Of a stretch of 64,000 nt of DNA, positions 1-64,000 are shown piece by piece. Within the stretch, counting starts at the first letter, position 1. Every line of letters begins with the position of its first letter. The notes below the pieces were generated by a model. It saw nothing but the letters and a program-made list of their open reading frames with translations, was not told the DNA's origin and did no database searches. The DNA comes from an alpha proteobacterium AAP38 (GTDB taxonomy: Bacteria > Pseudomonadota > Alphaproteobacteria > Azospirillales > Azospirillaceae). Both the position numbers and the translations under genes were made by a program. The stretch lies in NCBI GenBank assembly GCA_001296005.1, contig LJHR01000005.1, positions 124,001-188,000 on the forward strand, read 5' to 3'.

Positions 1-15
1 GCCGCGTTCATCCAT
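1..15 (-). CDS. Start of an unidentified gene, cut by the window edge
   Basis: Only five codons (MDERG) are inside the window. The case for a gene is an ATG at 13-15 read on the minus strand, with a purine-rich GGTGGAG ribosome site about nine bases upstream, and a position 48 bases beyond the stop of the feruloyl-CoA synthetase gene on the same strand. It would therefore be the fourth gene of the vdh-ech-fcs operon. Too little is present to name a product; ferulate operons often continue with a regulator, a thiolase or a transporter, but nothing here decides between them. Confidence 0.35.
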
Positions 16-63
16 ACCGCTCACTCCACCTTTGCGCATTTGCCGGTGCAAACTATCGCCAAG

Positions 64-1611
64 TCAGGCGGATTTCGAGGGATTCGTGGTGTCCGCGGCC
101 TGTTGGCGCAGAAGATGTTTCTGGACCTTGCCCGATCCGGTGCGCGGCAGGCTGTCGGTGATGAACACGCGCTGTGGCCGTTTATACCGGGCGCAGCGCC
201 CGTCCAGGTGCGTCAGGACCTGTTCCGCCGTCACCGCATGGCCGGCGCGGGGCACGACATAGGCCCAGCCCACCTCGCCCCAGCGTTCATCGGGTACGCC
301 GATGACGGCGGCCTCCGCCACGCTGTCCAGTTCCAGGATGGCGGCCTCCACCTCTGCCGGATACACATTCTCGCCGCCGGAGATGAACATGTCCTTCTTG
401 CGGTCCACCAGATAATAGAAGCCATCGGCGTCCCGCCGTGCGGCGTCGCCGGTTCGCAGCCAGCCACCCTGTTGCGCCAAGGTCGGCAGTTCGGGACGGT
501 TCCAGTAGCCGGGCGACAGGTTGGGGCCGTTGATCCAGATTTCCCCGACACCGCCATCCGGCACGTCCCGACCCTCATCATCGACCAGACGCAGACGTAG
601 AGTGGGGCCGGGGATGCCGGCGGAACCGGCCTTGGCCACGATACGGGCGCGGTCGGTGATGGGCATGCCCAGCACGGTTCCAGCCTCGCTCATCCCATAG
701 CCGTCGGCGATGGTGATGCCATCCTCGCTGAACCGCTGGATCAAGGCGGCGGGCATGGGCGCGCCGCCGGTGCACAGCGCCACCAGACGGCTCAGCCGTG
801 TGGGGTTGTAATCGGGATGCTGACGCAGGGTCTGCGCCATCTGCGGCACGCACATGTAATGGGTGACGCGCATGTCGGGGTCTGCCAGACGGGACAGGGT
901 CACCGCCGGGTCAAACCCGCGCGACAACAGCAGCGTTCCGCCCTGTGCCAGCGGGGTCCGCACCATGGTGACCAGCCCCACGACATGAAACAGCGGCATG
1001 TCGCACAGAACGACGCTGTCGGCATTCAGGCGGTTCATCAGGCCGAAATTGATGTTCGTGAAGAACAGGTTGCTCTCGGTCAGCAACGCCCCCTTGGGCC
1101 GTCCAGACGTGCCGGACGTGTACAGCAGGGTGGAGGGCTGATCCACGGATGGTGGCACCGCCGGGTGCGCCGGCTCCATGGCGGTCCAGGCTGCATCGGC
1201 CTGTAACAGTTCCAGGATTTCCGTGCCTGTGCAGCCTTGCGCCGCCAGTTTCGCAGTATCCAGGAACTCCGCATCGGCCAGCAGCAGGGCCGGGGACGCA
1301 TCCGCGACCTGGAACGCCAGTTCCGGCACCGTCAGGCGCCAGTTCAAGGGGGCGAAGATCGCGCCCAGGCGTGCGGCGGCCAGATGCAGCACGGGCATGG
1401 CCGCGTCATTGCGCCCGATAACCGCGATACGCTGTCCCGCCGCATCACCCAACTGGGCCGACAGCCAGGCACAGCAACGGTTCACGGCAGCATCCAGCCC
1501 GGCATAGGTGAACCGGCGCCCGCCGACCAGATCGATCATGGCGATCTTGTCAGGCTGCGCTGCCGCCTGAAAGGCCAGCGGATCGGGGGCGGGAAGATGG
1601 GGGGTAACCAT
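64..1611 (-). CDS. fcs: Feruloyl-CoA synthetase (AMP-forming acyl-CoA ligase)
   Basis: This 515-residue ANL-superfamily ligase would activate ferulate, p-coumarate or caffeate with ATP and CoA, the first step of CoA-dependent hydroxycinnamate breakdown in the cytoplasm. The AMP-binding P-loop TSGTSGRPKG is near residues 165-174, YGMSEAG follows in the middle, the hinge region reads RTGDAARRDADGF then DRKKDM, and the C-terminal catalytic lysine lies in RTGSGKVQK near residue 496. The start at 1611 (MVTPHLP) is chosen over an upstream in-frame start because that extension would run into the hairpin before the gene. Ech and Vdh genes directly upstream on the same strand make the feruloyl substrate more likely than a fatty acid. 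The family alone does not prove substrate. Confidence 0.88.
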   Translation of the reverse strand: MVTPHLPAPDPLAFQAAAQPDKIAMIDLVGGRRFTYAGLDAAVNRCCAWLSAQLGDAAGQRIAVIGRNDAAMPVLHLAAARLGAIFAPLNWRLTVPELAFQVADASPALLLADAEFLDTAKLAAQGCTGTEILELLQADAAWTAMEPAHPAVPPSVDQPSTLLYTSGTSGRPKGALLTESNLFFTNINFGLMNRLNADSVVLCDMPLFHVVGLVTMVRTPLAQGGTLLLSRGFDPAVTLSRLADPDMRVTHYMCVPQMAQTLRQHPDYNPTRLSRLVALCTGGAPMPAALIQRFSEDGITIADGYGMSEAGTVLGMPITDRARIVAKAGSAGIPGPTLRLRLVDDEGRDVPDGGVGEIWINGPNLSPGYWNRPELPTLAQQGGWLRTGDAARRDADGFYYLVDRKKDMFISGGENVYPAEVEAAILELDSVAEAAVIGVPDERWGEVGWAYVVPRAGHAVTAEQVLTHLDGRCARYKRPQRVFITDSLPRTGSGKVQKHLLRQQAADTTNPSKSA

Positions 1612-1643
1612 GGAACAGCCCTCAAACAATACCGACCTGACAG

Positions 1644-1677
1644 GTGCCGGGTCCCCTCTATGGGGGCGACCCGGCAC
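1644..1677. other. Intra-operon hairpin between ech and fcs
   Basis: GTGCCGGGTC (1644-1653) pairs with GACCCGGCAC (1668-1677), and the inner CCC/GGG runs extend the stem around a small loop. It lies in the 83-base gap between the ech stop and the fcs start. There is no T-run on either side, so it is not a classical terminator. It could slow or partly stop transcription or protect the upstream mRNA, giving less ligase than hydratase; that role is inference. Confidence 0.5.
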
Positions 1678-1694
1678 AAGCAGCGTTCATCAGA

Positions 1695-2513
1695 TTACCC
1701 GCGCTTGTACGCGCCAAGGCCGGGCTTGTAGCTCTTCTCATCGATGAACTGACGGATGCCTTCCTTGCGACCATTATTGTCGAAGGAATTGGCAGCCTCC
1801 TGCGCGCGGACCAGGAAGTCCTCGGCATTGTCATAGGTCATTTCCTTGACCCGGCGTACCGCATCCTTGGTGGCCTTCAGCGCCACAGGGTTCTTTTCCA
1901 GCAGGACCTTGGCAATCTCAGTCACGCGGTCCTTCAACTGGGCCAGCGGCACTGCCTCGTTCACCAGACGCCATTCGGCGGCCTTCTTGCCATCGATGGC
2001 TTCACCCGTCATGGCGTGGTACATGGCGTCGCGCATGGGGATCAGGTCAACGACCACCTTGGTGGCGCCGCCACCCGGCAGGATGCCCCAGTTGATCTCC
2101 GACAGGCCGAACTTCGCCTCTTCCGCCGCGATGGCCAGATCGCAGGAATAAAGCGGGCCGTAGCCACCGCCAAAGCACCAGCCATTGACCATGGCGATGG
2201 TCGGCTTCTGGTACCAGCGCAGGCGGCGCCACCAGCCATAGCTTTCACGCTGCGCCTGACGGGTGGCGCCCAGCCCCTTGGCCTCCGTCTCGCGGAAATA
2301 TTCCTTCAGGTCCATGCCGGCGGACCACGCCGTGCCCTCGCCCGACAGGACCAGGACTCCCACATCCTCGCGGAATTCCAGTTCGTCCAGAACCTCCATC
2401 ATGCGGCGGTTCAGGGTCGGGCTCATGCAATTGCGCTTTTCCGGGCGGTTAAAACGCACCCAGGCGATGCCGTCCACGACATCAAAGGCGACAGTGTCAG
2501 CGGTGCTCATCAT
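1695..2513 (-). CDS. ech: Feruloyl-CoA hydratase/lyase (hydroxycinnamoyl-CoA hydratase-lyase)
   Basis: A crotonase-fold enzyme of about 272 residues that hydrates feruloyl-CoA and then cleaves it to vanillin and acetyl-CoA. The sequence is very close to known HCHL enzymes: FNRPEKRN near the N-terminus, the oxyanion-hole segment SAGMDLKEYF, the GGGYGPLYSCDLAIA helix and the catalytic glutamate in GLSEINWGILPGGG (about residue 139). The long ORF begins at 2519, but AGGA sits about eight bases before the ATG at 2513, so that start (or the adjacent ATG at 2510) is preferred. It lies 24 bases after vdh on the same strand. Assignment is firm because the residues around SEINWG and the RESYGWWRRLRWYQKP stretch are typical of this subgroup rather than of fatty-acid hydratases. 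Confidence 0.93.
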   Translation of the reverse strand: MMSTADTVAFDVVDGIAWVRFNRPEKRNCMSPTLNRRMMEVLDELEFREDVGVLVLSGEGTAWSAGMDLKEYFRETEAKGLGATRQAQRESYGWWRRLRWYQKPTIAMVNGWCFGGGYGPLYSCDLAIAAEEAKFGLSEINWGILPGGGATKVVVDLIPMRDAMYHAMTGEAIDGKKAAEWRLVNEAVPLAQLKDRVTEIAKVLLEKNPVALKATKDAVRRVKEMTYDNAEDFLVRAQEAANSFDNNGRKEGIRQFIDEKSYKPGLGAYKRG

Positions 2514-2537
2514 GTTCATCCTGAATGGGGATATTCA

Positions 2538-3998
2538 TCAGATCGGGAAATGGCCGGGCAGCGTTTCCAGCGTGATCCAGCGCAGTTCGGTGAAGGCATC
2601 GATGCCGGCTTTGCCGCCGAACCGGCCATAGCCGCTGTCCTTGACGCCGCCGAACGGCATCTGCGCCTCGTCATGGACGGTGGCACCGTTGACATGGCAG
2701 ATGCCGGACTGGACACGCCGGGCTAAACGCAGGCCACGGGCCGCATCGCGGGTGAAGATGGAGGCGGACAGGCCGTATTCGGTATCGTTGGCGGTACAGA
2801 TGGCCGCATCCTCCCCGTCCACCCGCACGATGGTGGTCACGGGGCCAAAGCTCTCCTCGCCATAGATGCGCATGGCCGGTGTGACATGGTCCAGAATGGC
2901 CGCCGACATCAGCGTGCCTTTGGTCGGGTTCGGCTGATAAAGCTTGGCCCCCTTGGACACGGCATCATCGATCAGGGACTGGATGCTGGTCACGGCATGC
3001 GGATCGACCACGGAACCCAGCGGCGTCTTGCCTTCGCGCGGGTCGCCGGCCACCAGGGTGGCCGCCTTGGCCGCGAATTTCTCAACGAACGCGTCGGCCA
3101 CCTTGTTGTCTACCACGATGCGTTCGGTGGACATGCAGATCTGACCGGAATTAAAGAAGGCGCCAAAGGCGGCTGCCTTCACCGCCTCATCCAGGTCGGC
3201 ATCATCCAGCACCACGAACGGCGCCTTGCCACCCAGTTCCAGCAGCACCGGCTTCAGATTGCGGCCCGCGCGTTCGGCGATGATGCGGCCCACGCGGGTG
3301 GAACCAGTGAAGTTGATCCGGCGAACCGCCGGATGGTCGATCAGGGCACCGACAATGGCGCCGGCATCCTCCGGCGCATTGGTTACGACATTGACCACGC
3401 CCGCCGGGAAGCCGGCATCGGCCAGCGCCGCGCCGATCAGGGCATGGGTGCGCGGGCACAGTTCGGATGCCTTCAGGATCACGGCATTGCCGCAGGCCAG
3501 CGCCGTGGCCACTGCGCGCACACCCAGGATGACCGGTGCATTCCAGGGCGCGATACCCAGAATCACGCCCACGGGCTGGCGCACCGCCATGGCGATACAG
3601 CCCGGCTTGTCGGAGGGGATTACCTCGCCATTGATCTGGGTGGTCATCGACGCGGCTTCGCGCAGCATGGATGCGGCCAGCGTGACGTTGAACCCGGCCC
3701 AGCCGGCGGTGGCACCGGTTTCGGCGGCCATGGCGGCGATGAAGTCCGGCATGCGGGCCGTCAGGGCCTCAGACGCCTTCAGCAGCAGGGCGCGGCGGGC
3801 ATTGGGGCCGGTTTCCGACCAGGCGGGAAAGGCGGCGGCGGCGGCATCCGCGGCTTCGCGTGCATCATCGATGCTGGCGGCGGCGGCGGTGCTGGCCACC
3901 TCCCCGGTCAGGGGATTGAGACGGGTGAAGCTGCGGCCCTCGGCGGCCGGACGGGTCTTGCCGCCGATCAGCAGGGCGGCGTCCAATTGCGTGCTCAT
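2538..3998 (-). CDS. vdh: Vanillin dehydrogenase (aldehyde dehydrogenase family)
   Basis: A 486-residue NAD(P)-dependent aldehyde dehydrogenase expected to oxidise vanillin to vanillate in the cytoplasm. The cofactor motif FTGSTRVG is near 230-237, the catalytic general base is E255 in LELGGKAP and the nucleophile C288 in NSGQICMSTER. The start at 3998 (MSTQLDAA) has GGAGG about eight bases upstream; the ORF remains open further 5' but that part is AT-rich promoter DNA. It is the first gene of the vdh-ech-fcs operon. The name rests partly on context: the family also contains benzaldehyde and salicylaldehyde dehydrogenases, which are similar in sequence. Confidence 0.86.
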   Translation of the reverse strand: MSTQLDAALLIGGKTRPAAEGRSFTRLNPLTGEVASTAAAASIDDAREAADAAAAAFPAWSETGPNARRALLLKASEALTARMPDFIAAMAAETGATAGWAGFNVTLAASMLREAASMTTQINGEVIPSDKPGCIAMAVRQPVGVILGIAPWNAPVILGVRAVATALACGNAVILKASELCPRTHALIGAALADAGFPAGVVNVVTNAPEDAGAIVGALIDHPAVRRINFTGSTRVGRIIAERAGRNLKPVLLELGGKAPFVVLDDADLDEAVKAAAFGAFFNSGQICMSTERIVVDNKVADAFVEKFAAKAATLVAGDPREGKTPLGSVVDPHAVTSIQSLIDDAVSKGAKLYQPNPTKGTLMSAAILDHVTPAMRIYGEESFGPVTTIVRVDGEDAAICTANDTEYGLSASIFTRDAARGLRLARRVQSGICHVNGATVHDEAQMPFGGVKDSGYGRFGGKAGIDAFTELRWITLETLPGHFPI

Positions 3999-4298
3999 GC
4001 GCCATTTCCTCCCATATGGGGCCATCGGCCCGTTATTAGTTATGTTGTATAATGAATTTTGCAGCGACGCAAGAGGGGGTGCGTAAGGAATGCGCTCGGT
4101 CGCTGTCGGGTGTTCTCCGCTCCACACTCAAGCCACTGATAAGCAGGACAGACATGGGCGGATGCGTGACATGATTAAAAGCATCAACGCCAACCCTTGT
4201 CCAATAAAATGATTATGCATGATAACAAGATTCTGTATTATGATGTCATCAGAATAGCCAAAGCCCCCGCCACGAGGGGCATAGACGGGAGGTTACCC
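3999..4298. promoter_or_regulatory. Divergent promoter region between vdh and the aromatic-acid transporter
   Basis: This 300-base gap is strikingly AT-rich next to its GC-rich neighbours and must hold the promoters of both the ferulate operon (leftward) and the MFS gene (rightward). Two 13-base elements share the pattern TTATG-N4-ATAA: TTATGTTGTATAA at 4040-4052 and TTATGCATGATAA at 4213-4225, one near each start. A related TTATATTGCATTA occurs at 5605-5617 before the TonB receptor. They may be operators of one regulator (none is encoded nearby within the window) or partly promoter -10 elements. The transporter start has a GGGAGG ribosome site at 4288-4293. Confidence 0.5.
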
Positions 4299-5501
4299 AT
4301 GGGCGCACCCGCCCAATCCGTGCCGCGTGGCGGCATCACCCTGCTTCTCTGCTTCCTGATTGCGCTGCTGGAAGGCTTTGATATTCAAGCCATCGGCGTT
4401 GCCGCCCCGTATCTGATCCCGCAACTGGGCCTGACGCCTGGACAGGCGGGCGTGGTGTTCGGGGCCGGCATGGCGGGCCTTGTCCTTGGTGCATTCACGG
4501 GCGGCTGGCTGGCCGACCGGATGGGGCGCAAGGGCCTGCTGATGGTCTGCGTTGCCATTTTCGGGCTTTTCACCTTGGCCACACTGGTCGCTGCCGGTCC
4601 GGTATCGCTTGGCGTCTTCCGGTTCTTCGCAGGTGCCGGCATGGGGGCAGCGATGCCCAGCCTGGTGGCGGTTGCCCTGGAAATTGCGCCACCGGAACGC
4701 CGCACCCGCACCATCACCCTGATGTTTTCCGGCATGCCGGCGGGCGGCGCCTTGGCCGCGCTGTTCGCGGCGGGTCTGCTGGAGCAATATGGCTGGCACT
4801 CCATCTTCCTGGCCGGTGGCGTGTTGCCCTTGTTGCTGCTGCCCGCGATGTGGAAGCTGATGCCCGACAGCCGGGTGGTTCATACTTCCCTGGCGGAGCG
4901 TCCGGGTGCCGCGAAGGCCCTGTTCGGTGAGGGGCGGTTGCTGATTACCCTGCTGGCCTGGTTCACCTTCGGCATGACGCTGCTGGTGCTGTATCTGCTG
5001 CTGAACTGGCTGCCGTCGCTGGTCGCGGCCAAGGGGTTGGGCGGTGTTGGTGGGGCAGGGGCTGCCTTTGCCTTCAATGCCGGCAGTATTGTCGGGGCCC
5101 TGGGGATCGGCTTTCTGGTCGACCGGCTGGGGCCGCGCATTCCCATCATCGCGGCATATCCTTGCCTGGCGCTGGCCATGTTCGGGCTGGCGGGGGCGGA
5201 GAATCTGGTGCCGGTGCTGGTTCTGGCTGGGCTTGCGGGCTTCTTCCTGCTGGGCGCGCAATATTCGCTCTATGGGATCATCCCGCTCTATTATCCCGGT
5301 ATCGTCCGGGGGTTGGCTACGGGTGCATCCATTGCCGTTGGTCGGTTGGGCTCCATCGCCGGCCCGCTGGTCGCGGGTCATCTGCTGAGCCAGGGATGGG
5401 GACCGGCGGGCGTCGCCATGGCCATGGTGCCTGTCGTACTGGCCGCAGGTGTGTCAGCGGCGGTGATGACCATTCGTGGCCGTTATGTAGACAACGGATA
5501 A
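4299..5501 (+). CDS. MFS transporter, aromatic acid:H+ symporter type
   Basis: A 400-residue, 12-helix major facilitator of the AAHS family (PcaK/VanK-like), predicted to take up an aromatic acid across the inner membrane. The first helix carries the family's acidic signature LLEGFDIQAIGVAAPYL, and the loop between helices 2 and 3 has GGWLADRMGRKG. The chosen ATG at 4299 has GGGAGG ten bases upstream; a longer in-frame start at 4197 would put AT-rich promoter DNA into the protein. Being divergent from vdh-ech-fcs, it probably imports ferulate, vanillate or a related acid. Substrate is inferred from context only. Confidence 0.85.
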   Translation: MGAPAQSVPRGGITLLLCFLIALLEGFDIQAIGVAAPYLIPQLGLTPGQAGVVFGAGMAGLVLGAFTGGWLADRMGRKGLLMVCVAIFGLFTLATLVAAGPVSLGVFRFFAGAGMGAAMPSLVAVALEIAPPERRTRTITLMFSGMPAGGALAALFAAGLLEQYGWHSIFLAGGVLPLLLLPAMWKLMPDSRVVHTSLAERPGAAKALFGEGRLLITLLAWFTFGMTLLVLYLLLNWLPSLVAAKGLGGVGGAGAAFAFNAGSIVGALGIGFLVDRLGPRIPIIAAYPCLALAMFGLAGAENLVPVLVLAGLAGFFLLGAQYSLYGIIPLYYPGIVRGLATGASIAVGRLGSIAGPLVAGHLLSQGWGPAGVAMAMVPVVLAAGVSAAVMTIRGRYVDNG

Positions 5502-5527
5502 ACCATTATCCCCTGTAACGAGTTATG

Positions 5528-5559
5528 GCCCGTGGCGCTCCGCGTCACGGGCTTTTTTT
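5528..5559 (+). terminator. Rho-independent terminator after the MFS gene
   Basis: GCCCGTG (5528-5534) pairs with CACGGGC (5546-5552), with a short GC-rich loop, and is followed directly by seven T. It stands 26 bases after the transporter stop and separates it from the TonB receptor gene. Confidence 0.9.
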
Positions 5560-5706
5560 GCGCCTGGACAGAGCGCGTTGAAAATTCGTTGTGCTTATAA
5601 TTTGTTATATTGCATTACATGTTGCGCTGTCGTATCGTTGCGTAATTCAACGAATCAAGAGCCCGCTTCGCCTTGCGCGTCCGGGCCATCCCAAGGGAGA
5701 AGCCCT
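5560..5706 (+). promoter_or_regulatory. Promoter/leader of the TonB receptor gene, with a third TTAT-type element
   Basis: After the terminator comes an AT-rich stretch (5581-5625) that is the probable promoter. TTATATTGCATTA at 5605-5617 matches 10 of 13 bases of the element at 4040-4052, suggesting co-control with the ferulate genes. AAGGGAGAA immediately before the ATG at 5707 is the ribosome site. Confidence 0.4.
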
Positions 5707-7830
5707 ATGAAGAAGCTGGCATCGCGCCCGGCAGTGCGTCTGCTTACCCTTTTGCTGGCCGGTAGTGCCATCGTTCCGGCGGCTTTGGCCCAGGCCGACA
5801 GCACCCCTGTTCTGGAAGAGATCGTGGTGACGGCGGAACGCCGGACACAGAGCCTTCAGGACGTGCCGATCAGCGCCACCGTCCTGTCGGGTGAGGACAT
5901 CGTCCGCAAGGGTGTGGCCAATCTGGCCGATATCCAGCAGGTCTCCCCCTCCATCGCCATCAATCAGGTGAACCGTTCCACCTATGTGAATATCCGCGGC
6001 GTCGGTATCGCGCAGACCGCGCCCAGCTCCAGCCCCGGTGTCGCCTATTACATCGATGGGCAGCTTATCCCGCATGAACAGTTCATCAGCCAGTCCTTCT
6101 ACGATATCGGCTCGCTGGAAGTGCTGCGCGGGCCGCAGGGCACGCTGACGGGCCAGAATTCCACGGGTGGCGCCATCTATGTGCGCACGCCGGACCCGGA
6201 ATTCGGTGTCGTGAAGGGCTTTGTCGACCAGACCATCGCATCCTATGACTGGTACCGCACCACCGGTGCCTTGAATGTCGGGATGGGTGACAATGTCGCC
6301 GTGCGCGTTGCCGCTGTCCGCGACAAGCGTGACAGCTTCTCCAAGAATATCGGGCCCAGCCCCAGCGATCCGGGCAATATCGATCTGGAGGGTGCCCGCC
6401 TCAACATCGCGCTGCGCAATGACGCGGAGACGCTGCGCATCAACCTGCGCGGAGAGTATTTCAACAGCGACAGTGACAATAACGCCGTCAAGCGCCGCAA
6501 CGATACGGTCAGCACCAATCCCTATGTCATTCAGGAAGACGCCATCTCCTACCTGAAGCAGGAAGGTTATCGGCTGTCGGGCGAGCTGAAACTTGCCCTG
6601 TCGGACAGCGTCGATCTGCGCGCGCTCACCTCCTGGCAGGATGGCAGCACGACGGACCAGACCGATGGCGACCGCACATCCACGGCCCGCCCGCGTCCGC
6701 CGGCATCCAATGTCGGACGCGTCGGTTACACCGACACCACCATTGAAACGCTGATCAACGAGGTGAACCTTCTTTCCACCGGCGACGGTCCGCTGACCTG
6801 GGTGGTCGGTGCTTTCCGCATGGATGAGGATATTCCCATCACCGTCCTGCGCGACAACAACAACACCGTCAATTTCGTCTCCTCCACCTCCACCATCATT
6901 TCGAAGGTGACGAACAAGTCGCAATCGGTTTTCGGTCAGGCGAATTATTTCGCGACGGAGCAGTGGGAACTGATCGTTGGTGCCCGCCACTCCTGGGATG
7001 ACCAGACCTATAACCGTATTGTTTCCGCCGGCGGCACGGGCATCAGCAAGCTTAGCTCCACCAAGCTGACGGGCAAGGTGGGGGCGAACTACCACGCGAC
7101 AGACGACACGATGCTCTATGCCAGCCTCTCACGCGGGTACAAAGCCGGCGGCGGCAACCTGCCGGCCTCTAGCCCCGCCTTCGGCCCGGAAACCAATCTG
7201 GTCTATGAGGCGGGGTGGAAGACCACCTTGCTGGACCGCCGCCTGCGCCTGAACGGGTCGGTGTTCTATTCCGACTATAAGGACATGCAACTGGCCAGCT
7301 TGGCCAACGGCCTGCCGCTGACCCAGAATGCCGCTGCCGGACAGTCGATGGGTGGTGAGCTGGAGCTGGAGGGGCGGTTCGGTGCGTTGGGCTTCAATGC
7401 CGGTCTTGGCTATCTGGATGCCGAGTTTGCAAAGGATACAACGTTGCAGAACACGGTCGCGAACCGCAATGAGCTGGTGACCAAGGGCAGCACGCTGCCA
7501 TTCTCCCCGGAATGGACTGTGAATGCCGGGGTTCAGTATGAAATCCTGGCGGGTGAAACGGCCATCACCCCGCGCCTTCAATGGAGCCACGTTGGCAAAA
7601 GCTACGCGACCCCGTTCCCCAGCCTTGTGACCACCCTGCCGTCGCGCGATGTGGTCGATGCCCGTCTGTCCATCGATCCCACGGATGCCGTCCGCCTGGA
7701 ACTGTTCGTGACGAACCTGTTTGACGAAACCTACATTGCCAGCCAGCTTCAGAACTCTTCCTCTGCTGATGGCGGCATCATCTATGGCGCGCGTCGTCAG
7801 TATGGCGGCCGCCTGACCTACCGGTTCTAA
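5707..7830 (+). CDS. TonB-dependent outer-membrane receptor
   Basis: A 707-residue receptor with signal peptide (residues 1-29, ending AALAQA), a TonB box-like LEEIVVTAERR, a plug domain with DVPISATVLS and VLRGPQGTLTGQNSTGGAI, and a C-terminal beta-barrel ending LTYRF. It would carry a solute across the outer membrane using TonB energy. The DVPISATVLSG plug form is common in receptors of sphingomonad-like bacteria for varied organic substrates rather than classical siderophores. Its neighbour is an aromatic-acid transporter with a similar promoter element, so an aromatic ester, lignin fragment or similar is a reasonable guess. The start at 5707 is fixed by AAGGGAG upstream and the signal peptide. 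Confidence 0.9.
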   Translation: MKKLASRPAVRLLTLLLAGSAIVPAALAQADSTPVLEEIVVTAERRTQSLQDVPISATVLSGEDIVRKGVANLADIQQVSPSIAINQVNRSTYVNIRGVGIAQTAPSSSPGVAYYIDGQLIPHEQFISQSFYDIGSLEVLRGPQGTLTGQNSTGGAIYVRTPDPEFGVVKGFVDQTIASYDWYRTTGALNVGMGDNVAVRVAAVRDKRDSFSKNIGPSPSDPGNIDLEGARLNIALRNDAETLRINLRGEYFNSDSDNNAVKRRNDTVSTNPYVIQEDAISYLKQEGYRLSGELKLALSDSVDLRALTSWQDGSTTDQTDGDRTSTARPRPPASNVGRVGYTDTTIETLINEVNLLSTGDGPLTWVVGAFRMDEDIPITVLRDNNNTVNFVSSTSTIISKVTNKSQSVFGQANYFATEQWELIVGARHSWDDQTYNRIVSAGGTGISKLSSTKLTGKVGANYHATDDTMLYASLSRGYKAGGGNLPASSPAFGPETNLVYEAGWKTTLLDRRLRLNGSVFYSDYKDMQLASLANGLPLTQNAAAGQSMGGELELEGRFGALGFNAGLGYLDAEFAKDTTLQNTVANRNELVTKGSTLPFSPEWTVNAGVQYEILAGETAITPRLQWSHVGKSYATPFPSLVTTLPSRDVVDARLSIDPTDAVRLELFVTNLFDETYIASQLQNSSSADGGIIYGARRQYGGRLTYRF

Positions 7831-7845
7831 AGCGGGGGTGTCTTT

Positions 7846-9315
7846 ATGAAGCGGTCCTTCGTTTCCGTCCTGGCCCTGCTGGCGGCCTTCACCCTGCCGG
7901 CGGGGGCCACTTGGTGGTCGCCTGGCGACGGTACGCCCTTTCCGGCACAGTATGATGATGCCGACGCCGATGGTGTCACCCGCCTGCTGCTGGATGGCGG
8001 TCCGATGGAAACGAAGGGCCACCCCTTCTTCGAACCGAAGGGCAATTACGGTCGCGCCTGCGTCACCTGCCACCAGCCGTCCGACGGGATGAGCTTATCG
8101 GCTGAAACCGCCCGCATCCGATGGCAGGAGACGGCTGGCAAGGACCCGCTTTTCGCAGCCATCGACGGGGCCAACTGCCCCGATCTGGCGCAGGGGGAGC
8201 GGGCATCGCATTCCCTGCTGCTAGATCATGGCCTATTTCGTATCGCCCGGCCCTGGCCGCCCGTCGATCATGACGGGCAGAAGATCGAACCCGACTTCAC
8301 GCTGGAGGTTGTGCGCGACCCGACCGGATGCAATGCCTCCAAGGTCTGGGGCCTGTCATCGCCCAACCCGCAGGTTTCCGTCTTCCGCCGGCCCCGTCCG
8401 GTGGCGAACTTCAAATATATCCTGGCCATGGGGTTTGCGATCGATCCCAAGGTCGGCAAACCCCTGCCCATCGATCCCGAAACCGGGCAGATGGTCAGCG
8501 GCAATCTGATGGCCGACCGACGCGCCTTGTCGCTGGAAGCGCAGATGCGCGACGCGGCCCATTCGCATCTGGGCTTCGATGCGCTGACCCCGGACGATAT
8601 CAAACGCATCCGTGATTTCGAGGATCGTATCTTCGTGGCCCGGCAGCGGGACCGCGTCGGTGGCGATCTGGATGCGATGGGCGCCCGTGGCGGCCCGGAA
8701 ACCCTTGCGAGGTCTGCACCTGGCCGCCTGGGCAGCCAGGGTGCGGCGGTGTGGAGCGAGTTTGCGGCGTGGGAGAAAATCCCCGCCGATGCCGACATCA
8801 CGCCGGAACAGCGGGCATGGCGGGAATCCGTTGCCCGTGGGGCGCGTGTCTTCCGGGAAAAGATGTTCCTGATTACCGACAGCGCCGGGATCAATTCCCC
8901 CGTCGGTTTCGGCAATCCGGTCCGCAATTCCTGCGTCTTCTGCCATAATATGAGCCAGATGGGCATGGATGTGGCCCCTGGTCAGGTCGATCTTGGCACC
9001 ACCACCATGCCCTTTGCCGACTCGCAGCCGCATCTGCCCCTATTCCGCCTCACCTGTAAGGGGCCGGCGCATCCGCATTATGGCCGCGTCATCCATACCC
9101 ACGATCCGGGATACGCCCTGACCACGGGAAGGTGTGAGGATGTGGGCAAGATCACCTTGCAGACCCTGCGCGGCCTGACGGGCAGGGCACCCTATTTCGC
9201 CAGCGGTTCTGCCCCTGACCTGCGGGCCGTGATCGACTATTACGACCGGCGCTACAATATCGGCTACACGGAGCAGGAAAAGCGCGATCTGGTCAATCTG
9301 ATGGGGGCGCTCTGA
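7846..9315 (+). CDS. Di-heme cytochrome c, peroxidase/MauG-like, exported
   Basis: An exported protein of 489 residues with a signal peptide (cleavage near ATA-TWW, residue 21) and two heme c sites: CVTCH at 72-76 and CVFCH at 363-367, the second followed by a methionine-rich MSQMGM that could supply an axial ligand. The C-terminal LTGRAPYFASGSAPDLRAV segment is typical of the di-heme cytochrome c peroxidase family. It starts 15 bases after the TonB receptor stop and is probably co-transcribed. It might reduce peroxide, or act as an oxidase on a substrate brought near the outer membrane; sequence does not say which. At 489 residues it is longer than ordinary CcpA (about 330), closer to the larger di-heme oxidoreductases. 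Confidence 0.8.
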   Translation: MKRSFVSVLALLAAFTLPAGATWWSPGDGTPFPAQYDDADADGVTRLLLDGGPMETKGHPFFEPKGNYGRACVTCHQPSDGMSLSAETARIRWQETAGKDPLFAAIDGANCPDLAQGERASHSLLLDHGLFRIARPWPPVDHDGQKIEPDFTLEVVRDPTGCNASKVWGLSSPNPQVSVFRRPRPVANFKYILAMGFAIDPKVGKPLPIDPETGQMVSGNLMADRRALSLEAQMRDAAHSHLGFDALTPDDIKRIRDFEDRIFVARQRDRVGGDLDAMGARGGPETLARSAPGRLGSQGAAVWSEFAAWEKIPADADITPEQRAWRESVARGARVFREKMFLITDSAGINSPVGFGNPVRNSCVFCHNMSQMGMDVAPGQVDLGTTTMPFADSQPHLPLFRLTCKGPAHPHYGRVIHTHDPGYALTTGRCEDVGKITLQTLRGLTGRAPYFASGSAPDLRAVIDYYDRRYNIGYTEQEKRDLVNLMGAL

Positions 9316-9316
9316 C

Positions 9317-10087
9317 ATGCGGCGGATCATGACGGCGCTGCTGGCGCTTCTGTCGTTCAATAGTGTTGCGCAGGCGGCGGAGGCCGTGCGCTTCATCTCT
9401 TGTCCCATTTATCGCGACACCGATGCGGGCCGCAAATCCGGCTGCTGGCTGGCCGAGGAGCGGGAGACGGGCCGGCGTTTCGATATCACCCAGTCGGCGA
9501 CCAAGCCCGACTGGTCCATGGCGGTACTGATCGAAGGGCGGATTGCAGACAACCAGGATAATGCCTGCGGTGCCATGGTGCTGGAACCGGTGCGGGTATC
9601 GATCCTGCCCGCACAGGCCTGTACGCGGGCGATGATCCCGGCAGAGGGTTTTCCGGGCCGGCGCTTCGTCCTGCCGTCCCGCAATATCCGTCCGCTTTAC
9701 GCGCCCGAACCGGCTCCGCCGCCGCCCTACACCGCCCAGCTGTTCCCCATTCCCTTCGATTTCGGCCGCGATTTTGTGGTCTATCAGCAAAGCGACTGGA
9801 TGCTGGTGAGGGCTGCCACCTATGCCAAGGCATCGGGCGGCAATGTCGTTATTACCGGTTACGCGGAGACCGAGCCCGTGCACGTTTCAGGGCAAAGCCT
9901 TGCCGAGCCGGCGGGTCTTGGCAAGACGCGGGCGGAGATGGCGCGGCTCTGGCTGGTCAGCCTGGGCGTGCCGACGGACAAGGTGCGTGTTGAGTGGAAA
10001 CAGAACCCGGTCCCCTTGGCCGATCCGGCTTTTGACGGGTTGACGGAGATATCGCGCCGACGGGTCGATATCCGCGTGACCCCTTAG
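9317..10087 (+). CDS. OmpA-family periplasmic/outer-membrane protein
   Basis: A 256-residue exported protein: signal peptide 1-20 (ending AQA), a cysteine-containing N-terminal domain of no recognised family, a proline-rich linker EPAPPPPYTAQ, then a C-terminal OmpA-like domain that in this family binds peptidoglycan (VVITGYAETEPVHVSG, KTRAEMARLWLVSLGV, ISRRRVDIRV). It begins one base after the stop of the di-heme cytochrome gene, so the two are translated from one message and may work as a pair on the cell envelope. The OmpA domain is shorter and more divergent than usual; the assignment is from motif order. Confidence 0.65.
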   Translation: MRRIMTALLALLSFNSVAQAAEAVRFISCPIYRDTDAGRKSGCWLAEERETGRRFDITQSATKPDWSMAVLIEGRIADNQDNACGAMVLEPVRVSILPAQACTRAMIPAEGFPGRRFVLPSRNIRPLYAPEPAPPPPYTAQLFPIPFDFGRDFVVYQQSDWMLVRAATYAKASGGNVVITGYAETEPVHVSGQSLAEPAGLGKTRAEMARLWLVSLGVPTDKVRVEWKQNPVPLADPAFDGLTEISRRRVDIRVTP

Positions 10088-10261
10088 GTTAAAAGTTCTA
10101 AAAGCCGGACTTTCGCGCAAGCACCGGCGGGGTGTTGGTGGTTAGGATTGGCGCTGAACGGGAAACACCCGTCGCCATCCATACCGCCTTTTCCATGAAT
10201 TCAGGACGGCAGGGTCTTGAACATAAGACCCGCCCCGTGCCCTGGCAGAAGGAACGCCCCC

Positions 10262-10918
10262 ATGTCCATCGTCGCCACCCCGACCCCCGGTCCGCTGCTG
10301 CTGTCGCCCGCTGATCACACCCTGATCATGATCGACTTCCAGTCGCAGATGGCCTTTGCCACCAAGTCCATCGATGCCGTGCAGTTGCGCAATAATGCCG
10401 CCTTGGTGGCCCATGCCGCCAAGGGCTTCGGCGTTTCCACCATCCTGACGACCGTGGCGGAGAAGAGCTTCTCCGGCCCCATGTTCAACGAAATCACCGA
10501 CGCTTTCCCCGGCGAAAAGCTGCTGGACCGCACCTCCATGAACACCTGGGAGGATGCGGGCGTCATTGAGGTGGTGAACAAGATCGGCAAGGACCGTCTT
10601 GTCTTCTGCGGCCTGTGGACGTCGGTCTGCATCGTCGGCCCCACCCTGTCGGCCCTGGCCCAGGGCTATGAGGTCTATGTCATCGCCGATGCCTGCGGCG
10701 ATGTCTCTGACGAGGCGCATGAGCGCGCCATGGAACGCATGATCCAGGCGGGCGTGCGTCCGATGACCTCGCTGCAATACATGCTGGAATTGCAGCGCGA
10801 CTGGGCACGGGGCGAGACCTATGACCTGACCACGGGTATCGCCAAGAAGTTCGGCGGCGCCTATGGCCTGGGTATCATCTATGCCAAGACCATGTTCGGG
10901 GCGTCTGAAGGGCACTGA
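10262..10918 (+). CDS. Isochorismatase-family hydrolase, YcaC-like
   Basis: A 218-residue cysteine hydrolase. The catalytic aspartate is in MIDFQSQM near residue 23, the lysine in AEKSF, and the nucleophile cysteine in LWTSVCIVGPTLSAL; the C-terminal GVRPMTSLQYMLELQRDWAR is characteristic of the YcaC subgroup, which forms ring-shaped oligomers and has no settled substrate. Start 10262 has GAAGGAA upstream. The following genes (XapX, amidohydrolase, DoxX, MFS_3) point the same way, but a 190-base palindrome-bearing gap separates it from XapX. True isochorismate hydrolysis is unlikely. Confidence 0.82.
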   Translation: MSIVATPTPGPLLLSPADHTLIMIDFQSQMAFATKSIDAVQLRNNAALVAHAAKGFGVSTILTTVAEKSFSGPMFNEITDAFPGEKLLDRTSMNTWEDAGVIEVVNKIGKDRLVFCGLWTSVCIVGPTLSALAQGYEVYVIADACGDVSDEAHERAMERMIQAGVRPMTSLQYMLELQRDWARGETYDLTTGIAKKFGGAYGLGIIYAKTMFGASEGH

Positions 10919-10935
10919 TTTTCCCGAAGACGACT

Positions 10936-11064
10936 CTCACCCTCCCGTCGGCTGGCGCCAACGGGCCCCTCCCTCTCCCGCAAGCGGGCGAGGGTAGAAT
11001 TTCGCCCCTCGCCCACGAACGTGGGAGAGGGAGGGGCCCAAGCCGGAAGGCTTGGGAGGGTGAG
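10936..11064. repeat. Large nested palindrome, REP/BIME-like intergenic repeat
   Basis: Three nested inverted repeats share one centre: outer CTCACCCTCCC (10936-10946) with GGGAGGGTGAG (11054-11064), middle GGGCCCCTCCCTCTCCC (10963-10979) with its exact complement at 11023-11039, and inner GGGCGAGGG (10986-10994) with CCCTCGCCC (11006-11014). It fills the gap between the isochorismatase and XapX genes. Such CCCTCTCCC palindromes are scattered repeats in many GC-rich Proteobacteria; here it would form a strong mRNA hairpin that could separate expression of the two genes. Confidence 0.8.
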
Positions 11065-11110
11065 GGTAACCCAGCACTTTCCTTCCTCCACCCACCGGGG
11101 AGCCATTCCC

Positions 11111-11359
11111 ATGAAGCCCTATCTCCTGTCGCTGGGGGCCGGCCTGCTGGTCGGTGTCATCTACAGCCTGCTGAATGTGCGCTCCCCGGCGCCGCCGACC
11201 ATTGCGCTGATCGGGCTTCTGGGCATCCTGTTGGGGGAACAGATCGTGCCGCTGGCCAAGCGTCTTTATGCGGGTGAGGCGGTGACCGCTTATCTGCGCG
11301 AGGATTGTGCCAAGCACGTGATGGGCCGCCTGCCCGGCGACCAGGACCGGAACGCATGA
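11111..11359 (+). CDS. XapX domain (DUF1427) membrane protein
   Basis: An 82-residue protein whose first 45 residues (MKPYLLSLGAGLLVGVIYS, then RSPAPPTIALIGLLGILLGEQ) match the XapX family: two short membrane helices joined by a proline-rich turn. Function of the family is unknown; it is often found beside isochorismatase-like hydrolases and amidohydrolases. The stop overlaps the start of the next gene by ATGA (11356-11359), so translation is coupled. The ATG at 11111 is chosen because the family begins exactly there; an upstream extension would lie in the palindromic repeat. Confidence 0.8.
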   Translation: MKPYLLSLGAGLLVGVIYSLLNVRSPAPPTIALIGLLGILLGEQIVPLAKRLYAGEAVTAYLREDCAKHVMGRLPGDQDRNA

Positions 11360-13308
11360 CCGGGCCGGACCGCCGTACCACACTGGCCGGGGCTGCGTCC
11401 CTGCTGATGACACCTTTTCTGGCCGATCCGGGGAAAGCCGCCATGCCGACCAAAGACCTGATCCTTACCAATGCCAAGGTCACAACGCTGGACCGCGCCA
11501 ATCCGCAGGCCCAGGCGGTTGCCATCCGCGACGGGCGTATCCTGGCCGTGGGCACGGAAGCGGAGGTGCGCGCCGCTGCCGGCCCCGATGCGACCCTGAT
11601 CAATGCCAAGGGCCGCCGCGTCATCCCCGGCCTGATCGACAGCCATATGCACATCATCCGGGGCGGCCTGAATTACAATATGGAACTGCGCTGGGACGGG
11701 GTGCCGACCCTGGCCGACGCCATGGCCATGCTTAAGAAGCAGGCCGAGGTGACGCCGCCGCCGCAATGGGTGCGCATCGTCGGCGGCTTCACCGAACATC
11801 AGTTCGTGGAAAAGCGCCTGCCCACCCTGGACGAGATCAACCAGGCCGCCCCCGACACGCCCGTCTTCATTCTGCATCTCTATGACCGCGCCCTGTTGAA
11901 CCGGGCCGCCCTGCGTGCCGTCGGCTACACGCGCGACACGCCCAACCCGCCGGGCGGTGAGATCCAGCGCGATCAAAATGGGGAGCCGACGGGTCTGCTG
12001 CTGGCCAAGCCCAACGCCACCATCCTCTATGCGACGCTGGCCAAGGGGCCAAAGTTGCCGCCGGAGTACCAGCTGAATTCCACCCGCCATTTCATGCGGG
12101 AGATGAACCGGCTGGGCGTCACCGGGGTTATCGATGCCGGTGGGGGTTTTCAGAATTATCCCGACGATTACGCCATCATCGAAAAGCTGCATGGCGATGG
12201 GGAACTGACCCTGCGCATCTCCTACAATCTGTTCACGCAGAAGCCCAAGCAGGAGCTGGCGGATTTTTCCGGCTGGGCCAAGCAGGTAACGCCGGGGCAG
12301 GGGGACGATACCTACCGCCATAATGGCGCTGGCGAGATGCTGGTCTATTCCGCCGCTGATTTTGAGGATTTCCGGGTGGAGCGGCCCGAGATGCCGCCCA
12401 ACATGGAAACAGACCTGGAGCCTGTGGTCCGCCTGCTGGTGGAGAACCGCTGGCCCTGGCGGTTGCACGCCACCTATAACGAGACCATCACCCGCGCGTT
12501 GGACGTGTTCGAGAAGGTGAACCGCGACGTGCCCTTTGATGGGCTGCACTGGTTCTTTGATCATGCGGAAACTATCGATCAGCGCAATATCGACCGTATC
12601 GCGGCGCTGGGCGGCGGTATCGCGGTTCAGCACCGCATGGCCTATCAGGGCGAGTATTTCGTCGAACGCTATGGCGTCAAGGCAGCCGAGGCGACGCCGC
12701 CCATCGCGAAGATGATGGCGGCGGGCATCCCCGTCGGGGCCGGCACCGATGCCACGCGGGTGGCCAGCTATAACCCCTGGGTGTCGTTATCCTGGCTGGT
12801 CAGCGGCAAGACAGTGGGCGGGACCAGCCTGTATCCGCCCGCCAACCGTCTGGACCGCGAGACGGCCCTGCGCCTGTGGACTGAGGCCAATACCTGGTTT
12901 TCCAACGAGCAGGGCAAGAAAGGGCAGATCAAGGCCGGTCAACTGGCTGATTTGATTGTCCTGTCGGACGATTATTTCAGCGTGGCGGAAAGCGATATCC
13001 CGCACATCACCTCCGTTCTGACCCTGCTGGGGGGTAAGGTCGTGCATGGTGCGGGCGATTACCGCGATCTGGCCCCCGATCTGCCCAAGCCCATGCCCGA
13101 CTGGTCGCCCGTCCGCACCTTTGGCGGCTATTGGCAGCCGGCGCGGGATAAGGATGGCAAGCTCTTGAAGATGGCGTCGCTCTGCGGCTGCGCGTCGTCC
13201 TGCGCCGTCCACGGTCATGACCATGCTGCCGCTTACGCTAGCCCTGCACCGGCAGCGGACGAGGCGGGGTTTTGGGGTGCGTTCGGTTGCGGCTGTTGGG
13301 CGGTCTGA
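11356..13308 (+). CDS. Amidohydrolase, YtcJ-like, with Tat-type N-terminus and Cys-rich tail
   Basis: A 650-residue metal-dependent amidohydrolase. Residues 6-22 (RRTTLAGAASLLMTPFL) look like a twin-arginine signal. The metal-binding HxH is H97/H99 in LIDSHMHIIRGG, the beta-propeller-like rim IRDGRILAVGTEAEV precedes it, and GAGTDATR and GKKGQIKAGQLADLIVLS are the usual C-terminal landmarks. The tail is odd: LCGCASSCAVHGHDH and FGCGCWAV give six cysteines and several histidines after the catalytic domain ends, possibly an extra metal site. It overlaps XapX by four bases and is followed one base later by the DoxX gene. Substrate is unknown; the family hydrolyses amides, carbamates and formamides. 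Confidence 0.82.
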   Translation: MTGPDRRTTLAGAASLLMTPFLADPGKAAMPTKDLILTNAKVTTLDRANPQAQAVAIRDGRILAVGTEAEVRAAAGPDATLINAKGRRVIPGLIDSHMHIIRGGLNYNMELRWDGVPTLADAMAMLKKQAEVTPPPQWVRIVGGFTEHQFVEKRLPTLDEINQAAPDTPVFILHLYDRALLNRAALRAVGYTRDTPNPPGGEIQRDQNGEPTGLLLAKPNATILYATLAKGPKLPPEYQLNSTRHFMREMNRLGVTGVIDAGGGFQNYPDDYAIIEKLHGDGELTLRISYNLFTQKPKQELADFSGWAKQVTPGQGDDTYRHNGAGEMLVYSAADFEDFRVERPEMPPNMETDLEPVVRLLVENRWPWRLHATYNETITRALDVFEKVNRDVPFDGLHWFFDHAETIDQRNIDRIAALGGGIAVQHRMAYQGEYFVERYGVKAAEATPPIAKMMAAGIPVGAGTDATRVASYNPWVSLSWLVSGKTVGGTSLYPPANRLDRETALRLWTEANTWFSNEQGKKGQIKAGQLADLIVLSDDYFSVAESDIPHITSVLTLLGGKVVHGAGDYRDLAPDLPKPMPDWSPVRTFGGYWQPARDKDGKLLKMASLCGCASSCAVHGHDHAAAYASPAPAADEAGFWGAFGCGCWAV

Positions 13309-13309
13309 G

Positions 13310-13729
13310 ATGCCCAACACCCCGCCGCCCATTGCTGCCCTGCTGGAAAGCCCCGCGCTCAACATTGCGGGCCGCATCCTGCTGACCCTGCCTTTCTGGA
13401 GTAGCGGCATTGCCAAGCTACTGGACATTGATGGTGCCTTGGCAGAGGCGGCGCATTTCGGGCTGCAACCTGCCTGGGTGACGGTCATCGCCACGCTGGC
13501 CGTGCAATTGGGTGGGGCGGCGGCACTCATCACGGGGCGGTTTGCCTGGTTGGGGGCAGGGGCGCTGGGTGTGTTCACGGCGCTGGCCACCCTGATCGCG
13601 CATCCATTCTGGACCGTGGCCGACCCGGTGGCCCGTTTTCATGAGCGCAACACCTTTCTGGAACATGTCGGGCTGGTGGGCGGGTTGATCCTGGCCGCCA
13701 TCCTGACCCATCGCAAAGGCCGGAACTGA
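13310..13729 (+). CDS. DoxX-family membrane protein
   Basis: A 139-residue protein with four hydrophobic segments: NIAGRILLTLPFWSSGIAKLLD, WVTVIATLAVQLGGAAAL, WLGAGALGVFTALATLIAH and EHVGLVGGLILAAIL. This layout and the RFHERNTFLEHVG motif fit DoxX-like inner-membrane proteins, some of which belong to quinone-linked redox systems. It starts one base after the amidohydrolase stop, and its TGA overlaps the ATG of the MFS gene (TGATG at 13727-13731), so the four genes XapX to MFS_3 form one translational unit. No catalytic residue can be named. Confidence 0.75.
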   Translation: MPNTPPPIAALLESPALNIAGRILLTLPFWSSGIAKLLDIDGALAEAAHFGLQPAWVTVIATLAVQLGGAAALITGRFAWLGAGALGVFTALATLIAHPFWTVADPVARFHERNTFLEHVGLVGGLILAAILTHRKGRN

Positions 13730-15306
13730 TGGCGGATACCAACAGCCCGACGCAAGGCCCCTTGCGGCTGCCCCTGTTCCGAGCGCTGTGGATTGCCACC
13801 ATCGTGTCGAATGTCGGTACCTGGATGCATGATGCCGGGGCCGGCTGGCTGATGACCAGCCTGTCCGACGCCCCCATAATGGTGGCCCTGGTCCAGGCGG
13901 CCACCACCCTGCCCATGTTCCTGTTCGCCCTGCCCGGTGGGGCGCTGGCCGATATTGTCGACCGTCGCCGGCTTCTGATCCTGGCGCAGCTCTGGGCGCT
14001 GATCTGCGCCGGGCTGCTGGCCCTGGCTACCTTTCAGGGGCTGACGGGGCCGGGCCTGCTGCTGGGCCTGACCTTCGCGCTGGCCACCGGGGCGGCCCTG
14101 TCAGCCCCAGCCTTTCAGGCCATCGTGCCGGAACTGGTGCCGAAGTCGGCCCTGCCGGAAGCGATCTCGCTGAACAGTCTGGGCATCAATATCTCTCGCG
14201 CCATTGGCCCGGCGCTTGGCGGCTTCATCATTGCGGCGGCGGGGCCGGCGGCAGTGTTCGCGCTGAACGCCCTTTCGGTGCTGGGTGTCTGGATCGTGCT
14301 GATCGCCTGGAAGCGCGATGCGAAGCCTGCCACCCTGCCGGCGGAGCATTTCACCGGTGCTTTGCGGGCCGGCGCCCGCTATGTCCGCCATTCCCCGGCC
14401 CTGCGCACGGTTCTGATCCGGTCGGTCGGGTTCTTCGTGTTTGCCAGCGCTCTCTGGGCATTTGTGCCCATCATCGCACGCCGTGAACTGGGCCTGGGGG
14501 CCGCCGAATATGGCGCGCTGCTGGGTAGCATGGGGGCGGGTGCCATTGTCGGGGCCGTGTTGCTGCCGCATGTGCGCAAGGTGCTGTCGGCCAACGGCCT
14601 GACCGTGGCGGCCACCCTGCTTTTCGCTGCCGTCAGTACGGCCCTGGCCTTCGCCCATAGTTTCGCGCAGGCGGCATCCTGCATGGCCCTGGCCGGCATG
14701 GCCTGGATCACCATGCTGTCCAGCTTCAATGTCGCCGCACAGACGGCGGCCCCCAGCTGGGTGAAGGCCCGCGCGCTCGCCATCAATCTTCTGGTTTTCC
14801 AGGGATCGATGGCGGCGGGCAGTGCCGGTTGGGGCTTTGCCGCTGGGCACCTTGGCATTCCCGACACCCTGCTGATCGCCGCATCCGGCATGGTGCTGGC
14901 ACTGGGTCTGGCGCTGCGCTGGCAGATCAAGGGTGATATGGCCGGCAATATCGCGCCCTCCTCGCACTGGCCCTCGCCCATCGTGGCGGTGGACAGCCCG
15001 ACCGACCGGGGCCCGGTGATGATCACGGTGGAATATCTGATCGACCCGGCCCTCAAGGCCGACTTCATCCGCGCGATGCGCACCCTGCGCCGCATCCGTC
15101 ACCGCGATGGCGCCATCAGTTGGGCGCTGTATGAGGATGCCGCCGAGCCGGGCCGCATGGTCGAAAGCTTCGTCCTGGAAAGCTGGCTGGAACATCTGCG
15201 CCAGCATGAACGCGTCACCCATGCCGACCGGGAGGATCAAGACGCGGTGCGTGGCTTCCATCTCGGCACCGAACCACCTCTGGTCCGGCATCTCATTGCG
15301 CCATAA
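13729..15306 (+). CDS. MFS_3-family exporter with C-terminal cytoplasmic domain
   Basis: A 525-residue major facilitator of the MFS_3 (EntS-like) type: about 12 helices to residue 405, including GTWMHDAGAGWLMTSL and GGALADIVDRRRLL, followed by a soluble domain of about 100 residues (ITVEYLIDPALKADFIRAM ... VTHADREDQDAVRGFH) that resembles an antibiotic-monooxygenase/NIPSNAP dimer fold and is usual in this transporter family. Likely role: export of a small product or toxin made by the preceding hydrolases. It overlaps the DoxX gene by one base and ends just before the copA promoter. Confidence 0.85.
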   Translation: MADTNSPTQGPLRLPLFRALWIATIVSNVGTWMHDAGAGWLMTSLSDAPIMVALVQAATTLPMFLFALPGGALADIVDRRRLLILAQLWALICAGLLALATFQGLTGPGLLLGLTFALATGAALSAPAFQAIVPELVPKSALPEAISLNSLGINISRAIGPALGGFIIAAAGPAAVFALNALSVLGVWIVLIAWKRDAKPATLPAEHFTGALRAGARYVRHSPALRTVLIRSVGFFVFASALWAFVPIIARRELGLGAAEYGALLGSMGAGAIVGAVLLPHVRKVLSANGLTVAATLLFAAVSTALAFAHSFAQAASCMALAGMAWITMLSSFNVAAQTAAPSWVKARALAINLLVFQGSMAAGSAGWGFAAGHLGIPDTLLIAASGMVLALGLALRWQIKGDMAGNIAPSSHWPSPIVAVDSPTDRGPVMITVEYLIDPALKADFIRAMRTLRRIRHRDGAISWALYEDAAEPGRMVESFVLESWLEHLRQHERVTHADREDQDAVRGFHLGTEPPLVRHLIAP

Positions 15307-15315
15307 AAAAGCCCC

Positions 15316-15346
15316 TTGACCTTCCTATTGTGGGAAGGTTCAGAAC
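15316..15346 (+). promoter_or_regulatory. CueR/HmrR-type copper promoter of copA
   Basis: TTGACC at 15316-15321 overlaps a perfect 7-7-7 palindrome, ACCTTCC TATTGTG GGAAGGT (15319-15339). This is the form of copA promoters bound by the copper-sensing MerR-family protein CueR, where the operator lies in an over-long 19-base spacer; the matching -10 would fall about 15341-15346 (CAGAAC, weak). No CueR gene is present in the window. The leader to copA is then about 100 bases. Confidence 0.85.
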
Positions 15347-15444
15347 CCAGAGACATTGCCGGAAGGGCATGGATTGCGGCTGGTCAATGACCAGCACTTT
15401 CCACCATGCTTGTCTGATCCGGCCTGCTCTGGTTCGGGGGTATC

Positions 15445-17817
15445 ATGTCTGCAATTCTTTCCCTGCCTGTGAAGGGCATGAACTGTGTTTCCTGCGTTGG
15501 CCGGGTGGAGAAGGCGGTCGGCAAACTGTCCGGCGTGGCCGGTGTCAGCATCAATCTGGCCAGCGGGCGCGTGATGGTGACCCCATCTGCTGATGCGGAC
15601 GTAAAAATGCCGGCGGCTGTGGTGGCTGCTATCAGTGCCGCCGGCTATACCCCGCTGGTCGAACCGCTGCGCCTGAAGCTGACAGGACTGCGCTGTGCCG
15701 GCTGTGTCGGGCGGGTGGAAAAGGCGCTGCGGGCCGTACCCGGCGTTATCGATGTGAAAATCTCCCAGGCGACGGGTACCGCTCTGATCGATGCCGCGGA
15801 CGTGGCCGAGGCTGACCTGATCGCGGCGGTGACGGCGGCGGGCTATGGGGCGGCACCAGTGGTGGCGGAGGATGCCACGGCCCCGTCCGGCAGGGCGTCC
15901 GGTGGGGCGCGGGAGCCAGTGATAGGGGAGGGCGCGCGGGCAGCGCTGGCCCTGTTGCTGGCGGCACCACTGCTGCTGCCCATGCTGGGTGGGCCGGTGC
16001 TGCCGGTCTGGGCGCAGTTGCTGTTGGGGTCGTTGGTGCAGTTCGGGCTGGGCTGGCCCTTCTATGCCGGGGCGTGGAACGCTGTGCGCCACGGTGCTGC
16101 CAATATGGATGTGCTGGTGGTGCTGGGCACGCTGGCGGGGTGGGGCCTGTCAGGCTGGATGGCCCTGACCGCCCATGAAGGGCATGCGCCGCACCTTTAT
16201 TATGAGGCGTCGGCCACCATTGTCGCCATGCTGCTGCTGGGCCGCTGGCTGGAGGCGCGGGCCAAGCGCAAGACCGGTGCCGCCATTGAGGCGCTGATGG
16301 AACTGCGTCCGCAGGTGGCACGGGTGCGCCGCGATGGGGTGGAGGTGACGCTGCCCATTGCCGAACTGCGGCGCGGCGATGTGGCGCTGGTGCGGGCTGG
16401 CGAGCAGGTGCCCGTGGACGGCAGCATCCTGGAGGGCGCCACCCATCTGGATGAAAGCATGATTACGGGTGAGAGCCTGCCGGTTGCCAAGGGTGTGGGG
16501 GCTGCGGTGACGGGCGGATCGATGAACTTGGACGGGTTCATCGCAGTGACGGCGGGCGCCCTGGGTGCCGACAGCACCCTGTTCCGCATCATCCGCATGG
16601 TGGAGGAGGCGGGGGCGGCCAAGGCCCCGATCCAGCGGATTGTGGACAAGGTCAGTGCTGTGTTCGTCCCGGTCATCCTGATCCTGGCACTGCTGACCCT
16701 GACAGGCTGGCTGTTGGCCGGGGCCGGGGTGGAGGCGGCGATGATCAATGCTGTGTCCGTGCTGGTCATCGCCTGTCCCTGTGCCCTGGGTCTTGCGACG
16801 CCGACGGCCTTGATGGTGGGGACGGGGGCTGCCGCCCGGGCAGGTATCCTGATCCGCGATGCAGAGGCGCTGGAACGGGCGCGGGATATCGGTGTCGTGG
16901 CGTTCGACAAGACCGGTACCCTGACCGAAGGCCGGCCCGCCATCGCGGTGGTGCAGCCGGTGACGGGCATGGACAAGGACACGGTCCTACGTCTTGCCGC
17001 TGCCCTCCAGGCCGCCAGCCTCCATCCCCTGGCCCAGGCCGTGCGTGACGCCATGCCGGATGTTACGGCGGCGGGGGCCATCCGTGCCCTACCGGGTCTG
17101 GGCGTGGAGGGTACGCTAGACGGGCGTGTCCTGCTGCTGGGCAATGGTCGTCTGATGGCAGAGCGTGGGGTGGATGTTGCGTCGCTGGACACCGTGGCGC
17201 GGGGACTGACGGCGCGAGGGCATAGCCTGTCATGGCTGGCCGCCGACGGACGGGTTTTGGGCCTGATCGCCTTTGGTGACAAGGTCAAGCAGACAGCACC
17301 GGCGGCCATTGCCCGGCTGAAGGCGCTGGGCGTGCGGACCATCATGCTGACCGGCGATAATGCCGGGGCGGCGGCCGCGGCGGCGGCGGCCTTGGGTGTG
17401 GATGAGGTTCTGGCGGAATTGCTGCCGCAGGATAAGGGGCAGGCGCTGGCCCGGCTGAAGGCGGGAGGCCGTGTGGTGGCCATGGTCGGTGACGGCATCA
17501 ATGACGCCCCCGCCCTGGCTGCCGCCGATATCGGCATCGCCATGGGCACCGGCACCGATATCGCCATGCGGGCGGCGGGCATCACCCTGATGCGGGGCGA
17601 CCCAGCCCTGGTGGCCGACGCCATCGCCGTGTCCCGCCGTACCGTCACGAAGATCCGCCAGAACCTGTTCTGGGCCTTCATCTATAATCTGGTGGGCGTG
17701 CCGCTGGCCATGGCGGGCCTGTTGAACCCCATGCTGGCGGGGGCCGCCATGGCGGCATCTAGCGTCTGTGTGGTGGGCAACGCTTTGCTGCTGCGCGGTT
17801 GGCGGGCGGGCCGTTAG
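15445..17817 (+). CDS. copA: Copper-exporting P1B-type ATPase
   Basis: A 790-residue ATPase that pumps Cu(I) from the cytoplasm. Two N-terminal heavy-metal domains carry GMNCVSC (C14, C17) and GLRCAGC (C84, C87). Eight membrane helices follow, with the ion-binding VIACPCALG near residue 442 and the phosphorylated aspartate in DKTGTLTEG near 488. The HP locus (SLHPLAQA) and GDGINDAPAL are present, so all working parts are intact. A stretch of seven alanines (GAAAAAAAALG-like, about 645) makes a low-complexity spot before the ATP-binding hinge. It stands alone behind a CueR-type promoter, with no CopZ chaperone or regulator next to it. The stop overlaps the convergent aldo/keto reductase stop. 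Confidence 0.95.
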   Translation: MSAILSLPVKGMNCVSCVGRVEKAVGKLSGVAGVSINLASGRVMVTPSADADVKMPAAVVAAISAAGYTPLVEPLRLKLTGLRCAGCVGRVEKALRAVPGVIDVKISQATGTALIDAADVAEADLIAAVTAAGYGAAPVVAEDATAPSGRASGGAREPVIGEGARAALALLLAAPLLLPMLGGPVLPVWAQLLLGSLVQFGLGWPFYAGAWNAVRHGAANMDVLVVLGTLAGWGLSGWMALTAHEGHAPHLYYEASATIVAMLLLGRWLEARAKRKTGAAIEALMELRPQVARVRRDGVEVTLPIAELRRGDVALVRAGEQVPVDGSILEGATHLDESMITGESLPVAKGVGAAVTGGSMNLDGFIAVTAGALGADSTLFRIIRMVEEAGAAKAPIQRIVDKVSAVFVPVILILALLTLTGWLLAGAGVEAAMINAVSVLVIACPCALGLATPTALMVGTGAAARAGILIRDAEALERARDIGVVAFDKTGTLTEGRPAIAVVQPVTGMDKDTVLRLAAALQAASLHPLAQAVRDAMPDVTAAGAIRALPGLGVEGTLDGRVLLLGNGRLMAERGVDVASLDTVARGLTARGHSLSWLAADGRVLGLIAFGDKVKQTAPAAIARLKALGVRTIMLTGDNAGAAAAAAAALGVDEVLAELLPQDKGQALARLKAGGRVVAMVGDGINDAPALAAADIGIAMGTGTDIAMRAAGITLMRGDPALVADAIAVSRRTVTKIRQNLFWAFIYNLVGVPLAMAGLLNPMLAGAAMAASSVCVVGNALLLRGWRAGR

Positions 17818-18725
17818 GGCAAAGGTTTGCCCATGGCGGCCACCAATACCGCGTACCATTCGGCCCCCGTCATCTCCACCTTGAAGGCGTCGGTGGCCTC
17901 CCGGATGCGGTCCGGGGTCTGGCTGCCGATCAGGGGGATGGGGCGGGACGGATGGGCCATGCCCCAGGCATAGGCGACGGCGGCGCGCGTCGCCTCCTGG
18001 CGGGTGGCAATCGCGTCCAGGGCCGCTGCCACCGTTTGCGTGCGGGCATCATCGGCAGCACCCAGCAAACGTCCGCCGCCCAGGGGCGACCAGGACAGGA
18101 CCGCCAGATTGCGTTCCAGCGCCTGATCCAGCACCCCGTCGAACAGCGGATCGGTATGCAGGGGGGAGAATTCCGGCTGAATGGAGATCAGGGGGAAGGG
18201 CATGTGGGCGGCCAGGGCCGCGAACTGCGTCGGGGTATAGTTCGACACGCCTGCCGCCCTGATCTTGCCCTGCTGGCGCAGTGTGTCCAATGCTGCGGCC
18301 AGTTCGGCGGGATGGGCCAGAAGGTCGGGGCGATGGATCTGATACAGGTCGATGGTTTCCACCCCCAGCCGACGCAGCGACGCCTCGCAGGTCTCGATCA
18401 GGCGGGACCCGCGCGACCAATAGGGGATGGGAGGCAGGATGCCGCCCTTCGTGGCCAGCACGATCCGGTCGCGCAGGCCCGGATTGGCGGCCAGCACCCG
18501 CCCGAACAAAGCCTCTGCCGCGCCGAACCCGTGTTCATGGCCGAAGCCATAGATGTCGGCAGTATCGAACAGGGTAATCCCGGCCTCCAGGGCGGCCATG
18601 GACCGTGCCGTGGCGGCGGCGACATTGTCATCATGGTACCGCCACATACCCCAGCCCAGCGCGGAAATGGCGGGCACCCCATCGATCAGGGGGCGGGGCG
18701 AGGCGTCGATGGTCAGGCGGTCCAT
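17814..18725 (-). CDS. Aldo/keto reductase, YdhF-like
   Basis: A 303-residue NADPH-dependent TIM-barrel oxidoreductase. The catalytic tetrad is visible: D and Y in LFDTADIYGFG, K in LATKGGI and H in YQIHRPD; GVSNYTPTQF and SWSPLGGGRLLG match E. coli YdhF rather than sugar-specific members. The ATG at 18725 has no strong ribosome site; MQPGTI at 18743 is an alternative. It converges on copA, sharing the four bases TTAG (17814-17817) that contain both stops. The physiological carbonyl substrate cannot be told from sequence. Confidence 0.87.
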   Translation of the reverse strand: MDRLTIDASPRPLIDGVPAISALGWGMWRYHDDNVAAATARSMAALEAGITLFDTADIYGFGHEHGFGAAEALFGRVLAANPGLRDRIVLATKGGILPPIPYWSRGSRLIETCEASLRRLGVETIDLYQIHRPDLLAHPAELAAALDTLRQQGKIRAAGVSNYTPTQFAALAAHMPFPLISIQPEFSPLHTDPLFDGVLDQALERNLAVLSWSPLGGGRLLGAADDARTQTVAAALDAIATRQEATRAAVAYAWGMAHPSRPIPLIGSQTPDRIREATDAFKVEMTGAEWYAVLVAAMGKPLP

Positions 18726-18854
18726 GATGGTCCCAGGCTGCAATGTGGATGGGCAGACTTTCTACAAGCAAATCACCCATGCCGCCACCGGACTTGCCAG
18801 CTAAGCCCCGTGACCGGGATAGTAATACGTATGTTTGAACATGGGGTAACCGCG

Positions 18855-19748
18855 ATGGAAGCGGCAGAGACGGGTCCCGGCCCGGAAGAGATGGTGGAGC
18901 GGCTGGTCCGCCTGCTGACGGTCAGCGAACAAGGTCCGGACCTTTATCAGGGGTCACGCCAGATCGGCGGCAAGGGCCGCGTGTTCGGCGGCCAGGTGGT
19001 GGCGCAGGCGCTGGCGGCGGCCATCCGTACCGTGGAGGGCGGGCGCATTGCCCATTCTCTGCATGCCTATTTCATGCGCGGGGGGGATGAGAATTTCCCC
19101 ATCGACCTGCGTGTTCACCGCGATTTCGATGGCCGCAGCTTTGCCACCCGCCGGGTGGAGGCGATCCAGGGCGGCGAGCCGATCCTGACCCTGACCGCCT
19201 CTTTCCACCGGCCGGAGGAGGGGCTGACCCATACCGATTACCGCATGCCCGCCGTTCCCCGGCCTGAGGATCTGCCGCCCGAGGCGGAGATCGTGAAAAG
19301 CTTCATCGACAAGCTGCCGGCCCCGGCACAGGCCTTTCTGCGCCGCCGCCGGGCCGTGGAGCTGCGCCATGTGAACCGGGTGGACCCGACGGATGGGCAG
19401 CCGCATGACCCGGTCCAACATGTCTGGTTCCGCGTGGTGGCCCCGCTGCCCGATGATGCCGACCTGCACCGGGTGGCGCTGGCCTATGTCTCTGATATGG
19501 TGCTGCTGGGTTCCTCACTGCTGCCGCACGGGCTGAACTGGCTGGCGGGGACCGCCAAGGGGGCCAGCCTGGACCATGCCGTCTGGCTGCATGAGCGGGA
19601 GTTCCGGGCCGATGACTGGCTGCTCTACACCACGCACAGCCCCTGGTCGGGCGGCGGGCGCGGCCTGAACCAGGGGCGTATTTATGACCGGACGGGCCGC
19701 CTGATCGCCAGCACGGCGCAGGAAGGCGTGATCCGCAAGATGAGTTGA
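18855..19748 (+). CDS. tesB: Acyl-CoA thioesterase II
   Basis: A 297-residue double hot-dog thioesterase that hydrolyses medium- and long-chain acyl-CoA. Landmarks are GGKGRVFGGQVVAQAL near the N-terminus, HSLHAYFMRGGDENFPID, DGRSFATRRVEAIQ and the C-terminal LNQGRIYDRTGRLIASTAQEG carrying catalytic Asp/Thr/Gln positions. Two starts are possible: 18831 (MFEHG) and 18855 (MEAAE). The second has GGGGTAA ten bases upstream and gives a length closer to E. coli TesB (286). The 4HBT gene follows 12 bases after the stop, so they share a message. Confidence 0.92.
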   Translation: MEAAETGPGPEEMVERLVRLLTVSEQGPDLYQGSRQIGGKGRVFGGQVVAQALAAAIRTVEGGRIAHSLHAYFMRGGDENFPIDLRVHRDFDGRSFATRRVEAIQGGEPILTLTASFHRPEEGLTHTDYRMPAVPRPEDLPPEAEIVKSFIDKLPAPAQAFLRRRRAVELRHVNRVDPTDGQPHDPVQHVWFRVVAPLPDDADLHRVALAYVSDMVLLGSSLLPHGLNWLAGTAKGASLDHAVWLHEREFRADDWLLYTTHSPWSGGGRGLNQGRIYDRTGRLIASTAQEGVIRKMS

Positions 19749-19760
19749 GAAGGAGGTCCC

Positions 19761-20192
19761 ATGTCCCGTCCGACCGCCCCGACCCGCGCCGATTTCCGGC
19801 ATTTCCGCCGGCTGGACACGCGCTGGATGGACAATGACGTCTATGGTCACGTCAACAACGTCACCTACTATTCCTATTTCGATACGGCGGTGAACGCCTA
19901 TCTGATCGAAAAGGGCGTCCTGGACATCCATGGCGGCGGCACCATCGGGCTGGTTGTGGAGACGGGGTGCCGGTACTTCGCGTCGGTAGCCTTTCCCGAC
20001 ATTCTGGAGGCCGGTATCAAGGTTGCCCATTTGGGCAACAGCTCCGTACGCTATGAGGTCGGTATCTTCCGGGAGGGGGCAGACAGTGCCGCCGCCGCCG
20101 GGCATTTCATCCATGTCTATGTCGACCGCGACAGTCGCCGGCCCGTCACTTTGCCCGCCGATCTGCGGGGTGTGCTGGAAGGGTTGGTTTAA
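19761..20192 (+). CDS. Acyl-CoA thioesterase, 4HBT/FadM-like
   Basis: A 143-residue single hot-dog protein. [22 protein letters not shown] contains the catalytic aspartate and the GHVNN motif of the 4-hydroxybenzoyl-CoA thioesterase/YbgC/FadM group. It has a textbook AGGAGG ribosome site at 19751-19756, seven bases before the ATG. It follows tesB by 12 bases; together they would clear acyl-CoA or aryl-CoA intermediates. The exact acyl group is not predictable, and its stop overlaps that of pseG by four bases (TTAA). Confidence 0.85.
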
Positions 20193-21223
20193 GCGGAAAG
20201 CCTCACCCGCAGCGCCGCCGCCACCCGTTGCGCCCCGCGCCCGTCGATGCCGCCGGCACTGATGCGGTGGGACAGGGTTGTGCGGGCGGGAAGGTCCGCC
20301 CAGAGCGAGAGGGCGCTGGCCGCAACCGCGTCTGCTGCCGCCGTCCGGTCGCCCCGCGCATCGATCACCGATGCCCAGCCTTTGGCCCGCGCATCCTCTG
20401 CGGCGGGGGCCTGATTGTCGGCGACGACGACCAGCAGGGATGGCACGGCCAGGGCCGCCAGTTCAGCGACGGTGCCACCGCCCGCCGTCACCGCCAGCCC
20501 TGCGCCAGCCATCAGCGCCCCCATCCGCCGGCTGTCCACATGCAGCCGTACCTGTCCCGCAAACCGGGCGCAGGCCGCGCGGATACAGTCCAGTGACGGG
20601 TTGCTGCCCCCAGCCACCACGTCGAGATGGATGCCGGCGGGCAGGGCTGGGGCCAGTCGCTTCACCACCGGCACCGTCAGGCCCGCCGGGTCGGAGCCGC
20701 CGAAGGTTAGCAGGATGCTGTCGCGGTCGGCCAGGGGCAGCTGTGGCCCCGGCGCCGCCCGCGCAATCTCCTGACGCAGCAGCAGGTACGCATCCCCGAA
20801 CAGCAGCCCCGCGCCGGGCGCCAGCCGGTCATAGGGCAGGGTGTCGGCGATCGGGGAGGGGTTCCAGACCAGATCGGCATGCAGGGGCCGGTCGGCCAGA
20901 TCATCCAGCGCCAGCACGGCCCGGAACCCTGGTCGCACGGTGGCCCGCCAATCGGCATCCAGCCAGTAGCTGTCAACGACCAGGGCGTCGGCCTTCAACC
21001 GGCTGGAAAGCGCCTGTATCGCCGCCGGATCGTCACCGGTAACGGCATAGTGGTCCCATCCATCATCAGTCAGGCGATCAGCCAACGATGGCGTAATCTC
21101 CGCCGTGACGAAGGCCACATGGTCGCCCTGGTCCCGCAGCGCCTCCGCCAATGCAAGGCAGCGCATGATATGGCCGGTGCCCTTTGCCGGGCTGGCATCG
21201 GCGCGGATCAGGATCAGGGCCAT
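20189..21223 (-). CDS. pseG: PseG-like UDP-sugar hydrolase (pseudaminic acid pathway)
   Basis: A 344-residue GT-B-fold enzyme similar to PseG, which removes UDP from UDP-2,4-diacetamido-2,4,6-trideoxy-altrose. The catalytic histidine is H18 in [35 protein letters not shown] and [12 protein letters not shown] are typical, as is the C-terminal [14 protein letters not shown] nucleotide-binding segment. No other pseudaminic acid gene (pseB, C, F, H, I) lies in the window, so it is an orphan here; flagellin glycosylation genes may be elsewhere. It is transcribed away from a KAS III gene, with a 206-base gap between them. Confidence 0.8.
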
Positions 21224-21429
21224 CGGTGCAAGAACCCCCGTGCAACAGAATGCAACACAAAAACAGACCCTGTTTCACCGGGGATAAATAACAGAAATCG
21301 TTGGGATATTTGTATCATGGCGGGTGTGCGGGGCGCAAGAGTGGCCCCAACGGCCATGCGCCCGCTTGGATCACCCTATCGGTTTGTGGTCTATTGGATG
21401 GACGACATGAAGGTCAGGACAGTGAAGCC

Positions 21430-22509
21430 ATGAAGGCCACCATCGAAGGGGTACGGATCGCCGGTGTGCGGGCCGTGGTGCCGCGTCAGCGCCATTCCTT
21501 TGTCGAGGAACCGGGCATCTTCACGCCGGAGGAGGCGCGCAAGCTGCATGCCGGCATCGGTGTCTATGAACGCCGCGTTCTGCCCCGGCCCTATTGCGCG
21601 TCCGACATGTGCCGGGCCGCGGCGGAGGGGCTGCTGGAACAGCTGGGCTGGGAACCATCATCTGTCGATGTCCTGATCTTTGTCAGCCAGGATGTGGATT
21701 ATGTGCTGCCGGTCACGGCGGCGGTGCTGCAACGTCATCTGGGCCTGCCGACATCCGCCGCCTGCTTTGATGTCACCCTGGGCTGTTCGGGCTTCGTCTA
21801 TGGCGTCTGGATGGCGGCACGGCTGCTGGCGGGTACGGCCAAGCGCGCGCTGGTCCTGTGCGGGGATAATTCCACCCGCTGGCTGCATCCCGAAGACAAG
21901 GCGACCCTGCCGCTGTTTGGGGATGCAGGCTCGGCCACAGCGCTGGAGATTGATCCGGGTGCGTCCCCCATCCATGTCAGCCTGGGCACCGATGGCGGCG
22001 GGGCCAAGCATATTTTCGTGAAGGCAGGGGGCAAGCGCGACTGCCTGATCCCCACCGACCCGCCCCGGTCGGAGGCGGAGATGACGCGGCTTTACCGGGA
22101 TGCCCGTCTGCATCTGAACGGGGCAGAGGTCTTTACCTTCACCCTGCGCGCGGTGCCGGGCCTGCTGAAAGAGGCGATGGCCGATGCGGGCGTGACGGTG
22201 GGCGATCTGGATTATGTCGTCCCGCATCAGGCCAACAAGATGATGCTGGATCATATCCGCAAGAAGATCGGCGCCGATCCCGCCAAATACATCATCGACA
22301 TGGAGAAGTACGGAAATACCAGCAGCGCGTCGGTGCCGCTGGCCCTTTGTTCGCGCCTGGGCACAGAACTGGAGGGGGGAGCCAAGAAACTGCTCCTGGC
22401 CGGGTTCGGCGTCGGCTGGTCCTGGGGTACGATCCTGACCGATATCGGGCCGATCCCGTCACCCACCGTGGTGGATCTGCCGGAAGATTACCCGGTGATG
22501 GAAGTGTGA
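21430..22509 (+). CDS. 3-oxoacyl-ACP synthase III-like condensing enzyme
   Basis: A 359-residue thiolase-fold condensing enzyme with an intact Cys-His-Asn triad: C119 in VTLGCSGFVYG, H266 in VVPHQANKMM and N296 in KYGNTSSASVP. The His-Asn spacing equals that of FabH, but FabH is about 320 residues and the N-terminal 45 residues here (AVVPRQRHSFVEEP) are unlike housekeeping FabH, suggesting a special acyl starter unit. Such KAS III copies often sit in O-antigen or natural product loci; the neighbour pseG points to a surface glycan, but no further partner genes are seen. ATG 21430 follows AGGACAGTGAAGCC, a modest ribosome site. Confidence 0.85.
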   Translation: MKATIEGVRIAGVRAVVPRQRHSFVEEPGIFTPEEARKLHAGIGVYERRVLPRPYCASDMCRAAAEGLLEQLGWEPSSVDVLIFVSQDVDYVLPVTAAVLQRHLGLPTSAACFDVTLGCSGFVYGVWMAARLLAGTAKRALVLCGDNSTRWLHPEDKATLPLFGDAGSATALEIDPGASPIHVSLGTDGGGAKHIFVKAGGKRDCLIPTDPPRSEAEMTRLYRDARLHLNGAEVFTFTLRAVPGLLKEAMADAGVTVGDLDYVVPHQANKMMLDHIRKKIGADPAKYIIDMEKYGNTSSASVPLALCSRLGTELEGGAKKLLLAGFGVGWSWGTILTDIGPIPSPTVVDLPEDYPVMEV

Positions 22510-22529
22510 CGGGGCCGGGACCCCGTCAC
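22506..22529. terminator. Hairpin at the end of the KAS III gene
   Basis: GTGACGGGG (22506-22514) pairs with CCCCGTCAC (22521-22529) around a six-base loop; the stem begins inside the stop codon TGA (22507-22509). There is no T-run, so it may stabilise the 3' end or act as a weak terminator. Confidence 0.5.
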
Positions 22530-22619
22530 CTTATGGCCCAAAATCAGCATTAAATGGCCCGAACGCGCGGGCCCAGTTTACGCCCGGCGCTTGAACCGCC
22601 TGCCTGCGATGCCTATAAA

Positions 22620-22634
22620 TGCGAATTAATCGCA
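22620..22634. promoter_or_regulatory. Fur-like palindrome before the PepSY gene
   Basis: TGCGAATTAATCGCA, an AT-centred near-palindrome 24 bases before the PepSY start. It matches 14 of 15 bases of the minus-strand reading of a second element at 50924-50938, which precedes another TonB/PepSY operon. The form TGCGAAT-N-ATTCGCA resembles alphaproteobacterial Fur-family sites, and both target operons look like iron uptake. Regulator identity is inference. Confidence 0.6.
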
Positions 22635-22658
22635 ATATCATACTTGGCGGTCCTCCTG

Positions 22659-23804
22659 ATGTCCTCCCGGACGATCCGTGCCTGGTTCTGGGTCCATAAA
22701 TGGTCCAGCCTGATCTGTACGGCATTCCTGCTGATGCTGTGCCTTACCGGCCTGCCCCTGATCTTCCATGACGAGATCGAGGCGATGGCGGGGGAGAAAC
22801 AGGCCCTGACCGTCACGGATGCGCCGAACCGGTCGCTGGACGAGATTATGGCAATCGCCCTGGCCGACCGGCCAGGCCATGCCGGTCTGTTCATGAGCTT
22901 TGATGAGGATCGGCCCGTCGTGAATGTCACAACGGCGCCCCGCCCGGATTCGCCGGAAGGGGAGATGACCCTGCGGTCATACGATCTGCGCACCGGCGAA
23001 CTGGTCGGCGTAATCACCGATGACGGGGTGATGCATTTCCTGTTGCAGCTTCACACCGACATGTTCCTGGGCCTGCCCGGCATGCTGTTCCTGGGCTTCA
23101 TGGGTGTGCTGTTCTTCGTGGCCACTGTATCGGGTGTAGTGCTGTATGCGCCCTTCATGCGCAAGCTGGCCTTCGGAACCGTGCGGGCCAGCCGGTCCAG
23201 GCGCGTCCGATGGCTGGATTATCATAATCTTCTGGGCATCGTGACCCTGGCCTGGGTCAGCGTGGTCGGCCTGACGGGCGTGATCAATACGCTGGCCACC
23301 CCCATCGTCCAGGTCTGGCAGCGGGGTGAGCTGGCCGAACTGACGGGTGCCTACCGGGGGCTGGAGCCGATCCCGCATGATCGGCTGGCCTCCCTGCATG
23401 ACGCGGTGGCGACGGCGCGGCGGGCGGCGCCCGGCAACTGGGTGCAGTTCGTGGCTTTTCCCGGTGGCGCGTTCAGCACCCAGCATCATTATGCCGTGTT
23501 CCTGCAAGGGGACACGCCCCTGACGCAGAAGCTGCTTACGCCTGCCCTGGTTGATGCCCGGACGGGCGAATTGACGGCGATGCGTCCGCTGCCCTGGTAC
23601 GTGCAGACGCTGCTGATGTCGCAGCCGCTTCATTTCGGGGATTATGGTGGACTGCCGTTGAAGCTGCTGTGGGCCGTGCTGGACCTTTTCAGCATCATCA
23701 TCCTGGGATCGGGCCTGTATCTGTGGCTGGCCAAAAGCGGCATGGCGTCCGAAGCGCGCCTGCGGGAGATCGAGGCGTCGGTCGCGCAGGGAGCCGCGGA
23801 ATGA
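22659..23804 (+). CDS. PepSY-associated membrane protein (iron-reductase-like)
   Basis: A 381-residue inner-membrane protein of the PepSY_TM family. It has membrane helices near residues 12-35 (WSSLICTAFLLMLCLTGLPL), 140-160, 190-212 and 335-355, and a periplasmic domain between the first two with the PepSY-like run NRSLDEIMAIALADRPGHAGL. Conserved histidines flank the helices (WVHKWSS, LQLHTD, DYHNLLG, QPLHFGDYGG), as in FoxB/PiuB-type proteins that reduce siderophore-bound iron in the periplasm. ATG 22659 is favoured by homology; the ribosome site is poor. The next gene overlaps by ATGA, and a TonB siderophore receptor follows, so an iron operon is likely. Confidence 0.83.
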   Translation: MSSRTIRAWFWVHKWSSLICTAFLLMLCLTGLPLIFHDEIEAMAGEKQALTVTDAPNRSLDEIMAIALADRPGHAGLFMSFDEDRPVVNVTTAPRPDSPEGEMTLRSYDLRTGELVGVITDDGVMHFLLQLHTDMFLGLPGMLFLGFMGVLFFVATVSGVVLYAPFMRKLAFGTVRASRSRRVRWLDYHNLLGIVTLAWVSVVGLTGVINTLATPIVQVWQRGELAELTGAYRGLEPIPHDRLASLHDAVATARRAAPGNWVQFVAFPGGAFSTQHHYAVFLQGDTPLTQKLLTPALVDARTGELTAMRPLPWYVQTLLMSQPLHFGDYGGLPLKLLWAVLDLFSIIILGSGLYLWLAKSGMASEARLREIEASVAQGAAE

Positions 23805-23977
23805 AACGGCAATCGCTGTGGGCCGTGTTCGCGGCCCCAATCGCCATCGCGTTGTTCAGCACCATCGGGCTTGTCGCGGCCTTGACGGGCGATGACTGGC
23901 GCGACGCCTTGTCCTGGGCGGCGCTGGGCGTGCCGGTTCTGGCCGTGGCCTGGGCCATGAAGGCACGGCGTTCCTGA
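23801..23977 (+). CDS. Small two-helix membrane protein of the PepSY operon
   Basis: A 58-residue protein starting at the ATGA shared with the PepSY gene stop (23801-23804). It has two hydrophobic helices, AVFAAPIAIALFSTIGLVAAL and LSWAALGVPVLAVAWAM, joined by GDDWRD. Small proteins of this size commonly follow PepSY_TM genes in iron-uptake operons; no function is known. The four-base overlap and placement before the TonB receptor support it as a real gene. Confidence 0.7.
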   Translation: MKRQSLWAVFAAPIAIALFSTIGLVAALTGDDWRDALSWAALGVPVLAVAWAMKARRS

Positions 23978-24067
23978 ATTTTTCACCTTAAGAACGCGAC
24001 TGACTGTCGCTTGCACTTTCAATCTTGTCCTTAAAGGGCGGCTGGGACGGCCGCATGGGGGTTTCGG

Positions 24068-26206
24068 ATGCGTTTTCGTGCTTTGATCCTGGCAAGTGCT
24101 GCGGCGCTGGCACCGTTGCCGGCCCTGGCCCAGACGGCGGACAGCCTGTCGGAGATTGTGGTGACCGCCCAGCGGGGCAACCAGACACAGGTGATCCGGG
24201 GCGGGTCCGTCGGCGTGCTGGGCGACAAGGCGGCGGAGGATGTGCCGTTCGCCATCAAATCCTATGGTTCCGCCCTGATCTTGAACCAGCAGCCGCAGAC
24301 CCTGGGTCAGGTGCTGGAGAACGATCCCTCGATCCGCACCGGCTATGCGTTTGGCAATGCGGCAGAATTGTTCATCCTGCGTGGCTTTCCGCTTTATGGC
24401 GACGACATCGCGCTGGACGGTCTGTACGGCCTGACGCCGCGCCAGTTGATCGCGCCGGAACTGTATGAGCAGGTGCAGGTGCTGAACGGCGCCAGCGCCT
24501 TCCTGAACGGGGCTGCGCCCGGCGGGTCAGGCATCGGCGGTAGCGTCAACCTCACGCCCAAGCGGGCCGGGGCCAAGCCGCTGACCCGTGCCACCCTGAA
24601 CTATACGGGGGATGAGCATGTCGGCGGCAGCTTTGACATTTCCCGCCGTACGGGGCCGGACGACAGCGTCGGCATTCGCGTGAACGGCGCCGCCCGCCGG
24701 GGCGAGGTGGCGGTGGATGGGGAATTCCGCAGCGCCTATGTGCTGGGTGCCGGCATCGACTGGACAGGTGAGCGGGCGCGTCTGGGCGTGGACCTGGCCT
24801 ATCAGCGCATGCATGTGCGGCAGTTGCGGCCCAAGGTGACGGTATCCACGGCCATTCCCAAGGTGCCGGATGCTGATGCCAATTATGGTCAGCCCTGGAC
24901 CTATTCCACCCTGCGCGACCTGTACGGCATGGTGAAGGGCGAATATGACCTGACCGACGATGTCACCGCCTATGCCGCGTTCGGCGCGCGCGACGGGTCG
25001 GAGCGGGGTCTCTATGGCGGCATCACCGTCACCGATGTCGTGACCGGGGCGGCCACGGGTGACGGCATGTTTGTGCCACGCACCGACAATAACGAGGCAG
25101 GGCAGGCCGGCATTCGGGCCAAGTTCAAGACGGGCACGATCAGCCATGAGATGAATGCCGGCGCCTCCATGATCTGGCAGGTCAATCGCAACGCCTATGA
25201 TTTCCTGCGGGGCTATGCCACCAACCTGTACAACACGCCGACCGCTACGCAGCCGGAGAGCTGGTTTGCCGGCGGTGAACTGGATGACCCATTCCCGCTA
25301 AGCCGGACGCAGTTGGGCAGCCTGTTCATCTCCGACACGATTGGCGCCTTCGATGACCGCGCCTTTCTGACCGTGGGCCTGCGCCATCAGGCAATCCAGG
25401 TGAAGTCCTATTCCTATGCCGACGGGTCGCGCACCGGCAAGTATGACGAGAGCGCCAATACGCCCGTCATCGGTCTGGTCGTGAAGCCGGTGGACGGCCT
25501 CTCCCTTTACATCAACCGTATCCAGGGGCTGGCCCAGGGATCGAGCGCGCCCATCGATCCCAAACTGGTCAATTCCGGGGAGGTGTTCGCGCCCTACAAG
25601 TCCACGCAGTATGAGGTGGGCGGCAAGCTGGCTGTGGGCGGTGTCGGCCTGTCGCTGGCCCTCTATCAGACGAAGCAGCCCAGCGCCTTTACCCGGCCCG
25701 TGGACCCGGCCAACCCGGCAGGACAGCAGATCTATGTCCTGGATGGCGAGCAGCGCAACCGGGGTGTGGAGTTCAGTATGGATGGGGAACCGGTGGAAGG
25801 CCTGCGCCTGATCGGCGGCCTATCAGTCGGCAAGGCGGAACTGCGCCGTACCGGTGGTGGTGTGAATGAGGGCAACTGGGCGCCCGGTGTGCCGTCCTGC
25901 ACCCTGAACGGTAATGTCGAATGGGACCTGCCTTTCCTGCCGGCGGCAACCCTGACGGGCCGTGTTGTGCGGACGGGGGAGCAGAAGGTGAATGCCGCCA
26001 ACACCCTGGAAATCGGGTCCTGGACCCGGTTTGATATTGGCGCGCGCTATGTGTTCGAGATGAATGACAGGCCGGTCAGCCTGCGCTTCAACATCGATAA
26101 TGTCGCCAACAAGCGCTACTGGGCGTCGGCCTATGACAGTTTCAGCAGCACCCTTCTGCAGGGCGCGCCGCGCACCGTGAAACTTTCCACGACGGTCGAT
26201 TTCTAG
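24068..26206 (+). CDS. TonB-dependent siderophore receptor
   Basis: A 712-residue outer-membrane receptor: signal peptide 1-22 (ending ALAQ), TonB box LSEIVVTAQRG, plug domain with EDVPFAIKSYG, ILNQQPQTLGQVLENDPSIRT and VLNGASAFLNGAAPGGSGIGGSVNL, then a barrel ending with KLSTTVDF. The NDPSIRT and GIGGSVN features are those of siderophore-type receptors (FhuA/FhuE/FpvA class). It lies 90 bases after the small PepSY-operon protein, on the same strand; the Fur-like box at 22620 probably serves the whole group. The ferric ligand is not predictable. Start 24068 is fixed by the signal peptide and a GGGGG run upstream. Confidence 0.9.
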   Translation: MRFRALILASAAALAPLPALAQTADSLSEIVVTAQRGNQTQVIRGGSVGVLGDKAAEDVPFAIKSYGSALILNQQPQTLGQVLENDPSIRTGYAFGNAAELFILRGFPLYGDDIALDGLYGLTPRQLIAPELYEQVQVLNGASAFLNGAAPGGSGIGGSVNLTPKRAGAKPLTRATLNYTGDEHVGGSFDISRRTGPDDSVGIRVNGAARRGEVAVDGEFRSAYVLGAGIDWTGERARLGVDLAYQRMHVRQLRPKVTVSTAIPKVPDADANYGQPWTYSTLRDLYGMVKGEYDLTDDVTAYAAFGARDGSERGLYGGITVTDVVTGAATGDGMFVPRTDNNEAGQAGIRAKFKTGTISHEMNAGASMIWQVNRNAYDFLRGYATNLYNTPTATQPESWFAGGELDDPFPLSRTQLGSLFISDTIGAFDDRAFLTVGLRHQAIQVKSYSYADGSRTGKYDESANTPVIGLVVKPVDGLSLYINRIQGLAQGSSAPIDPKLVNSGEVFAPYKSTQYEVGGKLAVGGVGLSLALYQTKQPSAFTRPVDPANPAGQQIYVLDGEQRNRGVEFSMDGEPVEGLRLIGGLSVGKAELRRTGGGVNEGNWAPGVPSCTLNGNVEWDLPFLPAATLTGRVVRTGEQKVNAANTLEIGSWTRFDIGARYVFEMNDRPVSLRFNIDNVANKRYWASAYDSFSSTLLQGAPRTVKLSTTVDF

Positions 26207-26214
26207 GGATGATC

Positions 26215-26251
26215 GGGACCGGGATGGGGCATGATGCGCCGTCCCGGTCCC
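26215..26251. terminator. Hairpin between the TonB receptor and HODM-like gene
   Basis: GGGACCGGGA (26215-26224) pairs with TCCCGGTCCC (26242-26251), a perfect ten-base stem with a 17-base loop, starting eight bases after the receptor stop. No T-run follows. It ends 15 bases before the next start and could also affect ribosome loading there. Confidence 0.5.
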
Positions 26252-26266
26252 TGATATGCCCAATCG

Positions 26267-27154
26267 ATGCCGACCTTGCCGTCCGAACCGTTTCCCTGGC
26301 CCTTCGATGGCGATGTCTGGCGCATGGCCATGGGGTTACGGGCGCAGGAGATGGAGGGCTGGCTGGCGCCTGATGCCGGCTGGCCGGAACAGTTGGCTGA
26401 ACGCGCCCGCCTGATCCGCGACCGCAAATGGGATGTCATGGCCCTGATGCCAGAGGCGCGGGCGGCGTCGGTGGAGGTGATGGGCTTGCTGTTCGCCCAT
26501 CTGACGGTACGGTTTCCGGACTGGTTTTGCCGGGTGGGGCAGGGTGTGGAAAGCCGGGTGGATGGTGCCCGCCTGGACCCCGCGGATTTTGAGCATCCGC
26601 TGCATTTGCTGGCACATCTGCTGCCCGATGATCTGTGCCTGATGACGCCGTCGCCGGGTGGATGGCGGCTGACGGGCGGGGTTGTGTGCTTTCCGTCGCA
26701 CTGGATGCTGCCGCATAAGCTGGGCAAGCCGTTGCCGGGCATCCACCGGCCTGTCGCGCGCTATGACGCGATGCTGGCGACACCGGTTGACCGGTTCTTT
26801 GATACGCTGTCGCCGGGGCGGGTGGTATGGCGGGCCAACTGGACCCTCTCGGACGATCCCACCCTGTTCCAGCCGGGAACCAAGGCGCACGCGCCACCCG
26901 ACGCCGACATTCATGAGGGGAATGCTGGTGAGCGGCTATGGCTACGAGTGGAACGGCAGACGCTGACCAAGCTACCCGAGAGTCGCGCGGTCCTGTTCAC
27001 GATCCGCACACATCAGCGCCCGCTATCCGCCCTGACAGGGGCGCAACGGCACCAGTTCGCGTCGGTCTTGCGCTCGGTACCGGACGATGTGGCGGCATAC
27101 AAGGGGCTGCGGCGGACCGGCCCCCTGGCCATGGGATACTGTAAGACTGTTTAG
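26267..27154 (+). CDS. Heme-dependent oxidative N-demethylase family protein (DUF3445)
   Basis: A 295-residue protein of the DUF3445/HODM family, whose characterised members use heme b, with a PAS-like fold, to remove a methyl group from dimethylamine oxidatively. Family landmarks visible are VCFPSHWMLPHKLGKPLPGIHRPV, where the family's heme-linked histidines lie, RANWTLSDDPTLFQP, RVERQTLTKLPESRAVLFTIRTH and the C-terminal YKGL. In characterised systems the enzyme works with a flavin/FeS reductase; none is adjacent. Its placement after iron-uptake genes may simply reflect need for heme. The ATG at 26267 is used; 26256 is out of frame. Confidence 0.8.
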   Translation: MPTLPSEPFPWPFDGDVWRMAMGLRAQEMEGWLAPDAGWPEQLAERARLIRDRKWDVMALMPEARAASVEVMGLLFAHLTVRFPDWFCRVGQGVESRVDGARLDPADFEHPLHLLAHLLPDDLCLMTPSPGGWRLTGGVVCFPSHWMLPHKLGKPLPGIHRPVARYDAMLATPVDRFFDTLSPGRVVWRANWTLSDDPTLFQPGTKAHAPPDADIHEGNAGERLWLRVERQTLTKLPESRAVLFTIRTHQRPLSALTGAQRHQFASVLRSVPDDVAAYKGLRRTGPLAMGYCKTV

Positions 27155-27393
27155 GTGAACGCCTTGAAGGTGATGATGGTGAAGGTGTCCTTCACCCCAT
27201 CCAGGGTCTGAATCTGGCCCGTCACGAAATGGCCGATATCCTCCCCATCCTCCAGAAAGCACTTCATCATCAGATCGTACTGACCGGAGACGGAATGCAC
27301 TTCCGACACTTCCGCTACGCTCTGCACCGCGAGGTCGGCCACGTCATAGGCGCGGCCGAGATCGCATTTGACCATGATGAAGATCGTCTGCAT
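27151..27393 (-). CDS. Stand-alone Lrp/AsnC ligand-binding (RAM) domain protein
   Basis: An 80-residue protein consisting only of the RAM (regulation of amino-acid metabolism) domain: MQTIFIMVKCDLGRAYDVAD, EVHSVSGQYDLMMKCFL and the closing FTIITFKAF. It has no helix-turn-helix, so it cannot bind DNA by the usual Lrp route; such single-domain versions form rings or dimers and may bind small molecules. It lies three bases after the DEAD-box helicase stop on the same strand, so the two are surely co-transcribed. Its stop overlaps the HODM-like stop (TTAG). Confidence 0.85.
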   Translation of the reverse strand: MQTIFIMVKCDLGRAYDVADLAVQSVAEVSEVHSVSGQYDLMMKCFLEDGEDIGHFVTGQIQTLDGVKDTFTIITFKAFT

Positions 27394-27396
27394 GGC

Positions 27397-29100
27397 TCAG
27401 TCTTCCGACGTTTCCGCCACCTCGACGGCGGGTGACTTGGGTGGACGGGCAGCGCGCAGAATGAAGGCGGGCACGTCATCGCCAAAGCCGACGACGGGCG
27501 GGCCACGGTCATCATCCTCATCCCGGCGGGGACGACGGTCGCGGCGGTCATCGCGGTCACGACGGAATTCGTCGCGGCGATGCTCATCGCGGCGGAACTC
27601 ACCCCGGCCCTCATTGCGGACTTCGCCACGATTGTCAGCACGGGGCTCGCCCCGGTTGTCACTACGGCCCTCACCGCGATTTTCACCGCGTGCTTCGCCA
27701 CGGCCTTCACCACGATTCTCGTACCGGTCGCGATTGCGCTCACCGCGCGGCTCGCCACGGCTCTCGTGACGCTCACCCCGGTTGTCGGGACGCTCCCGCT
27801 TCGGTTGGTTCGCCTCAATCGCGGCCTCGACCACTTCGGGCTGCACATGGACATGCACCGGGCGTTCGGCCTTGGGTGCCCGTTCGCCGCGTTCCCGGCC
27901 ACCCCGGCGGCCATCTTCCTTCTTCGGGGCACCCCGGCTACGGCGGCGCGGATCGGCATCGAAGGACAGTTCGGCGGTCTCGATCCCCTCAACGTTGAAG
28001 CGGGGGATTTCCTTGCCGATCAGCTTTTCAATGGCCTGCACCAGCTTGCCATCTTCCGGCGTGGCGATGGTGAAGGCGCGGCCCGTCTTGCCCGCACGGC
28101 CCGTGCGACCGATGCGGTGGACGTAATCTTCGGAATGGTGCGGCGTGTCGAAATTGAACACGTGGCTGACATTGGAAATGTCGATGCCGCGTGCCGCCAC
28201 GTCGGAACAGACCAACAGATCTATGCTGCCGGCCTTGAAGGCTTCCAGCGTCTCGGTGCGCTTGGACTGCACCATGTCGCCATGCAGGGCGCCGGCATTG
28301 AAGCCGTGCTTGACCAGCGAACCATGGACGACGGCGATGTCCTTCTTGCGATTGCAGAAGATGAAGGCGTTCTTCACATCGTCGGTGGCGATCAGGCGGC
28401 GCAGCGCCTCGCGCTTGTCCTGTTCATCCACGACCAGCAGATGCTGGGCAACCGTGGTGGCTGTGCTGGCGGGCGCGCTGACCGTCACCTCTTCGGGCGT
28501 TGTCAGGAACTTGTCGGCCAGACGCTTGATCTCCGGCGGCATGGTGGCACTGAAGAACAGGGTCTGACGCTTGCGCGGCAGCAGGCTGACGATACGCTCG
28601 ATATCGGGGATGAACCCCATGTCGAGCATGCGATCCGCCTCGTCGATCACCAGGACCTTGATGTCGGTCAGCAGGATATTGCCACGGTCGAACAGGTCCA
28701 TCATGCGGCCCGGCGTGGCGATCAGCACGTCAACGCCACGTTCCAGCTTCTTGATCTGGTCGCCAAAGCTTTCGCCGCCGATCAGCAGCGCCATGTTCAG
28801 CTTGTGGTACTTGCCATACAGCTCGAAATTTTCCGCCACCTGGGCGGCCAGTTCGCGCGTCGGCTCCAGGATCAGGGAGCGGGGCATGCGCGCCTTGGCG
28901 CGGCCACGGCCCAGAATTTCGATCATGGGCAAGGTAAAGGAAGCGGTCTTCCCCGTACCCGTCTGGGCGCAGCCCAGCACATCCCGGCCCTGCAGGACCC
29001 ACGGGATGGCTTTTTCCTGGATCGGCGTCGGCGTGGTATAGCCGACTTCTTCAACAGCGCGAAGGACTTCGGACCCGAGTCCAAGTTCCGAGAACAGCAT
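27397..29100 (-). CDS. DEAD-box RNA helicase with Arg/Gly/Glu-rich tail
   Basis: A 567-residue ATP-dependent RNA helicase, RhlE/CsdA-like. Conserved motifs in order are the Q motif PTPIQEKAIP, AQTGTGKT, PTRELAAQ, TPGRMMD, DEAD (VIDEADRMLD), SAT, FIFCNRKKD, ARGID and HRIGRTGRAG. After about residue 390 comes a basic, low-complexity tail of some 170 residues with repeated RGE/NRGE units (near 27540-27800) that probably binds RNA and may drive condensates. Start 29100 (MLFSELGL) has GAAGG nine bases upstream; the reading frame continues far 5' without homology. Likely roles are ribosome assembly or RNA decay. Confidence 0.93.
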   Translation of the reverse strand: MLFSELGLGSEVLRAVEEVGYTTPTPIQEKAIPWVLQGRDVLGCAQTGTGKTASFTLPMIEILGRGRAKARMPRSLILEPTRELAAQVAENFELYGKYHKLNMALLIGGESFGDQIKKLERGVDVLIATPGRMMDLFDRGNILLTDIKVLVIDEADRMLDMGFIPDIERIVSLLPRKRQTLFFSATMPPEIKRLADKFLTTPEEVTVSAPASTATTVAQHLLVVDEQDKREALRRLIATDDVKNAFIFCNRKKDIAVVHGSLVKHGFNAGALHGDMVQSKRTETLEAFKAGSIDLLVCSDVAARGIDISNVSHVFNFDTPHHSEDYVHRIGRTGRAGKTGRAFTIATPEDGKLVQAIEKLIGKEIPRFNVEGIETAELSFDADPRRRSRGAPKKEDGRRGGRERGERAPKAERPVHVHVQPEVVEAAIEANQPKRERPDNRGERHESRGEPRGERNRDRYENRGEGRGEARGENRGEGRSDNRGEPRADNRGEVRNEGRGEFRRDEHRRDEFRRDRDDRRDRRPRRDEDDDRGPPVVGFGDDVPAFILRAARPPKSPAVEVAETSED

Positions 29101-29274
29101 TAGGCCTTCATCATTCTGGAGGCGACGTCGAACAAAAACACCGTGACGTCGGCGGCGATAATGGATCGACCGCTGGCAACCCTGCGTCCCCAGCATTTGA
29201 ATTGCCGGAACACAATGGAATACGGTCGCGCCTTCGATATCAATTTCGGCCTTTGAGAGCAAGGATTTCGGGCG

Positions 29275-29991
29275 ATGACACCCCCCACGCCGCACGCAAG
29301 GCAGCCCCTCTATCTGTTGCCGGGCCTGTTGTGCGATGAAGCCTTGTGGGCGCACCAGATAAACAACCTGTCCGACATCGCCGATTGCACCGTTCCCGAC
29401 CTGACACAGGCAGACTCGATGGCGGCGCTGGCCGAGGCGATTCTGGCGCGGGCGCCGGAGCGGTTTGCGTTGGCCGGGCTGTCCATGGGCGGCTATGTCG
29501 CGTTCGAGATATTGCGACGCGCGCCAGAACGGGTGACCCGTCTGTGCCTGGTCGACACATCCGCCCGGCCCGACACGGTGGAACAGCGGCAGCGGCGGGA
29601 GGCCATGCTGAAACTGGCCCGGATCGGCAAGTTCCGAGGCATGTCGCCGCGCCTTCTGTCTATGCAGGTGCATCCCGACCATGTGGCGGTGCCGGAAATC
29701 GGTGGTGTCGTCCTGGCCATGACGGAGCGGGTGGGCCGCGATGCCTTCTGCCGGCAGCAGGCGGCCATCCTGTCGCGGCCCGATAGCCGGCCCGGCCTTG
29801 CCGCCATCACGGTCCCCACCCTGGTCATTGTCGGCGCCGATGATGCGCAGACGCCGCCCGACCGGTCGCAGGAGATTGCGGCGGCGGTGCGGGGTGCCAG
29901 CCTGCATGTGATCCCCCGCTGCGGGCACCTTGCCCCGCTGGAGCAGCCGGAGCGGGTGACGGGGTTGATGCGGGAATGGTTGTTGGCATGA
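29275..29991 (+). CDS. Alpha/beta hydrolase
   Basis: A 238-residue single-domain hydrolase. The oxyanion segment is YLLPGLLCD, the nucleophile serine lies in LAGLSMGGYVAFE (S68 region), the acid in VGADDAQTPP and the histidine in RCGHLAPLEQPE. It resembles the MhpC/RsbQ/BioH group of esterases and C-C hydrolases. It is divergent from the helicase, with a 174-base gap that shows no clear operator. Substrate unknown. Confidence 0.82.
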   Translation: MTPPTPHARQPLYLLPGLLCDEALWAHQINNLSDIADCTVPDLTQADSMAALAEAILARAPERFALAGLSMGGYVAFEILRRAPERVTRLCLVDTSARPDTVEQRQRREAMLKLARIGKFRGMSPRLLSMQVHPDHVAVPEIGGVVLAMTERVGRDAFCRQQAAILSRPDSRPGLAAITVPTLVIVGADDAQTPPDRSQEIAAAVRGASLHVIPRCGHLAPLEQPERVTGLMREWLLA

Positions 29992-30058
29992 TGGCCCGGT
30001 TGCGTCCGTCGCATCGCGCCGCTAGTGTGCCGCCGGAATTCGTTTTGGAGGATTTGAT

Positions 30059-30190
30059 ATGAGCTTCGTCGGTATCGGCCTGTTCTTCGCCGCCAGCGTT
30101 CTGGCCGTGATCTGCATCAGCGCCATCAAGGCCCCGGAAGGCGATGGTGGGCACGGTCATGGTCATCATGGCGGCCACGGCCACCACTGA
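30059..30190 (+). CDS. 43-residue His-rich single-pass membrane peptide
   Basis: A short open frame with a strong GGAGG site six bases before its ATG. The translated protein has one hydrophobic helix (residues 3-23, VGIGLFFAASVLAVICISA) and a short cytoplasmic or periplasmic tail of glycine and histidine, GGHGHGHHGGHGHH, with seven histidines in the last 13 residues. It stands between an alpha/beta hydrolase and recQ, on the same strand as both. No family is recognised. The tail could bind Ni, Cu or Zn. It was missed by length-limited ORF calls; support is the ribosome site, clean stop and plausible topology. Confidence 0.6.
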   Translation: MSFVGIGLFFAASVLAVICISAIKAPEGDGGHGHGHHGGHGHH

Positions 30191-30292
30191 GATCGTCAAA
30201 GCCCTGGACCGCATGCGGCGGGTGCCGTAAACCTGTCTGCGGCCACCTTATCTGGTGTCCCCACACAGATGTAACCCACAAGCCGTAGCGCC

Positions 30293-32161
30293 ATGCCCGA
30301 CGCCCTTGCCGAGACTTTCGCCCTGTCGCCGCTGGAGGCGGCCCAGGATGCGTTGCGCAAGGTCTGGGGCTATCCGGCCTTTCGCGGCATGCAGGCCGAC
30401 ATTGTCGAGCATGTCGTGGCCGGGGGTGACGCCCTTGTCCTGATGCCGACGGGCGGCGGCAAGTCGCTTTGCTATCAAATCCCGGCCCTGGTGCGGCCCG
30501 GTGTCGGGATTGTCGTTTCGCCCCTGATCGCCCTGATGCGCGATCAGGTGGATGCGCTGCGCCAGTTGGGCGTGCGCGCCGCCTACCTGAACTCTACGCT
30601 GGACTGGCGGGAGGCGCAGGAGGTGGAGCGGGCGTGTGAGCGGGGCGATCTGGACCTGCTCTATGTCGCTCCCGAACGGCTGGTGACGCCGCGCTTCCTG
30701 GAACTGCTGGAACGGTCGCGCATCGCGCTGTTCGCCCTGGACGAGGCGCATTGCGTCAGCCAGTGGGGCCATGATTTCCGCCCGGAATACCTGCAGCTCT
30801 CCATCCTGCACGAAAAATTCCCCGATGTGCCGCGCGTGGCGCTGACGGCGACGGCGGACGCGCAGACGCGCACCGACATCGCGGCGCGCCTGGGCCTGAC
30901 CGATGCCCGGCTGTTCCTGGCCAGTTTTGACCGGCCCAACATCACCTATCGCATTCTGCCCAAGGATCAGGAGCGCCGGCAGCTGCTGGATTTCCTGCGC
31001 CGCCGGCCAGAGGACGCGGGCATCATCTATTGCCTGTCGCGGGGCAAGGTGGACGCCATCGCGCAATATCTGGCCGACCAGGGGGTCGATGCGCTGCCTT
31101 ATCATGCCGGGCTGGACCCCGCCACGCGGCAGGCCAATCAGGACCGTTTCATCAAGGGCGAAGGCGTGGTGATGGTCGCCACCGTCGCCTTTGGCATGGG
31201 CATCGACAAGCCGAATGTGCGGTTCGTGGTGCATATGGACCCGCCACGGTCCCTTGAAGCCTATTACCAGGAAACGGGCCGTGCGGGCCGCGACGGACTG
31301 CCGGCGGAAGCACTGATGCTCTACGGCTTTGCCGATGTCGTACAGATGCGCATGATGGTGGAGGGGTCCGACAGTCCGCCGGCCTTCAAACGCACCGAAC
31401 GGCAGAAGCTTGAGGCACTGCTGGGCTTCTGCGAGACGGCGCGATGCCGGCGGCAGACGCTTCTGACCTATTTCGATGAGGAATATCCCAAGCCCTGCGG
31501 CAAGTGCGACACCTGTTTCCAGCCCGTCGAGACCTATGACGGGACGGTGGTGGCGCAGAAGGCGCTGTCGGCGGTGTACCGCACGGGGCAGCGGTTCGGG
31601 GTGGGCCATCTTGTCGATGTGCTGCGCGGGGTTGCCACCGACAAGGTGGTTGAAAAAAGCCATGACAAGCTGAAGACCTTTGGCTGCGGCACCGAACTGG
31701 GCAAGCAGGAATGGCATAGCGTGTTCCGGCAGCTGGTGGCCAACGGCCTGCTTTGTGCTGATCCGGAGGGGCATGGCGGCCTGATCCTGACGGAGACGGC
31801 GACTGCCGTCCTGAAAAGCCAGGAAGTCGTGCGTCTGCGCCGGGACCCGGCGGCGGAGGCCAAGGGGAAGGGCAAGGCCTCCTGGTCGGGCAGCGGCGGT
31901 TCTTCCAAGCCAAAGACATCCACCGCCGACCTGTCACCCGCCGACGATACGCTGTGGCACGCGCTGAAGGCGCTGCGCCTGGAACTGGCGCGCGAACAGG
32001 GGGTTCCGCCCTATGTCATCTTCCACGACGCGACGTTGATGGAGATGGTGCGGGAGAAGCCGACCGACCTTGACGAGCTGGGCACTCTGCAAGGCGTGGG
32101 TTCGCGCAAGCTGGAGCGTTATGGCGAATATTTTCTGGATGTGATCCTGACGCATTCATAA
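30293..32161 (+). CDS. recQ: ATP-dependent DNA helicase RecQ
   Basis: A 622-residue 3'-5' DNA helicase of the RecF pathway. Walker A is [12 protein letters not shown] (about 51-62), motif II is [18 protein letters not shown] near 150, and [10 protein letters not shown] is motif VI. The zinc site is complete: C in TARCRRQTL and three cysteines in [10 protein letters not shown] winged-helix RQC domain follows, then a linker rich in Gly, Ser and Lys (about 525-550), then an HRDC domain ending with [21 protein letters not shown]. Length matches E. coli RecQ (609). The start at 30293 (MPDALAET) lies 102 bases after the His-rich peptide. Confidence 0.95.
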
Positions 32162-32181
32162 AGGTGCGGCCCCCCCCGGTA

Positions 32182-32823
32182 TCACTCCTCCCGCCAGCGA
32201 TTGAGGTGACGTTCGATCGCATGGACCAGGCCGTCGGCATCGCGGGCGCGGATCATGGCCACCATGTCGCCATGGTCACGGTTGGAGCGTTGGATGGCGG
32301 AATTGGCACGCCAGCCGCGAACACCCGGAAGGCCGCGATGGCGCAGGGCCTTGATCTCTTCCATCATCACGCGGTTTCCACAGATGGCATAAAGCCGGTC
32401 GTGGAACTTCGCATTGAGGGCGCGCAGCAGCGGCAGGTCGGCATCTTCCATATTGGCGTCGAATTCCGCGACGATCTGGTCTAGTTCGGCCACATCATCA
32501 TCAGTCGCCCGCTCCACCACGCGCCGGGCCGCCGCCACCTCCAGCACGGTGCGCGCCTCAATCAACTCCTCGCGGTCCTGCTGCGACAGGCTGGCCACGC
32601 GGTAACCGCGATTGGGGACATGTTCCAGAAGCTGGCGTGTCTTAAGGTCCAGAAGGGCCATTCTGACATCGAAACGATGTGCGTCGTAATTCGTTTCGAT
32701 ATCGGTTTGTTTCAGCCATTCTCCCGGTCGGAACACCCCACCCAGCAGGTCCGCTTCCAGCCGGCTGACAAGGCTGGCGGCCTCGGCTTCTTTGTCCCTG
32801 GAGGTTTCCTTGGTCGTTGCCAT
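32182..32823 (-). CDS. GntR-family regulator, FCD domain (FadR subfamily)
   Basis: A 213-residue transcription factor: winged helix 10-75 (SRLEADLLGGVFRPGEWLKQ, RMALLDLKTRQLLEHVPNRGYRV) and an FCD ligand domain with LIEARTVLEVAAARRVVERATDDD, NAKFHDRLY and the HGDMV histidine that helps form the metal/ligand site. The start is the ATG at 32823; a TTG at 32838 is open but would overlap the likely operator. It is the last gene of the EutBC/ABC/TonB cluster and read in the same direction. TAGCCAATTT directly before its start matches half of the palindromes at 34651 and 47459, pointing to autoregulation and control of the cluster. The inducer is unknown; FCD proteins usually bind carboxylic acids. 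Confidence 0.9.
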   Translation of the reverse strand: MATTKETSRDKEAEAASLVSRLEADLLGGVFRPGEWLKQTDIETNYDAHRFDVRMALLDLKTRQLLEHVPNRGYRVASLSQQDREELIEARTVLEVAAARRVVERATDDDVAELDQIVAEFDANMEDADLPLLRALNAKFHDRLYAICGNRVMMEEIKALRHRGLPGVRGWRANSAIQRSNRDHGDMVAMIRARDADGLVHAIERHLNRWREE

Positions 32824-32831
32824 GGTTGCGG

Positions 32832-32873
32832 TAGCCAATTTGTTATCTGATTTCTGCTCAACATATTAGCAGA
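32832..32873. promoter_or_regulatory. Half-operator and inverted repeat before the GntR gene
   Basis: TAGCCAATTT at 32832-32841 equals the left ten bases of the palindromes before the amidase and TonB receptor genes. A separate inverted repeat, TCTGCT (32853-32858) and AGCAGA (32868-32873), follows with a nine-base spacer. Both lie within 50 bases of the GntR start at 32823, consistent with a self-controlled promoter. Confidence 0.5.
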
Positions 32874-32912
32874 CCGCCAAACCAATCGCCAAGAGCCGGT
32901 TGTCCCGCGTCC

Positions 32913-33788
32913 TCACGTCTCAACCGATGCCAGAAAACCTTCCAGTTCCGCGAAATAGGCGTCCGGTTCCTCGTAAAAGGGCATATGGGAACTGTTCTCG
33001 AAGATGCGGATGCGACTGTCCGGCAGGGCCATATGCATGCGCAGCGAACAGGCGGGTGTCAGTTCATCATGCTTGCCGGCCAGGACAAGGCAGGGGACCT
33101 TGATGGCGCCCATGGCGGGCACGCGGTTCCAATCCTTCATATTGCCGGTATAGGTGAATTCATTGGGCCCCTGCATGGTGACATAGGGGCCCATGTTCCA
33201 GTCGGCCAGCGATGCCGTCAGCGGTTCCGGCCAGATGCGCAGACGGCAGACATGGCGGTGGTTCAGCAAGGTGACGGCCGCCTGATATTCCGGATGGTCC
33301 AGGGTCCCGGCGGCTTCATGCGCCACCATCATGGTCACCGTCTCCGACCCCAGGGCCAGACGCAGGCGGTTCAGTTCGCCCACCAGATGCGGGATGTCGC
33401 AGGCGCCGTCGGCGATGATGTAGGATCGCACGGCCTCGGGACATGTCAGGCAGTATTCGGTGCCAAGCCAGGTGCCCCAGGAATGGCCCAGGAAATCCAC
33501 CGGCCCCAGGTCAAGCGCGCGGCGGACCTGTTCGGCTTCATCCACATAGCGTTCCATGGTCCAGAGGCCGGGATCGGTGGGACGGTCGCTGGCGCCGCAG
33601 CCCAACTGATCCCAGCCCACAATGCGATAGCCCTTCTCCGCCAGCCGCAGATGCGGTTCACGCAAGTAGCGGTTGGGCAGGCCAGGGCCGCCATTGGCCA
33701 GGAACAGGGTCCGCTCACCCTCACCATGAATGTAAGCCACGACCTCGTGGCCTTCGCGCAGGGTGATGCGGCGTGTGATGGTCTGCAT
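32913..33788 (-). CDS. Alpha/beta hydrolase of the proline iminopeptidase (S33) family
   Basis: A 291-residue hydrolase. Family signs are LANGGPGLPNRYL, VGWDQLGCGASDRP and the nucleophile S103 in FLGHSWGTWLGTEY; the acid is D241 in AGKHDELTP and the base H268 in ENSSHMPFYEEP. S33 members cleave N-terminal proline or other small amides and esters. It starts five bases after the amidase stop, so the two are translated together and would both cut amide-type bonds of the cluster's substrate. A true proline iminopeptidase is about 310-320 residues with an aminopeptidase-specific glutamate that is not obvious here. Confidence 0.82.
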   Translation of the reverse strand: MQTITRRITLREGHEVVAYIHGEGERTLFLANGGPGLPNRYLREPHLRLAEKGYRIVGWDQLGCGASDRPTDPGLWTMERYVDEAEQVRRALDLGPVDFLGHSWGTWLGTEYCLTCPEAVRSYIIADGACDIPHLVGELNRLRLALGSETVTMMVAHEAAGTLDHPEYQAAVTLLNHRHVCRLRIWPEPLTASLADWNMGPYVTMQGPNEFTYTGNMKDWNRVPAMGAIKVPCLVLAGKHDELTPACSLRMHMALPDSRIRIFENSSHMPFYEEPDAYFAELEGFLASVET

Positions 33789-33793
33789 GGGTT

Positions 33794-34636
33794 TCAGGCT
33801 CCGATCCGGAACGGATTGTTGGTGACGGGGGAAGGGATGGCGGCACGGAAGGCAACGACCTGATCCAGGTCCAGGCTGGCCAACAGCACCCCCGGCTCGT
33901 CCCCCAGCCGGCCCAGAACCCGGCCCCAGGGGTCGATGATCAGGCTTTGCCCGTGCGAGCGGCGACCGGGGTAATTGTCGCCGCATTGCGCCGGGGCCAG
34001 CACGAAACAGCCGGTTTCGATGGCACGTGCGCGCAGCAGCACCTCCCAATGCAAGGGGCCTGTCATGGAACTGAAGGCGGCGGGCACGGTGATGATCTGG
34101 GCGCCCGTCTGGGCAAGCGTCCGGTGCAGATGCGGGAACCGCACATCATAGCAGATGGCCATGCCGATCCGGGCGCCATCCGGCCCATCCGCCACCACGG
34201 CCCGGTCGCCAGGGCGGTAGAAGTCGCTTTCGCGGAAGCGTGACCCGTCGGGCAGGTCCACATCGAACAGGTGGATCTTGTCATAGCGGGCGGTGATCGC
34301 ACCATCCGGGCCGATCAGGGCCGACCGGTTGGCCATGCGCCCATCCGCCAGCTTCACCGACACCGACCCCGCCAACAGCCAGACCGACAGTTCCCGCGCC
34401 AGATGCGACAGCAGGATCAGGGCCGGATGCTCCGCCTCCGGCAGCGCATAGTCGCGAAGGGCCACGAAGGAGGGGTTCAGATAATCGAACGCTTCGGCCA
34501 GACAGATCAGCGTCGCCCCACCCGCCGCCGCCTGACGGATCAGCGGCGTGATGGCGGCCAGATTATGCTGTGGGTCAGATGTCGCCGTGCTTTGCACACA
34601 GGCGACGGGCAGGGGGGGCATCGCAGGCTCCATCAT
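33794..34636 (-). CDS. Carbon-nitrogen hydrolase (nitrilase superfamily amidase)
   Basis: A 280-residue amidase with the complete Glu-Lys-Cys triad: E48 (LICLAEAF), K120 (YDKIHLFD) and C162 (AICYDVRFP). The LFDVDLPDG and WEVLLRARAIETGCFVLAPAQCG segments place it near Nit1/omega-amidase members that hydrolyse small amides such as deaminated glutathione or 2-oxo amides. A perfect 16-base palindrome lies 15 bases before the start, implying its own promoter within the cluster. In context it would release an amine (possibly ethanolamine) from an amide for EutBC. ATG 34636 or MPPLP at 34621 could be used. Confidence 0.87.
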   Translation of the reverse strand: MMEPAMPPLPVACVQSTATSDPQHNLAAITPLIRQAAAGGATLICLAEAFDYLNPSFVALRDYALPEAEHPALILLSHLARELSVWLLAGSVSVKLADGRMANRSALIGPDGAITARYDKIHLFDVDLPDGSRFRESDFYRPGDRAVVADGPDGARIGMAICYDVRFPHLHRTLAQTGAQIITVPAAFSSMTGPLHWEVLLRARAIETGCFVLAPAQCGDNYPGRRSHGQSLIIDPWGRVLGRLGDEPGVLLASLDLDQVVAFRAAIPSPVTNNPFRIGA

Positions 34637-34650
34637 GGCGGAAATCTATA

Positions 34651-34666
34651 TAGCCAAAATTGGCTA
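34651..34666. promoter_or_regulatory. Perfect 16-base palindromic operator before the amidase gene
   Basis: TAGCCAAAATTGGCTA is an exact 8+8 palindrome, 15 bases upstream of the amidase start and surrounded by AT-rich DNA. A 15/16 match (TAGCCAATTTTGGATA) occurs at 47459-47474 before the TonB receptor, and a ten-base half before the GntR gene. It is the expected size and symmetry for a GntR-family dimer; the GntR protein of this cluster is the likely binder. Confidence 0.7.
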
Positions 34667-34706
34667 CTATCTGTCGTGTGTCAACAGGCTTCGCTGTCGG
34701 GCGGCG

Positions 34707-36659
34707 TTATGGCGTCAGGGACAGGTGCAGGGTTCCACCCTCGTCGGCGGCGCGGGAACAGCAGGTGGTCATGCGGCCGGCGGCGTGGTCGTCTGGGGTC
34801 AGGATGCTGTCGCGGTGATCCACCGCGCCAGATCGCACAGTCACCACGCATTGCCCGCAAATGCCCCGGCGGCAGGAACGGGGGATGGCGATACCGTCGG
34901 CCAGCAGCCGATCCAGCAGGCTTTCACCGGCCCCAACCGCGATCGTCTTCCCATCCATAATGGCCGTAAAGGCAGGGCCGCTGGGTGTGGCGGGGGCGAA
35001 GGCTTCCCAATGTAGCCGGTTGGTTGACCAGCCCAAGCTGCGGGCCGTATCCAGTGCCGCCTGCATGAATGCATCGGGACCGCAGGTGTAAAGATGCGTG
35101 CAGGGTGCCTGTGCCGTTATCAGGGCGCGAAGATCGATGCGTCCATCCGTGGCGCTGTCATGCCAGCGCACGAAAGGGGCCAGGGGCGTGGTGGCAATGG
35201 CCCTGGCCAGGGGGCGGGCGGCGCGGTCGCGGGCGCAGACCAGCAGGATGAAGGGCCGCCCCGTTTCCCACAGCCTCCAGGCCATGGAGAGAAGCGGCGT
35301 GATGCCGATGCCGCCGGCCAGCAGCAGGACGGGACCGTTCCCGGATGCCAGCGGGAAATGGGCGCGCGGCAGGCCCAGGCGCAGGTGTGACCCCACGGCC
35401 AGATGGGCGTGAATCCAGGCCGAGCCGCCGGCGGACACATCCGACAGGCGCACCGCGATCTGCCAGGAACGGTGCCGTCCGGGCCGTCCACACAGGCTAT
35501 ATTGCCGAACCAGCCCGTTCGGCAGATGCACATCCACATGGTCCCCGGCGCCAAAACGCGGCAGGGGCAGGCCGAACCGGTGGCGCAGGGTGATGTGCAG
35601 CACGCCGGTGCCGTCGCGCGACAGGGCCGCAACCCGCATCGGCAGCGTTGCCGGCCCCCGCCGCCGTGACCAGAGATAGAGGCCTGTCGCCAGGAAACCC
35701 GGCAGGGACAGGCCGGTCAGCAGCATCAGGGCTGTGCCCGCGGGACCCAGAAGGCTGCCCGTATGCAGCGGATAGAACAGGTCCATGAACCGGTCCGCCG
35801 CTGCCCGTTCCGCCGCGCGGCGGGTACCCAGCAGGATGCCGGTATAGCCATCGAACCAGAATTGTTCATAATCCGGGCTGTCGGCCCGGCCCAGCATGAC
35901 CATCACCACCCGCCCGTGCCCGCCGGGCAGGCGGATGCTGCTGGGCGTCGCCCCCTTCGCCCGGTCGATGATGCTGGATAGCGGCAGCAAGGGCGTGTCC
36001 GGACGCACTGGGACCTGTGGCGACGGGCGCGGTGTGACGGGCAGTGCTGCCGTCACGGTCGGGTTCCAGGCCATGCCGATGCCGGTCAGGGCCAGGAGCG
36101 CCAGGACGGGCACTAGATACAGGCCGGCGGCGCGGTGCAGGTCGCGCCAGCGGCGTAAGGGGGCAGCGGGCCAACCGGGGCGGAACAGCGCCTGCCACCC
36201 GTCCCGACGGGCCGTGCACGCCAGCAGCCAGAAACCCGTCAGGCACAGCGCCAACAGCGCCACGCCGATCCAGCCCACCACCTGCTGTCCCGTCGTGCCG
36301 GCGGCCAGCCGGTAATGGAATTGAAACAGCCATTCCATGGGCCAATCACCCAGCGGCGCCAGACGCAGCACCCGCCCGCCGCCCGCCGTCGCCATGAAGG
36401 CCTCTCCCGCGCAGGTGAGGTGGAAGAACAGCGGATCGGTGGCAAGGTCGGGCAGGTCGATGCGGTTGATGGTGCAGCCGCTGGCCCGTATGGCATCGAC
36501 ATTGGCGTCCAGCGCGGGGGGCGATGGTGTAAAGGCGGCGGGGTGCAGCAGGTGATTAAGGGGCTGCCGGAACAGCAGCAGCACACCGCCCAGCCCCTGC
36601 ACGGCAATGAACAGCCCTAGGAACAGCCCGGCCCAGCGGTGCCAGCGCTGCACGGTCAC
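34707..36659 (-). CDS. PepSY membrane domain fused to FAD/NAD reductase and 2Fe-2S ferredoxin
   Basis: A 650-residue fusion. The first 345 residues are a PepSY_TM protein with about four helices and histidines flanking them (QRWHRWAGLF, FHLTCAGE, LQFHYRL-like, LYPLHTGSLLG). Residues from about 350 are a phthalate-dioxygenase-reductase module: flavin site RQYSLCG, GGIGITPLLSMAW and YTCGPDAF for NAD, and a C-terminal plant-type ferredoxin with CRRGICGQC and a fourth Cys in MTTCCS. Electrons would pass from NADH via flavin and FeS to membrane hemes or periplasmic ferric iron. It starts with GTG, overlapping the RraA-like gene's TGA by four bases. No oxygenase partner exists here, which favours ferric reductase over VanB-type service. 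Confidence 0.83.
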   Translation of the reverse strand: MTVQRWHRWAGLFLGLFIAVQGLGGVLLLFRQPLNHLLHPAAFTPSPPALDANVDAIRASGCTINRIDLPDLATDPLFFHLTCAGEAFMATAGGGRVLRLAPLGDWPMEWLFQFHYRLAAGTTGQQVVGWIGVALLALCLTGFWLLACTARRDGWQALFRPGWPAAPLRRWRDLHRAAGLYLVPVLALLALTGIGMAWNPTVTAALPVTPRPSPQVPVRPDTPLLPLSSIIDRAKGATPSSIRLPGGHGRVVMVMLGRADSPDYEQFWFDGYTGILLGTRRAAERAAADRFMDLFYPLHTGSLLGPAGTALMLLTGLSLPGFLATGLYLWSRRRGPATLPMRVAALSRDGTGVLHITLRHRFGLPLPRFGAGDHVDVHLPNGLVRQYSLCGRPGRHRSWQIAVRLSDVSAGGSAWIHAHLAVGSHLRLGLPRAHFPLASGNGPVLLLAGGIGITPLLSMAWRLWETGRPFILLVCARDRAARPLARAIATTPLAPFVRWHDSATDGRIDLRALITAQAPCTHLYTCGPDAFMQAALDTARSLGWSTNRLHWEAFAPATPSGPAFTAIMDGKTIAVGAGESLLDRLLADGIAIPRSCRRGICGQCVVTVRSGAVDHRDSILTPDDHAAGRMTTCCSRAADEGGTLHLSLTP

Positions 36660-37321
36660 GCCGCACCTGCGCGCCGAATAAGGTCGGAAGCGCCCGAGAT
36701 ATCGGCCAGCCTCTCACCCGCCGCCAGCCGGGCCAGCACCAGACGTTCGCGTTCCTGAAGGCCGATGGCGCGGTCGGCGGCGGCCTCCGCCGCGTCCGGG
36801 GGCAGAACGATGGCCCCGCTGTCATCGGCCAGGATCAGGTCGCCGGGATTGATCGCCACCCCGCCCACGCTGACGGGCACATTCATGGCGCTGTCCAGGG
36901 GCAGGAATTTCGTGGTCAGGGCCGATGGCCCCCGGCACCATACGGGCAGCCCCGCCTTCACGATTTCCCCGAAATCGGTGGCGGGGCCGTCGATGATGAC
37001 CCCGGCGATGCAGGCCAGCCGCGCGGCATTCGTCGTCACCCCGCCCCAGCAGGCATGGCGCGTGTCGCCGCAGCGGTCGATGACCAGCACGTCGCCGGGC
37101 CGCGCGCTGCTGACGGCATGGTGCAGCAGGGTGCTGTCAGGCCCCGCGATCCGTACCGTCACCGCCGGCCCCGCGATGCGCGCCCAGGGCAGGACCAGAC
37201 GTATGGCGGGATCGATGAAGCCGTCATGGCGGAAATGGCCCACCGTCGCCGTCTCCACCTGCAACAGCTTGTCCAGAAGCGGGCCGGGCGGGATCGGCGG
37301 CATGGGATTGATGGTGAACAT
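36656..37321 (-). CDS. RraA-like/4-hydroxy-4-methyl-2-oxoglutarate aldolase family protein
   Basis: A protein of about 221 residues of the RraA-like fold, whose enzymes cleave 4-hydroxy-4-methyl-2-oxoglutarate or decarboxylate oxaloacetate with a divalent metal. The substrate site GDVLVIDRCGDTRHACWGG (G-X20-R-D-type region with R in place for carboxylate binding), GVIIDGPATDFGEI and GDLILADDSGAIVLP are visible. The ATG at 37321 lies inside the end of eutC, giving an out-of-frame overlap of 98 bases; MPPIPPG at 37303 would shorten this only slightly. In the cluster it could split a branched oxo-acid released from the substrate. Confidence 0.8.
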   Translation of the reverse strand: MFTINPMPPIPPGPLLDKLLQVETATVGHFRHDGFIDPAIRLVLPWARIAGPAVTVRIAGPDSTLLHHAVSSARPGDVLVIDRCGDTRHACWGGVTTNAARLACIAGVIIDGPATDFGEIVKAGLPVWCRGPSALTTKFLPLDSAMNVPVSVGGVAINPGDLILADDSGAIVLPPDAAEAAADRAIGLQERERLVLARLAAGERLADISGASDLIRRAGAA

Positions 37322-38051
37322 GGGGTCTGTCCCTGGTTGGTGCGGCATCCTTCAACGCGATGCCGGTGGCCCCGATCCGCCGTCCCTCCGTCAGCAGCCA
37401 GGCCAGCTTTTCCCCGGCCTGGGCGATGGAAAGCCCGTGCGGCGGGCGGATGTTGGAAACACAATTGCGTTCGCTGTCCATTCGTCCGGGGCGCGGATCG
37501 ATCGTCAGATAGGCGCCCAGGCTGTCTGCTGCCGACAGGCCGGGCCGTTCCCCGATCAGCATCAGGGCGAAGCGGGCGCCCATGCTGGCGGCGATGGCAT
37601 CGCCCAGCGCCACGCGGGCCTGATGCGCCAACACCAGCGGGGCCAGGGACCAGCCCGGCAACCGCTGGCGCAGGTCCAGCGCCAGGGCGGCACCATGGGC
37701 CTGGGCCGCGCGGGCCGACAGCCCGTCGCCGATAATGATGGACAGGTCGAACGGCCCCGCCGGCAACCCGTCCGCCGCCGCCAGTTCGCGGCCCAGGTCG
37801 GGGCGGCGCAGATAGGTGGCGCGGTCGGGCGCCTGGCTGCGGACCGCTATCACCGGCCAGTCGCTGGCCTGTGCCGTCACGCCATCTACGTCCAGCGGCG
37901 TCCAGACGGCATCGCGGGCGCGGGCATGGCCCAGGTCGAAATCCAGGCAGGCGCGGGTGGGCATGGCATGGCCGGCCCGGCCCAGGCCGATACGGGCCTG
38001 GGTCGCGGCCCGCAGCCGGGCCAGCGGATCGTCGGCTGGCGGCTGGCTCAT
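37224..38051 (-). CDS. eutC: Ethanolamine ammonia-lyase, small subunit
   Basis: A 275-residue EutC, the cobalamin-binding partner of EutB; together they convert ethanolamine to acetaldehyde and ammonia with adenosylcobalamin. Visible family signs are ARIGLGRAGHAMPTRACLDFDLGHARARDAV, SDWPVIAVRSQAPDRATYLRRPDLGR, IIGDGLSARAAQ and MLIGERPGLSAADSLGAYLTIDPRPG, then SERNCVSNIRPPHGL. Family proteins end soon after the ALKD motif, whereas here about 32 more residues of Pro/His-rich sequence (DRPHVHHQSH...) read through the start of the RraA-like gene. That tail may be real, or mark a frame slip. The ATG overlaps eutB's TGA by four bases. Confidence 0.9.
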   Translation of the reverse strand: MSQPPADDPLARLRAATQARIGLGRAGHAMPTRACLDFDLGHARARDAVWTPLDVDGVTAQASDWPVIAVRSQAPDRATYLRRPDLGRELAAADGLPAGPFDLSIIIGDGLSARAAQAHGAALALDLRQRLPGWSLAPLVLAHQARVALGDAIAASMGARFALMLIGERPGLSAADSLGAYLTIDPRPGRMDSERNCVSNIRPPHGLSIAQAGEKLAWLLTEGRRIGATGIALKDAAPTRDRPHVHHQSHAADPARPASGQAVAGGDGDGGPFPP

Positions 38052-39445
38052 GGCGTCGTGAACCTCTGATCGGCGATGGCGCGGGCCAGTGGCAGGGTGG
38101 CGATCTCACGCGGGGCCACGCGGCCACGCGTGTCCAGCATGCACATGCTTTCCAGCCAGGCCTCAAACTCAGGAGCCGGACGCACGCCCAGCACGTCGCG
38201 TACATAAAGCGCGTCGTGGAAGGATGTGCTTTGATAGTTCAGCATGATGTCATCGGCACCCGGTACGCCCATGACGAAGGAGACACCGGCCACGCCCAGC
38301 AGGGTCAGCAGGTTATCCATGTCGTTCTGGTCGGCCTCTGCATGGTTGGTGTAGCAGACATCCACCCCCATCGGCAGGCCCAGCAGCTTGCCCGTGCAAT
38401 GATCCTCCAGCCCCGCCCGGATGATCTGCCGCCCGTCATACAGATATTCAGGTCCGATGAAGCCGACGACGCTGTTGACCAGCAGGGGGCGGAAGGCCCG
38501 CGCCACCGCCTGCGCCCGAACCTCCAGCGTCTGCTGGTCCACGCCGTGATGGGCGCCGGCGGACAGGGCACTGCCCTGGCCGGTTTCGAAATACATCACG
38601 TCATTGCCGATGCTGCCGCGTTTCAGCGACAGGGCGGCTTCCTGCGCCTCTGCCAGCAGGGCAAGGTCGATGCCGAAGCCGCGATTGGCCCCCTGCGTGC
38701 CCGCCACCGACTGGAACACCAGATCGACGGGGGCGCCGCGTTCGATGGCCTGCAAACTGTTGGTGACATGGGTCAGCACGCAGCTTTGCGTGGGAATGGC
38801 GTAGCGCAGGCGCAGATCATCGATCAGGCGCAGCAGGGCGATGGCGCCCTCCACATTGTCGGTGGCGGGATTGATGCCGATGACGGCATCCCCGCAGCCA
38901 TGCAGCAACCCGTCCAGTATGGAGGCGGCGATGCCCGCCGGATCGTCGGTCGGGTGGTTGGGCTGTAACCGGACCGCCAGCCGCCCGCGCAGTCCGATGG
39001 AACTGCGGAAGCGCCGGACCACCCGGCATTTGCGCGCCACGGCGATCAGATCCTGATTGCGCATCAGCTTTGATACCGCAGCCACCATCTCCGCCGTCAG
39101 GCCGGGCGACAGGGCCGTCAGGTCGCGCGCCCGTACCCGGTCATCCAGCAGCCAGTCGCGAAATTCCCCCACGGTCAGGCTCGCCACGGGGGCGAAGGCG
39201 GCCTGATCATGGCTATCGATGATCAGGCGCGTGACCTCATCCTCCTCATACGGCACAACGGTTTCGGTCAGGAAGGTCTTCAGCGGCAGGTCGGCCAGGA
39301 TGTGGCGGGCGGCCACCCGTGCCTCGGCACTTTCCGCCGCGATGCCGGCCAGTTCATCCCCCGACCGCAGGGGCGTGGCCGCCGCCAGCAGCGATTTCAG
39401 GTCGGGGAAGCGGTGGCGGGTGCCCGCCAGGTCGATCCGGTACAT
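38048..39445 (-). CDS. eutB: Ethanolamine ammonia-lyase, large subunit
   Basis: A 465-residue EutB, the catalytic TIM-barrel subunit (E. coli EutB is 453). Strongly conserved family stretches are visible: AARHILADLPLKTFL, RLQPNHPTDDPAGIAASILDG, GDAVIGINPATDNV, PTQSCVLTHVTN, QSVAGTQGANRGFGI, MYFETGQGSALSAGAHHGVDQQT and CYTNHAEADQNDMDNLL, covering the amine and carboxy-side substrate contacts. No eutA reactivase, eutT, aldehyde dehydrogenase, or microcompartment shell gene is in the window, so the acetaldehyde must be oxidised by enzymes elsewhere. Start 39445 (MYRIDLAG) is 19 bases after the ATPase stop. Confidence 0.95.
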   Translation of the reverse strand: MYRIDLAGTRHRFPDLKSLLAAATPLRSGDELAGIAAESAEARVAARHILADLPLKTFLTETVVPYEEDEVTRLIIDSHDQAAFAPVASLTVGEFRDWLLDDRVRARDLTALSPGLTAEMVAAVSKLMRNQDLIAVARKCRVVRRFRSSIGLRGRLAVRLQPNHPTDDPAGIAASILDGLLHGCGDAVIGINPATDNVEGAIALLRLIDDLRLRYAIPTQSCVLTHVTNSLQAIERGAPVDLVFQSVAGTQGANRGFGIDLALLAEAQEAALSLKRGSIGNDVMYFETGQGSALSAGAHHGVDQQTLEVRAQAVARAFRPLLVNSVVGFIGPEYLYDGRQIIRAGLEDHCTGKLLGLPMGVDVCYTNHAEADQNDMDNLLTLLGVAGVSFVMGVPGADDIMLNYQSTSFHDALYVRDVLGVRPAPEFEAWLESMCMLDTRGRVAPREIATLPLARAIADQRFTTP

Positions 39446-39464
39446 ATCCGCCCCTCCCGATCCG

Positions 39465-40553
39465 TCAGGCCCTGACCAGCAGCGTGTCGTCGACGGCGAA
39501 GCACAGCCAGGCCGTATCGCCCTCCACCCGCGTCTCCGTCTCCGCCATCACAACCATGCCATGGCCGCAATCCAGCGTGTAGAGCAGGCGTGCCCCCAGA
39601 TACGCCCGTTCAAGGATGCGCCCTGCCAGGATATTGACATCCGGACCCGGCAGGGGCGGTTCTGCCGACAGCTTGACATGTTCGGGACGCACCGTCAGCA
39701 GGCTGCCGGCAGGCGGGGCGGAGTTGTCGGGCCACAGGGCCGTCAGCACATCCCCACCCGCCAGCTTCACCCGGCAGGTGCCGGTGATGGCGTTGCGATC
39801 CACCACATCACCGGGCAGGAAATTGCTTGCGCCCACGAAATCGGCCACGAAGGCGTTGGCCGGGCGGCGGTAGATTTCCTCAGGGCTACCCAGTTGCGAC
39901 ACGCGCCCCTTCTCCATCACCACGATCCGGTCGGACAGGGCCAGTGCTTCGGACTGGTCATGGGTGACGTACAGTGTGGTCAGGCCCAGCTGGCGCTGCA
40001 ACTGTTTCAGCCAGGATCGTGCCTTGATGCGCAGCTTGGCATCCAGGTTCGACAAGGGTTCGTCCAGCAGCAGCAGGGAGGGGCGGAAGACCAGGGTGCG
40101 GGCCAGGGCCACGCGCTGCTGCTGCCCGCCCGATAATTCGTGCGGGTAGCGGTCGATATAGGCGCCCATCTCCACCAGGGCCAGCGCCTCCTCGATCCGC
40201 GCATCCTGCTCCTTCTTTCCAACCTTGCGCAGGCGCAGGGGGAAGGCCAGGTTCTGGCGCACATTCATGTGCGGCCATAGGGCGTAGGATTGGAAGACCA
40301 GACCCAGATTGCGCTTTTCCGGCGGCAGTTCAAGGCCGCTGGCCCCATTGTAGAAATCCCGCCCACCCACCGTGATGCGCCCGCCCGATGGGCTGTCCAG
40401 CCCGGCGATGGCGAACAGGGTCGTGGACTTGCCGCAGCCCGATGGCCCCAGCAGGGTCAGGAATTCCCCGTCGGGAACATGCAGGCTGACCTCGTGCAGG
40501 GCCTGCACCGGGCCGTAATGCTTGTTCAGACGATCGACGACAACCTCAGACAT
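39465..40553 (-). CDS. ABC transporter ATPase, iron(III)/polyamine (FbpC/PotA) type
   Basis: A 362-residue nucleotide-binding subunit. Walker A is LLGPSGCGKST (about 34-44), Q-loop LVFQSYALWPHM, signature HELSGGQQQRVALA, Walker B LLLLDEPLSNLDAK and H-loop THDQSEAL. Residues from about 240 form a TOBE domain (SNFLPGDVV, LTVRPEHVKL, YLGARLLY), typical of the Fbp/Pot/CysA group. Its ATG overlaps the permease gene by eight bases. The transporter lies between TonB/aldolase genes and eutBC, so it presumably imports a product of outer-membrane uptake, either Fe(III) or an organic amine. Confidence 0.9.
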   Translation of the reverse strand: MSEVVVDRLNKHYGPVQALHEVSLHVPDGEFLTLLGPSGCGKSTTLFAIAGLDSPSGGRITVGGRDFYNGASGLELPPEKRNLGLVFQSYALWPHMNVRQNLAFPLRLRKVGKKEQDARIEEALALVEMGAYIDRYPHELSGGQQQRVALARTLVFRPSLLLLDEPLSNLDAKLRIKARSWLKQLQRQLGLTTLYVTHDQSEALALSDRIVVMEKGRVSQLGSPEEIYRRPANAFVADFVGASNFLPGDVVDRNAITGTCRVKLAGGDVLTALWPDNSAPPAGSLLTVRPEHVKLSAEPPLPGPDVNILAGRILERAYLGARLLYTLDCGHGMVVMAETETRVEGDTAWLCFAVDDTLLVRA

Positions 40554-42258
40554 CTTTGTTGGTCCTCAAGCTGCGGCGCGCCAGCGTCACGAACAGGGCC
40601 GTGATGGCGAGCTGAATGACGGAAAGGGCGGCGACCGGTCCTGTGCTGCCATTGGTCCAGAAGGTCAGCATCGTCGTGCCGATAATCTCTGCACCGGGGG
40701 CGAACAGGAACACGGCGGCGGCGTATTCTTTCAAGAAGGCCAGGAACAGCAGCACATAGGCCGAAAACAGCGCCGGCTTCATCAGGGGCAGGATGATCAC
40801 GCGGACCGTGGTCCACCAATCGGCCCCCACCGACCGCGCGCCCTGATCTAATTCGCGACCGATCTGGTGCAGGGTGGGCGACAGTGCACCGAAGGCCATG
40901 GGAATGCCGCGCATGGTAAAGGCTAGCATCAGCAGCCAGATCGTGCCTTGCAACACATGGGCGAAGGGCAGCAGCAGCATGGCCCAGAACATGCCGATAC
41001 CCGCAATGATGCCCGGCATGGCGCGGGGATAGAGCGCCACGAATTCCAGGGCGCGGCGGAACCGGAATTCCGACCGGTGGGCCACCAGCGCCACCATGGC
41101 CACGAACAGGGTGGCCAGCGCCCCGCCAAAGGCCGCGATGAACACCGAATTCAGGATGGAGCGGCGATAGGCCTCGTACCCGAACAGAATCTCGAAATGG
41201 TCCAGCGTCAGCAGGTCGAAGGGTGACATCAGGGGGGTGAGGAAACTGGTGACCGAGCGCAGCACGATGCCGGCCAGCGGCAGCAGCAGCACAAGGGCGG
41301 TGTAGAGGCTCATCAATCCGCAGACGACCCAGCCGACCCGACCGATGGGCGCCAGTTTGGGCCGCTGGGCCTTGCCGCGCACCGTGACGAAACGCTTCGA
41401 CTGGCGCAGCAGCAGGCCCTGGATCACCAGCAGAATGGAAATCACGACCAGCAGCAGGGTCGCCGCCGCCCCGATCAGCCCGTAATCCGGGGTGATAGCG
41501 CCTAGTCCCTCCATATAGAGGAAGGTCGTGAAGAACTCCAAACCCACCGGTTTGCCGAACACCAGCGGAACCGCCAGCATTTCCAGCGAGCCGATGAAGG
41601 TCAGCAAGGCTGCATAGATGATGGATGGCCGCATCAGGGGCAGGGACACGGACCAGAGCGCGCGCAGGGGGCCAGCACCGACGGAACGGGCCGCATCCTC
41701 CAGCATGGCATCGGCCATCCGGGCGGATGAGGAGCAGAACAGATAGACGACGGGCGCCTGCGAGGTGCCGGCCAGCAGCCCCATGCCCAGGATCGTATAC
41801 ATGTCCCATAGCGGCACGCCGGCCATACGTTCCACCGCCAGAGTGACATAGCCGGACGGGCCGTAAAGGATGAACCAGGCAAAGGCCAACACCAGTTGCG
41901 ACACATACATGGGCCAAAGGGTGAGGTTGCGCAGCCAGCCACGCCCCGGCATGTCGGTGCGTTCCAGGAACAGCGCGAAGGCCACGCCCAGAACCGTGGC
42001 GATCAGCGTGGACAGCAGCGCCAGCAGCACCGAATTGCCCAATGCGTCATGAAAGCGGGGATTGCCGAACAGCCGGACATAATTGTCCAGGCTGAACAGC
42101 GGGTCAGCCTCATACAGCGGGCGGTCCAGCAGCGACTGCCACAGCACGGGCACCAACGGCCCCAGCACCAGGGCCAGCGTCGCCAGCGCCACCGCCGCCT
42201 GGATCAGCAGCGCCCGGTCGGGCCGGAAAAATCGGGATTGGGGTTCCGCCAGGGACAT
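40546..42258 (-). CDS. ABC transporter permease, fused double-domain (FbpB type)
   Basis: A 570-residue inner-membrane protein with two homologous six-helix permease halves. Each half has an EAA-like coupling loop: DAARSVGAGPLRALWSVSLP in the first and QGARSVGADWWTTVRVIILP in the second. Fusion of both permeases is the usual state in iron(III) transporters of the FbpB/SfuB type, although related transporters carry thiamine, phosphonates or polyamines. It overlaps the ATPase gene by eight bases. A 198-base gap with a large inverted repeat separates it from the binding-protein gene upstream. Confidence 0.9.
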   Translation of the reverse strand: MSLAEPQSRFFRPDRALLIQAAVALATLALVLGPLVPVLWQSLLDRPLYEADPLFSLDNYVRLFGNPRFHDALGNSVLLALLSTLIATVLGVAFALFLERTDMPGRGWLRNLTLWPMYVSQLVLAFAWFILYGPSGYVTLAVERMAGVPLWDMYTILGMGLLAGTSQAPVVYLFCSSSARMADAMLEDAARSVGAGPLRALWSVSLPLMRPSIIYAALLTFIGSLEMLAVPLVFGKPVGLEFFTTFLYMEGLGAITPDYGLIGAAATLLLVVISILLVIQGLLLRQSKRFVTVRGKAQRPKLAPIGRVGWVVCGLMSLYTALVLLLPLAGIVLRSVTSFLTPLMSPFDLLTLDHFEILFGYEAYRRSILNSVFIAAFGGALATLFVAMVALVAHRSEFRFRRALEFVALYPRAMPGIIAGIGMFWAMLLLPFAHVLQGTIWLLMLAFTMRGIPMAFGALSPTLHQIGRELDQGARSVGADWWTTVRVIILPLMKPALFSAYVLLFLAFLKEYAAAVFLFAPGAEIIGTTMLTFWTNGSTGPVAALSVIQLAITALFVTLARRSLRTNKDV

Positions 42259-42324
42259 GGGCCGGTCCGGTCCTTAATGTCAGAGGGTGGGGGTAGTGTT
42301 CGTTGCGTCATCCCGCTTCATCCA

Positions 42325-42438
42325 CCGTCACCCCGGCGAAAGCCGGGGCCCAGGCGTAGAGGGGCGTCTGCCGCGGTAAGAGTCATATCGGCGCTGACCG
42401 CGCCTTACACTGGGCCCCGGCTTTCGCCGGGGTGACGG
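42325..42438. repeat. Perfect 29-base inverted repeat, BIME-like, inside the ABC operon
   Basis: Arms at 42325-42353 and 42410-42438 are exact reverse complements over 29 bases, with a 56-base middle. Each arm can fold alone, because it contains CCCCGGCGAAAGCCGGGG, a seven-base stem with a GAAA tetraloop. This is the arrangement of paired REP units. It sits between the genes for the binding protein and permease of one transporter, a classical place for an mRNA stabiliser or partial terminator that raises binding protein over permease. Confidence 0.85.
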
Positions 42439-42456
42439 TAGAGAGAGCGGCCACCC

Positions 42457-43575
42457 TCACCGCCGCGCCTTGAACGTGGCGTTCCAGCGGGCGATGAAGT
42501 CCTGGTAATGGTCAAGCATGGTGGGGTCGTAACCGACATGGACGATCCTGTCCTCGCCGCCCAGCCGCCGGACCAGACCATCATAGGTCAGGTACGGCAC
42601 CTCATCGGGCCGTACATCGGACCGGTAGGGCATCAACCCGCCTTGAGCCGCCGCTACCTGACCATCATGCGACAGCAGGTAATCCAGCATCAGCCGGGCA
42701 CTGGCCGGGCTGCGGCTGCCGGCGGTGACGGCCATGCCGCGCGGCACCAGTACCGTTCCGTCCTTGTCCAGAGTCCAGTCCACGATCTCCGACCGGCCCT
42801 TGGTCGCCATCTGCGGCCAGACGGTGACGGCGGAGACATTGAAGCCGACCAGATATTCGCCCGTCGTGACCTTTTCCATCATAGCGGCCCCACCGCTTTC
42901 CACCCGTACGGCGGGCGAAAGGCGCTGCATCAGGTCCCAGCCGCCGGGGCGTCCGCTGGTGATGGCGGCCCAATGCACGGCATAGGCCAGCGCATGGGCG
43001 GCGGCGTCATAGGTGGTGACGCGTTTGCGGAATTTCAGCGGATTTTCAGCTGCCAGGGCCGCCAGCCGGTTCAACCCGTCGGGATACTGCTCCGGCTTCA
43101 GCAGAAGCTTGTTGTAGATCATCACCATCGGGTCAGCCGACAGCGTGTAGAGGCCGGGCATGGGCCGGCTCCAGGCCGGCAGGCTGGCTTCTTCCCGGCT
43201 GACATGGGCGCCGATGCCGCCCTTGGCCGCGAAGCGCATCCAGGCATCAGGTGCGCTGGACACGATGATGTCAGCCGAGGGCCGGTTGACGGAGGTTTCG
43301 GCGTAGTAACGCTCGAACACTTCCGACGGGCCCATGTCCAGGCAATTGACCTTGATCCAGGGATACAGCGCCTGGAACCCGTGCAGCAGGGGGCGCCAAT
43401 TATACTCGGCCATGATCGAGTAGATCAGCAGGCCGTTTTCGGCCTTTGATACCGTGACCGGATCATCGGCGCGGGCCATGCCCGGCAACAAGGCGGCGGC
43501 GGCGATGCCGGCCATGACCTGCCGGCGCGACGGCATCGGGGGGGAAGGGGCGGCTGGTGATCGGTCCTTCATCAT
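42457..43575 (-). CDS. ABC transporter substrate-binding protein, iron(III)/AfuA-like, Tat-type signal
   Basis: A 372-residue periplasmic binding protein. The N-terminus has SRRQVMAGIAAAALLPGMARA, a twin-arginine-like signal cleaved about residue 40. The mature part follows the extracellular solute-binding fold: LLIYSIMAEYNWRPLL, FQALYPWIKVNCLDMGPSEVFERYY, ADIIVSSAPDAW, then VVTVWPQMATKGRSEIVDW and DYLLSHDGQ. This resembles AfuA/FutA/PhnS-type proteins; the tyrosine pair used by FbpA for bare iron cannot be confirmed. ATG 43575 has GGGGGAGAA directly upstream and lies ten bases after the aldolase stop. Confidence 0.85.
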   Translation of the reverse strand: MMKDRSPAAPSPPMPSRRQVMAGIAAAALLPGMARADDPVTVSKAENGLLIYSIMAEYNWRPLLHGFQALYPWIKVNCLDMGPSEVFERYYAETSVNRPSADIIVSSAPDAWMRFAAKGGIGAHVSREEASLPAWSRPMPGLYTLSADPMVMIYNKLLLKPEQYPDGLNRLAALAAENPLKFRKRVTTYDAAAHALAYAVHWAAITSGRPGGWDLMQRLSPAVRVESGGAAMMEKVTTGEYLVGFNVSAVTVWPQMATKGRSEIVDWTLDKDGTVLVPRGMAVTAGSRSPASARLMLDYLLSHDGQVAAAQGGLMPYRSDVRPDEVPYLTYDGLVRRLGGEDRIVHVGYDPTMLDHYQDFIARWNATFKARR

Positions 43576-43585
43576 TTCTCCCCCT

Positions 43586-44350
43586 TCAACCCGTCTGGCC
43601 CAGGGCCAATCCGGCCCCCCGGCGCAGAAAGGTGACATCGGCGCCCAGCGTGACGAAGCCATAACCACGGTCTAACATCATCTCCGCCGTCTGGCCCGGC
43701 AGCGTGGTTCCACCCAGGGCCAGCCCGGCCTCCAGAATGCGCCGTTCCGCCGCTTCCAGAACAGCCTTGAATGCGGGGGCGTCATATTGTCCGGGCACGC
43801 CGGCGCTGATCGACAGGTCCAGCGGGCCGATGAACAGCATGTCCAGGCCTGGCACCTTCGCCATCTCCGCGATTGCATCCACGCCCTTCACGCTTTCGAT
43901 CAGGCCGATGGTCAGGGTTTCCGCCTCCCCGAATTCCGCCACCTCCCAGCTCCAGGCGCCCCAGCCGGCGGCGCGGGAGACGGTGTAGTGCGCGCCCCTG
44001 ATGCCGTGCGGGGGATAGCGTGTGGCCTTCACCAGCCTGTCGGCGGCATCCGCACTTTCCAGGTTGGCGGACAGCAATCCTTCGGCACCGGCATCCAGAA
44101 GGTGTCGGACGGGGGCGGGGTGGTTGTCCGGCAAACGGGCCAGGACCGTGGTGCCGGTACCCGCCATGGCCCGCATCTGGTGGATGGCGGTTTCCAGCCC
44201 GCCCGGCGAATGTTCATGGTCGATGATCAGGGCATCGAAACCCAGCGGGGCCAGTGCTTCGGTCACGGCGGGGCTGCCCATGAACAGCCAGGCCCCGCGC
44301 GCCGGTCGCTTTTCCCGCAGCAGGCGCTTCAGGCGGTTAGGTCGAAACAT
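43586..44350 (-). CDS. HpcH/HpaI-family aldolase (class II, pyruvate-type)
   Basis: A 254-residue metal-dependent aldolase of the HpaI/GarL group, which splits 2-oxo-4-hydroxy acids to pyruvate and an aldehyde or does the reverse. Visible are GAWLFMGSPAVTEALAPLGFDALIIDHEHS (catalytic His in DHEH), LARLPDNHPAPVRHLLDAGAEGLLS, YPPHGIRG, IGLIESVKGVDAIAEM and LDMLFIGPLDLS, giving the Glu and Asp metal ligands. SbnG, which makes citrate for staphyloferrin B, belongs to the same family. ATG 44350 follows GGAAGGGGG; a GTG two codons earlier is less likely. It overlaps the esterase gene by 14 bases. Confidence 0.88.
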   Translation of the reverse strand: MFRPNRLKRLLREKRPARGAWLFMGSPAVTEALAPLGFDALIIDHEHSPGGLETAIHQMRAMAGTGTTVLARLPDNHPAPVRHLLDAGAEGLLSANLESADAADRLVKATRYPPHGIRGAHYTVSRAAGWGAWSWEVAEFGEAETLTIGLIESVKGVDAIAEMAKVPGLDMLFIGPLDLSISAGVPGQYDAPAFKAVLEAAERRILEAGLALGGTTLPGQTAEMMLDRGYGFVTLGADVTFLRRGAGLALGQTG

Positions 44351-45203
44351 CGCCACCCCCTTCCGCCGCCAGCCCGTTCAGGAAGGCGATGGCAGCTCCG
44401 ACCAGGGCGTCACGGGAATGGCGGAACCCGTCCAGAATGTCCAGCTGCACATCAATGCCATTGTCCGTCAGGTTGGCGGCCAGCGTATGCAGCCGTTCGA
44501 CCCGCGTCGCCCCGGCATCGTTGGCGCCTTCCATCCAATGGCGGGAGCCCGGCGTGTGGGTGATTTCCCAGGTGTCGGTATCATCCGACCCGACGGCCAG
44601 ATGCACCCGCACCTTCCGCATGGCGTCCAGGTCCAGCGGCACGCCGAACCGTTGCTCCATATCGGCCACACCCAGCCACCAGAGGCGGCCCGTATCCAGC
44701 AGCGTCGGCGAACCCGGTGCCCCGACCGACACGGCACGCAGCCGACCGGGATGCAGATAGAGAAAGCGATGGGCGAAATGTGCCCCGCCGGAGAAGCCGA
44801 ACAGGTCGAACCGCCCGGCATCGACGCCATAGCGCGCCGCCACCTCCGCCACCATGTCCAGCAACAGATGGTCAAAGCGGATGCCCTGGTACTCAATGTA
44901 TTTGTAATTGTCCCGTTCCTGCGGCTCGCCGATCCCACAGGGGAACAAGGGGGCCAGGATGATGCTGCCCGTTGCCTCGGCATAGGGGATGAACAGGTCC
45001 CGCAGCGCCTGATTGCCACGGTCCGTGCCATGGACCGCCGCCAGGATGCGCCCGCCGGCCGGGTTTTCCACCAGCCGGGAAGGTACATAGAGGCAGTAGG
45101 AGAAGCGCTGGTCGATACGGCAGGCCGTTGCCGGTGTCCTGCCGATATCATAGGGCGTGAAGCCCCGTTCCGCGCCGTTCACGGGCAGAGTCATTCTTGT
45201 CAT
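44337..45203 (-). CDS. Alpha/beta hydrolase (esterase, PHB-depolymerase-like fold)
   Basis: A 288-residue hydrolase without a signal peptide, thus cytoplasmic. The nucleophile is S138 in FDLFGFSGGAHFAHRFLYLHPG; the acid probably lies in VGSDDTDTWEI and the base in LDGFRHSRDALVGA. The N-terminal FSYCLYVPSRLVENPAGGRILAAVHGTDRG carries the oxyanion turn. This resembles the LpqC/poly-3-hydroxybutyrate depolymerase group and the trilactone esterases that open siderophores, though no close family is claimed. It follows the TonB receptor by 65 bases and overlaps the aldolase, so it would act first on the imported compound. A start at 45194 is also possible. Confidence 0.75.
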   Translation of the reverse strand: MTRMTLPVNGAERGFTPYDIGRTPATACRIDQRFSYCLYVPSRLVENPAGGRILAAVHGTDRGNQALRDLFIPYAEATGSIILAPLFPCGIGEPQERDNYKYIEYQGIRFDHLLLDMVAEVAARYGVDAGRFDLFGFSGGAHFAHRFLYLHPGRLRAVSVGAPGSPTLLDTGRLWWLGVADMEQRFGVPLDLDAMRKVRVHLAVGSDDTDTWEITHTPGSRHWMEGANDAGATRVERLHTLAANLTDNGIDVQLDILDGFRHSRDALVGAAIAFLNGLAAEGGGDVST

Positions 45204-45268
45204 CCATGTCGGGAGGGATCGGCCCGGTGCCGGGGTGCGGACAAAGCCGCAGGACCGGGACAGCCGGA

Positions 45269-47380
45269 TCAGTATTCCGCAGACATCTTCAGGAAGAGGG
45301 TACGGCCCTCCGCCTTGCTGTACAGCTGGTCGCGGTTGATCATCTGGGACGTGACGGAATAATAGTCGTTGTTGAACAGGTTGTTCACACCCAGCGTGAA
45401 CAGCAGTTTGTTCATGCTGTACTGGGTGGACGCATCGACACGCGTCACGGGACGCACACGGCCTGTGTAGAAATCATTGATCTTTGCGGTCGGGAACTTG
45501 TTGCGCGAACCGGTACGGTTCACCTGCAAACGGCCCGTCCAGTCAGCGGTGAATTCCTGTTCCAGCCAGGCATTATACTGTTCCGGCCCGATGCGGCGCC
45601 CGGTCAGGGGGGTGTCGACCTTGCCGTCATGATTGGCGTCGCGCTTGCCCTCCGACCAGGCGAAGCTGCCGCCCCAGCTGGTGCTGTCGCCGATCTTGCC
45701 GCTCAGGGTCGCCTCGATGCCGTGGATGCGTTCCTTCTCGCGCAGGGTCGCGGCCTCGGTCGGGTTCACGGTGTCGATTACGAAATCGGTGCCGTATTTC
45801 GACTTGCTGATGAAATAGGCGACCGTGTAGCCGATATCGAGGACCGATCCGCGCAGGCCGATTTCGTAGTTATTCACCAGCTGCGGCTTGGGATCGAAAT
45901 TGTCCAGATTGCGTGCCGTCACGCGGCGCAGGGGCGCGCCGATATCGGGGATGGAGAAACCCTGGGAGAAGCCGCCGAAGATTTCCGCTTCGGGCAGGAT
46001 ATGCAGCGTGCCGCCGATATTGACCGGCGTGGCACTGTAATCCAGTTCGCCCGCCGCCACCTTCACATTGGTCAGGCCAGCCACGAAATCATCGATCTTC
46101 ATCTTGAATTCGTCATGCCGGATGCCGGCGCGCAGGGTGAACCAGTCGGTGACCGGCACGTCCAGCTGAATGAAGGCCGCATAGTTCATCTGCTTTAGCG
46201 GCGGCGTGAAGGTGCGGCCATCGCCCGGCTTGTTGGTCAGCGGTATCAGCGGCTGTTCGGTGGTGTCGCGGGCAATGTCGAAGCCCCAGAGCGCGGTACC
46301 CCCGTCCAGGCCCCAATCATCCAGCTTGGTGGTGAAATCGGTCTGCCATCCGATCTTTTCCGAGGTGATGGTGGTCTGGGTCCCGCCCAGGCGCGCCGCA
46401 TCGAAGGAAAAGACGCTGTAATTCTCCAGATAGTAGATCTTGCTATTCAGGGCAGAGCCGAGAATGTCGCTATTCTCGTAGGCAAGGGACGAGATTGTGT
46501 TGCGGTTTTCCGGGTCAAGGGCCCGGGGATCGGCCATGCCCTTGATCGCCGTTTCCTTGATGCCCCTGGCGATATTGCCGCTGACCGTGACGTAATTGGT
46601 GTCCTGCTTCTGCTGGTAATAATTGACCATCGCCTCAATGCGCTGGTCACCGAAGGAATAGCCCAGCTTTGCGAACAGGTTATAGATGTTGCTATCGGCG
46701 ATGCCGCCGAAATTGTGCGGGTCGGGGGCCAGACGGTCGCCATCGGCGTCGAACTGGCCGTTCACCCGCTCATACGAACCGTTCAGGTTGACGTCGAAAC
46801 CACCGATGGCGCCCGACGCACTTTGCGAAATGCTGGGCCGTGCGCTATCGGCCAGATGCTCTGTCGACAGGCTGGTCCCGATCTCCGTCTTGAAACGGAA
46901 TTCCTGGGTCGAGGGCGCGTCCTTGGTGATGTAATTGACGATGCCGCCGGCACCACCCTGGCCATACAGGGCCGAGGCACCACGGATCACCTCAATCGAG
47001 CCGATCACGGAAGGGGAGATCAGGCGCAGGTCGCGGCCACCGTCACGCAGCGGGTTGGACACGGGGATGCCGTCGATAAAGACGCGCAGGGGACGACCGC
47101 GCAGGCTCTGTTCGACATTCGCGGCGGTGCCGTTGGAGGCGGCGATGCCGGGCACCATGTTGGATAGGACAGACCCGATATCAGCCGTCGTCGACAACTG
47201 ATCCTCCAGATCTTTGCGGCCCACGACCGTGTAGGAGCCGGGGAAAGTCTCAATCGTCGCGGACAGGCGCGACCCGGTGACCACAATCTCTTCCAGGGCC
47301 ATGTCCTGGCCATGCGCGGCGGGGACCATCCCGGCTCCCGCCGCGACACCCAGCAGCATCAGCCGCTTCAAATTCCTCAT
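45269..47380 (-). CDS. TonB-dependent receptor, IutA-like (hydroxamate/carboxylate siderophore class)
   Basis: A 703-residue outer-membrane receptor and first gene of the EutBC cluster. Signal peptide 1-24 ends AAHG; the TonB box is LEEIVVTGSRL. The plug has GSVLSNMVPGIAASNGT, SLRGRPLRVFIDGIPVSNPL and VIRGASALYGQGGAGGIVNYIT, a layout like IutA/RhtA/PvuA receptors for citrate-based siderophores. The barrel ends KMSAEY. ATG 47380 follows GGGAG. Upstream at 47436-47474 are two copies of the GntR-type palindrome and no Fur-like box, which is odd for an iron receptor and hints that the compound is used as food. Confidence 0.88.
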   Translation of the reverse strand: MRNLKRLMLLGVAAGAGMVPAAHGQDMALEEIVVTGSRLSATIETFPGSYTVVGRKDLEDQLSTTADIGSVLSNMVPGIAASNGTAANVEQSLRGRPLRVFIDGIPVSNPLRDGGRDLRLISPSVIGSIEVIRGASALYGQGGAGGIVNYITKDAPSTQEFRFKTEIGTSLSTEHLADSARPSISQSASGAIGGFDVNLNGSYERVNGQFDADGDRLAPDPHNFGGIADSNIYNLFAKLGYSFGDQRIEAMVNYYQQKQDTNYVTVSGNIARGIKETAIKGMADPRALDPENRNTISSLAYENSDILGSALNSKIYYLENYSVFSFDAARLGGTQTTITSEKIGWQTDFTTKLDDWGLDGGTALWGFDIARDTTEQPLIPLTNKPGDGRTFTPPLKQMNYAAFIQLDVPVTDWFTLRAGIRHDEFKMKIDDFVAGLTNVKVAAGELDYSATPVNIGGTLHILPEAEIFGGFSQGFSIPDIGAPLRRVTARNLDNFDPKPQLVNNYEIGLRGSVLDIGYTVAYFISKSKYGTDFVIDTVNPTEAATLREKERIHGIEATLSGKIGDSTSWGGSFAWSEGKRDANHDGKVDTPLTGRRIGPEQYNAWLEQEFTADWTGRLQVNRTGSRNKFPTAKINDFYTGRVRPVTRVDASTQYSMNKLLFTLGVNNLFNNDYYSVTSQMINRDQLYSKAEGRTLFLKMSAEY

Positions 47381-47435
47381 GTGCAGTACTCCCGTGTCCA
47401 TGATGCCGGCTTGGATGTCGGCTGCCAAGGAATAG

Positions 47436-47474
47436 TAGCCAATCTCGGCGCCCAATGGTAGCCAATTTTGGATA
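47436..47474. promoter_or_regulatory. Tandem GntR-type operators before the TonB receptor
   Basis: TAGCCAATTTTGGATA at 47459-47474 differs in one base from the palindrome TAGCCAATTTTGGCTA (the other-strand reading of 34651-34666). A weaker copy, TAGCCAATCTCGGC, begins at 47436, so the centres are 23 bases apart, close to two helix turns. They are 56-95 bases upstream of the receptor start. Confidence 0.65.
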
Positions 47475-47577
47475 TTCAGGAGCTTCAAATTCCTGATTCT
47501 TAAAAATCCATATATTTCAATGTTTTGGTTCGGGGAAGCTGTCCTGTATCCGGGACCTTGCCCCGTTAAGCCCCCCT

Positions 47578-48780
47578 TCACGCCAGCATGGCGCCGGGGG
47601 CCAGGGCCAGTGACAGGATGATCAGGCCCAATGCCGGATAGGCCCACCAGCCCATGCCGCGCCAGGCCCGGACCCAGCCATTGCTGCTTTCGGTCCCCGA
47701 TGCGGCGGCGGCGCGAAGGCGCAGGCTGTAGATCATCACCCCGGTCACCGACAGGCCGGTCAGCAGGATGCCCGCCAGGAACCAGACAATCTTTGTGGCA
47801 AAGCCGCCCAGCGTGCCGAAATGCAGGGGGTCTGCCATTTCCGAGATGCGCTGATGGGCCGTCAGTTCCTCCCCCCTGCTGACCAGCAGAACTGCGCCGT
47901 CATCGGGGTTCAGCCAGACCGCGTTCGACCGGTCACGCACCAGCCAGGCATCGGCCTGCCCCATCAACACCAGACCCCGCGCGCCCTTGGCCGTGGGATA
48001 GCGGATTTCGCGTATATCCAGGCCGGGATAGGCGCGCAGGCCCGTCTCGATCAGGGCGTCAAGGGCCGGTCCCACCGGCTGTGCCGCCGTGATGGGGAGG
48101 GCAGGGGCCTTGGGATGGTCAGGCGCGTCGCCACCCAGTGATTCCACCATGTACCAGACGCCGGTCACCGCGATCAGGGCCACGAACCACAGGCTCCACA
48201 GCCCGGCCAGCCGGTGCAGGTCGCCTGACAATCTGCGCCCGTCCCCGCCGCGCGGTCGCTTGAAGAAGCCGCGCCACCATTTCTTGTAGGTGACGATGCC
48301 GCTGACCAGCGATGCTAGCAGCAGGAAGGCCAGGGTGCAGACGATGGGCACCCCCAGCTTCACGGGCAGCATCAGATGACGATGCGTCTCCCGCAGGAAG
48401 CGTTGGATATTGTACCAGCCCACAACCCCTGTGACCCGGCCCGTATAGGGGTCCAGATGCACGCGGGTGGGGCGGGCGGTACCGGTGTCCAGCCAGGCCT
48501 CCGCCGCGAAGCCGGGATGCGGCGGCGCATAGATCTGCGCCAGCCGCCCGCCGGGCACGGCATCCCGCGCTGATGCCGCCAACGTGCCCCAGGAGGCCTT
48601 CGGTCCCTCCTGCGGCATCACCCGCATCGACGGCGTGACCAGCCAGTCCAGTTCGGCGGAGAACACGGCCAGCGTGCCCGTCGCCAGGATGAAGGTCATG
48701 AATAGGGATAGTTTCAGCCCGGCCCAGGCATGGACCGCCCACCAGACCGACCGCCGTTTCCGTTCTGTCGCCGCCGCCAT
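47578..48780 (-). CDS. PepSY-associated membrane protein (iron-reductase-like)
   Basis: A 400-residue inner-membrane protein. Four main helices are seen near residues 20-40 (LSLFMTFILATGTLAVFS), 145-165, 195-215 and 340-360, plus a last one at the C-terminus. Histidines flank helices (VHAWAG, ETHRHLMLP, GDLHRLAGLWS, DPLHFGTLGG), as in periplasmic siderophore-iron reductases of the FoxB/FhuF-like PepSY class. It starts three bases after the stop of a TonB siderophore receptor, so they form a two-gene operon behind the Fur-like box at 50924. Confidence 0.83.
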   Translation of the reverse strand: MAAATERKRRSVWWAVHAWAGLKLSLFMTFILATGTLAVFSAELDWLVTPSMRVMPQEGPKASWGTLAASARDAVPGGRLAQIYAPPHPGFAAEAWLDTGTARPTRVHLDPYTGRVTGVVGWYNIQRFLRETHRHLMLPVKLGVPIVCTLAFLLLASLVSGIVTYKKWWRGFFKRPRGGDGRRLSGDLHRLAGLWSLWFVALIAVTGVWYMVESLGGDAPDHPKAPALPITAAQPVGPALDALIETGLRAYPGLDIREIRYPTAKGARGLVLMGQADAWLVRDRSNAVWLNPDDGAVLLVSRGEELTAHQRISEMADPLHFGTLGGFATKIVWFLAGILLTGLSVTGVMIYSLRLRAAAASGTESSNGWVRAWRGMGWWAYPALGLIILSLALAPGAMLA

Positions 48781-48783
48781 GGC

Positions 48784-50901
48784 TTAGAAGGTCCGGCGCA
48801 GTTCGACGAACCAGGTGCGCGGTTCACCGGGGAAATGGCCATTATGGGTCGTGAAGCCGGACGCGGCATATTCCTTGTCGAACAGGTTCTTCACCCGGAA
48901 CATCGCCTCCGCGAAGCCCAGATCCGTGATGATGGAGGCGTCGAAGATCGTGTAGGGCTTCACCGTCTGGCCGTTCAGGCTGAGGCGCCTTGAGACATGT
49001 TCCCCACCAAAGGCGAAGCCGGTATCGATGGCCGGCACCTGATAGCGGGTCCAGAAGCCAACCTTGTGGCGCGGGGCATTGGCAAAGCGGTTGCCCACGG
49101 CATTGGTAAGGCTCTGCCCCGGCACCGTGCCCGTGATCTTGGTATCGTTATAGCCGTAATTGGCTGTGAACACCCAGTCGGGCGTGATATCGGCGGAAAG
49201 GTCCAGTTCCAGCCCCTTCGCCGTCACCTCGCCCACAGGGCTCAACTGGTTGACGCCATTGACGGGTGACTTGGTGGTGTCGGTCTGCACCATGTTTTCG
49301 CGCACGATGCGGTAGATGGCGCCGTTGGCCTGGATGCGGCCACCCAGCAGCGCCGTCTTTACCCCAGCTTCCACCTGCCGGCCCGTTATCGGGTCAAAGG
49401 GACCGCCGGCATTTTCCGCCTGGCTGGCGATGGCCTGCGGTTCGAAACTGTTAGCGAAGCTGGCATAGAGAGACACTTCGTCGGTGGGCTTGTAGATCAG
49501 GCCCGTCCGCCATGTGTAGTCGCCATCGGAGAAGTCCGAGCCATTGACCCGGTTCACATCCTTGAAATGGTCGTAGCGGATGCCGGCCAGGGCGATCCAG
49601 TGCTGGCCCAGCCCCACCTGATCCTGCAGGTAGACGCCCTGGCGTTCGGCGCGCGTGTCCGTCCGGCTGAACGGCACATTGGACAGGTTGTAGGCGGCAC
49701 CGGAGGTCAGGCCATAGACGCGGTTGGTCAGGCTGGCATCGGGCACGGGGCCGCCGGCATTGCTGGCGCGGGCGGTCCGCTGCAACAGGATCGCATCCTC
49801 GCGGTACCAGTCGCCACCGAACAGGAACTGGTGGTCCAGGCCTGCCAGTTCCGTGTCGGCGATGAAGTTGACGGCAGTGGCCAGGGCATCGCTGTCCCGC
49901 TTCTGGTCGCGGAATTCACGCCGGACCATGTCAAGGATACCGTCGCGGTTGCTGTCATAGGTGCCGCGCGGTTCGTGATATTGCTGCACCTCGTTGGATT
50001 TGAACCAGCGCACGCCGGCATCCATGCGGATGGCGTCGGTCAGCCGCGTATCCAGCTTGGCCTGCAGCACATCGGATTTCAGCTTCGAATAATCCGTCGG
50101 CTCATTATGGTTCCAGGTGATGGGGGCCAGATAGACGCCGTCGTCGGTGACGGGTATGCCGCGCAGGCGGTTGGCGGGCAGGTCCTGGTCATAATGGATG
50201 ACCTGAAGCGTCAGCTTCGTCTCATCCGCCAGACGGATGCGCAGGCTGGCATCGCCGATCGCCGTCTCGTTACCGGCGCCGATCCGGAAACTGTCCATCT
50301 CCTCATAATAGGCGCCGACGCGGTAGGCGAAGCGGCCCTCCTCATCGATGGGACCCGTCACCTCCGCCGCACCGCCCAGACGGTCATAATTGCCGGCAAA
50401 GGCCCGCACCTCGCCCCGGAAATCGTCCTGGGGCGTCTTGGTGACATAATTCAGGGACCCGCCCGGTGCCGCCGGGCCGTACAGCATACCCGCCGGACCC
50501 TTCAGCACCTCCACCCGTTCGATGTTGAACAGCTGCGGTACGGCAAAGCCGATGAACGGGTCACCGCGCATCCCGTCATAATAGGCCTGTTCCTGGCGGA
50601 AGCCGCGGAAGGTGACGCCGGCATAGGTGAAGAAGGACAGGCCGGAAATGTTGCGGTACAGGTCTGTGACGTTGCGCGCGCCTAGATCCTTGATCAGTTC
50701 CGCGTTGATCACCTGTACCGACTGCGGGATGTCCAGGATGTTGGCGGGCACCTTGCCGATGGTGGTTCCTTCCACCCGGTACAGGCGCTGGACGCGGCCC
50801 GTGACGATGATTTCCTCCGTCATCGTTGCCGCCGGTTCCGCCATCGCGGCACCACCCATCAAAGTGGCGGCGCAAACGCCCATCATCCACCATGCCCGCA
50901 T
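48784..50901 (-). CDS. TonB-dependent siderophore receptor (FhuE/FoxA class)
   Basis: A 705-residue receptor. Signal peptide 1-21 (ending GGAAMA); then MTEEIIVTGRV as TonB box, plug with IGKVPANILDIPQSVQVINAEL, GARNVTDLYRNISGLSFF, FRGFRQEQAYYDGMRGDPF and VLKGPAGMLYGPAAPGGSLNYVTKTP, then a barrel ending TWFVELRRTF. The DIPQSVQVI and PAGMLYG motifs are those of the classical siderophore receptor family. ATG 50901 has GGGGG upstream and a perfect Fur-like palindrome 23 bases before it. It pairs with the PepSY gene downstream. Confidence 0.9.
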   Translation of the reverse strand: MRAWWMMGVCAATLMGGAAMAEPAATMTEEIIVTGRVQRLYRVEGTTIGKVPANILDIPQSVQVINAELIKDLGARNVTDLYRNISGLSFFTYAGVTFRGFRQEQAYYDGMRGDPFIGFAVPQLFNIERVEVLKGPAGMLYGPAAPGGSLNYVTKTPQDDFRGEVRAFAGNYDRLGGAAEVTGPIDEEGRFAYRVGAYYEEMDSFRIGAGNETAIGDASLRIRLADETKLTLQVIHYDQDLPANRLRGIPVTDDGVYLAPITWNHNEPTDYSKLKSDVLQAKLDTRLTDAIRMDAGVRWFKSNEVQQYHEPRGTYDSNRDGILDMVRREFRDQKRDSDALATAVNFIADTELAGLDHQFLFGGDWYREDAILLQRTARASNAGGPVPDASLTNRVYGLTSGAAYNLSNVPFSRTDTRAERQGVYLQDQVGLGQHWIALAGIRYDHFKDVNRVNGSDFSDGDYTWRTGLIYKPTDEVSLYASFANSFEPQAIASQAENAGGPFDPITGRQVEAGVKTALLGGRIQANGAIYRIVRENMVQTDTTKSPVNGVNQLSPVGEVTAKGLELDLSADITPDWVFTANYGYNDTKITGTVPGQSLTNAVGNRFANAPRHKVGFWTRYQVPAIDTGFAFGGEHVSRRLSLNGQTVKPYTIFDASIITDLGFAEAMFRVKNLFDKEYAASGFTTHNGHFPGEPRTWFVELRRTF

Positions 50902-50923
50902 TTTTAGAACCCCCACTTGAAAT

Positions 50924-50938
50924 TGCGAATAATTCGCA
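50924..50938. promoter_or_regulatory. Fur-like perfect palindrome before the siderophore receptor
   Basis: TGCGAATAATTCGCA is a perfect 7-1-7 palindrome 23 bases upstream of the receptor start. Its minus-strand form differs by one base from the element at 22620-22634. Placement before two independent TonB/PepSY iron operons supports an iron-responsive operator. Confidence 0.65.
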
Positions 50939-51133
50939 GATGCGATAGCGGGTGAAAGGCAGCGGGTCAACATGCATATGTGCGACACATGCATGCGCGC
51001 AGTTTCGACGGGGATGTATCCGATGCGTTTTCTGTTGCGGAAATGCAGACGGCGGCACAGGTGATATCCTGTGCCGCCGTCTGTGCGAGGGGGAATTGGG
51101 TCGCTGCTGATCTGGATCAGCAGCGACCATTCA

Positions 51134-54082
51134 TCAGAACTTTGCCCGCAGGCCGACATAGTAGGAGCGGCCAACCGCGTCATAGACGGCGACATCGGTG
51201 CTGTTCTGTGAGCTGGCCACGATGGGCAGGCCACGGTCGAACAGGTTGGTGACGCCGGCGCGCAGTTCGATGCTCTCATTGACCCGGACATTGCCGAACA
51301 GGTCGAACAGGTTATAGGCCGGCACGCCGCGCGACGGGTTGGTGGGCGTGGTCACCGCCGTCACGTCGTCCATCGCCCCCTGATACCGCCAGCGCAGACC
51401 GACGCCGAACAGGTCGGAGCGGTAGCCGACGGTGGTCAGCGCCTTCCAGCGCGGCAGGGCGCGGCCCAGCGTGCTGGTATTCACATAATCCTGGAATGCG
51501 CTGCCGGGCAGGGTCTGGATATTGTAGTGGTTCACCCAGCCGATGACGGGCGTGACATAGATCTCGGCGCTGGGATCGCCGACATCGGCACCGATATCCG
51601 ACAGGCTGGCCGACCAGTTGATCTGCACATCGATACCGTCGGTTTCCAGCCCGCCCAGGTTCAGGAAGGGCAGGCTGACATCCTGCAACTGACCCTGTGC
51701 ATCGCGGGTCAGCAACTGGCAGAACTCGTTCGTCGCGGCATAGGTGGGGTTGGAACCGTCGAGATTGTAGCACTTGGACAGGGTGGTGAGGCCCGGCACG
51801 CCGGAGATCACCTCCTTGATCTTGATGTTGTAATAATCAACGGAGATGGTGGTGCCGCCATACCACGGGCTGTCGCCCGGCATGGTCAGGACGGTGCCGA
51901 TATTGAACGTGTCGGCCTTTTCCGGGGTCAGGCCCAGATTGCCACGGATGGTGCCGCCGGTCGCCGTGGTGGGGAAGGTGTAGGTGTCGATGACATTAGC
52001 TGGCACACCCTGTGCGATGCAAAGGGCGCGGACCTGTGCCCCGCCTGCGCCCGTGCGGGCGATGGAGCGCACGTCGCAGGGATCACCGACAGAGGCCGGC
52101 GGTGTGCCGAACTGCACCTGCGTGCCCGTCGGCGGGGAGAACAGTTCCCCGATATTCGGCGCACGCACCGCGCGCTGATATGACCCGCGCAACATCAGCG
52201 CTTCAACGGGTTTCCAGCGCATGTCGCCTTCATAGGATTTGACGCTGCCCGTTGTGGAATAATCCGAATAGCGGGCGGCGGCACCGATGGCTAGTTCCTC
52301 CGCGAACTCCGCCCCGCTGATCAACGGGATATCCACCTGACCGGCAATTTCCTTCAGGTTGATATTGCCGCGTGCCGATGCCGAACCGGTCACCGCCTCG
52401 ATATTCTGGGCGGCCAGATCGCTGTCGGGCGTAAAGCGATAGGTGTTGCGGCGGTAGGAGGCGAGCAACGCCACTTGCAACGGACCGGCGGGCAGTTCGA
52501 CCACGGGGCCGGACAATTGCCCCTGCACCTGGCTCTGGGTCAGCTTTTCTGTGCTGAGCGCCGTCTTGGTCATATAGGTTTTGCAGGCGTCGGAGATGCG
52601 GGTGGAATTGCTGATCCCGAACGGGTTGAACCCGCCGGCGCACAGCGAATTGCCGCCATCCGCCGCGTTCAGCAGGTTCTGCACCTTGCTTTTCACGACG
52701 GCATTATACAGCGCCTGATCATGCAGGCTCTCGTCATAGGAGCTGTAGAGATCCCATTTCCAGCTGCCGGCCAGATCGCCTTTCAGGCCCAGGGCAAACT
52801 GACTGACCTTGTACTGTTCGTCCCAGTTCTTGTCGGCGATACCGACGTAACGCCCGTTCCAGGTGAAAGGCGCGTTGGGATTGGGGCGCGATGCCAGGAT
52901 GGCGCGCAGGTCGGCGGGAATGAAGGGATTGGTGGTCGGGATCGTGGTCAGATTGCCGATCTGGGTCAGGCTGCCGCCGCTTTCCGTATTCACGACGCTA
53001 TCGACATGCATGAACTGGCCATAGGCGGTGACGCCGTCGGCCACTTCATAATCGAAGGAACCGAAGGCGGTCTTGCGTTCCAGGGAGTTCTGGAACTGAA
53101 CCTGCTGTCCCACGGGCATGCGGACATTGCCGGCGATAATGGCATAACCATTATCCGTCGGACCCTTGTAGTTCAGGGCGCCCGTCTGCACGAACAGCGA
53201 ACCGTCATTATTGAAGCCCAGGTTCAGTGTGCGGCCCACGGTGGAGGTGACGCCATATTTGGCAAAGACGCTGTTGATGGCGGCCTGGGTCGGCAGGTTG
53301 GCGGCGTTGGGCACATAGGTGCCGGTGCCGATGAAGGAGGAGGGGGTGACGAATTCGAAAAATGAACGCTTGGACCCCTGCAGGCCCGGACGGTCCGTAT
53401 AGCTGGCCGTCAGCATCATGTGGCCCTTGTCGTCGGCAAAGGCGCTGCCCAGTGTGACGGACGCGGATTTCTTGAACACGTCGCCGCGTTCATCCTGACC
53501 GAACTGCACATCGGCGCGGACACCGTCAAAGGGCTGGATGGTCTTGAAATTGACCACGCCGGACATGGCGTCGGAACCATAGATGGCAGACGCACCGCCC
53601 GTGATCACATCGACGCTGCCGATGATGGCTTCGGGCAGGATGTTGATATCGACATTGCCGTTAATGTCCGACAGCGGCAGGCGCTTGCCGTTCAGCAGCA
53701 CCAGATTGCGGTTGGAGCCAAGGCCGCGCAGGTTCAGGCTGGCGCGGCCACCGCCGCCCTGTCCGCCTGTGCTGGACGTGCCGGCGGCGGTGAAGGAAGG
53801 CAGCTGATTCAGCGCCGCCTCAACCTCTACCTGGCCGCTTTCCTTGATGGATTCCGTCGATACTGTGGTGATGGGGCTGACCGCGACATTGTTGGGCCGC
53901 TGGATCAGGGAGCCGGTGACCACAATCTCTTCGATCAGCTCCGTCTTGCCGGCGTCGGCCTGCTGTGCCAGCGCCGGGCCTGCCAGCATCATGCCGGCGG
54001 CCAGCGACAGGGCCAGCGGCGAGGCCGTTTGCCGCAACCGGCCATGCACCGGCGGGCGCGTCTTGATCATCTTCTTGTCCAC
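51134..54082 (-). CDS. Large TonB-dependent receptor of the plant-ester/quinate cluster
   Basis: A 982-residue receptor, longer than siderophore types. The best start is GTG at 54082 (VDKKMIKT), six bases after GGGGAGGAAAA; ATG 54070 is second. Signal peptide ends GPALAQQ near residue 40. The plug has IEEIVVTGSLIQRPNNVAVSPITTVS, ALNQLPSFTAAGTSSTGGQGGGG, LNLRGLGSNRNLVLLNGKRLPL and VDVITGGASAIYGSDAMSGVVNF. This form is common in receptors for complex carbohydrates and plant compounds. It lies 92 bases after an exported esterase on the same strand, whose promoter has a TetR-like operator, so it likely imports a hydroxycinnamate or quinate ester. Confidence 0.88.
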   Translation of the reverse strand: MDKKMIKTRPPVHGRLRQTASPLALSLAAGMMLAGPALAQQADAGKTELIEEIVVTGSLIQRPNNVAVSPITTVSTESIKESGQVEVEAALNQLPSFTAAGTSSTGGQGGGGRASLNLRGLGSNRNLVLLNGKRLPLSDINGNVDINILPEAIIGSVDVITGGASAIYGSDAMSGVVNFKTIQPFDGVRADVQFGQDERGDVFKKSASVTLGSAFADDKGHMMLTASYTDRPGLQGSKRSFFEFVTPSSFIGTGTYVPNAANLPTQAAINSVFAKYGVTSTVGRTLNLGFNNDGSLFVQTGALNYKGPTDNGYAIIAGNVRMPVGQQVQFQNSLERKTAFGSFDYEVADGVTAYGQFMHVDSVVNTESGGSLTQIGNLTTIPTTNPFIPADLRAILASRPNPNAPFTWNGRYVGIADKNWDEQYKVSQFALGLKGDLAGSWKWDLYSSYDESLHDQALYNAVVKSKVQNLLNAADGGNSLCAGGFNPFGISNSTRISDACKTYMTKTALSTEKLTQSQVQGQLSGPVVELPAGPLQVALLASYRRNTYRFTPDSDLAAQNIEAVTGSASARGNINLKEIAGQVDIPLISGAEFAEELAIGAAARYSDYSTTGSVKSYEGDMRWKPVEALMLRGSYQRAVRAPNIGELFSPPTGTQVQFGTPPASVGDPCDVRSIARTGAGGAQVRALCIAQGVPANVIDTYTFPTTATGGTIRGNLGLTPEKADTFNIGTVLTMPGDSPWYGGTTISVDYYNIKIKEVISGVPGLTTLSKCYNLDGSNPTYAATNEFCQLLTRDAQGQLQDVSLPFLNLGGLETDGIDVQINWSASLSDIGADVGDPSAEIYVTPVIGWVNHYNIQTLPGSAFQDYVNTSTLGRALPRWKALTTVGYRSDLFGVGLRWRYQGAMDDVTAVTTPTNPSRGVPAYNLFDLFGNVRVNESIELRAGVTNLFDRGLPIVASSQNSTDVAVYDAVGRSYYVGLRAKF

Positions 54083-54174
54083 GTTTTCCTCCCCTTTTTG
54101 GCGTGCAGGGGTCACCGTTCCGGCAACGGCACGGGCCCCGGCTTTGCTTTTGCTGATTGTGCGACCGGTCCCCG

Positions 54175-55257
54175 TCAGCGGGGGCCGATTGCCGTCTGGA
54201 TGAAATCAAGCGTGTCGGCCAGTGCCTGACGGCTGACCTCCACGGTGCGTTCGGGCTTTTCGGCGATCCAGCTATGGTTGGCACCGTCGAAAATGCGGGT
54301 CTTTACCGAGATATTGGCGGCGGCCAAAGCCGAGGCGAACCGGTCCTGCTGCGCCACCGGCACGACATTGTCGTCCCTTCCATGCAGCAGCAGGAAGGGC
54401 GGGTCCTTGGCATCGACATGCGCGATGGGCGAGGCCTGGCGCACCCGGTCAGCGTCACAGCCGCTACCCGTGCAGCCCAGGAACCGGCGCATAGGCTCCG
54501 TCGGCGGCGCATCCTTGTTCAGGTAGCTGGGCATGGTGGCCAGATCATAGATCCCGAACCAGGAGACGACCGCCTGTACACAATCCGACGCCTGTTCCAC
54601 CCCGCCCGCACCCGTGGGGACGGTTTCAACGGTGGCGGGCCGGGCGGGGGCCGGTGCATCCTCTGCAAAGGCCGGGTCGGCGCAGCTGGCCCCCACCAGG
54701 GCCGCCAGATGACCGCCCGCCGACTGTCCCCAAGCGGCGAAACGGGTGGGATCGACACCGAACCGGGAACCATTGGCGCGCAGCCAGCGGATGGCGGATT
54801 TCACATCCTTGGCCGCAGCGGGGAACGGCGCCTCGCCGGAGAAACGGTAACTTACGGAGGCCACGACATAGCCCTGGGCCGCGATGGAGGCCAGAACCTT
54901 GGGCCAATCCTGGAAGGCCGCACTGCGGCGCGGGCCACCACCCATCCAGCCGCCGCCATGGATATAGACGATGACGGGCCGGGTCTTGCCATCCTGTCCC
55001 GCACCTGCCGGCAGGAACAGATCCAGCTTCAGCGGCCGGTAACCGGGCACGGTCTTATAGACCACATCCGGCATCCCCGTCACGCCACCGGCAAACGGAA
55101 CCGTGATGGTGGAAAAGGTATCTGCCCCCACCTGCTGTACCGAGGCGCCGACAGCGGCACTGGCCGCGACATCGGCGCCACCGGCATGGGCCACAGGCCC
55201 GATGGCCATGGCCGACAGGCACAGGAACGCGGATATGGCGGTGACGGAACGCTTCAT
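54175..55257 (-). CDS. Exported esterase, BD-FAE/lipase-like alpha/beta hydrolase
   Basis: A 360-residue hydrolase with signal peptide (cleavage after VAHA, residue 25). The oxyanion motif HGGGW is at 100-104, the nucleophile S179 in WGQSAGGHLAAL, the acid in LHGRDDNVVP and the base in DGANHSW. This is the hormone-sensitive lipase/BD-FAE arrangement that includes feruloyl esterases. An insertion around 195-225 is rich in Ala and Pro. A TetR-like operator lies 85 bases upstream of the start at 55257, and the large TonB receptor follows. Periplasmic hydrolysis of chlorogenate-type esters would fit; direct proof is absent. Confidence 0.83.
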   Translation of the reverse strand: MKRSVTAISAFLCLSAMAIGPVAHAGGADVAASAAVGASVQQVGADTFSTITVPFAGGVTGMPDVVYKTVPGYRPLKLDLFLPAGAGQDGKTRPVIVYIHGGGWMGGGPRRSAAFQDWPKVLASIAAQGYVVASVSYRFSGEAPFPAAAKDVKSAIRWLRANGSRFGVDPTRFAAWGQSAGGHLAALVGASCADPAFAEDAPAPARPATVETVPTGAGGVEQASDCVQAVVSWFGIYDLATMPSYLNKDAPPTEPMRRFLGCTGSGCDADRVRQASPIAHVDAKDPPFLLLHGRDDNVVPVAQQDRFASALAAANISVKTRIFDGANHSWIAEKPERTVEVSRQALADTLDFIQTAIGPR

Positions 55258-55341
55258 TCTTCCCCCCGACCCTTATTTTTGATTTTGCTGGTCCCGACGG
55301 ACGATGCCAGACGGCCCGACTTTTCTTTCGATGGAGTTAAT

Positions 55342-55359
55342 GTACGAAACAGTTCGTAC
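55342..55359. promoter_or_regulatory. TetR-like operator before the exported esterase
   Basis: GTACGAAACAGTTCGTAC is a perfect palindrome with seven-base arms and a four-base centre. It lies between the TetR gene and the esterase start (85 bases upstream of it). A 15/18 match stands at 60248-60265. Confidence 0.75.
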
Positions 55360-55432
55360 GTCGTCAATTGTGTTTGTTATGCCGCAGTGCGTTTCTTTGC
55401 GGATGCTGGAAATCCGTTATGGGGAGCGCCTT

Positions 55433-56101
55433 TCAGCCCTTGCGGCACCAGGTCATGACGATCTCCACCACCTGTTCCTTGCGTCGTGCCGCAGCCTCTT
55501 CGGACCCCAGCTCGTACCCGAAGATGGTGGAGAAGGTGTAGCGGTTGGAGACGTTGTAGAAGCTGAGCGCGCTGATGGTCATGTGCAGCTCGACCGGGTC
55601 GATATCCGCCCGGAACAGCCCTTCGGCCACGCCCTTGTCCAGAATGGCCTTCAGGCCCTGGATCACATGCTGGCTGCGGCGCTTGATGCCGTCGACATTG
55701 CCGATGAACGACCCGTGCAGGATGTTTTCGTTCATCACCAGCCGGACGAATTCCGGGTTCTTGAAATGGTGGTCGAAGGTCAGGCGGATATGGGCCTTCA
55801 ATGCCTCTTCCGCGCCGACATCCAGGATGGGCAGGGCCGCCTCCGAATCACGGATGGCGATATATTCCTGTTCCAGGACAGCCTGATACAGCCCTTCCTT
55901 CGATCCGAAATGGTAATAGATCATCCGCTTGGACGTGTCGGTCTTTTCCGCGATCTCGTCGATGCGGGCACCCATCAGGCCCTTGTCAGCGAATTCGCGG
56001 CGGGCCACGGCCAGGATATTGGCCTTGGTCTCATCGGCTTCGGCGGCGCGGGGATTGCGGGCCGGGGTTGCCGATTTCGACTTGGGCGCCGGGGCGTTCA
56101 T
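55433..56101 (-). CDS. TetR-family regulator
   Basis: A 222-residue repressor. The helix-turn-helix is in residues 25-72 (ETKANILAVARREFADKG, then ARIDEIAEKTDTSKRMIYYHFGSKEGLY), preceded by a basic, disordered-looking N-terminus (APAPKSKSATPARNP). The C-terminal half (HHFKNPEFVRLVMNENILHGSFI) resembles the TetR_C subgroup seen with aromatic and quinate genes. It lies within the ester/quinate gene set on the same strand and close to two matching palindromes (55342 and 60248), so it probably controls both promoters, with a pathway intermediate such as quinate, dehydroshikimate or protocatechuate as inducer. Confidence 0.9.
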   Translation of the reverse strand: MNAPAPKSKSATPARNPRAAEADETKANILAVARREFADKGLMGARIDEIAEKTDTSKRMIYYHFGSKEGLYQAVLEQEYIAIRDSEAALPILDVGAEEALKAHIRLTFDHHFKNPEFVRLVMNENILHGSFIGNVDGIKRRSQHVIQGLKAILDKGVAEGLFRADIDPVELHMTISALSFYNVSNRYTFSTIFGYELGSEEAAARRKEQVVEIVMTWCRKG

Positions 56102-56170
56102 GGATGATCCGTTGGATGATGATGGTGCGGGGCCACAGGATAATGCGGCCCCGCGCGTTTTGAAGCGAAT

Positions 56171-56653
56171 TCAGCCTTCCGCCGCAAAGACACTGATGAT
56201 CACGGCCCCGCCACCGGGCACGGGCGTGATCCTTCCTACGAAAATGCGGCGGTTCAGCCATTCATATTTGCCGGCGGGCGCGTGGAAGGCGGGTGTGGTC
56301 ATCAGGTAACGTGGGTCGGGGACCGACAGGCCCTTGTTATGCACAATGATGACGGCGCCATCATCGGTGCGCAGGGAATAGAGCGCCTCGATCTCCCGCA
56401 CGCCGTCGGGTCGGTCGATCTGCCAGTCGGCACCGCCGGCCATGACCTCCCCCTTGATCCCATCACCCGTGAAGGTGCCGCCGGTGATGGGGATGAAGCG
56501 GCGCTTGCCATGGTCGCTCACCCCCACCTCCACCGCCGGATCGACGGTGACGCGGGCCTGGAGGACCAGGCGCAGGCCGGGGGTGGGTACCGGCTCATAG
56601 GCCTGGATGGTGGCGGGACAAAGCAGCATCAGCAGCAGAAGCAGGTATTTCAT
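56171..56653 (-). CDS. Exported DUF3237 protein
   Basis: A 160-residue protein with a signal peptide (MKYLLLLLMLLCPATIQA). The mature part is a DUF3237 beta-barrel: GLRLVLQARVTVDP, KRRFIPITGGTFTGDGIKGEVMAGGADWQI, REIEALYSLRTDDGAVI, then RYLMTTPAFHAPAGKYEWLNRRIFVG. The family has no settled function but commonly occurs beside aromatic or ester catabolism genes. It begins 11 bases after the carboxylesterase stop and is thus in that operon. It might bind or lactonise an ester product in the periplasm; this is speculation. Confidence 0.8.
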   Translation of the reverse strand: MKYLLLLLMLLCPATIQAYEPVPTPGLRLVLQARVTVDPAVEVGVSDHGKRRFIPITGGTFTGDGIKGEVMAGGADWQIDRPDGVREIEALYSLRTDDGAVIIVHNKGLSVPDPRYLMTTPAFHAPAGKYEWLNRRIFVGRITPVPGGGAVIISVFAAEG

Positions 56654-56664
56654 GATGTCGTCCC

Positions 56665-58245
56665 TCAATCCCGCACGCGCGGCGTGCTGGACGGTGCCGG
56701 GGGTGGTGCTTCCCACCCGGCCAGCACGTCCAGCGTGGTATAGCGTGGCCAGTCCGCCACCCTTACCTGCTCCCCCAGTTCCATCAGGCGCGGCTTCTTC
56801 GCATCGAAACGCGGCCAGTCGGGTGACGGGGCGGCACCCCTGGCAAAGGACAGCAGCATGGATTGCATGCGGGTGGCGAGGTCCATATCCACCGATTCCC
56901 AGTTGCGGGTGCGGCGGAACAGGTTCAGCGCGTCCAGCGTACCCAGCCAATAGGGCACATCGCCCGTATGATAGGCGCCCACCGTCGCCGGATCATGGTC
57001 GGCGAAGCGGATGCCCGGTGTGTAGGGATGGCGGCGCGTGAACAGCCAGACATAGGCCGGCTGCTTCTGCGCGCGTGCCCAGGAAGCGACCTGCCGGCCC
57101 ACGGTGGCGTCACGCTGGATATCGGTGATGGCGCGGGGAATGCCGCCTGCATCCTTGACGGCATAGGCCTTCAGGACCTTGTCCGCCACATTGGGGAAGG
57201 ATTGCCGGATCAGCGCCTCATAGGCGGGCAGATCGGCGGCATTGCCCAGCGTGCGGAAGCTTTCATCGCGGGTGAAGCCGATCATCACCGGCACGTCGCT
57301 ATGCCCGTCCGTCTTCATCGCCTGATCGGGCGGCAGCGGCAGCACCTTGCCGTCCAGAACGATGGGGGAGCGGCGGGGCAAGGGCGTGGCGATGATCCGG
57401 TCGCCGGCCGCCGCGCGCATGTCGGCCAGGGAGCCGGCCTTCAGCGCGTCCTGCAACCGCTTGCCGTCCGCCTCCGCATCGGCGAGCGGGATGGGCGGCA
57501 GCAGGGCACCGAACGGGCTTCCGCTCATGCCGACGGCTCGGTGGAACAGGCCCTTGGCCTCCGGACTGGCCATCAGCAGGCCGATGGACATCGATCCCGC
57601 CGATTGCCCCACCAGGGTGACATTGCCGGGGTCACCACCGAAGCCCGCAATATTCTCCCGGACCCAGCGCAGGCCCTGTATCTGGTCCATCAGCCCGTAA
57701 TTGCCGGAATGTCCCCCGCCTTCCGCCGTCAGTTCGGGATGGGCCAGAAAGCCCAGCGTGCCGACACGGTAGGAAAGGGCGACATAGACCACGCCCTGCT
57801 TTGCCAGAAACTCCCCGGAATAGTTGGGCATGCTGGCGGAGCCGACATTGAACGCCCCGCCATAGATCCAGACCATCACCGGATAGGGCTTGCCCGCCGG
57901 CGCCGGTTCTTTAGGTGCCCAGACATTCAGGTACAGGCAATCCTCGCTGATCGCCTCATGCCCGAAATAATGGTTGATGGTGGACCCGCGCATGGGTTGC
58001 AGGCACATGGGTGCGAAACGGTCGGCATGCAGCACACCGTTCCAGCCCTGTACCGGCTGCGGCGGGCGCCAGCGCAGATCGCGCAGGGGCGGGGCGGCGA
58101 ACGGCACACCCAGAAAGGCGTTGACGCCGCTGTCCAGCAATTTGCCCTCAATCACACCGCCATCGACCTTCACGGTCTGGGCGGATGCCATAACGGGCAG
58201 GGACAGGCAGGCAACGCCCAGCAGCAGGCGGGACCAGATGGACAT
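56665..58245 (-). CDS. Exported type B carboxylesterase
   Basis: A 526-residue carboxylesterase/p-nitrobenzyl esterase-type enzyme with a signal peptide (cleavage near SAQ, residue 22). EDCLYLNVW (101-109), the oxyanion motif YGGAFNVGS, the nucleophile S215 in LVGQSAGSMS, an acid in GFTRDESFRTL and the histidine in GAYHTGDVPYWLG are all present. Type B esterases include chlorogenate and tannin-type esterases. Placement between quiC and the TetR gene suggests it frees quinate or shikimate from phenolic esters. Start 58245 is 47 bases after quiC. Confidence 0.88.
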   Translation of the reverse strand: MSIWSRLLLGVACLSLPVMASAQTVKVDGGVIEGKLLDSGVNAFLGVPFAAPPLRDLRWRPPQPVQGWNGVLHADRFAPMCLQPMRGSTINHYFGHEAISEDCLYLNVWAPKEPAPAGKPYPVMVWIYGGAFNVGSASMPNYSGEFLAKQGVVYVALSYRVGTLGFLAHPELTAEGGGHSGNYGLMDQIQGLRWVRENIAGFGGDPGNVTLVGQSAGSMSIGLLMASPEAKGLFHRAVGMSGSPFGALLPPIPLADAEADGKRLQDALKAGSLADMRAAAGDRIIATPLPRRSPIVLDGKVLPLPPDQAMKTDGHSDVPVMIGFTRDESFRTLGNAADLPAYEALIRQSFPNVADKVLKAYAVKDAGGIPRAITDIQRDATVGRQVASWARAQKQPAYVWLFTRRHPYTPGIRFADHDPATVGAYHTGDVPYWLGTLDALNLFRRTRNWESVDMDLATRMQSMLLSFARGAAPSPDWPRFDAKKPRLMELGEQVRVADWPRYTTLDVLAGWEAPPPAPSSTPRVRD

Positions 58246-58292
58246 GTTTCCTCCGTGATTCTGTTGCTTTTAGTGGGCGCTGTTCCGCGCCT

Positions 58293-60185
58293 TCAATAAA
58301 CGGTGTCGGTGTTGAATCGGGACTGCGCCGCCAGTCGGACAGCGGCATTGGCGGCGCCGTACGCGTCGTACCCGCGCCGTTCCACGAATTCGAAGAAGAA
58401 GCGTTTCGCGAAGGCGCGGGAGTAAAGCTGGAAGAACTCCGCCTCGTCGGTCCGGTCATAGAGGATGTCATGTGCCGCCATCCGTTCCACCAGATCGGGG
58501 TCCAGGCCGAACCGCGCCTCGATATCATCATAGTAATTGCGCGGGATGGGGAGGCGTTCCAGCCCGCGTTCCTGCAACGCCTTTGCGGTCGCAAATATAT
58601 CGCCGGTGGCCAGCGCCACATGCTGCACGCCCGCACCCAGATAATGGTTCAGGAAGCGCGATGTCAGGGTCTGTGCCGCCGCAGAGCCGTTCAGAGTCAC
58701 ACGGAACGAACGGTCGCCATTCTCGATCGCCTGACTATGGACGATGCCCAGCGGATCGGCGATTTCGAGCTGCGGCGTCTTGGTCACGTCGAACAGCGCG
58801 AAATAATAGAGCAGCCAGGACAGGAATTCCTCATACCCCATGGCCTGGGCGATATGGTCGATGCGGCTCAGGCCAACGCCGGGCACCGGCACCTCTGTCA
58901 GCGGCACGAAGTCATTGCGCCAGACCTGTTCCTGGGTCCCGTCCTCGATGAAATAGATCAGGCTGCCGCCCACCCCGCGCACGCAGGGAATATCCATTTC
59001 CCCCGGTCCCACGGCCTGGGCGAAGCGGGGGATGCGCAGGCTGTCGGCACGGTCCAGCGCCGCCGGCACATCATGCACCCGCAGGGCCAGTGCACAGACT
59101 GACGCGCCATGCACGATGGAATGGCTGTGGGCAAAGCCCTCCGTCTCTCCATTCAGGACGATGTTGATGTCGCCCTGACACCAGCGGGTGACGGCCTTGC
59201 TGATATGCCGCCCCACCGGTTCAAAACCCATGGTGGCCAGCATGGCGCCCAGCGGCCCCGCCTCTTCCTCCGTTGCGGCGAATTCGATGAATTCTACGCC
59301 ACGCACATCAATGCGCGGAGGCATGGTGGCGGGCCGCTTTAGCCGGGCCAGCGCCTCATCCTCCACCAGTTTCAGCGAGCGATAGCCATCCAGGGCGATG
59401 CCGGAGGCGGAGCCGGCGCGGAACCGGTCGTTGAAAATCTCCAGCGACAGCGGCCCGCGATAGCCTATGGCGATCAGCGCCTTCACATAATCGGTGATGG
59501 GCAGGTCGCCTTGGCCCGGCATATTGCGGAAATGCCGGCTCCAGTACAGGTGATCCATGTCCAGGCGCGGGGCGTCGGCAATCTGCACGATGAACAGCTT
59601 GGCCGGATCAATGTCGCGGATGCTGTCGATGGGCACATTGCGGGCCAGGGAATGGAAACTGTCCAGGATCAGGCCGATATTCGGATGGTTGACACGGTGG
59701 ACAATGTCCCAGGCGTCGCGGTGATCATGCACATGCCGACCCCAGGCCAGCGCCTCATACCCCACGCGCAACCCCTGCGCTGCGGCCAGTTCGCCCAGGT
59801 CGCGGAAATCATCCACGATGCGCCCGCGTTCCGGCAGCGATTGCGGCGAGACGTTGGAACAGACCAGCAGCAGGTCGGTACCCAGTTCCGCCATCACATC
59901 GAACTTGCGCAGCATCCGTTCGAAGGTGCGGGTGCGCAGGGTGCCGGGCATGCCCTCAAAATCGCGGAAGGGCTGAAACATGGTGATGGTCAGACCCAGA
60001 TCGGCCGCGATGCGCCGCACATCGGCGGGGCGTCCATCGAAGGTCAGAAGGTCGTTCTCGAAAATCTCGACACCGCTGAACCCGGCCGCCGCCGCCGCTT
60101 CGAGCTTGCCGGTCAGGGTGCCACTGATCGACACGGTCGCGATGGATTTGGCCAGGCCGCCGGTCGGCAATTCCGCCCGTTCCAT
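58293..60185 (-). CDS. quiC: 3-dehydroshikimate dehydratase, QuiC type (fused to HPPD-like domain)
   Basis: A 630-residue two-domain enzyme that turns 3-dehydroshikimate into protocatechuate. Residues 1-280 are a xylose-isomerase-like TIM barrel with metal ligands E144 (GYEALAW), D175 (LILDSFHS), Q201 (IVQIADAP) and E249 (SLEIFND). Residues 295-630 are a vicinal-oxygen-chelate half like 4-hydroxyphenylpyruvate dioxygenase, with H444 (RIDHIAQ), H522 (VQHVALAT) and E599 (FFFEFVER) as an intact iron triad. This fusion is known from QuiC1 of Pseudomonas putida; the role of the second domain is unsettled. A TetR-like operator lies 63 bases upstream of the start, shared with the divergent aroQ. Confidence 0.92.
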   Translation of the reverse strand: MERAELPTGGLAKSIATVSISGTLTGKLEAAAAAGFSGVEIFENDLLTFDGRPADVRRIAADLGLTITMFQPFRDFEGMPGTLRTRTFERMLRKFDVMAELGTDLLLVCSNVSPQSLPERGRIVDDFRDLGELAAAQGLRVGYEALAWGRHVHDHRDAWDIVHRVNHPNIGLILDSFHSLARNVPIDSIRDIDPAKLFIVQIADAPRLDMDHLYWSRHFRNMPGQGDLPITDYVKALIAIGYRGPLSLEIFNDRFRAGSASGIALDGYRSLKLVEDEALARLKRPATMPPRIDVRGVEFIEFAATEEEAGPLGAMLATMGFEPVGRHISKAVTRWCQGDINIVLNGETEGFAHSHSIVHGASVCALALRVHDVPAALDRADSLRIPRFAQAVGPGEMDIPCVRGVGGSLIYFIEDGTQEQVWRNDFVPLTEVPVPGVGLSRIDHIAQAMGYEEFLSWLLYYFALFDVTKTPQLEIADPLGIVHSQAIENGDRSFRVTLNGSAAAQTLTSRFLNHYLGAGVQHVALATGDIFATAKALQERGLERLPIPRNYYDDIEARFGLDPDLVERMAAHDILYDRTDEAEFFQLYSRAFAKRFFFEFVERRGYDAYGAANAAVRLAAQSRFNTDTVY

Positions 60186-60247
60186 ATGCCCCTCCCTTCT
60201 CGTGATTGCTGCTGATTATCGGGTCGTTGAAAGACGCGCCTTGACGT

Positions 60248-60265
60248 GAACGTACTATTTCGTAC
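60248..60265. promoter_or_regulatory. Second TetR-like operator, between quiC and aroQ
   Basis: GAACGTACTATTTCGTAC matches 15 of 18 bases of the other-strand form of the palindrome at 55342-55359. It lies in a larger symmetric context, GTGAA (60246-60250) and TTCAC (60269-60273), and in the middle of the divergent promoter, so one bound dimer could control both directions. Confidence 0.65.
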
Positions 60266-60339
60266 ACATTCACGCAACGGCCAATCCCATGGGCCGATCA
60301 ACGACAAACACCGCCTCTCACCGGGCGCAGGGGGGAATT

Positions 60340-60804
60340 TTGCCGGACCCTGTGGAACGAAAGCCTGTTCACATCCTGAATGGGCCCAATCTGAATTTGC
60401 TGGGCACGCGGGAGCCGGAAAAGTACGGTCGCCGCACCCTTGCCGATATCGAGGATAGCTGCCGCCAGCATGCGCAGTCGCTGGGCCTGTCGGTCATCTG
60501 CCGGCAGAGTAACCATGAAGGCGCGCTGATCGACTGGATCCACACGGCGCGCGGGCAAGCGGCGGGGATCATCATCAATCCCGGCGCCTACACCCACACC
60601 TCGGTCGCTATCATGGATGCGCTGCTGGCCTGCGCCGTTCCGGTGGTGGAGGTGCATCTGACCAACATTCACCGGCGGGAAGCCTTCCGCCACCATTCCT
60701 ACGTCTCGCTGGCGGCGACGGGTGTCATTTGCGGCCTTGGTGCCGATGGATATCTGGCCGCCCTCACCTTTCTCGGCAACAGCCTGGGGAACAGCCCATC
60801 ATGA
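60340..60804 (+). CDS. aroQ: 3-dehydroquinate dehydratase, type II
   Basis: A type II dehydroquinase of about 154 residues, converting 3-dehydroquinate to 3-dehydroshikimate. [20 protein letters not shown] contains the catalytic tyrosine; [47 protein letters not shown] complete the active site. The start is uncertain: ATG 60289 has no ribosome site and would lie close to the operator, while TTG 60340 has GGGGGGAA five bases before it and gives a family-like N-terminus. TTG is preferred. The stop overlaps the next gene (ATGA). In this cluster it serves quinate breakdown rather than aromatic biosynthesis. Confidence 0.9.
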
Positions 60805-61652
60805 GCGGGAAATCCATCCTCGCGGGCCTGATCGGGTCGGGGATACAGGCATCCCTGACACCGCGCATGCATGAACAGGAGGGGGCGCGTCAGGGCCTCC
60901 GCTACGTCTATCGCCTGATCGACCTGAAACAGTTGGGTCTGGATGTGACGGCCTTGCCCGATCTGGTGGCGGGGGCGCAGCGGTTCGGCTTCAACGGCCT
61001 GAACATCACCCACCCCTGCAAGCAGGCGGTGATCCCGCTGCTGGACGAATTGTCACCCGAAGCCGCCGCCATCGGTGCCGTCAACACTGTCGTCCTGAAG
61101 GACGGGCGTAAGACTGGCCACAATACCGACTGGTGGGGTTTCGCCGAGGGGTTCCGGCGTGGCCTGCCTGATGCCGATCTGCGCCATGTGGTGCAATTGG
61201 GTGCGGGTGGGGCCGGGGCCGCCGTCGGCTATGCGTTGCTACGGCTGGGTGCCGAACGCCTGTCGATCTTCGACGTGCAGTTGGCGCGGGCCACGGAGCT
61301 GGCTGACCGTCTGAACAGCCTGTTCGGGGAAGGGCGCGCCAGGGCCGTGCAGTCACCGGATGCGGTGCTGCCCCACGCCCATGGTCTGGTGAACACCACG
61401 CCGCGCGGCATGGCCGACTATCCGGGCCTGCCAGTGGGACAAGGGCTGCTGCGCCCCGACCTCTGGGTGGCGGAGATCATCTATTTCCCCATCGAGACGG
61501 AACTGCTGCGCACGGCCCGCCAGCTTGGCTGCCGCACGCTGGATGGTGGCGGCATGGCCTTGTTCCAGGCGGTGGGCGCCTTCCAGCTGTTTACCGGCAT
61601 CGAACCGAATGCCGGTGACATGGGGGCGGATTTCAAGGCAATGCTGGGATAA
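60801..61652 (+). CDS. Quinate/shikimate dehydrogenase (AroE family, catabolic type)
   Basis: A 283-residue NAD(P)-linked dehydrogenase oxidising quinate to 3-dehydroquinate and/or shikimate to 3-dehydroshikimate. [20 protein letters not shown] replaces the SxS-type N-terminus of biosynthetic AroE and is the sign of the bacterial quinate/shikimate group. Catalytic Lys and Asp are in [10 protein letters not shown] and HNTDWWGF; the Rossmann loop is [10 protein letters not shown], with an aspartate at the end of the next strand (IFDVQ), which favours NAD. It overlaps aroQ by four bases and precedes an aromatic-acid transporter. Confidence 0.9.
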
Positions 61653-61704
61653 GCAAAGCGGAGTGGCCCGATAGAAGGCCATGCGCGGTGCAGGGAGGAA
61701 AAGA

Positions 61705-63042
61705 ATGTCGAACAAGCCGGGCCACAAGACCGACCGGGCCAGCGCCGAATTCCAGGCGCGTGTCGCCGCCCTGGAGGCGGCTCCCATGGGGCGCACGCGC
61801 CTGATCGTGGTGCTGCTCTGTTTTGTCCTGAACCTGCTGGACGGGGTGGATGTGGTGCTGCTGACCTATGCGGCACCAGTCATCGCCCAGGAATGGGGGC
61901 TGAAGGATGGGGCGCTGGGCATTGTGCTGACGGCTAGCCTGCTGGGCACGGCCTTCGGATCGATGCTGATGGGGCCGGTGGCCGACATGATCGGCCGGCG
62001 CAAGGTGGTGCTGATCGCCATCACCCTGATCGGTTCCGGCATGCTGCTGGCGGCCACGGCCCATGACATGGTGATGCTGGCCGTCTGGCGGGTGCTGACG
62101 GGGGTGGGTATCGGTGCCATCCTGGCCTCCATGGCCTCCATAACCTCGGAATTCTCGAATGCCCGGCTGCGCAGCTTCTGGGTTGCGTTCCTGCAGGCCG
62201 GTTGGCCAATCGGGGCCATCATCACGGGCTTTGCGTCCGCCGTCTTGATCCAGGCCTATGGCTGGAAGCCTTTGTTTGTCGGATCGGGCATGCTGTCGGT
62301 CATCATCCTGCCGGTTGTCGCCTGGCTGATGCCGGAATCATTGCAGTTCCTGGCCAAACAGGATGCGCCCGACCGGTTGGCGCGCATGAACCGTCTTCTG
62401 GAGAAACTGGGTCAGCCGGCCCTGAACGAAGCGCCGCCGCTGTCGGCCAAGCGTGGGGTGAAACTGTCTGCCCTGTTCGAGGGGCATCTGGCCCGCTCCA
62501 CCCCCGCCTTGTGGCTGGGTATGACCATGGGCTGGGCCGGGCTTTACTTCCTGATCAGCTGGATCCCCCGCATCGCCGTCAATGCCGGCCTGCCGCTGGA
62601 TCAGGCCATCATGGCGGGTGCCACCTTCAATATCGGCGCTTTCATCGGCAGTGCGGGCATCGGCCTTCTGGCGACCCGGTTGCCGTTGAACCGGCTGATC
62701 CCTGGGTTCCTGGGTGCTGCGACCCTGGCGATGCTGCTGTTCGGCTGGGTCTCCCTGCCGATCATGGCAACCTTCGCCACCATCCTGGTCCTGGGTGTGC
62801 TGGTACAGGGCGGGTTCAACGCCTTCTACCCAATGGCGGCACAGCTTTATCCCACGGAAATCCGCACCACAGGCATCGGCACCGCCATGGCCGTGGGTCG
62901 CAGCGGCGCCATCCTGGGTCCGCTGGCGGCGGGTTACCTGATGCAGAACGGTACCGATCGCGGCATGCTGTTCCTGATCTATGCGGTACCACTGGCCATC
63001 GCGGCCCTGGCGGCATGGCGGGTTGCGTCCAAGCCGTCATGA
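61705..63042 (+). CDS. MFS transporter, aromatic acid:H+ symporter type (quinate/shikimate cluster)
   Basis: A 445-residue, 12-helix transporter. FVLNLLDGVDVVLLTYAAPVIAQEWGL is the first helix with the AAHS acidic motif (LDGVD), and GPVADMIGRRKVVL is the loop 2-3 motif. It probably imports quinate, shikimate or a phenolic acid such as protocatechuate. GGGAGG followed by six bases marks the ATG at 61705; an ATG at 61681 is in frame but lacks a site. It follows the dehydrogenase by 52 bases. It differs from the ferulate-side AAHS protein at 4299 in length and sequence, so the window has two such carriers. Confidence 0.88.
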   Translation: MSNKPGHKTDRASAEFQARVAALEAAPMGRTRLIVVLLCFVLNLLDGVDVVLLTYAAPVIAQEWGLKDGALGIVLTASLLGTAFGSMLMGPVADMIGRRKVVLIAITLIGSGMLLAATAHDMVMLAVWRVLTGVGIGAILASMASITSEFSNARLRSFWVAFLQAGWPIGAIITGFASAVLIQAYGWKPLFVGSGMLSVIILPVVAWLMPESLQFLAKQDAPDRLARMNRLLEKLGQPALNEAPPLSAKRGVKLSALFEGHLARSTPALWLGMTMGWAGLYFLISWIPRIAVNAGLPLDQAIMAGATFNIGAFIGSAGIGLLATRLPLNRLIPGFLGAATLAMLLFGWVSLPIMATFATILVLGVLVQGGFNAFYPMAAQLYPTEIRTTGIGTAMAVGRSGAILGPLAAGYLMQNGTDRGMLFLIYAVPLAIAALAAWRVASKPS

Positions 63043-63172
63043 GGGGCGCCTTCACAACATTCACCGATTAACAGGTTTTTCGCGGCGGATATTCACCATT
63101 TCAGCCATTCACCAGACGGGGGCGTTCCCGCGATGATGCGCCATCACGCACATCAAGAACAGGAAACGCCCC

Positions 63173-64000
63173 ATGAGTGCAGCAGTGGCCGAGACCGTAT
63201 CCGCGTTCAAGCCGAAGAAATCCGTGGCCCTGTCGGGTGTCACGGCCGGCAATACTGCCCTTTGCACCGTTGGCAAATCCGGCAATGATCTGCATTATCG
63301 GGGCTATGACATCCTCGACATCGCGGAGCGGTGCGAGTTCGAGGAGGTGGCCCATCTGTTGATTCATGGCAAGCTGCCGACGGCGGCGGAGCTGAAAGCC
63401 TACAAGGCCCGGCTGCGCGCCATGCGTGGCCTGCCGACCAATGTCCGGCAGGCGCTGGAATGCCTGCCCGCATCGGCGCATCCGATGGATGTCATGCGTA
63501 CCGGCGTCTCGGCCCTGGGCTGTGCCCTGCCGGAAAAGGATGATCACAACATCCCCGGCGCGCGTGACATTGCCGACCGGCTGATGGCTTCGCTGGGGTC
63601 GATGCTGCTCTACTGGTACCATTGGTCCACGAATGGCAAGCGCATCGATGTCGATACCGATGATGACAGTATCGGCGCGCATTTCCTGCATCTGCTGCAT
63701 GGTGCGAAGCCGTCCGTGCTGTGGGAGCGGGCGATGCATACATCCCTGATCCTTTATGCTGAGCATGAGTTCAATGCCTCGACCTTCGCAGGCCGGGTGA
63801 TCGCGGGCACGGGATCAGACATGTATTCCGCCGTGACCGGCGCCATCGGCGCCCTTCGTGGTCCCAAGCATGGCGGCGCCAACGAGGTGGCGTTCGAAAT
63901 CCAGAAGCGCTACGACAATCCCGACGAGGCGGAAGCCGATATCCGCGCGCGGCTAGAGCGTAAAGAGGTGGTGATCGGCTTCGGTCACCCGGTTTACACC
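63173..64000 (+). CDS. prpC: 2-methylcitrate synthase (partial, cut by the window end)
   Basis: The first 276 codons of a citrate-synthase-fold enzyme. GVTAGNTALCTVGKSGNDLHYRGYDI at the start and YWYHWSTNGKRIDVDTDDDS in the middle are specific to PrpC, which condenses propionyl-CoA with oxaloacetate. Two catalytic histidines are seen: in LYAEHEFNASTFAGRV and in GPKHGGANEVAFEI; a third is in FGHPVYT at the cut. The ATG has GGAAACG upstream. The 130-base gap before it holds three direct copies of ATTCACC (63059, 63091, 63107), of unknown meaning. A propionate operon may continue beyond the window. Confidence 0.9.
   Translation, partial: MSAAVAETVSAFKPKKSVALSGVTAGNTALCTVGKSGNDLHYRGYDILDIAERCEFEEVAHLLIHGKLPTAAELKAYKARLRAMRGLPTNVRQALECLPASAHPMDVMRTGVSALGCALPEKDDHNIPGARDIADRLMASLGSMLLYWYHWSTNGKRIDVDTDDDSIGAHFLHLLHGAKPSVLWERAMHTSLILYAEHEFNASTFAGRVIAGTGSDMYSAVTGAIGALRGPKHGGANEVAFEIQKRYDNPDEAEADIRARLERKEVVIGFGHPVYT

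Follow-up and report, generated by a model that had tools for sequence, protein, structure and literature searches.

Two palindromic sites in the analysed stretch of DNA (the window, 64,000 nucleotides) are very probably operators of a TetR-family regulator encoded between them, which would act as a local repressor of a quinate/ester gene set by occluding RNA polymerase at the promoters where the palindromes lie. The set extends from about 51134 to 63042 and contains the following genes.

51134 to 54115, minus strand: TonB-dependent receptor (Pfam)
54175 to 55257, minus strand: alpha/beta-hydrolase esterase, BD-FAE family (Pfam), downstream of operator 1
55433 to 56101, minus strand: TetR-family regulator, 222 amino acids (Pfam TetR_N and TetR_C_29)
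56171 to 56653, minus strand: DUF3237 protein (Pfam)
56665 to 58245, minus strand: carboxylesterase, COesterase family (Pfam)
58293 to 60185, minus strand: QuiC-like 3-dehydroshikimate dehydratase (NF042435, residues 12-623)
60289 to 60804, plus strand: AroQ, type II 3-dehydroquinate dehydratase (TIGR01088, 196 bits, above the cut-off of 169.85)
60801 to 61652, plus strand: AroE-like shikimate/quinate dehydrogenase
61681 to 63042, plus strand: MFS transporter (best NCBIfam match the aromatic acid/H+ symport family TIGR00895, 319.1 bits, below the cut-off of 418.55)

The regulator scored 53.0 bits for the TetR_N helix-turn-helix (cut-off 24) and 136.9 bits for the TetR_C_29 ligand/dimer domain (cut-off 26.2). 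The QuiC protein is a homologue and not a certified equivalog, its 668.9 bits lying below the NF042435 cut-off of 1200. The AroE-like protein belongs to the shikimate dehydrogenase subfamily PRK12549 (441.7 bits, cut-off 235), and its score for the quinate/shikimate dehydrogenase PRK14027 was 286.6 bits, below the cut-off of 515. The true start of AroQ may be near 60340-60352. As candidates for the steps onward from protocatechuate, the genome contains three LigB-family matches (278.7, 140.7 and 96.4 bits, cut-off 26.3) and one intradiol dioxygenase match of 38.6 bits (cut-off 27.3) covering just positions 23-97 of 182.

The sites and the promoter-like elements around them are as follows.

55342 to 55359, minus strand: predicted operator 1, a perfect 7+7 palindrome, GTACGAAACAGTTCGTAC (GTACGAACTGTTTCGTAC on the minus strand)
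55362 to 55367, minus strand: TTGACG, -35-like element of the esterase-TonB promoter
55339 to 55344, minus strand: TACATT, -10-like element of the same promoter, 17-bp spacer, overlapping operator 1
60248 to 60265, plus strand: predicted operator 2, an imperfect palindrome, GAACGTACTATTTCGTAC, between the divergent quiC and aroQ
60241 to 60246, plus strand: TTGACG, -35-like element of the aroQ-aroE-MFS promoter
60263 to 60268, plus strand: TACACA, -10-like element of the same promoter, 16-bp spacer, overlapping operator 2
60249 to 60277, minus strand: TTGCGT-N17-TACGTT, proposed as a possible weak quiC promoter, over operator 2, in columns invariant in four genomes

Both sites had been reported at these positions by a first-pass annotation, and inspection of the sequence bore out its description of operator 1 as perfect and of operator 2 as matching it at 15 of 18 positions when read on the other strand (GTACGAAATAGTACGTTC). 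The same annotation had the sites bracketing the gene set; tetR does lie between them, but the sites are located inside the set, since it runs well beyond both. Against the pattern GTACGAA-N4-TTCGTAC operator 1 has no mismatch and operator 2 has two in 14 positions (three in 16 on a longer count). With up to three mismatches allowed, the window contained four matches where 0.54 were expected, a number reached by none of 100 shuffles; with up to two, only the two operators were found. The genome scan proposed with the original observation returned the perfect site once in 5.78 Mb, at operator 1. However, at up to two mismatches the genome contained four places compared with seven for a reversed-pattern control, and operator 2 is therefore not significant from its sequence match alone. 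Sites of this quality were no commoner than the control across the 11 genomes of the genus either (37 versus 54). Neither of the two other places in the genome was accepted as a regulon member: C17 was absent from the other genomes of the genus, and C26 is inside a predicted ORF and recurred in G068 only. C17 is flanked by two ORFs, read as thioredoxin-like and argH without a family search.

Support for operator 2 comes from its promoter context, its identity within the genus and conservation of the motif outside it. Each operator has a TTGACG hexamer on one side and TACANN on the other. From these flanking hexamers it follows that site 1 overlaps the minus-strand esterase-TonB promoter and site 2 the plus-strand aroQ-aroE-MFS promoter, in agreement with the earlier statement that the sites are at the two promoters driving the set. 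The composite TTGACG-operator-TACANN, a pattern derived from the two window sites themselves, occurred in the genome at just these two places. Elsewhere, too, the -35-like word was enriched beside the sites: exact TTGAC was found 0-5 nucleotides outside 30 of 61 distinct sites, compared with a mean of 1.35 over 60 permuted words, and controls with shifted or permuted -35 words ruled out a chance association. Judged by sequence, the arrangement is that of a TetR-family operator, a palindrome overlapping the promoter of adjoining genes. Some TetR-family proteins are activators, and the regulator, once bound here, could activate transcription or play a dual role. This is very improbable, because a protein bound between -35 and -10, and over the -10 element, would exclude the polymerase.

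Within the genus, quiC (E <= 1e-50), a window-type tetR (E <= 1e-30) and the perfect site occurred together in the same five of 11 genomes and were absent from the other six. Operator 1 was identical in all five tetR-bearing genomes, within 34 successive invariant columns (55335-55368) that include the TTGACG of its promoter. Operator 2 was identical in all four genomes whose contigs extend to it, within 65 invariant columns (60228-60292) that also hold its TTGACG, although these are close genomes. This identity and the TTGAC-operator-TACA layout argue against the alternative that operator 1 is the sole working TetR site, with operator 2 decayed or very weak and aroQ-aroE-MFS and quiC controlled otherwise. 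The mismatches of operator 2, and the failure of two-mismatch sites to exceed the control in the genome, are what one would expect under that alternative; on the other hand, a similar variant half, GTACGAACYAGTACGTTC, was found upstream of related Azospirillaceae tetR genes, at about 180 bp in L020 and L021 and about 1 kb in L019 (the same place as L211 of the QuiC-chosen stretches described below). A single working operator is thus unlikely, if the least unlikely of the alternatives, and repression at both palindromes is preferred.

Conservation outside the genus was assessed in 77 related loci, in which related species are not independent. At up to two mismatches, 37 matches were found in 26 loci, and the strict site was absent from the other 51. 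In a set of 420 palindromes made by half-site permutation (the true one included), the mean was 1.85 matches and the next best gave 24. When the gap was varied, the 4-base gap alone stood out. The conserved core is ACGAAC-NN-GTTCGT. It was present with at most one mismatch within 350 nucleotides upstream of tetR in 21 of the 77 loci, compared with a maximum of one locus for any other of 60 permutations. In de novo searches the core was top-scoring among 38 loci lacking the strict site, by the small margin of 455 to 445 for a different motif, and came first in a Rhizobiales set (387, next 328); the seeds included the motif, but the winning runs began from random seeds. The core was not recovered from the tetR-upstream sets of Azospirillaceae and Sphingomonadales. 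The two-mismatch count in the genome, no higher than the control, would fit palindromes that arose by chance. The comparative results, with the palindrome, gap, core and -35 controls, disfavour this so strongly that chance is scarcely credible.

The first-pass annotation was to be given up if the sites were not conserved in relatives with the same genes; it survived this comparison. Besides the five genomes of the genus, loci from Sphingobium, Sphingomonas and Kaistia showed the same palindrome at promoters of quinate genes. It also precedes tetR in loci from Aureimonas and Rhizobium where quiC and aroE are present as well. In the Sphingobium and Sphingomonas loci L038-L040 sites were present at other promoters of the gene set, and among beta-proteobacterial relatives the core preceded tetR in L059, L067, L068 and L082. 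ORFs of the related loci were mapped by codon composition, a rough method that replaced a longest-ORF map yielding shadow ORFs. In the whole genomes of three relatives all five places with up to two mismatches in 16 positions were inside the quinate locus. A blind scan of 289 genomes of the class found matches in four genomes outside the genus. In two of these the sites adjoin aroE together with either a relative of the window TetR or a TetR_C_29 protein. In the others, G091 (two identical perfect sites) and G145 (one site), the matches were away from recognised quinate genes, which counts against the motif being exclusive to such genes; the gene map of the G145 stretch contained no ORFs.

The palindrome might instead belong to a different quinate regulator, a TetR paralogue or a LysR protein, the adjoining TetR being incidental. 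A loose search of the source genome gave 23 TetR candidates, the window TetR included, and a LysR-type ORF is next to one site in L099, with an ORF of equal size at the corresponding place in L103. However, among stretches chosen by QuiC, those with a TetR relative had the core in 10 of 16 cases and those without in one of 25 (Fisher p 6.5e-5), or in nine of 16 (p 2.6e-4) when L198, whose site is remote and probably fortuitous, was left out. These stretches are 10-20 kb long and some end at contig edges, so a TetR scored as absent may lie outside them; in six of the 16 with TetR the core was missing at one mismatch. In L041 and L152 the sites directly adjoin tetR, and in the genus the perfect site was lost together with tetR, although quiC was lost as well. 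Another regulator is thus very unlikely, and the reading of the palindromes as operators of the adjoining TetR, already proposed in the first pass, gained from the way the palindrome follows tetR in the genus and in the QuiC-chosen stretches. The recognition helix did not separate loci with strict sites from those without: TSKRMIYYHF is identical in many loci lacking the strict site and therefore does not discriminate. A TetR tree with group labels assigned by hand according to record titles comprised 90 of 106 rows; it left out L035, L043, L077, L089, L096, L107 and L109, and nine Azospirillaceae rows (L023, L024, L026-L028, L030-L032 and L034).

The sites, their promoter-like surroundings, their conservation and their co-occurrence with the TetR gene are observed; binding, repression, autoregulation and an inducer are inferred as follows. 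Each operator would form part of a sigma-70-type promoter, occupying the spacer between -35 and -10 and supplying the last bases (TAC) to the -10 element, and a bound TetR dimer would keep RNA polymerase off the promoter. Transcription is predicted to start near 55330 on the minus strand and near 60275 on the plus strand. The esterase-TonB genes would be under operator 1 and aroQ-aroE-MFS under operator 2. Because operator 2 is in the middle of the divergent gap of about 100 bp, upstream of quiC, it probably also controls quiC-carboxylesterase-DUF3237-tetR; with tetR following quiC in the same orientation, this would make the regulator autoregulated. Induction is probably by quinate, shikimate or an early product (3-dehydroshikimate, for instance), whose entry would release TetR, and uptake, ester cleavage and protocatechuate formation would then be expressed together.

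More broadly, the balance tilts slightly towards a portable switch. A TetR subfamily that also has beta-proteobacterial relatives would move along with the quinate genes within Alphaproteobacteria, and with it a composite promoter-operator made up of TTGAC, a gap of 0-3 bases and a ACGAACYRKTTCGTACAY-type site. Uptake and ester-cleaving genes particular to each lineage would have joined by gaining copies of this cassette: in Rhizobiales TRAP transporters, and in both sphingomonads and Niveispirillum the TonB receptor and esterases. A sphingomonad would have been the source from which Niveispirillum acquired the gene set along with its regulator and operators. The regulator-operator pair is a specific, testable prediction for quinate use in Alphaproteobacteria. 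The predicted shared operator ties the TonB receptor and the esterases to quinate metabolism, which suggests that the natural food consists of quinate esters from plants, chlorogenate for example, and the switch may be of use in biosensors that respond to quinate or shikimate.

The pair is apparently undescribed so far, whereas the kind of regulation is well known. In the open literature, at the level of titles and abstract openings, no TetR-type quinate regulator of Alphaproteobacteria was found among the matches listed, and none of four 14-base operator forms was among the matches listed in a literature text search; these were two 10-mers only, under unrelated titles. The predicted system resembles local repressors of the TetR/tetO type in the TetR_N plus TetR_C domains, the palindrome inside the promoter and the regulator beside its targets, but it would control a quinate/ester catabolic set, from operators predicted by sequence. 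The best NCBIfam match of the window TetR was RutR, the TetR-family regulator of pyrimidine use, but at 55.2 bits it falls far below the equivalog cut-off of 368 (TIGR03613), the genes are different, and so is the TTGACC-type RutR operator. The best match among solved chains, PDB 3npi (TetR family regulatory protein, 75.3 bits, residues 27-216), is of low similarity, and the record gives no function. KstR-type operators (TNNAACNNGTTNNA) have the AAC-NN-GTT centre in common with the window motif but differ in the outer bases ACG/CGT and in the gene set. Finally, QsuR and QuiR, which are LysR-type, and PcaU, which is IclR-type, likewise control the genes leading from quinate to protocatechuate, but they belong to other protein families, whereas the window regulator is a TetR_C_29 protein.

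The genome (5.78 Mb) is Niveispirillum-like. Its quinate/ester gene set consists of the following genes (window positions):

51134-54115, minus strand, TonB receptor
54175-55257, minus strand, BD-FAE-type esterase
55433-56101, minus strand, tetR
56171-56653, minus strand, DUF3237
56665-58245, minus strand, carboxylesterase
58293-60185, minus strand, quiC
60289-60804, plus strand, aroQ, divergent from quiC
60801-61652, plus strand, aroE-like dehydrogenase
61681-63042, plus strand, MFS transporter

AroQ and the shikimate-dehydrogenase subfamily passed the curated cut-offs. QuiC (668.9 vs 1200 bits) and the MFS protein (319.1 vs 418.55 bits) scored below theirs, thus the quinate assignment depends on near-full-length homology and gene company. 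The nearest solved relative of the carboxylesterase by sequence is fumonisin B1 esterase; those of the BD-FAE-type esterase are Lip_vut4, followed by GH43-linked and acetyl xylan esterases. The TonB receptor and the esterases suggest that quinate esters such as chlorogenate may be imported and cleaved. Three LigB-family extradiol dioxygenase matches and one partial intradiol match in the genome represent a possible onward route. Two more TonB-dependent receptor genes adjoin the set (45269-51291), around a membrane protein ORF (47578-48780): one (48784-51291) is siderophore-type by NCBIfam, the other (45269-47647) was assigned by its sequence. The palindrome scan of the window detected no operator with two or fewer mismatches in 45269-51291.

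The first-pass annotation had claimed matching TetR operators at two promoters of the set, with tetR in between. The matching palindromes are real, and both lie inside TTGACG/TACANN-type layouts. Operator 1, the perfect 7+7 palindrome at 55342-55359, is located, in the esterase direction, within TTGACG-17 bp-TACATT. Operator 2 (60248-60265) differs from it in 2 of the 14 palindrome positions, matches it on the other strand in 15 of 18 bases, and lies in the aroQ direction within TTGACG-16 bp-TACACA. A weaker minus-strand quiC promoter, TTGCGT-17-TACGTT, can be proposed over operator 2. The composite TTGAC-N3..6-AC-N8-TCGTACA matched only two places genome-wide, operators 1 and 2; because the pattern was drawn from these sites, this shows uniqueness, not discovery.

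When three mismatches were allowed, the window contained 4 matches vs 0.54 expected, a number reached in 0 of 100 shuffles. The perfect site was unique in the whole genome. With up to two mismatches there were 4 places in the genome vs 7 for the reversed-pattern control, and 37 vs 54 in the 11 genomes compared from the Niveispirillum group (the genus). Since 2-mismatch sites were not above control, independent support was needed for operator 2. One 2-mismatch copy (contig C26:24084-24101 of the window's genome G000; position 4085 of stretch L157) lies within a predicted ORF, is shared among the genus genomes with G068 only, and was taken as chance.

Within the genus, five of the 11 genomes (G000, G068, G071, G072 and G075) contained the perfect site together with quiC and a tetR of 97-100% identity, and none of the three was detected in the other six at the thresholds used; four of these six had scattered 2-mismatch matches. 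Operator 2 was letter-identical in all four genomes whose contig reaches so far (the G072 contig stops inside quiC). The composites of operators 1 and 2 were inside invariant runs of 34 columns (55335-55368, five sequences) and 65 columns (60228-60292, four sequences), respectively, which, given the closeness of these genomes, are supportive rather than decisive.

Eighty loci were gathered by TetR similarity, and the 77 outside the genus (L038-L114) were used, the three genus loci being excluded. The palindrome (up to 2/14 mismatches) gave 37 matches in 26 of the 77 loci; the 420 half-site permutations, true one included, gave a mean of 1.85 and a next best of 24, and gaps other than 4 at most 10. 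The remaining 51 loci had no strict site at this threshold. In 38 loci without a strict site, de novo search from random seeds returned ACGAAC-TA-GTTCGT as top motif (455 vs 445 for a different motif). The Rhizobiales set yielded ACGAACCGGTTCGT (387 vs 328); a motif of the ACGAAC-TA-GTTCGT type was not obtained from the Azospirillaceae and Sphingomonadales sets. The 12-base core (ACGAAC-NN-GTTCGT) was present upstream of tetR in 21 of the 77 loci at one mismatch or fewer and in 35 at two or fewer, vs 1 and 16 loci for the best other core permutations.

An exact TTGAC was found 0-5 nt from the palindrome at 30 of 61 distinct core sites (up to 1/12 mismatches, 119 loci outside the genus; identical contexts were merged but nothing else, and sites of related species are not independent). 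Sixty permutations of the word averaged 1.35 sites, the next word, TGACT (15 sites), was mostly a shifted reading of TTGACT, and TTGAC 8-13 nt away occurred at 2 sites. Judging from position, RNA polymerase would be kept out by a TetR dimer bound to such a site, which takes up the -35/-10 spacer and reaches into the -10.

Loci were also chosen independently of TetR. A pattern scan of 289 alphaproteobacterial genomes (up to 1/16 mismatches) matched six, two of them genus members. In genome G139 three sites fall within a quinate cluster that also includes a TetR relative; in G264 a single site separates aroE from a TetR_C_29 gene; and in G091 and G145 the sites are at unrelated or unrecognised genes. 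G091 carries a pair of identical, perfect 18-bp palindromes, GTACGAACATGTTCGTAC, about 2 kb apart (1357-1374 and 3415-3432 of L153) near DUF2092, DUF1254/DUF1214 and MlaC-like genes; they are perhaps a similar-sequence operator of another regulator. QuiC was present in 41 of 387 genomes of the class. Among 41 stretches from 39 non-genus genomes (40 QuiC-chosen, plus L152 of G139, taken for its sites), 16 had a TetR relative scoring 110 bits or more, and the core at one mismatch or fewer was found in 10 of these vs 1 of the 25 others (Fisher p 6.5e-5; 2.6e-4 without the remote L198 match). In the sole TetR-less stretch with a core (L199), aroE and a TonB gene stand on either side of the core, close to the stretch edge, so its TetR may be outside. 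TTGAC 0-3 nt from a core with up to three mismatches gave 8 of 16 vs 1 of 25. These counts indicate that the motif follows TetR, not merely the quinate genes.

In the Sphingobium and Sphingomonas clusters L038-L040 one site separates aroE from the same esterase-TonB pair; a second lies upstream of the carboxylesterase gene (L038, L039) or quiC (L040). Whole genomes of L040, L044 and L099 contained 2, 1 and 2 places (up to 2/16 mismatches), all five inside the quinate locus. A site is upstream of tetR in loci of Aureimonas, Aurantimonas and Rhizobium, with TRAP-transporter genes on its far side in L091 and L099. The Aureimonas cluster L091 carries a putative cyclase-family gene (2936-3766) between quiC and aroE; in L099 a second site precedes an ORF of similar size, and quiC. 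In a Sphingomonas populi locus (L085, 3023-8633) quiC is matched only by brief fragments in two frames, which suggests decay, and 2-mismatch operator copies persist.

In a quick tree of 90 TetR proteins (out of 106 rows), with several long branches elsewhere, the three Niveispirillum TetRs clustered with three sphingomonad TetRs (SH-aLRT 97; nearest rows L038, L040 and L039), inside a set of 36 containing all 31 sphingomonad-labelled rows. Grouping with their own family, Azospirillaceae, was rejected (AU p 9e-119 on this quick tree). This nesting, and the patchy presence of tetR and quiC in the genus (5/11), point to a probable horizontal gain of the set together with its regulator and operators.

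The sequence comparisons support the first interpretation, that the palindromes are operators of predicted TetR regulation. Because site-bearing loci across lineages usually share quiC and aroE, in many cases also aroQ, while transporters and esterases vary, quinate, shikimate or 3-dehydroshikimate is more likely to be the inducer than an ester or protocatechuate. Among the matches listed from open PMC text on TetR and quinate, 3-dehydroshikimate dehydratase and TetR, chlorogenate with TonB and esterase, and the motif letters, none described such a TetR quinate regulator or operator. The kind of regulation predicted here is well known, and the proposed regulator-operator pair would be a further example of that kind.
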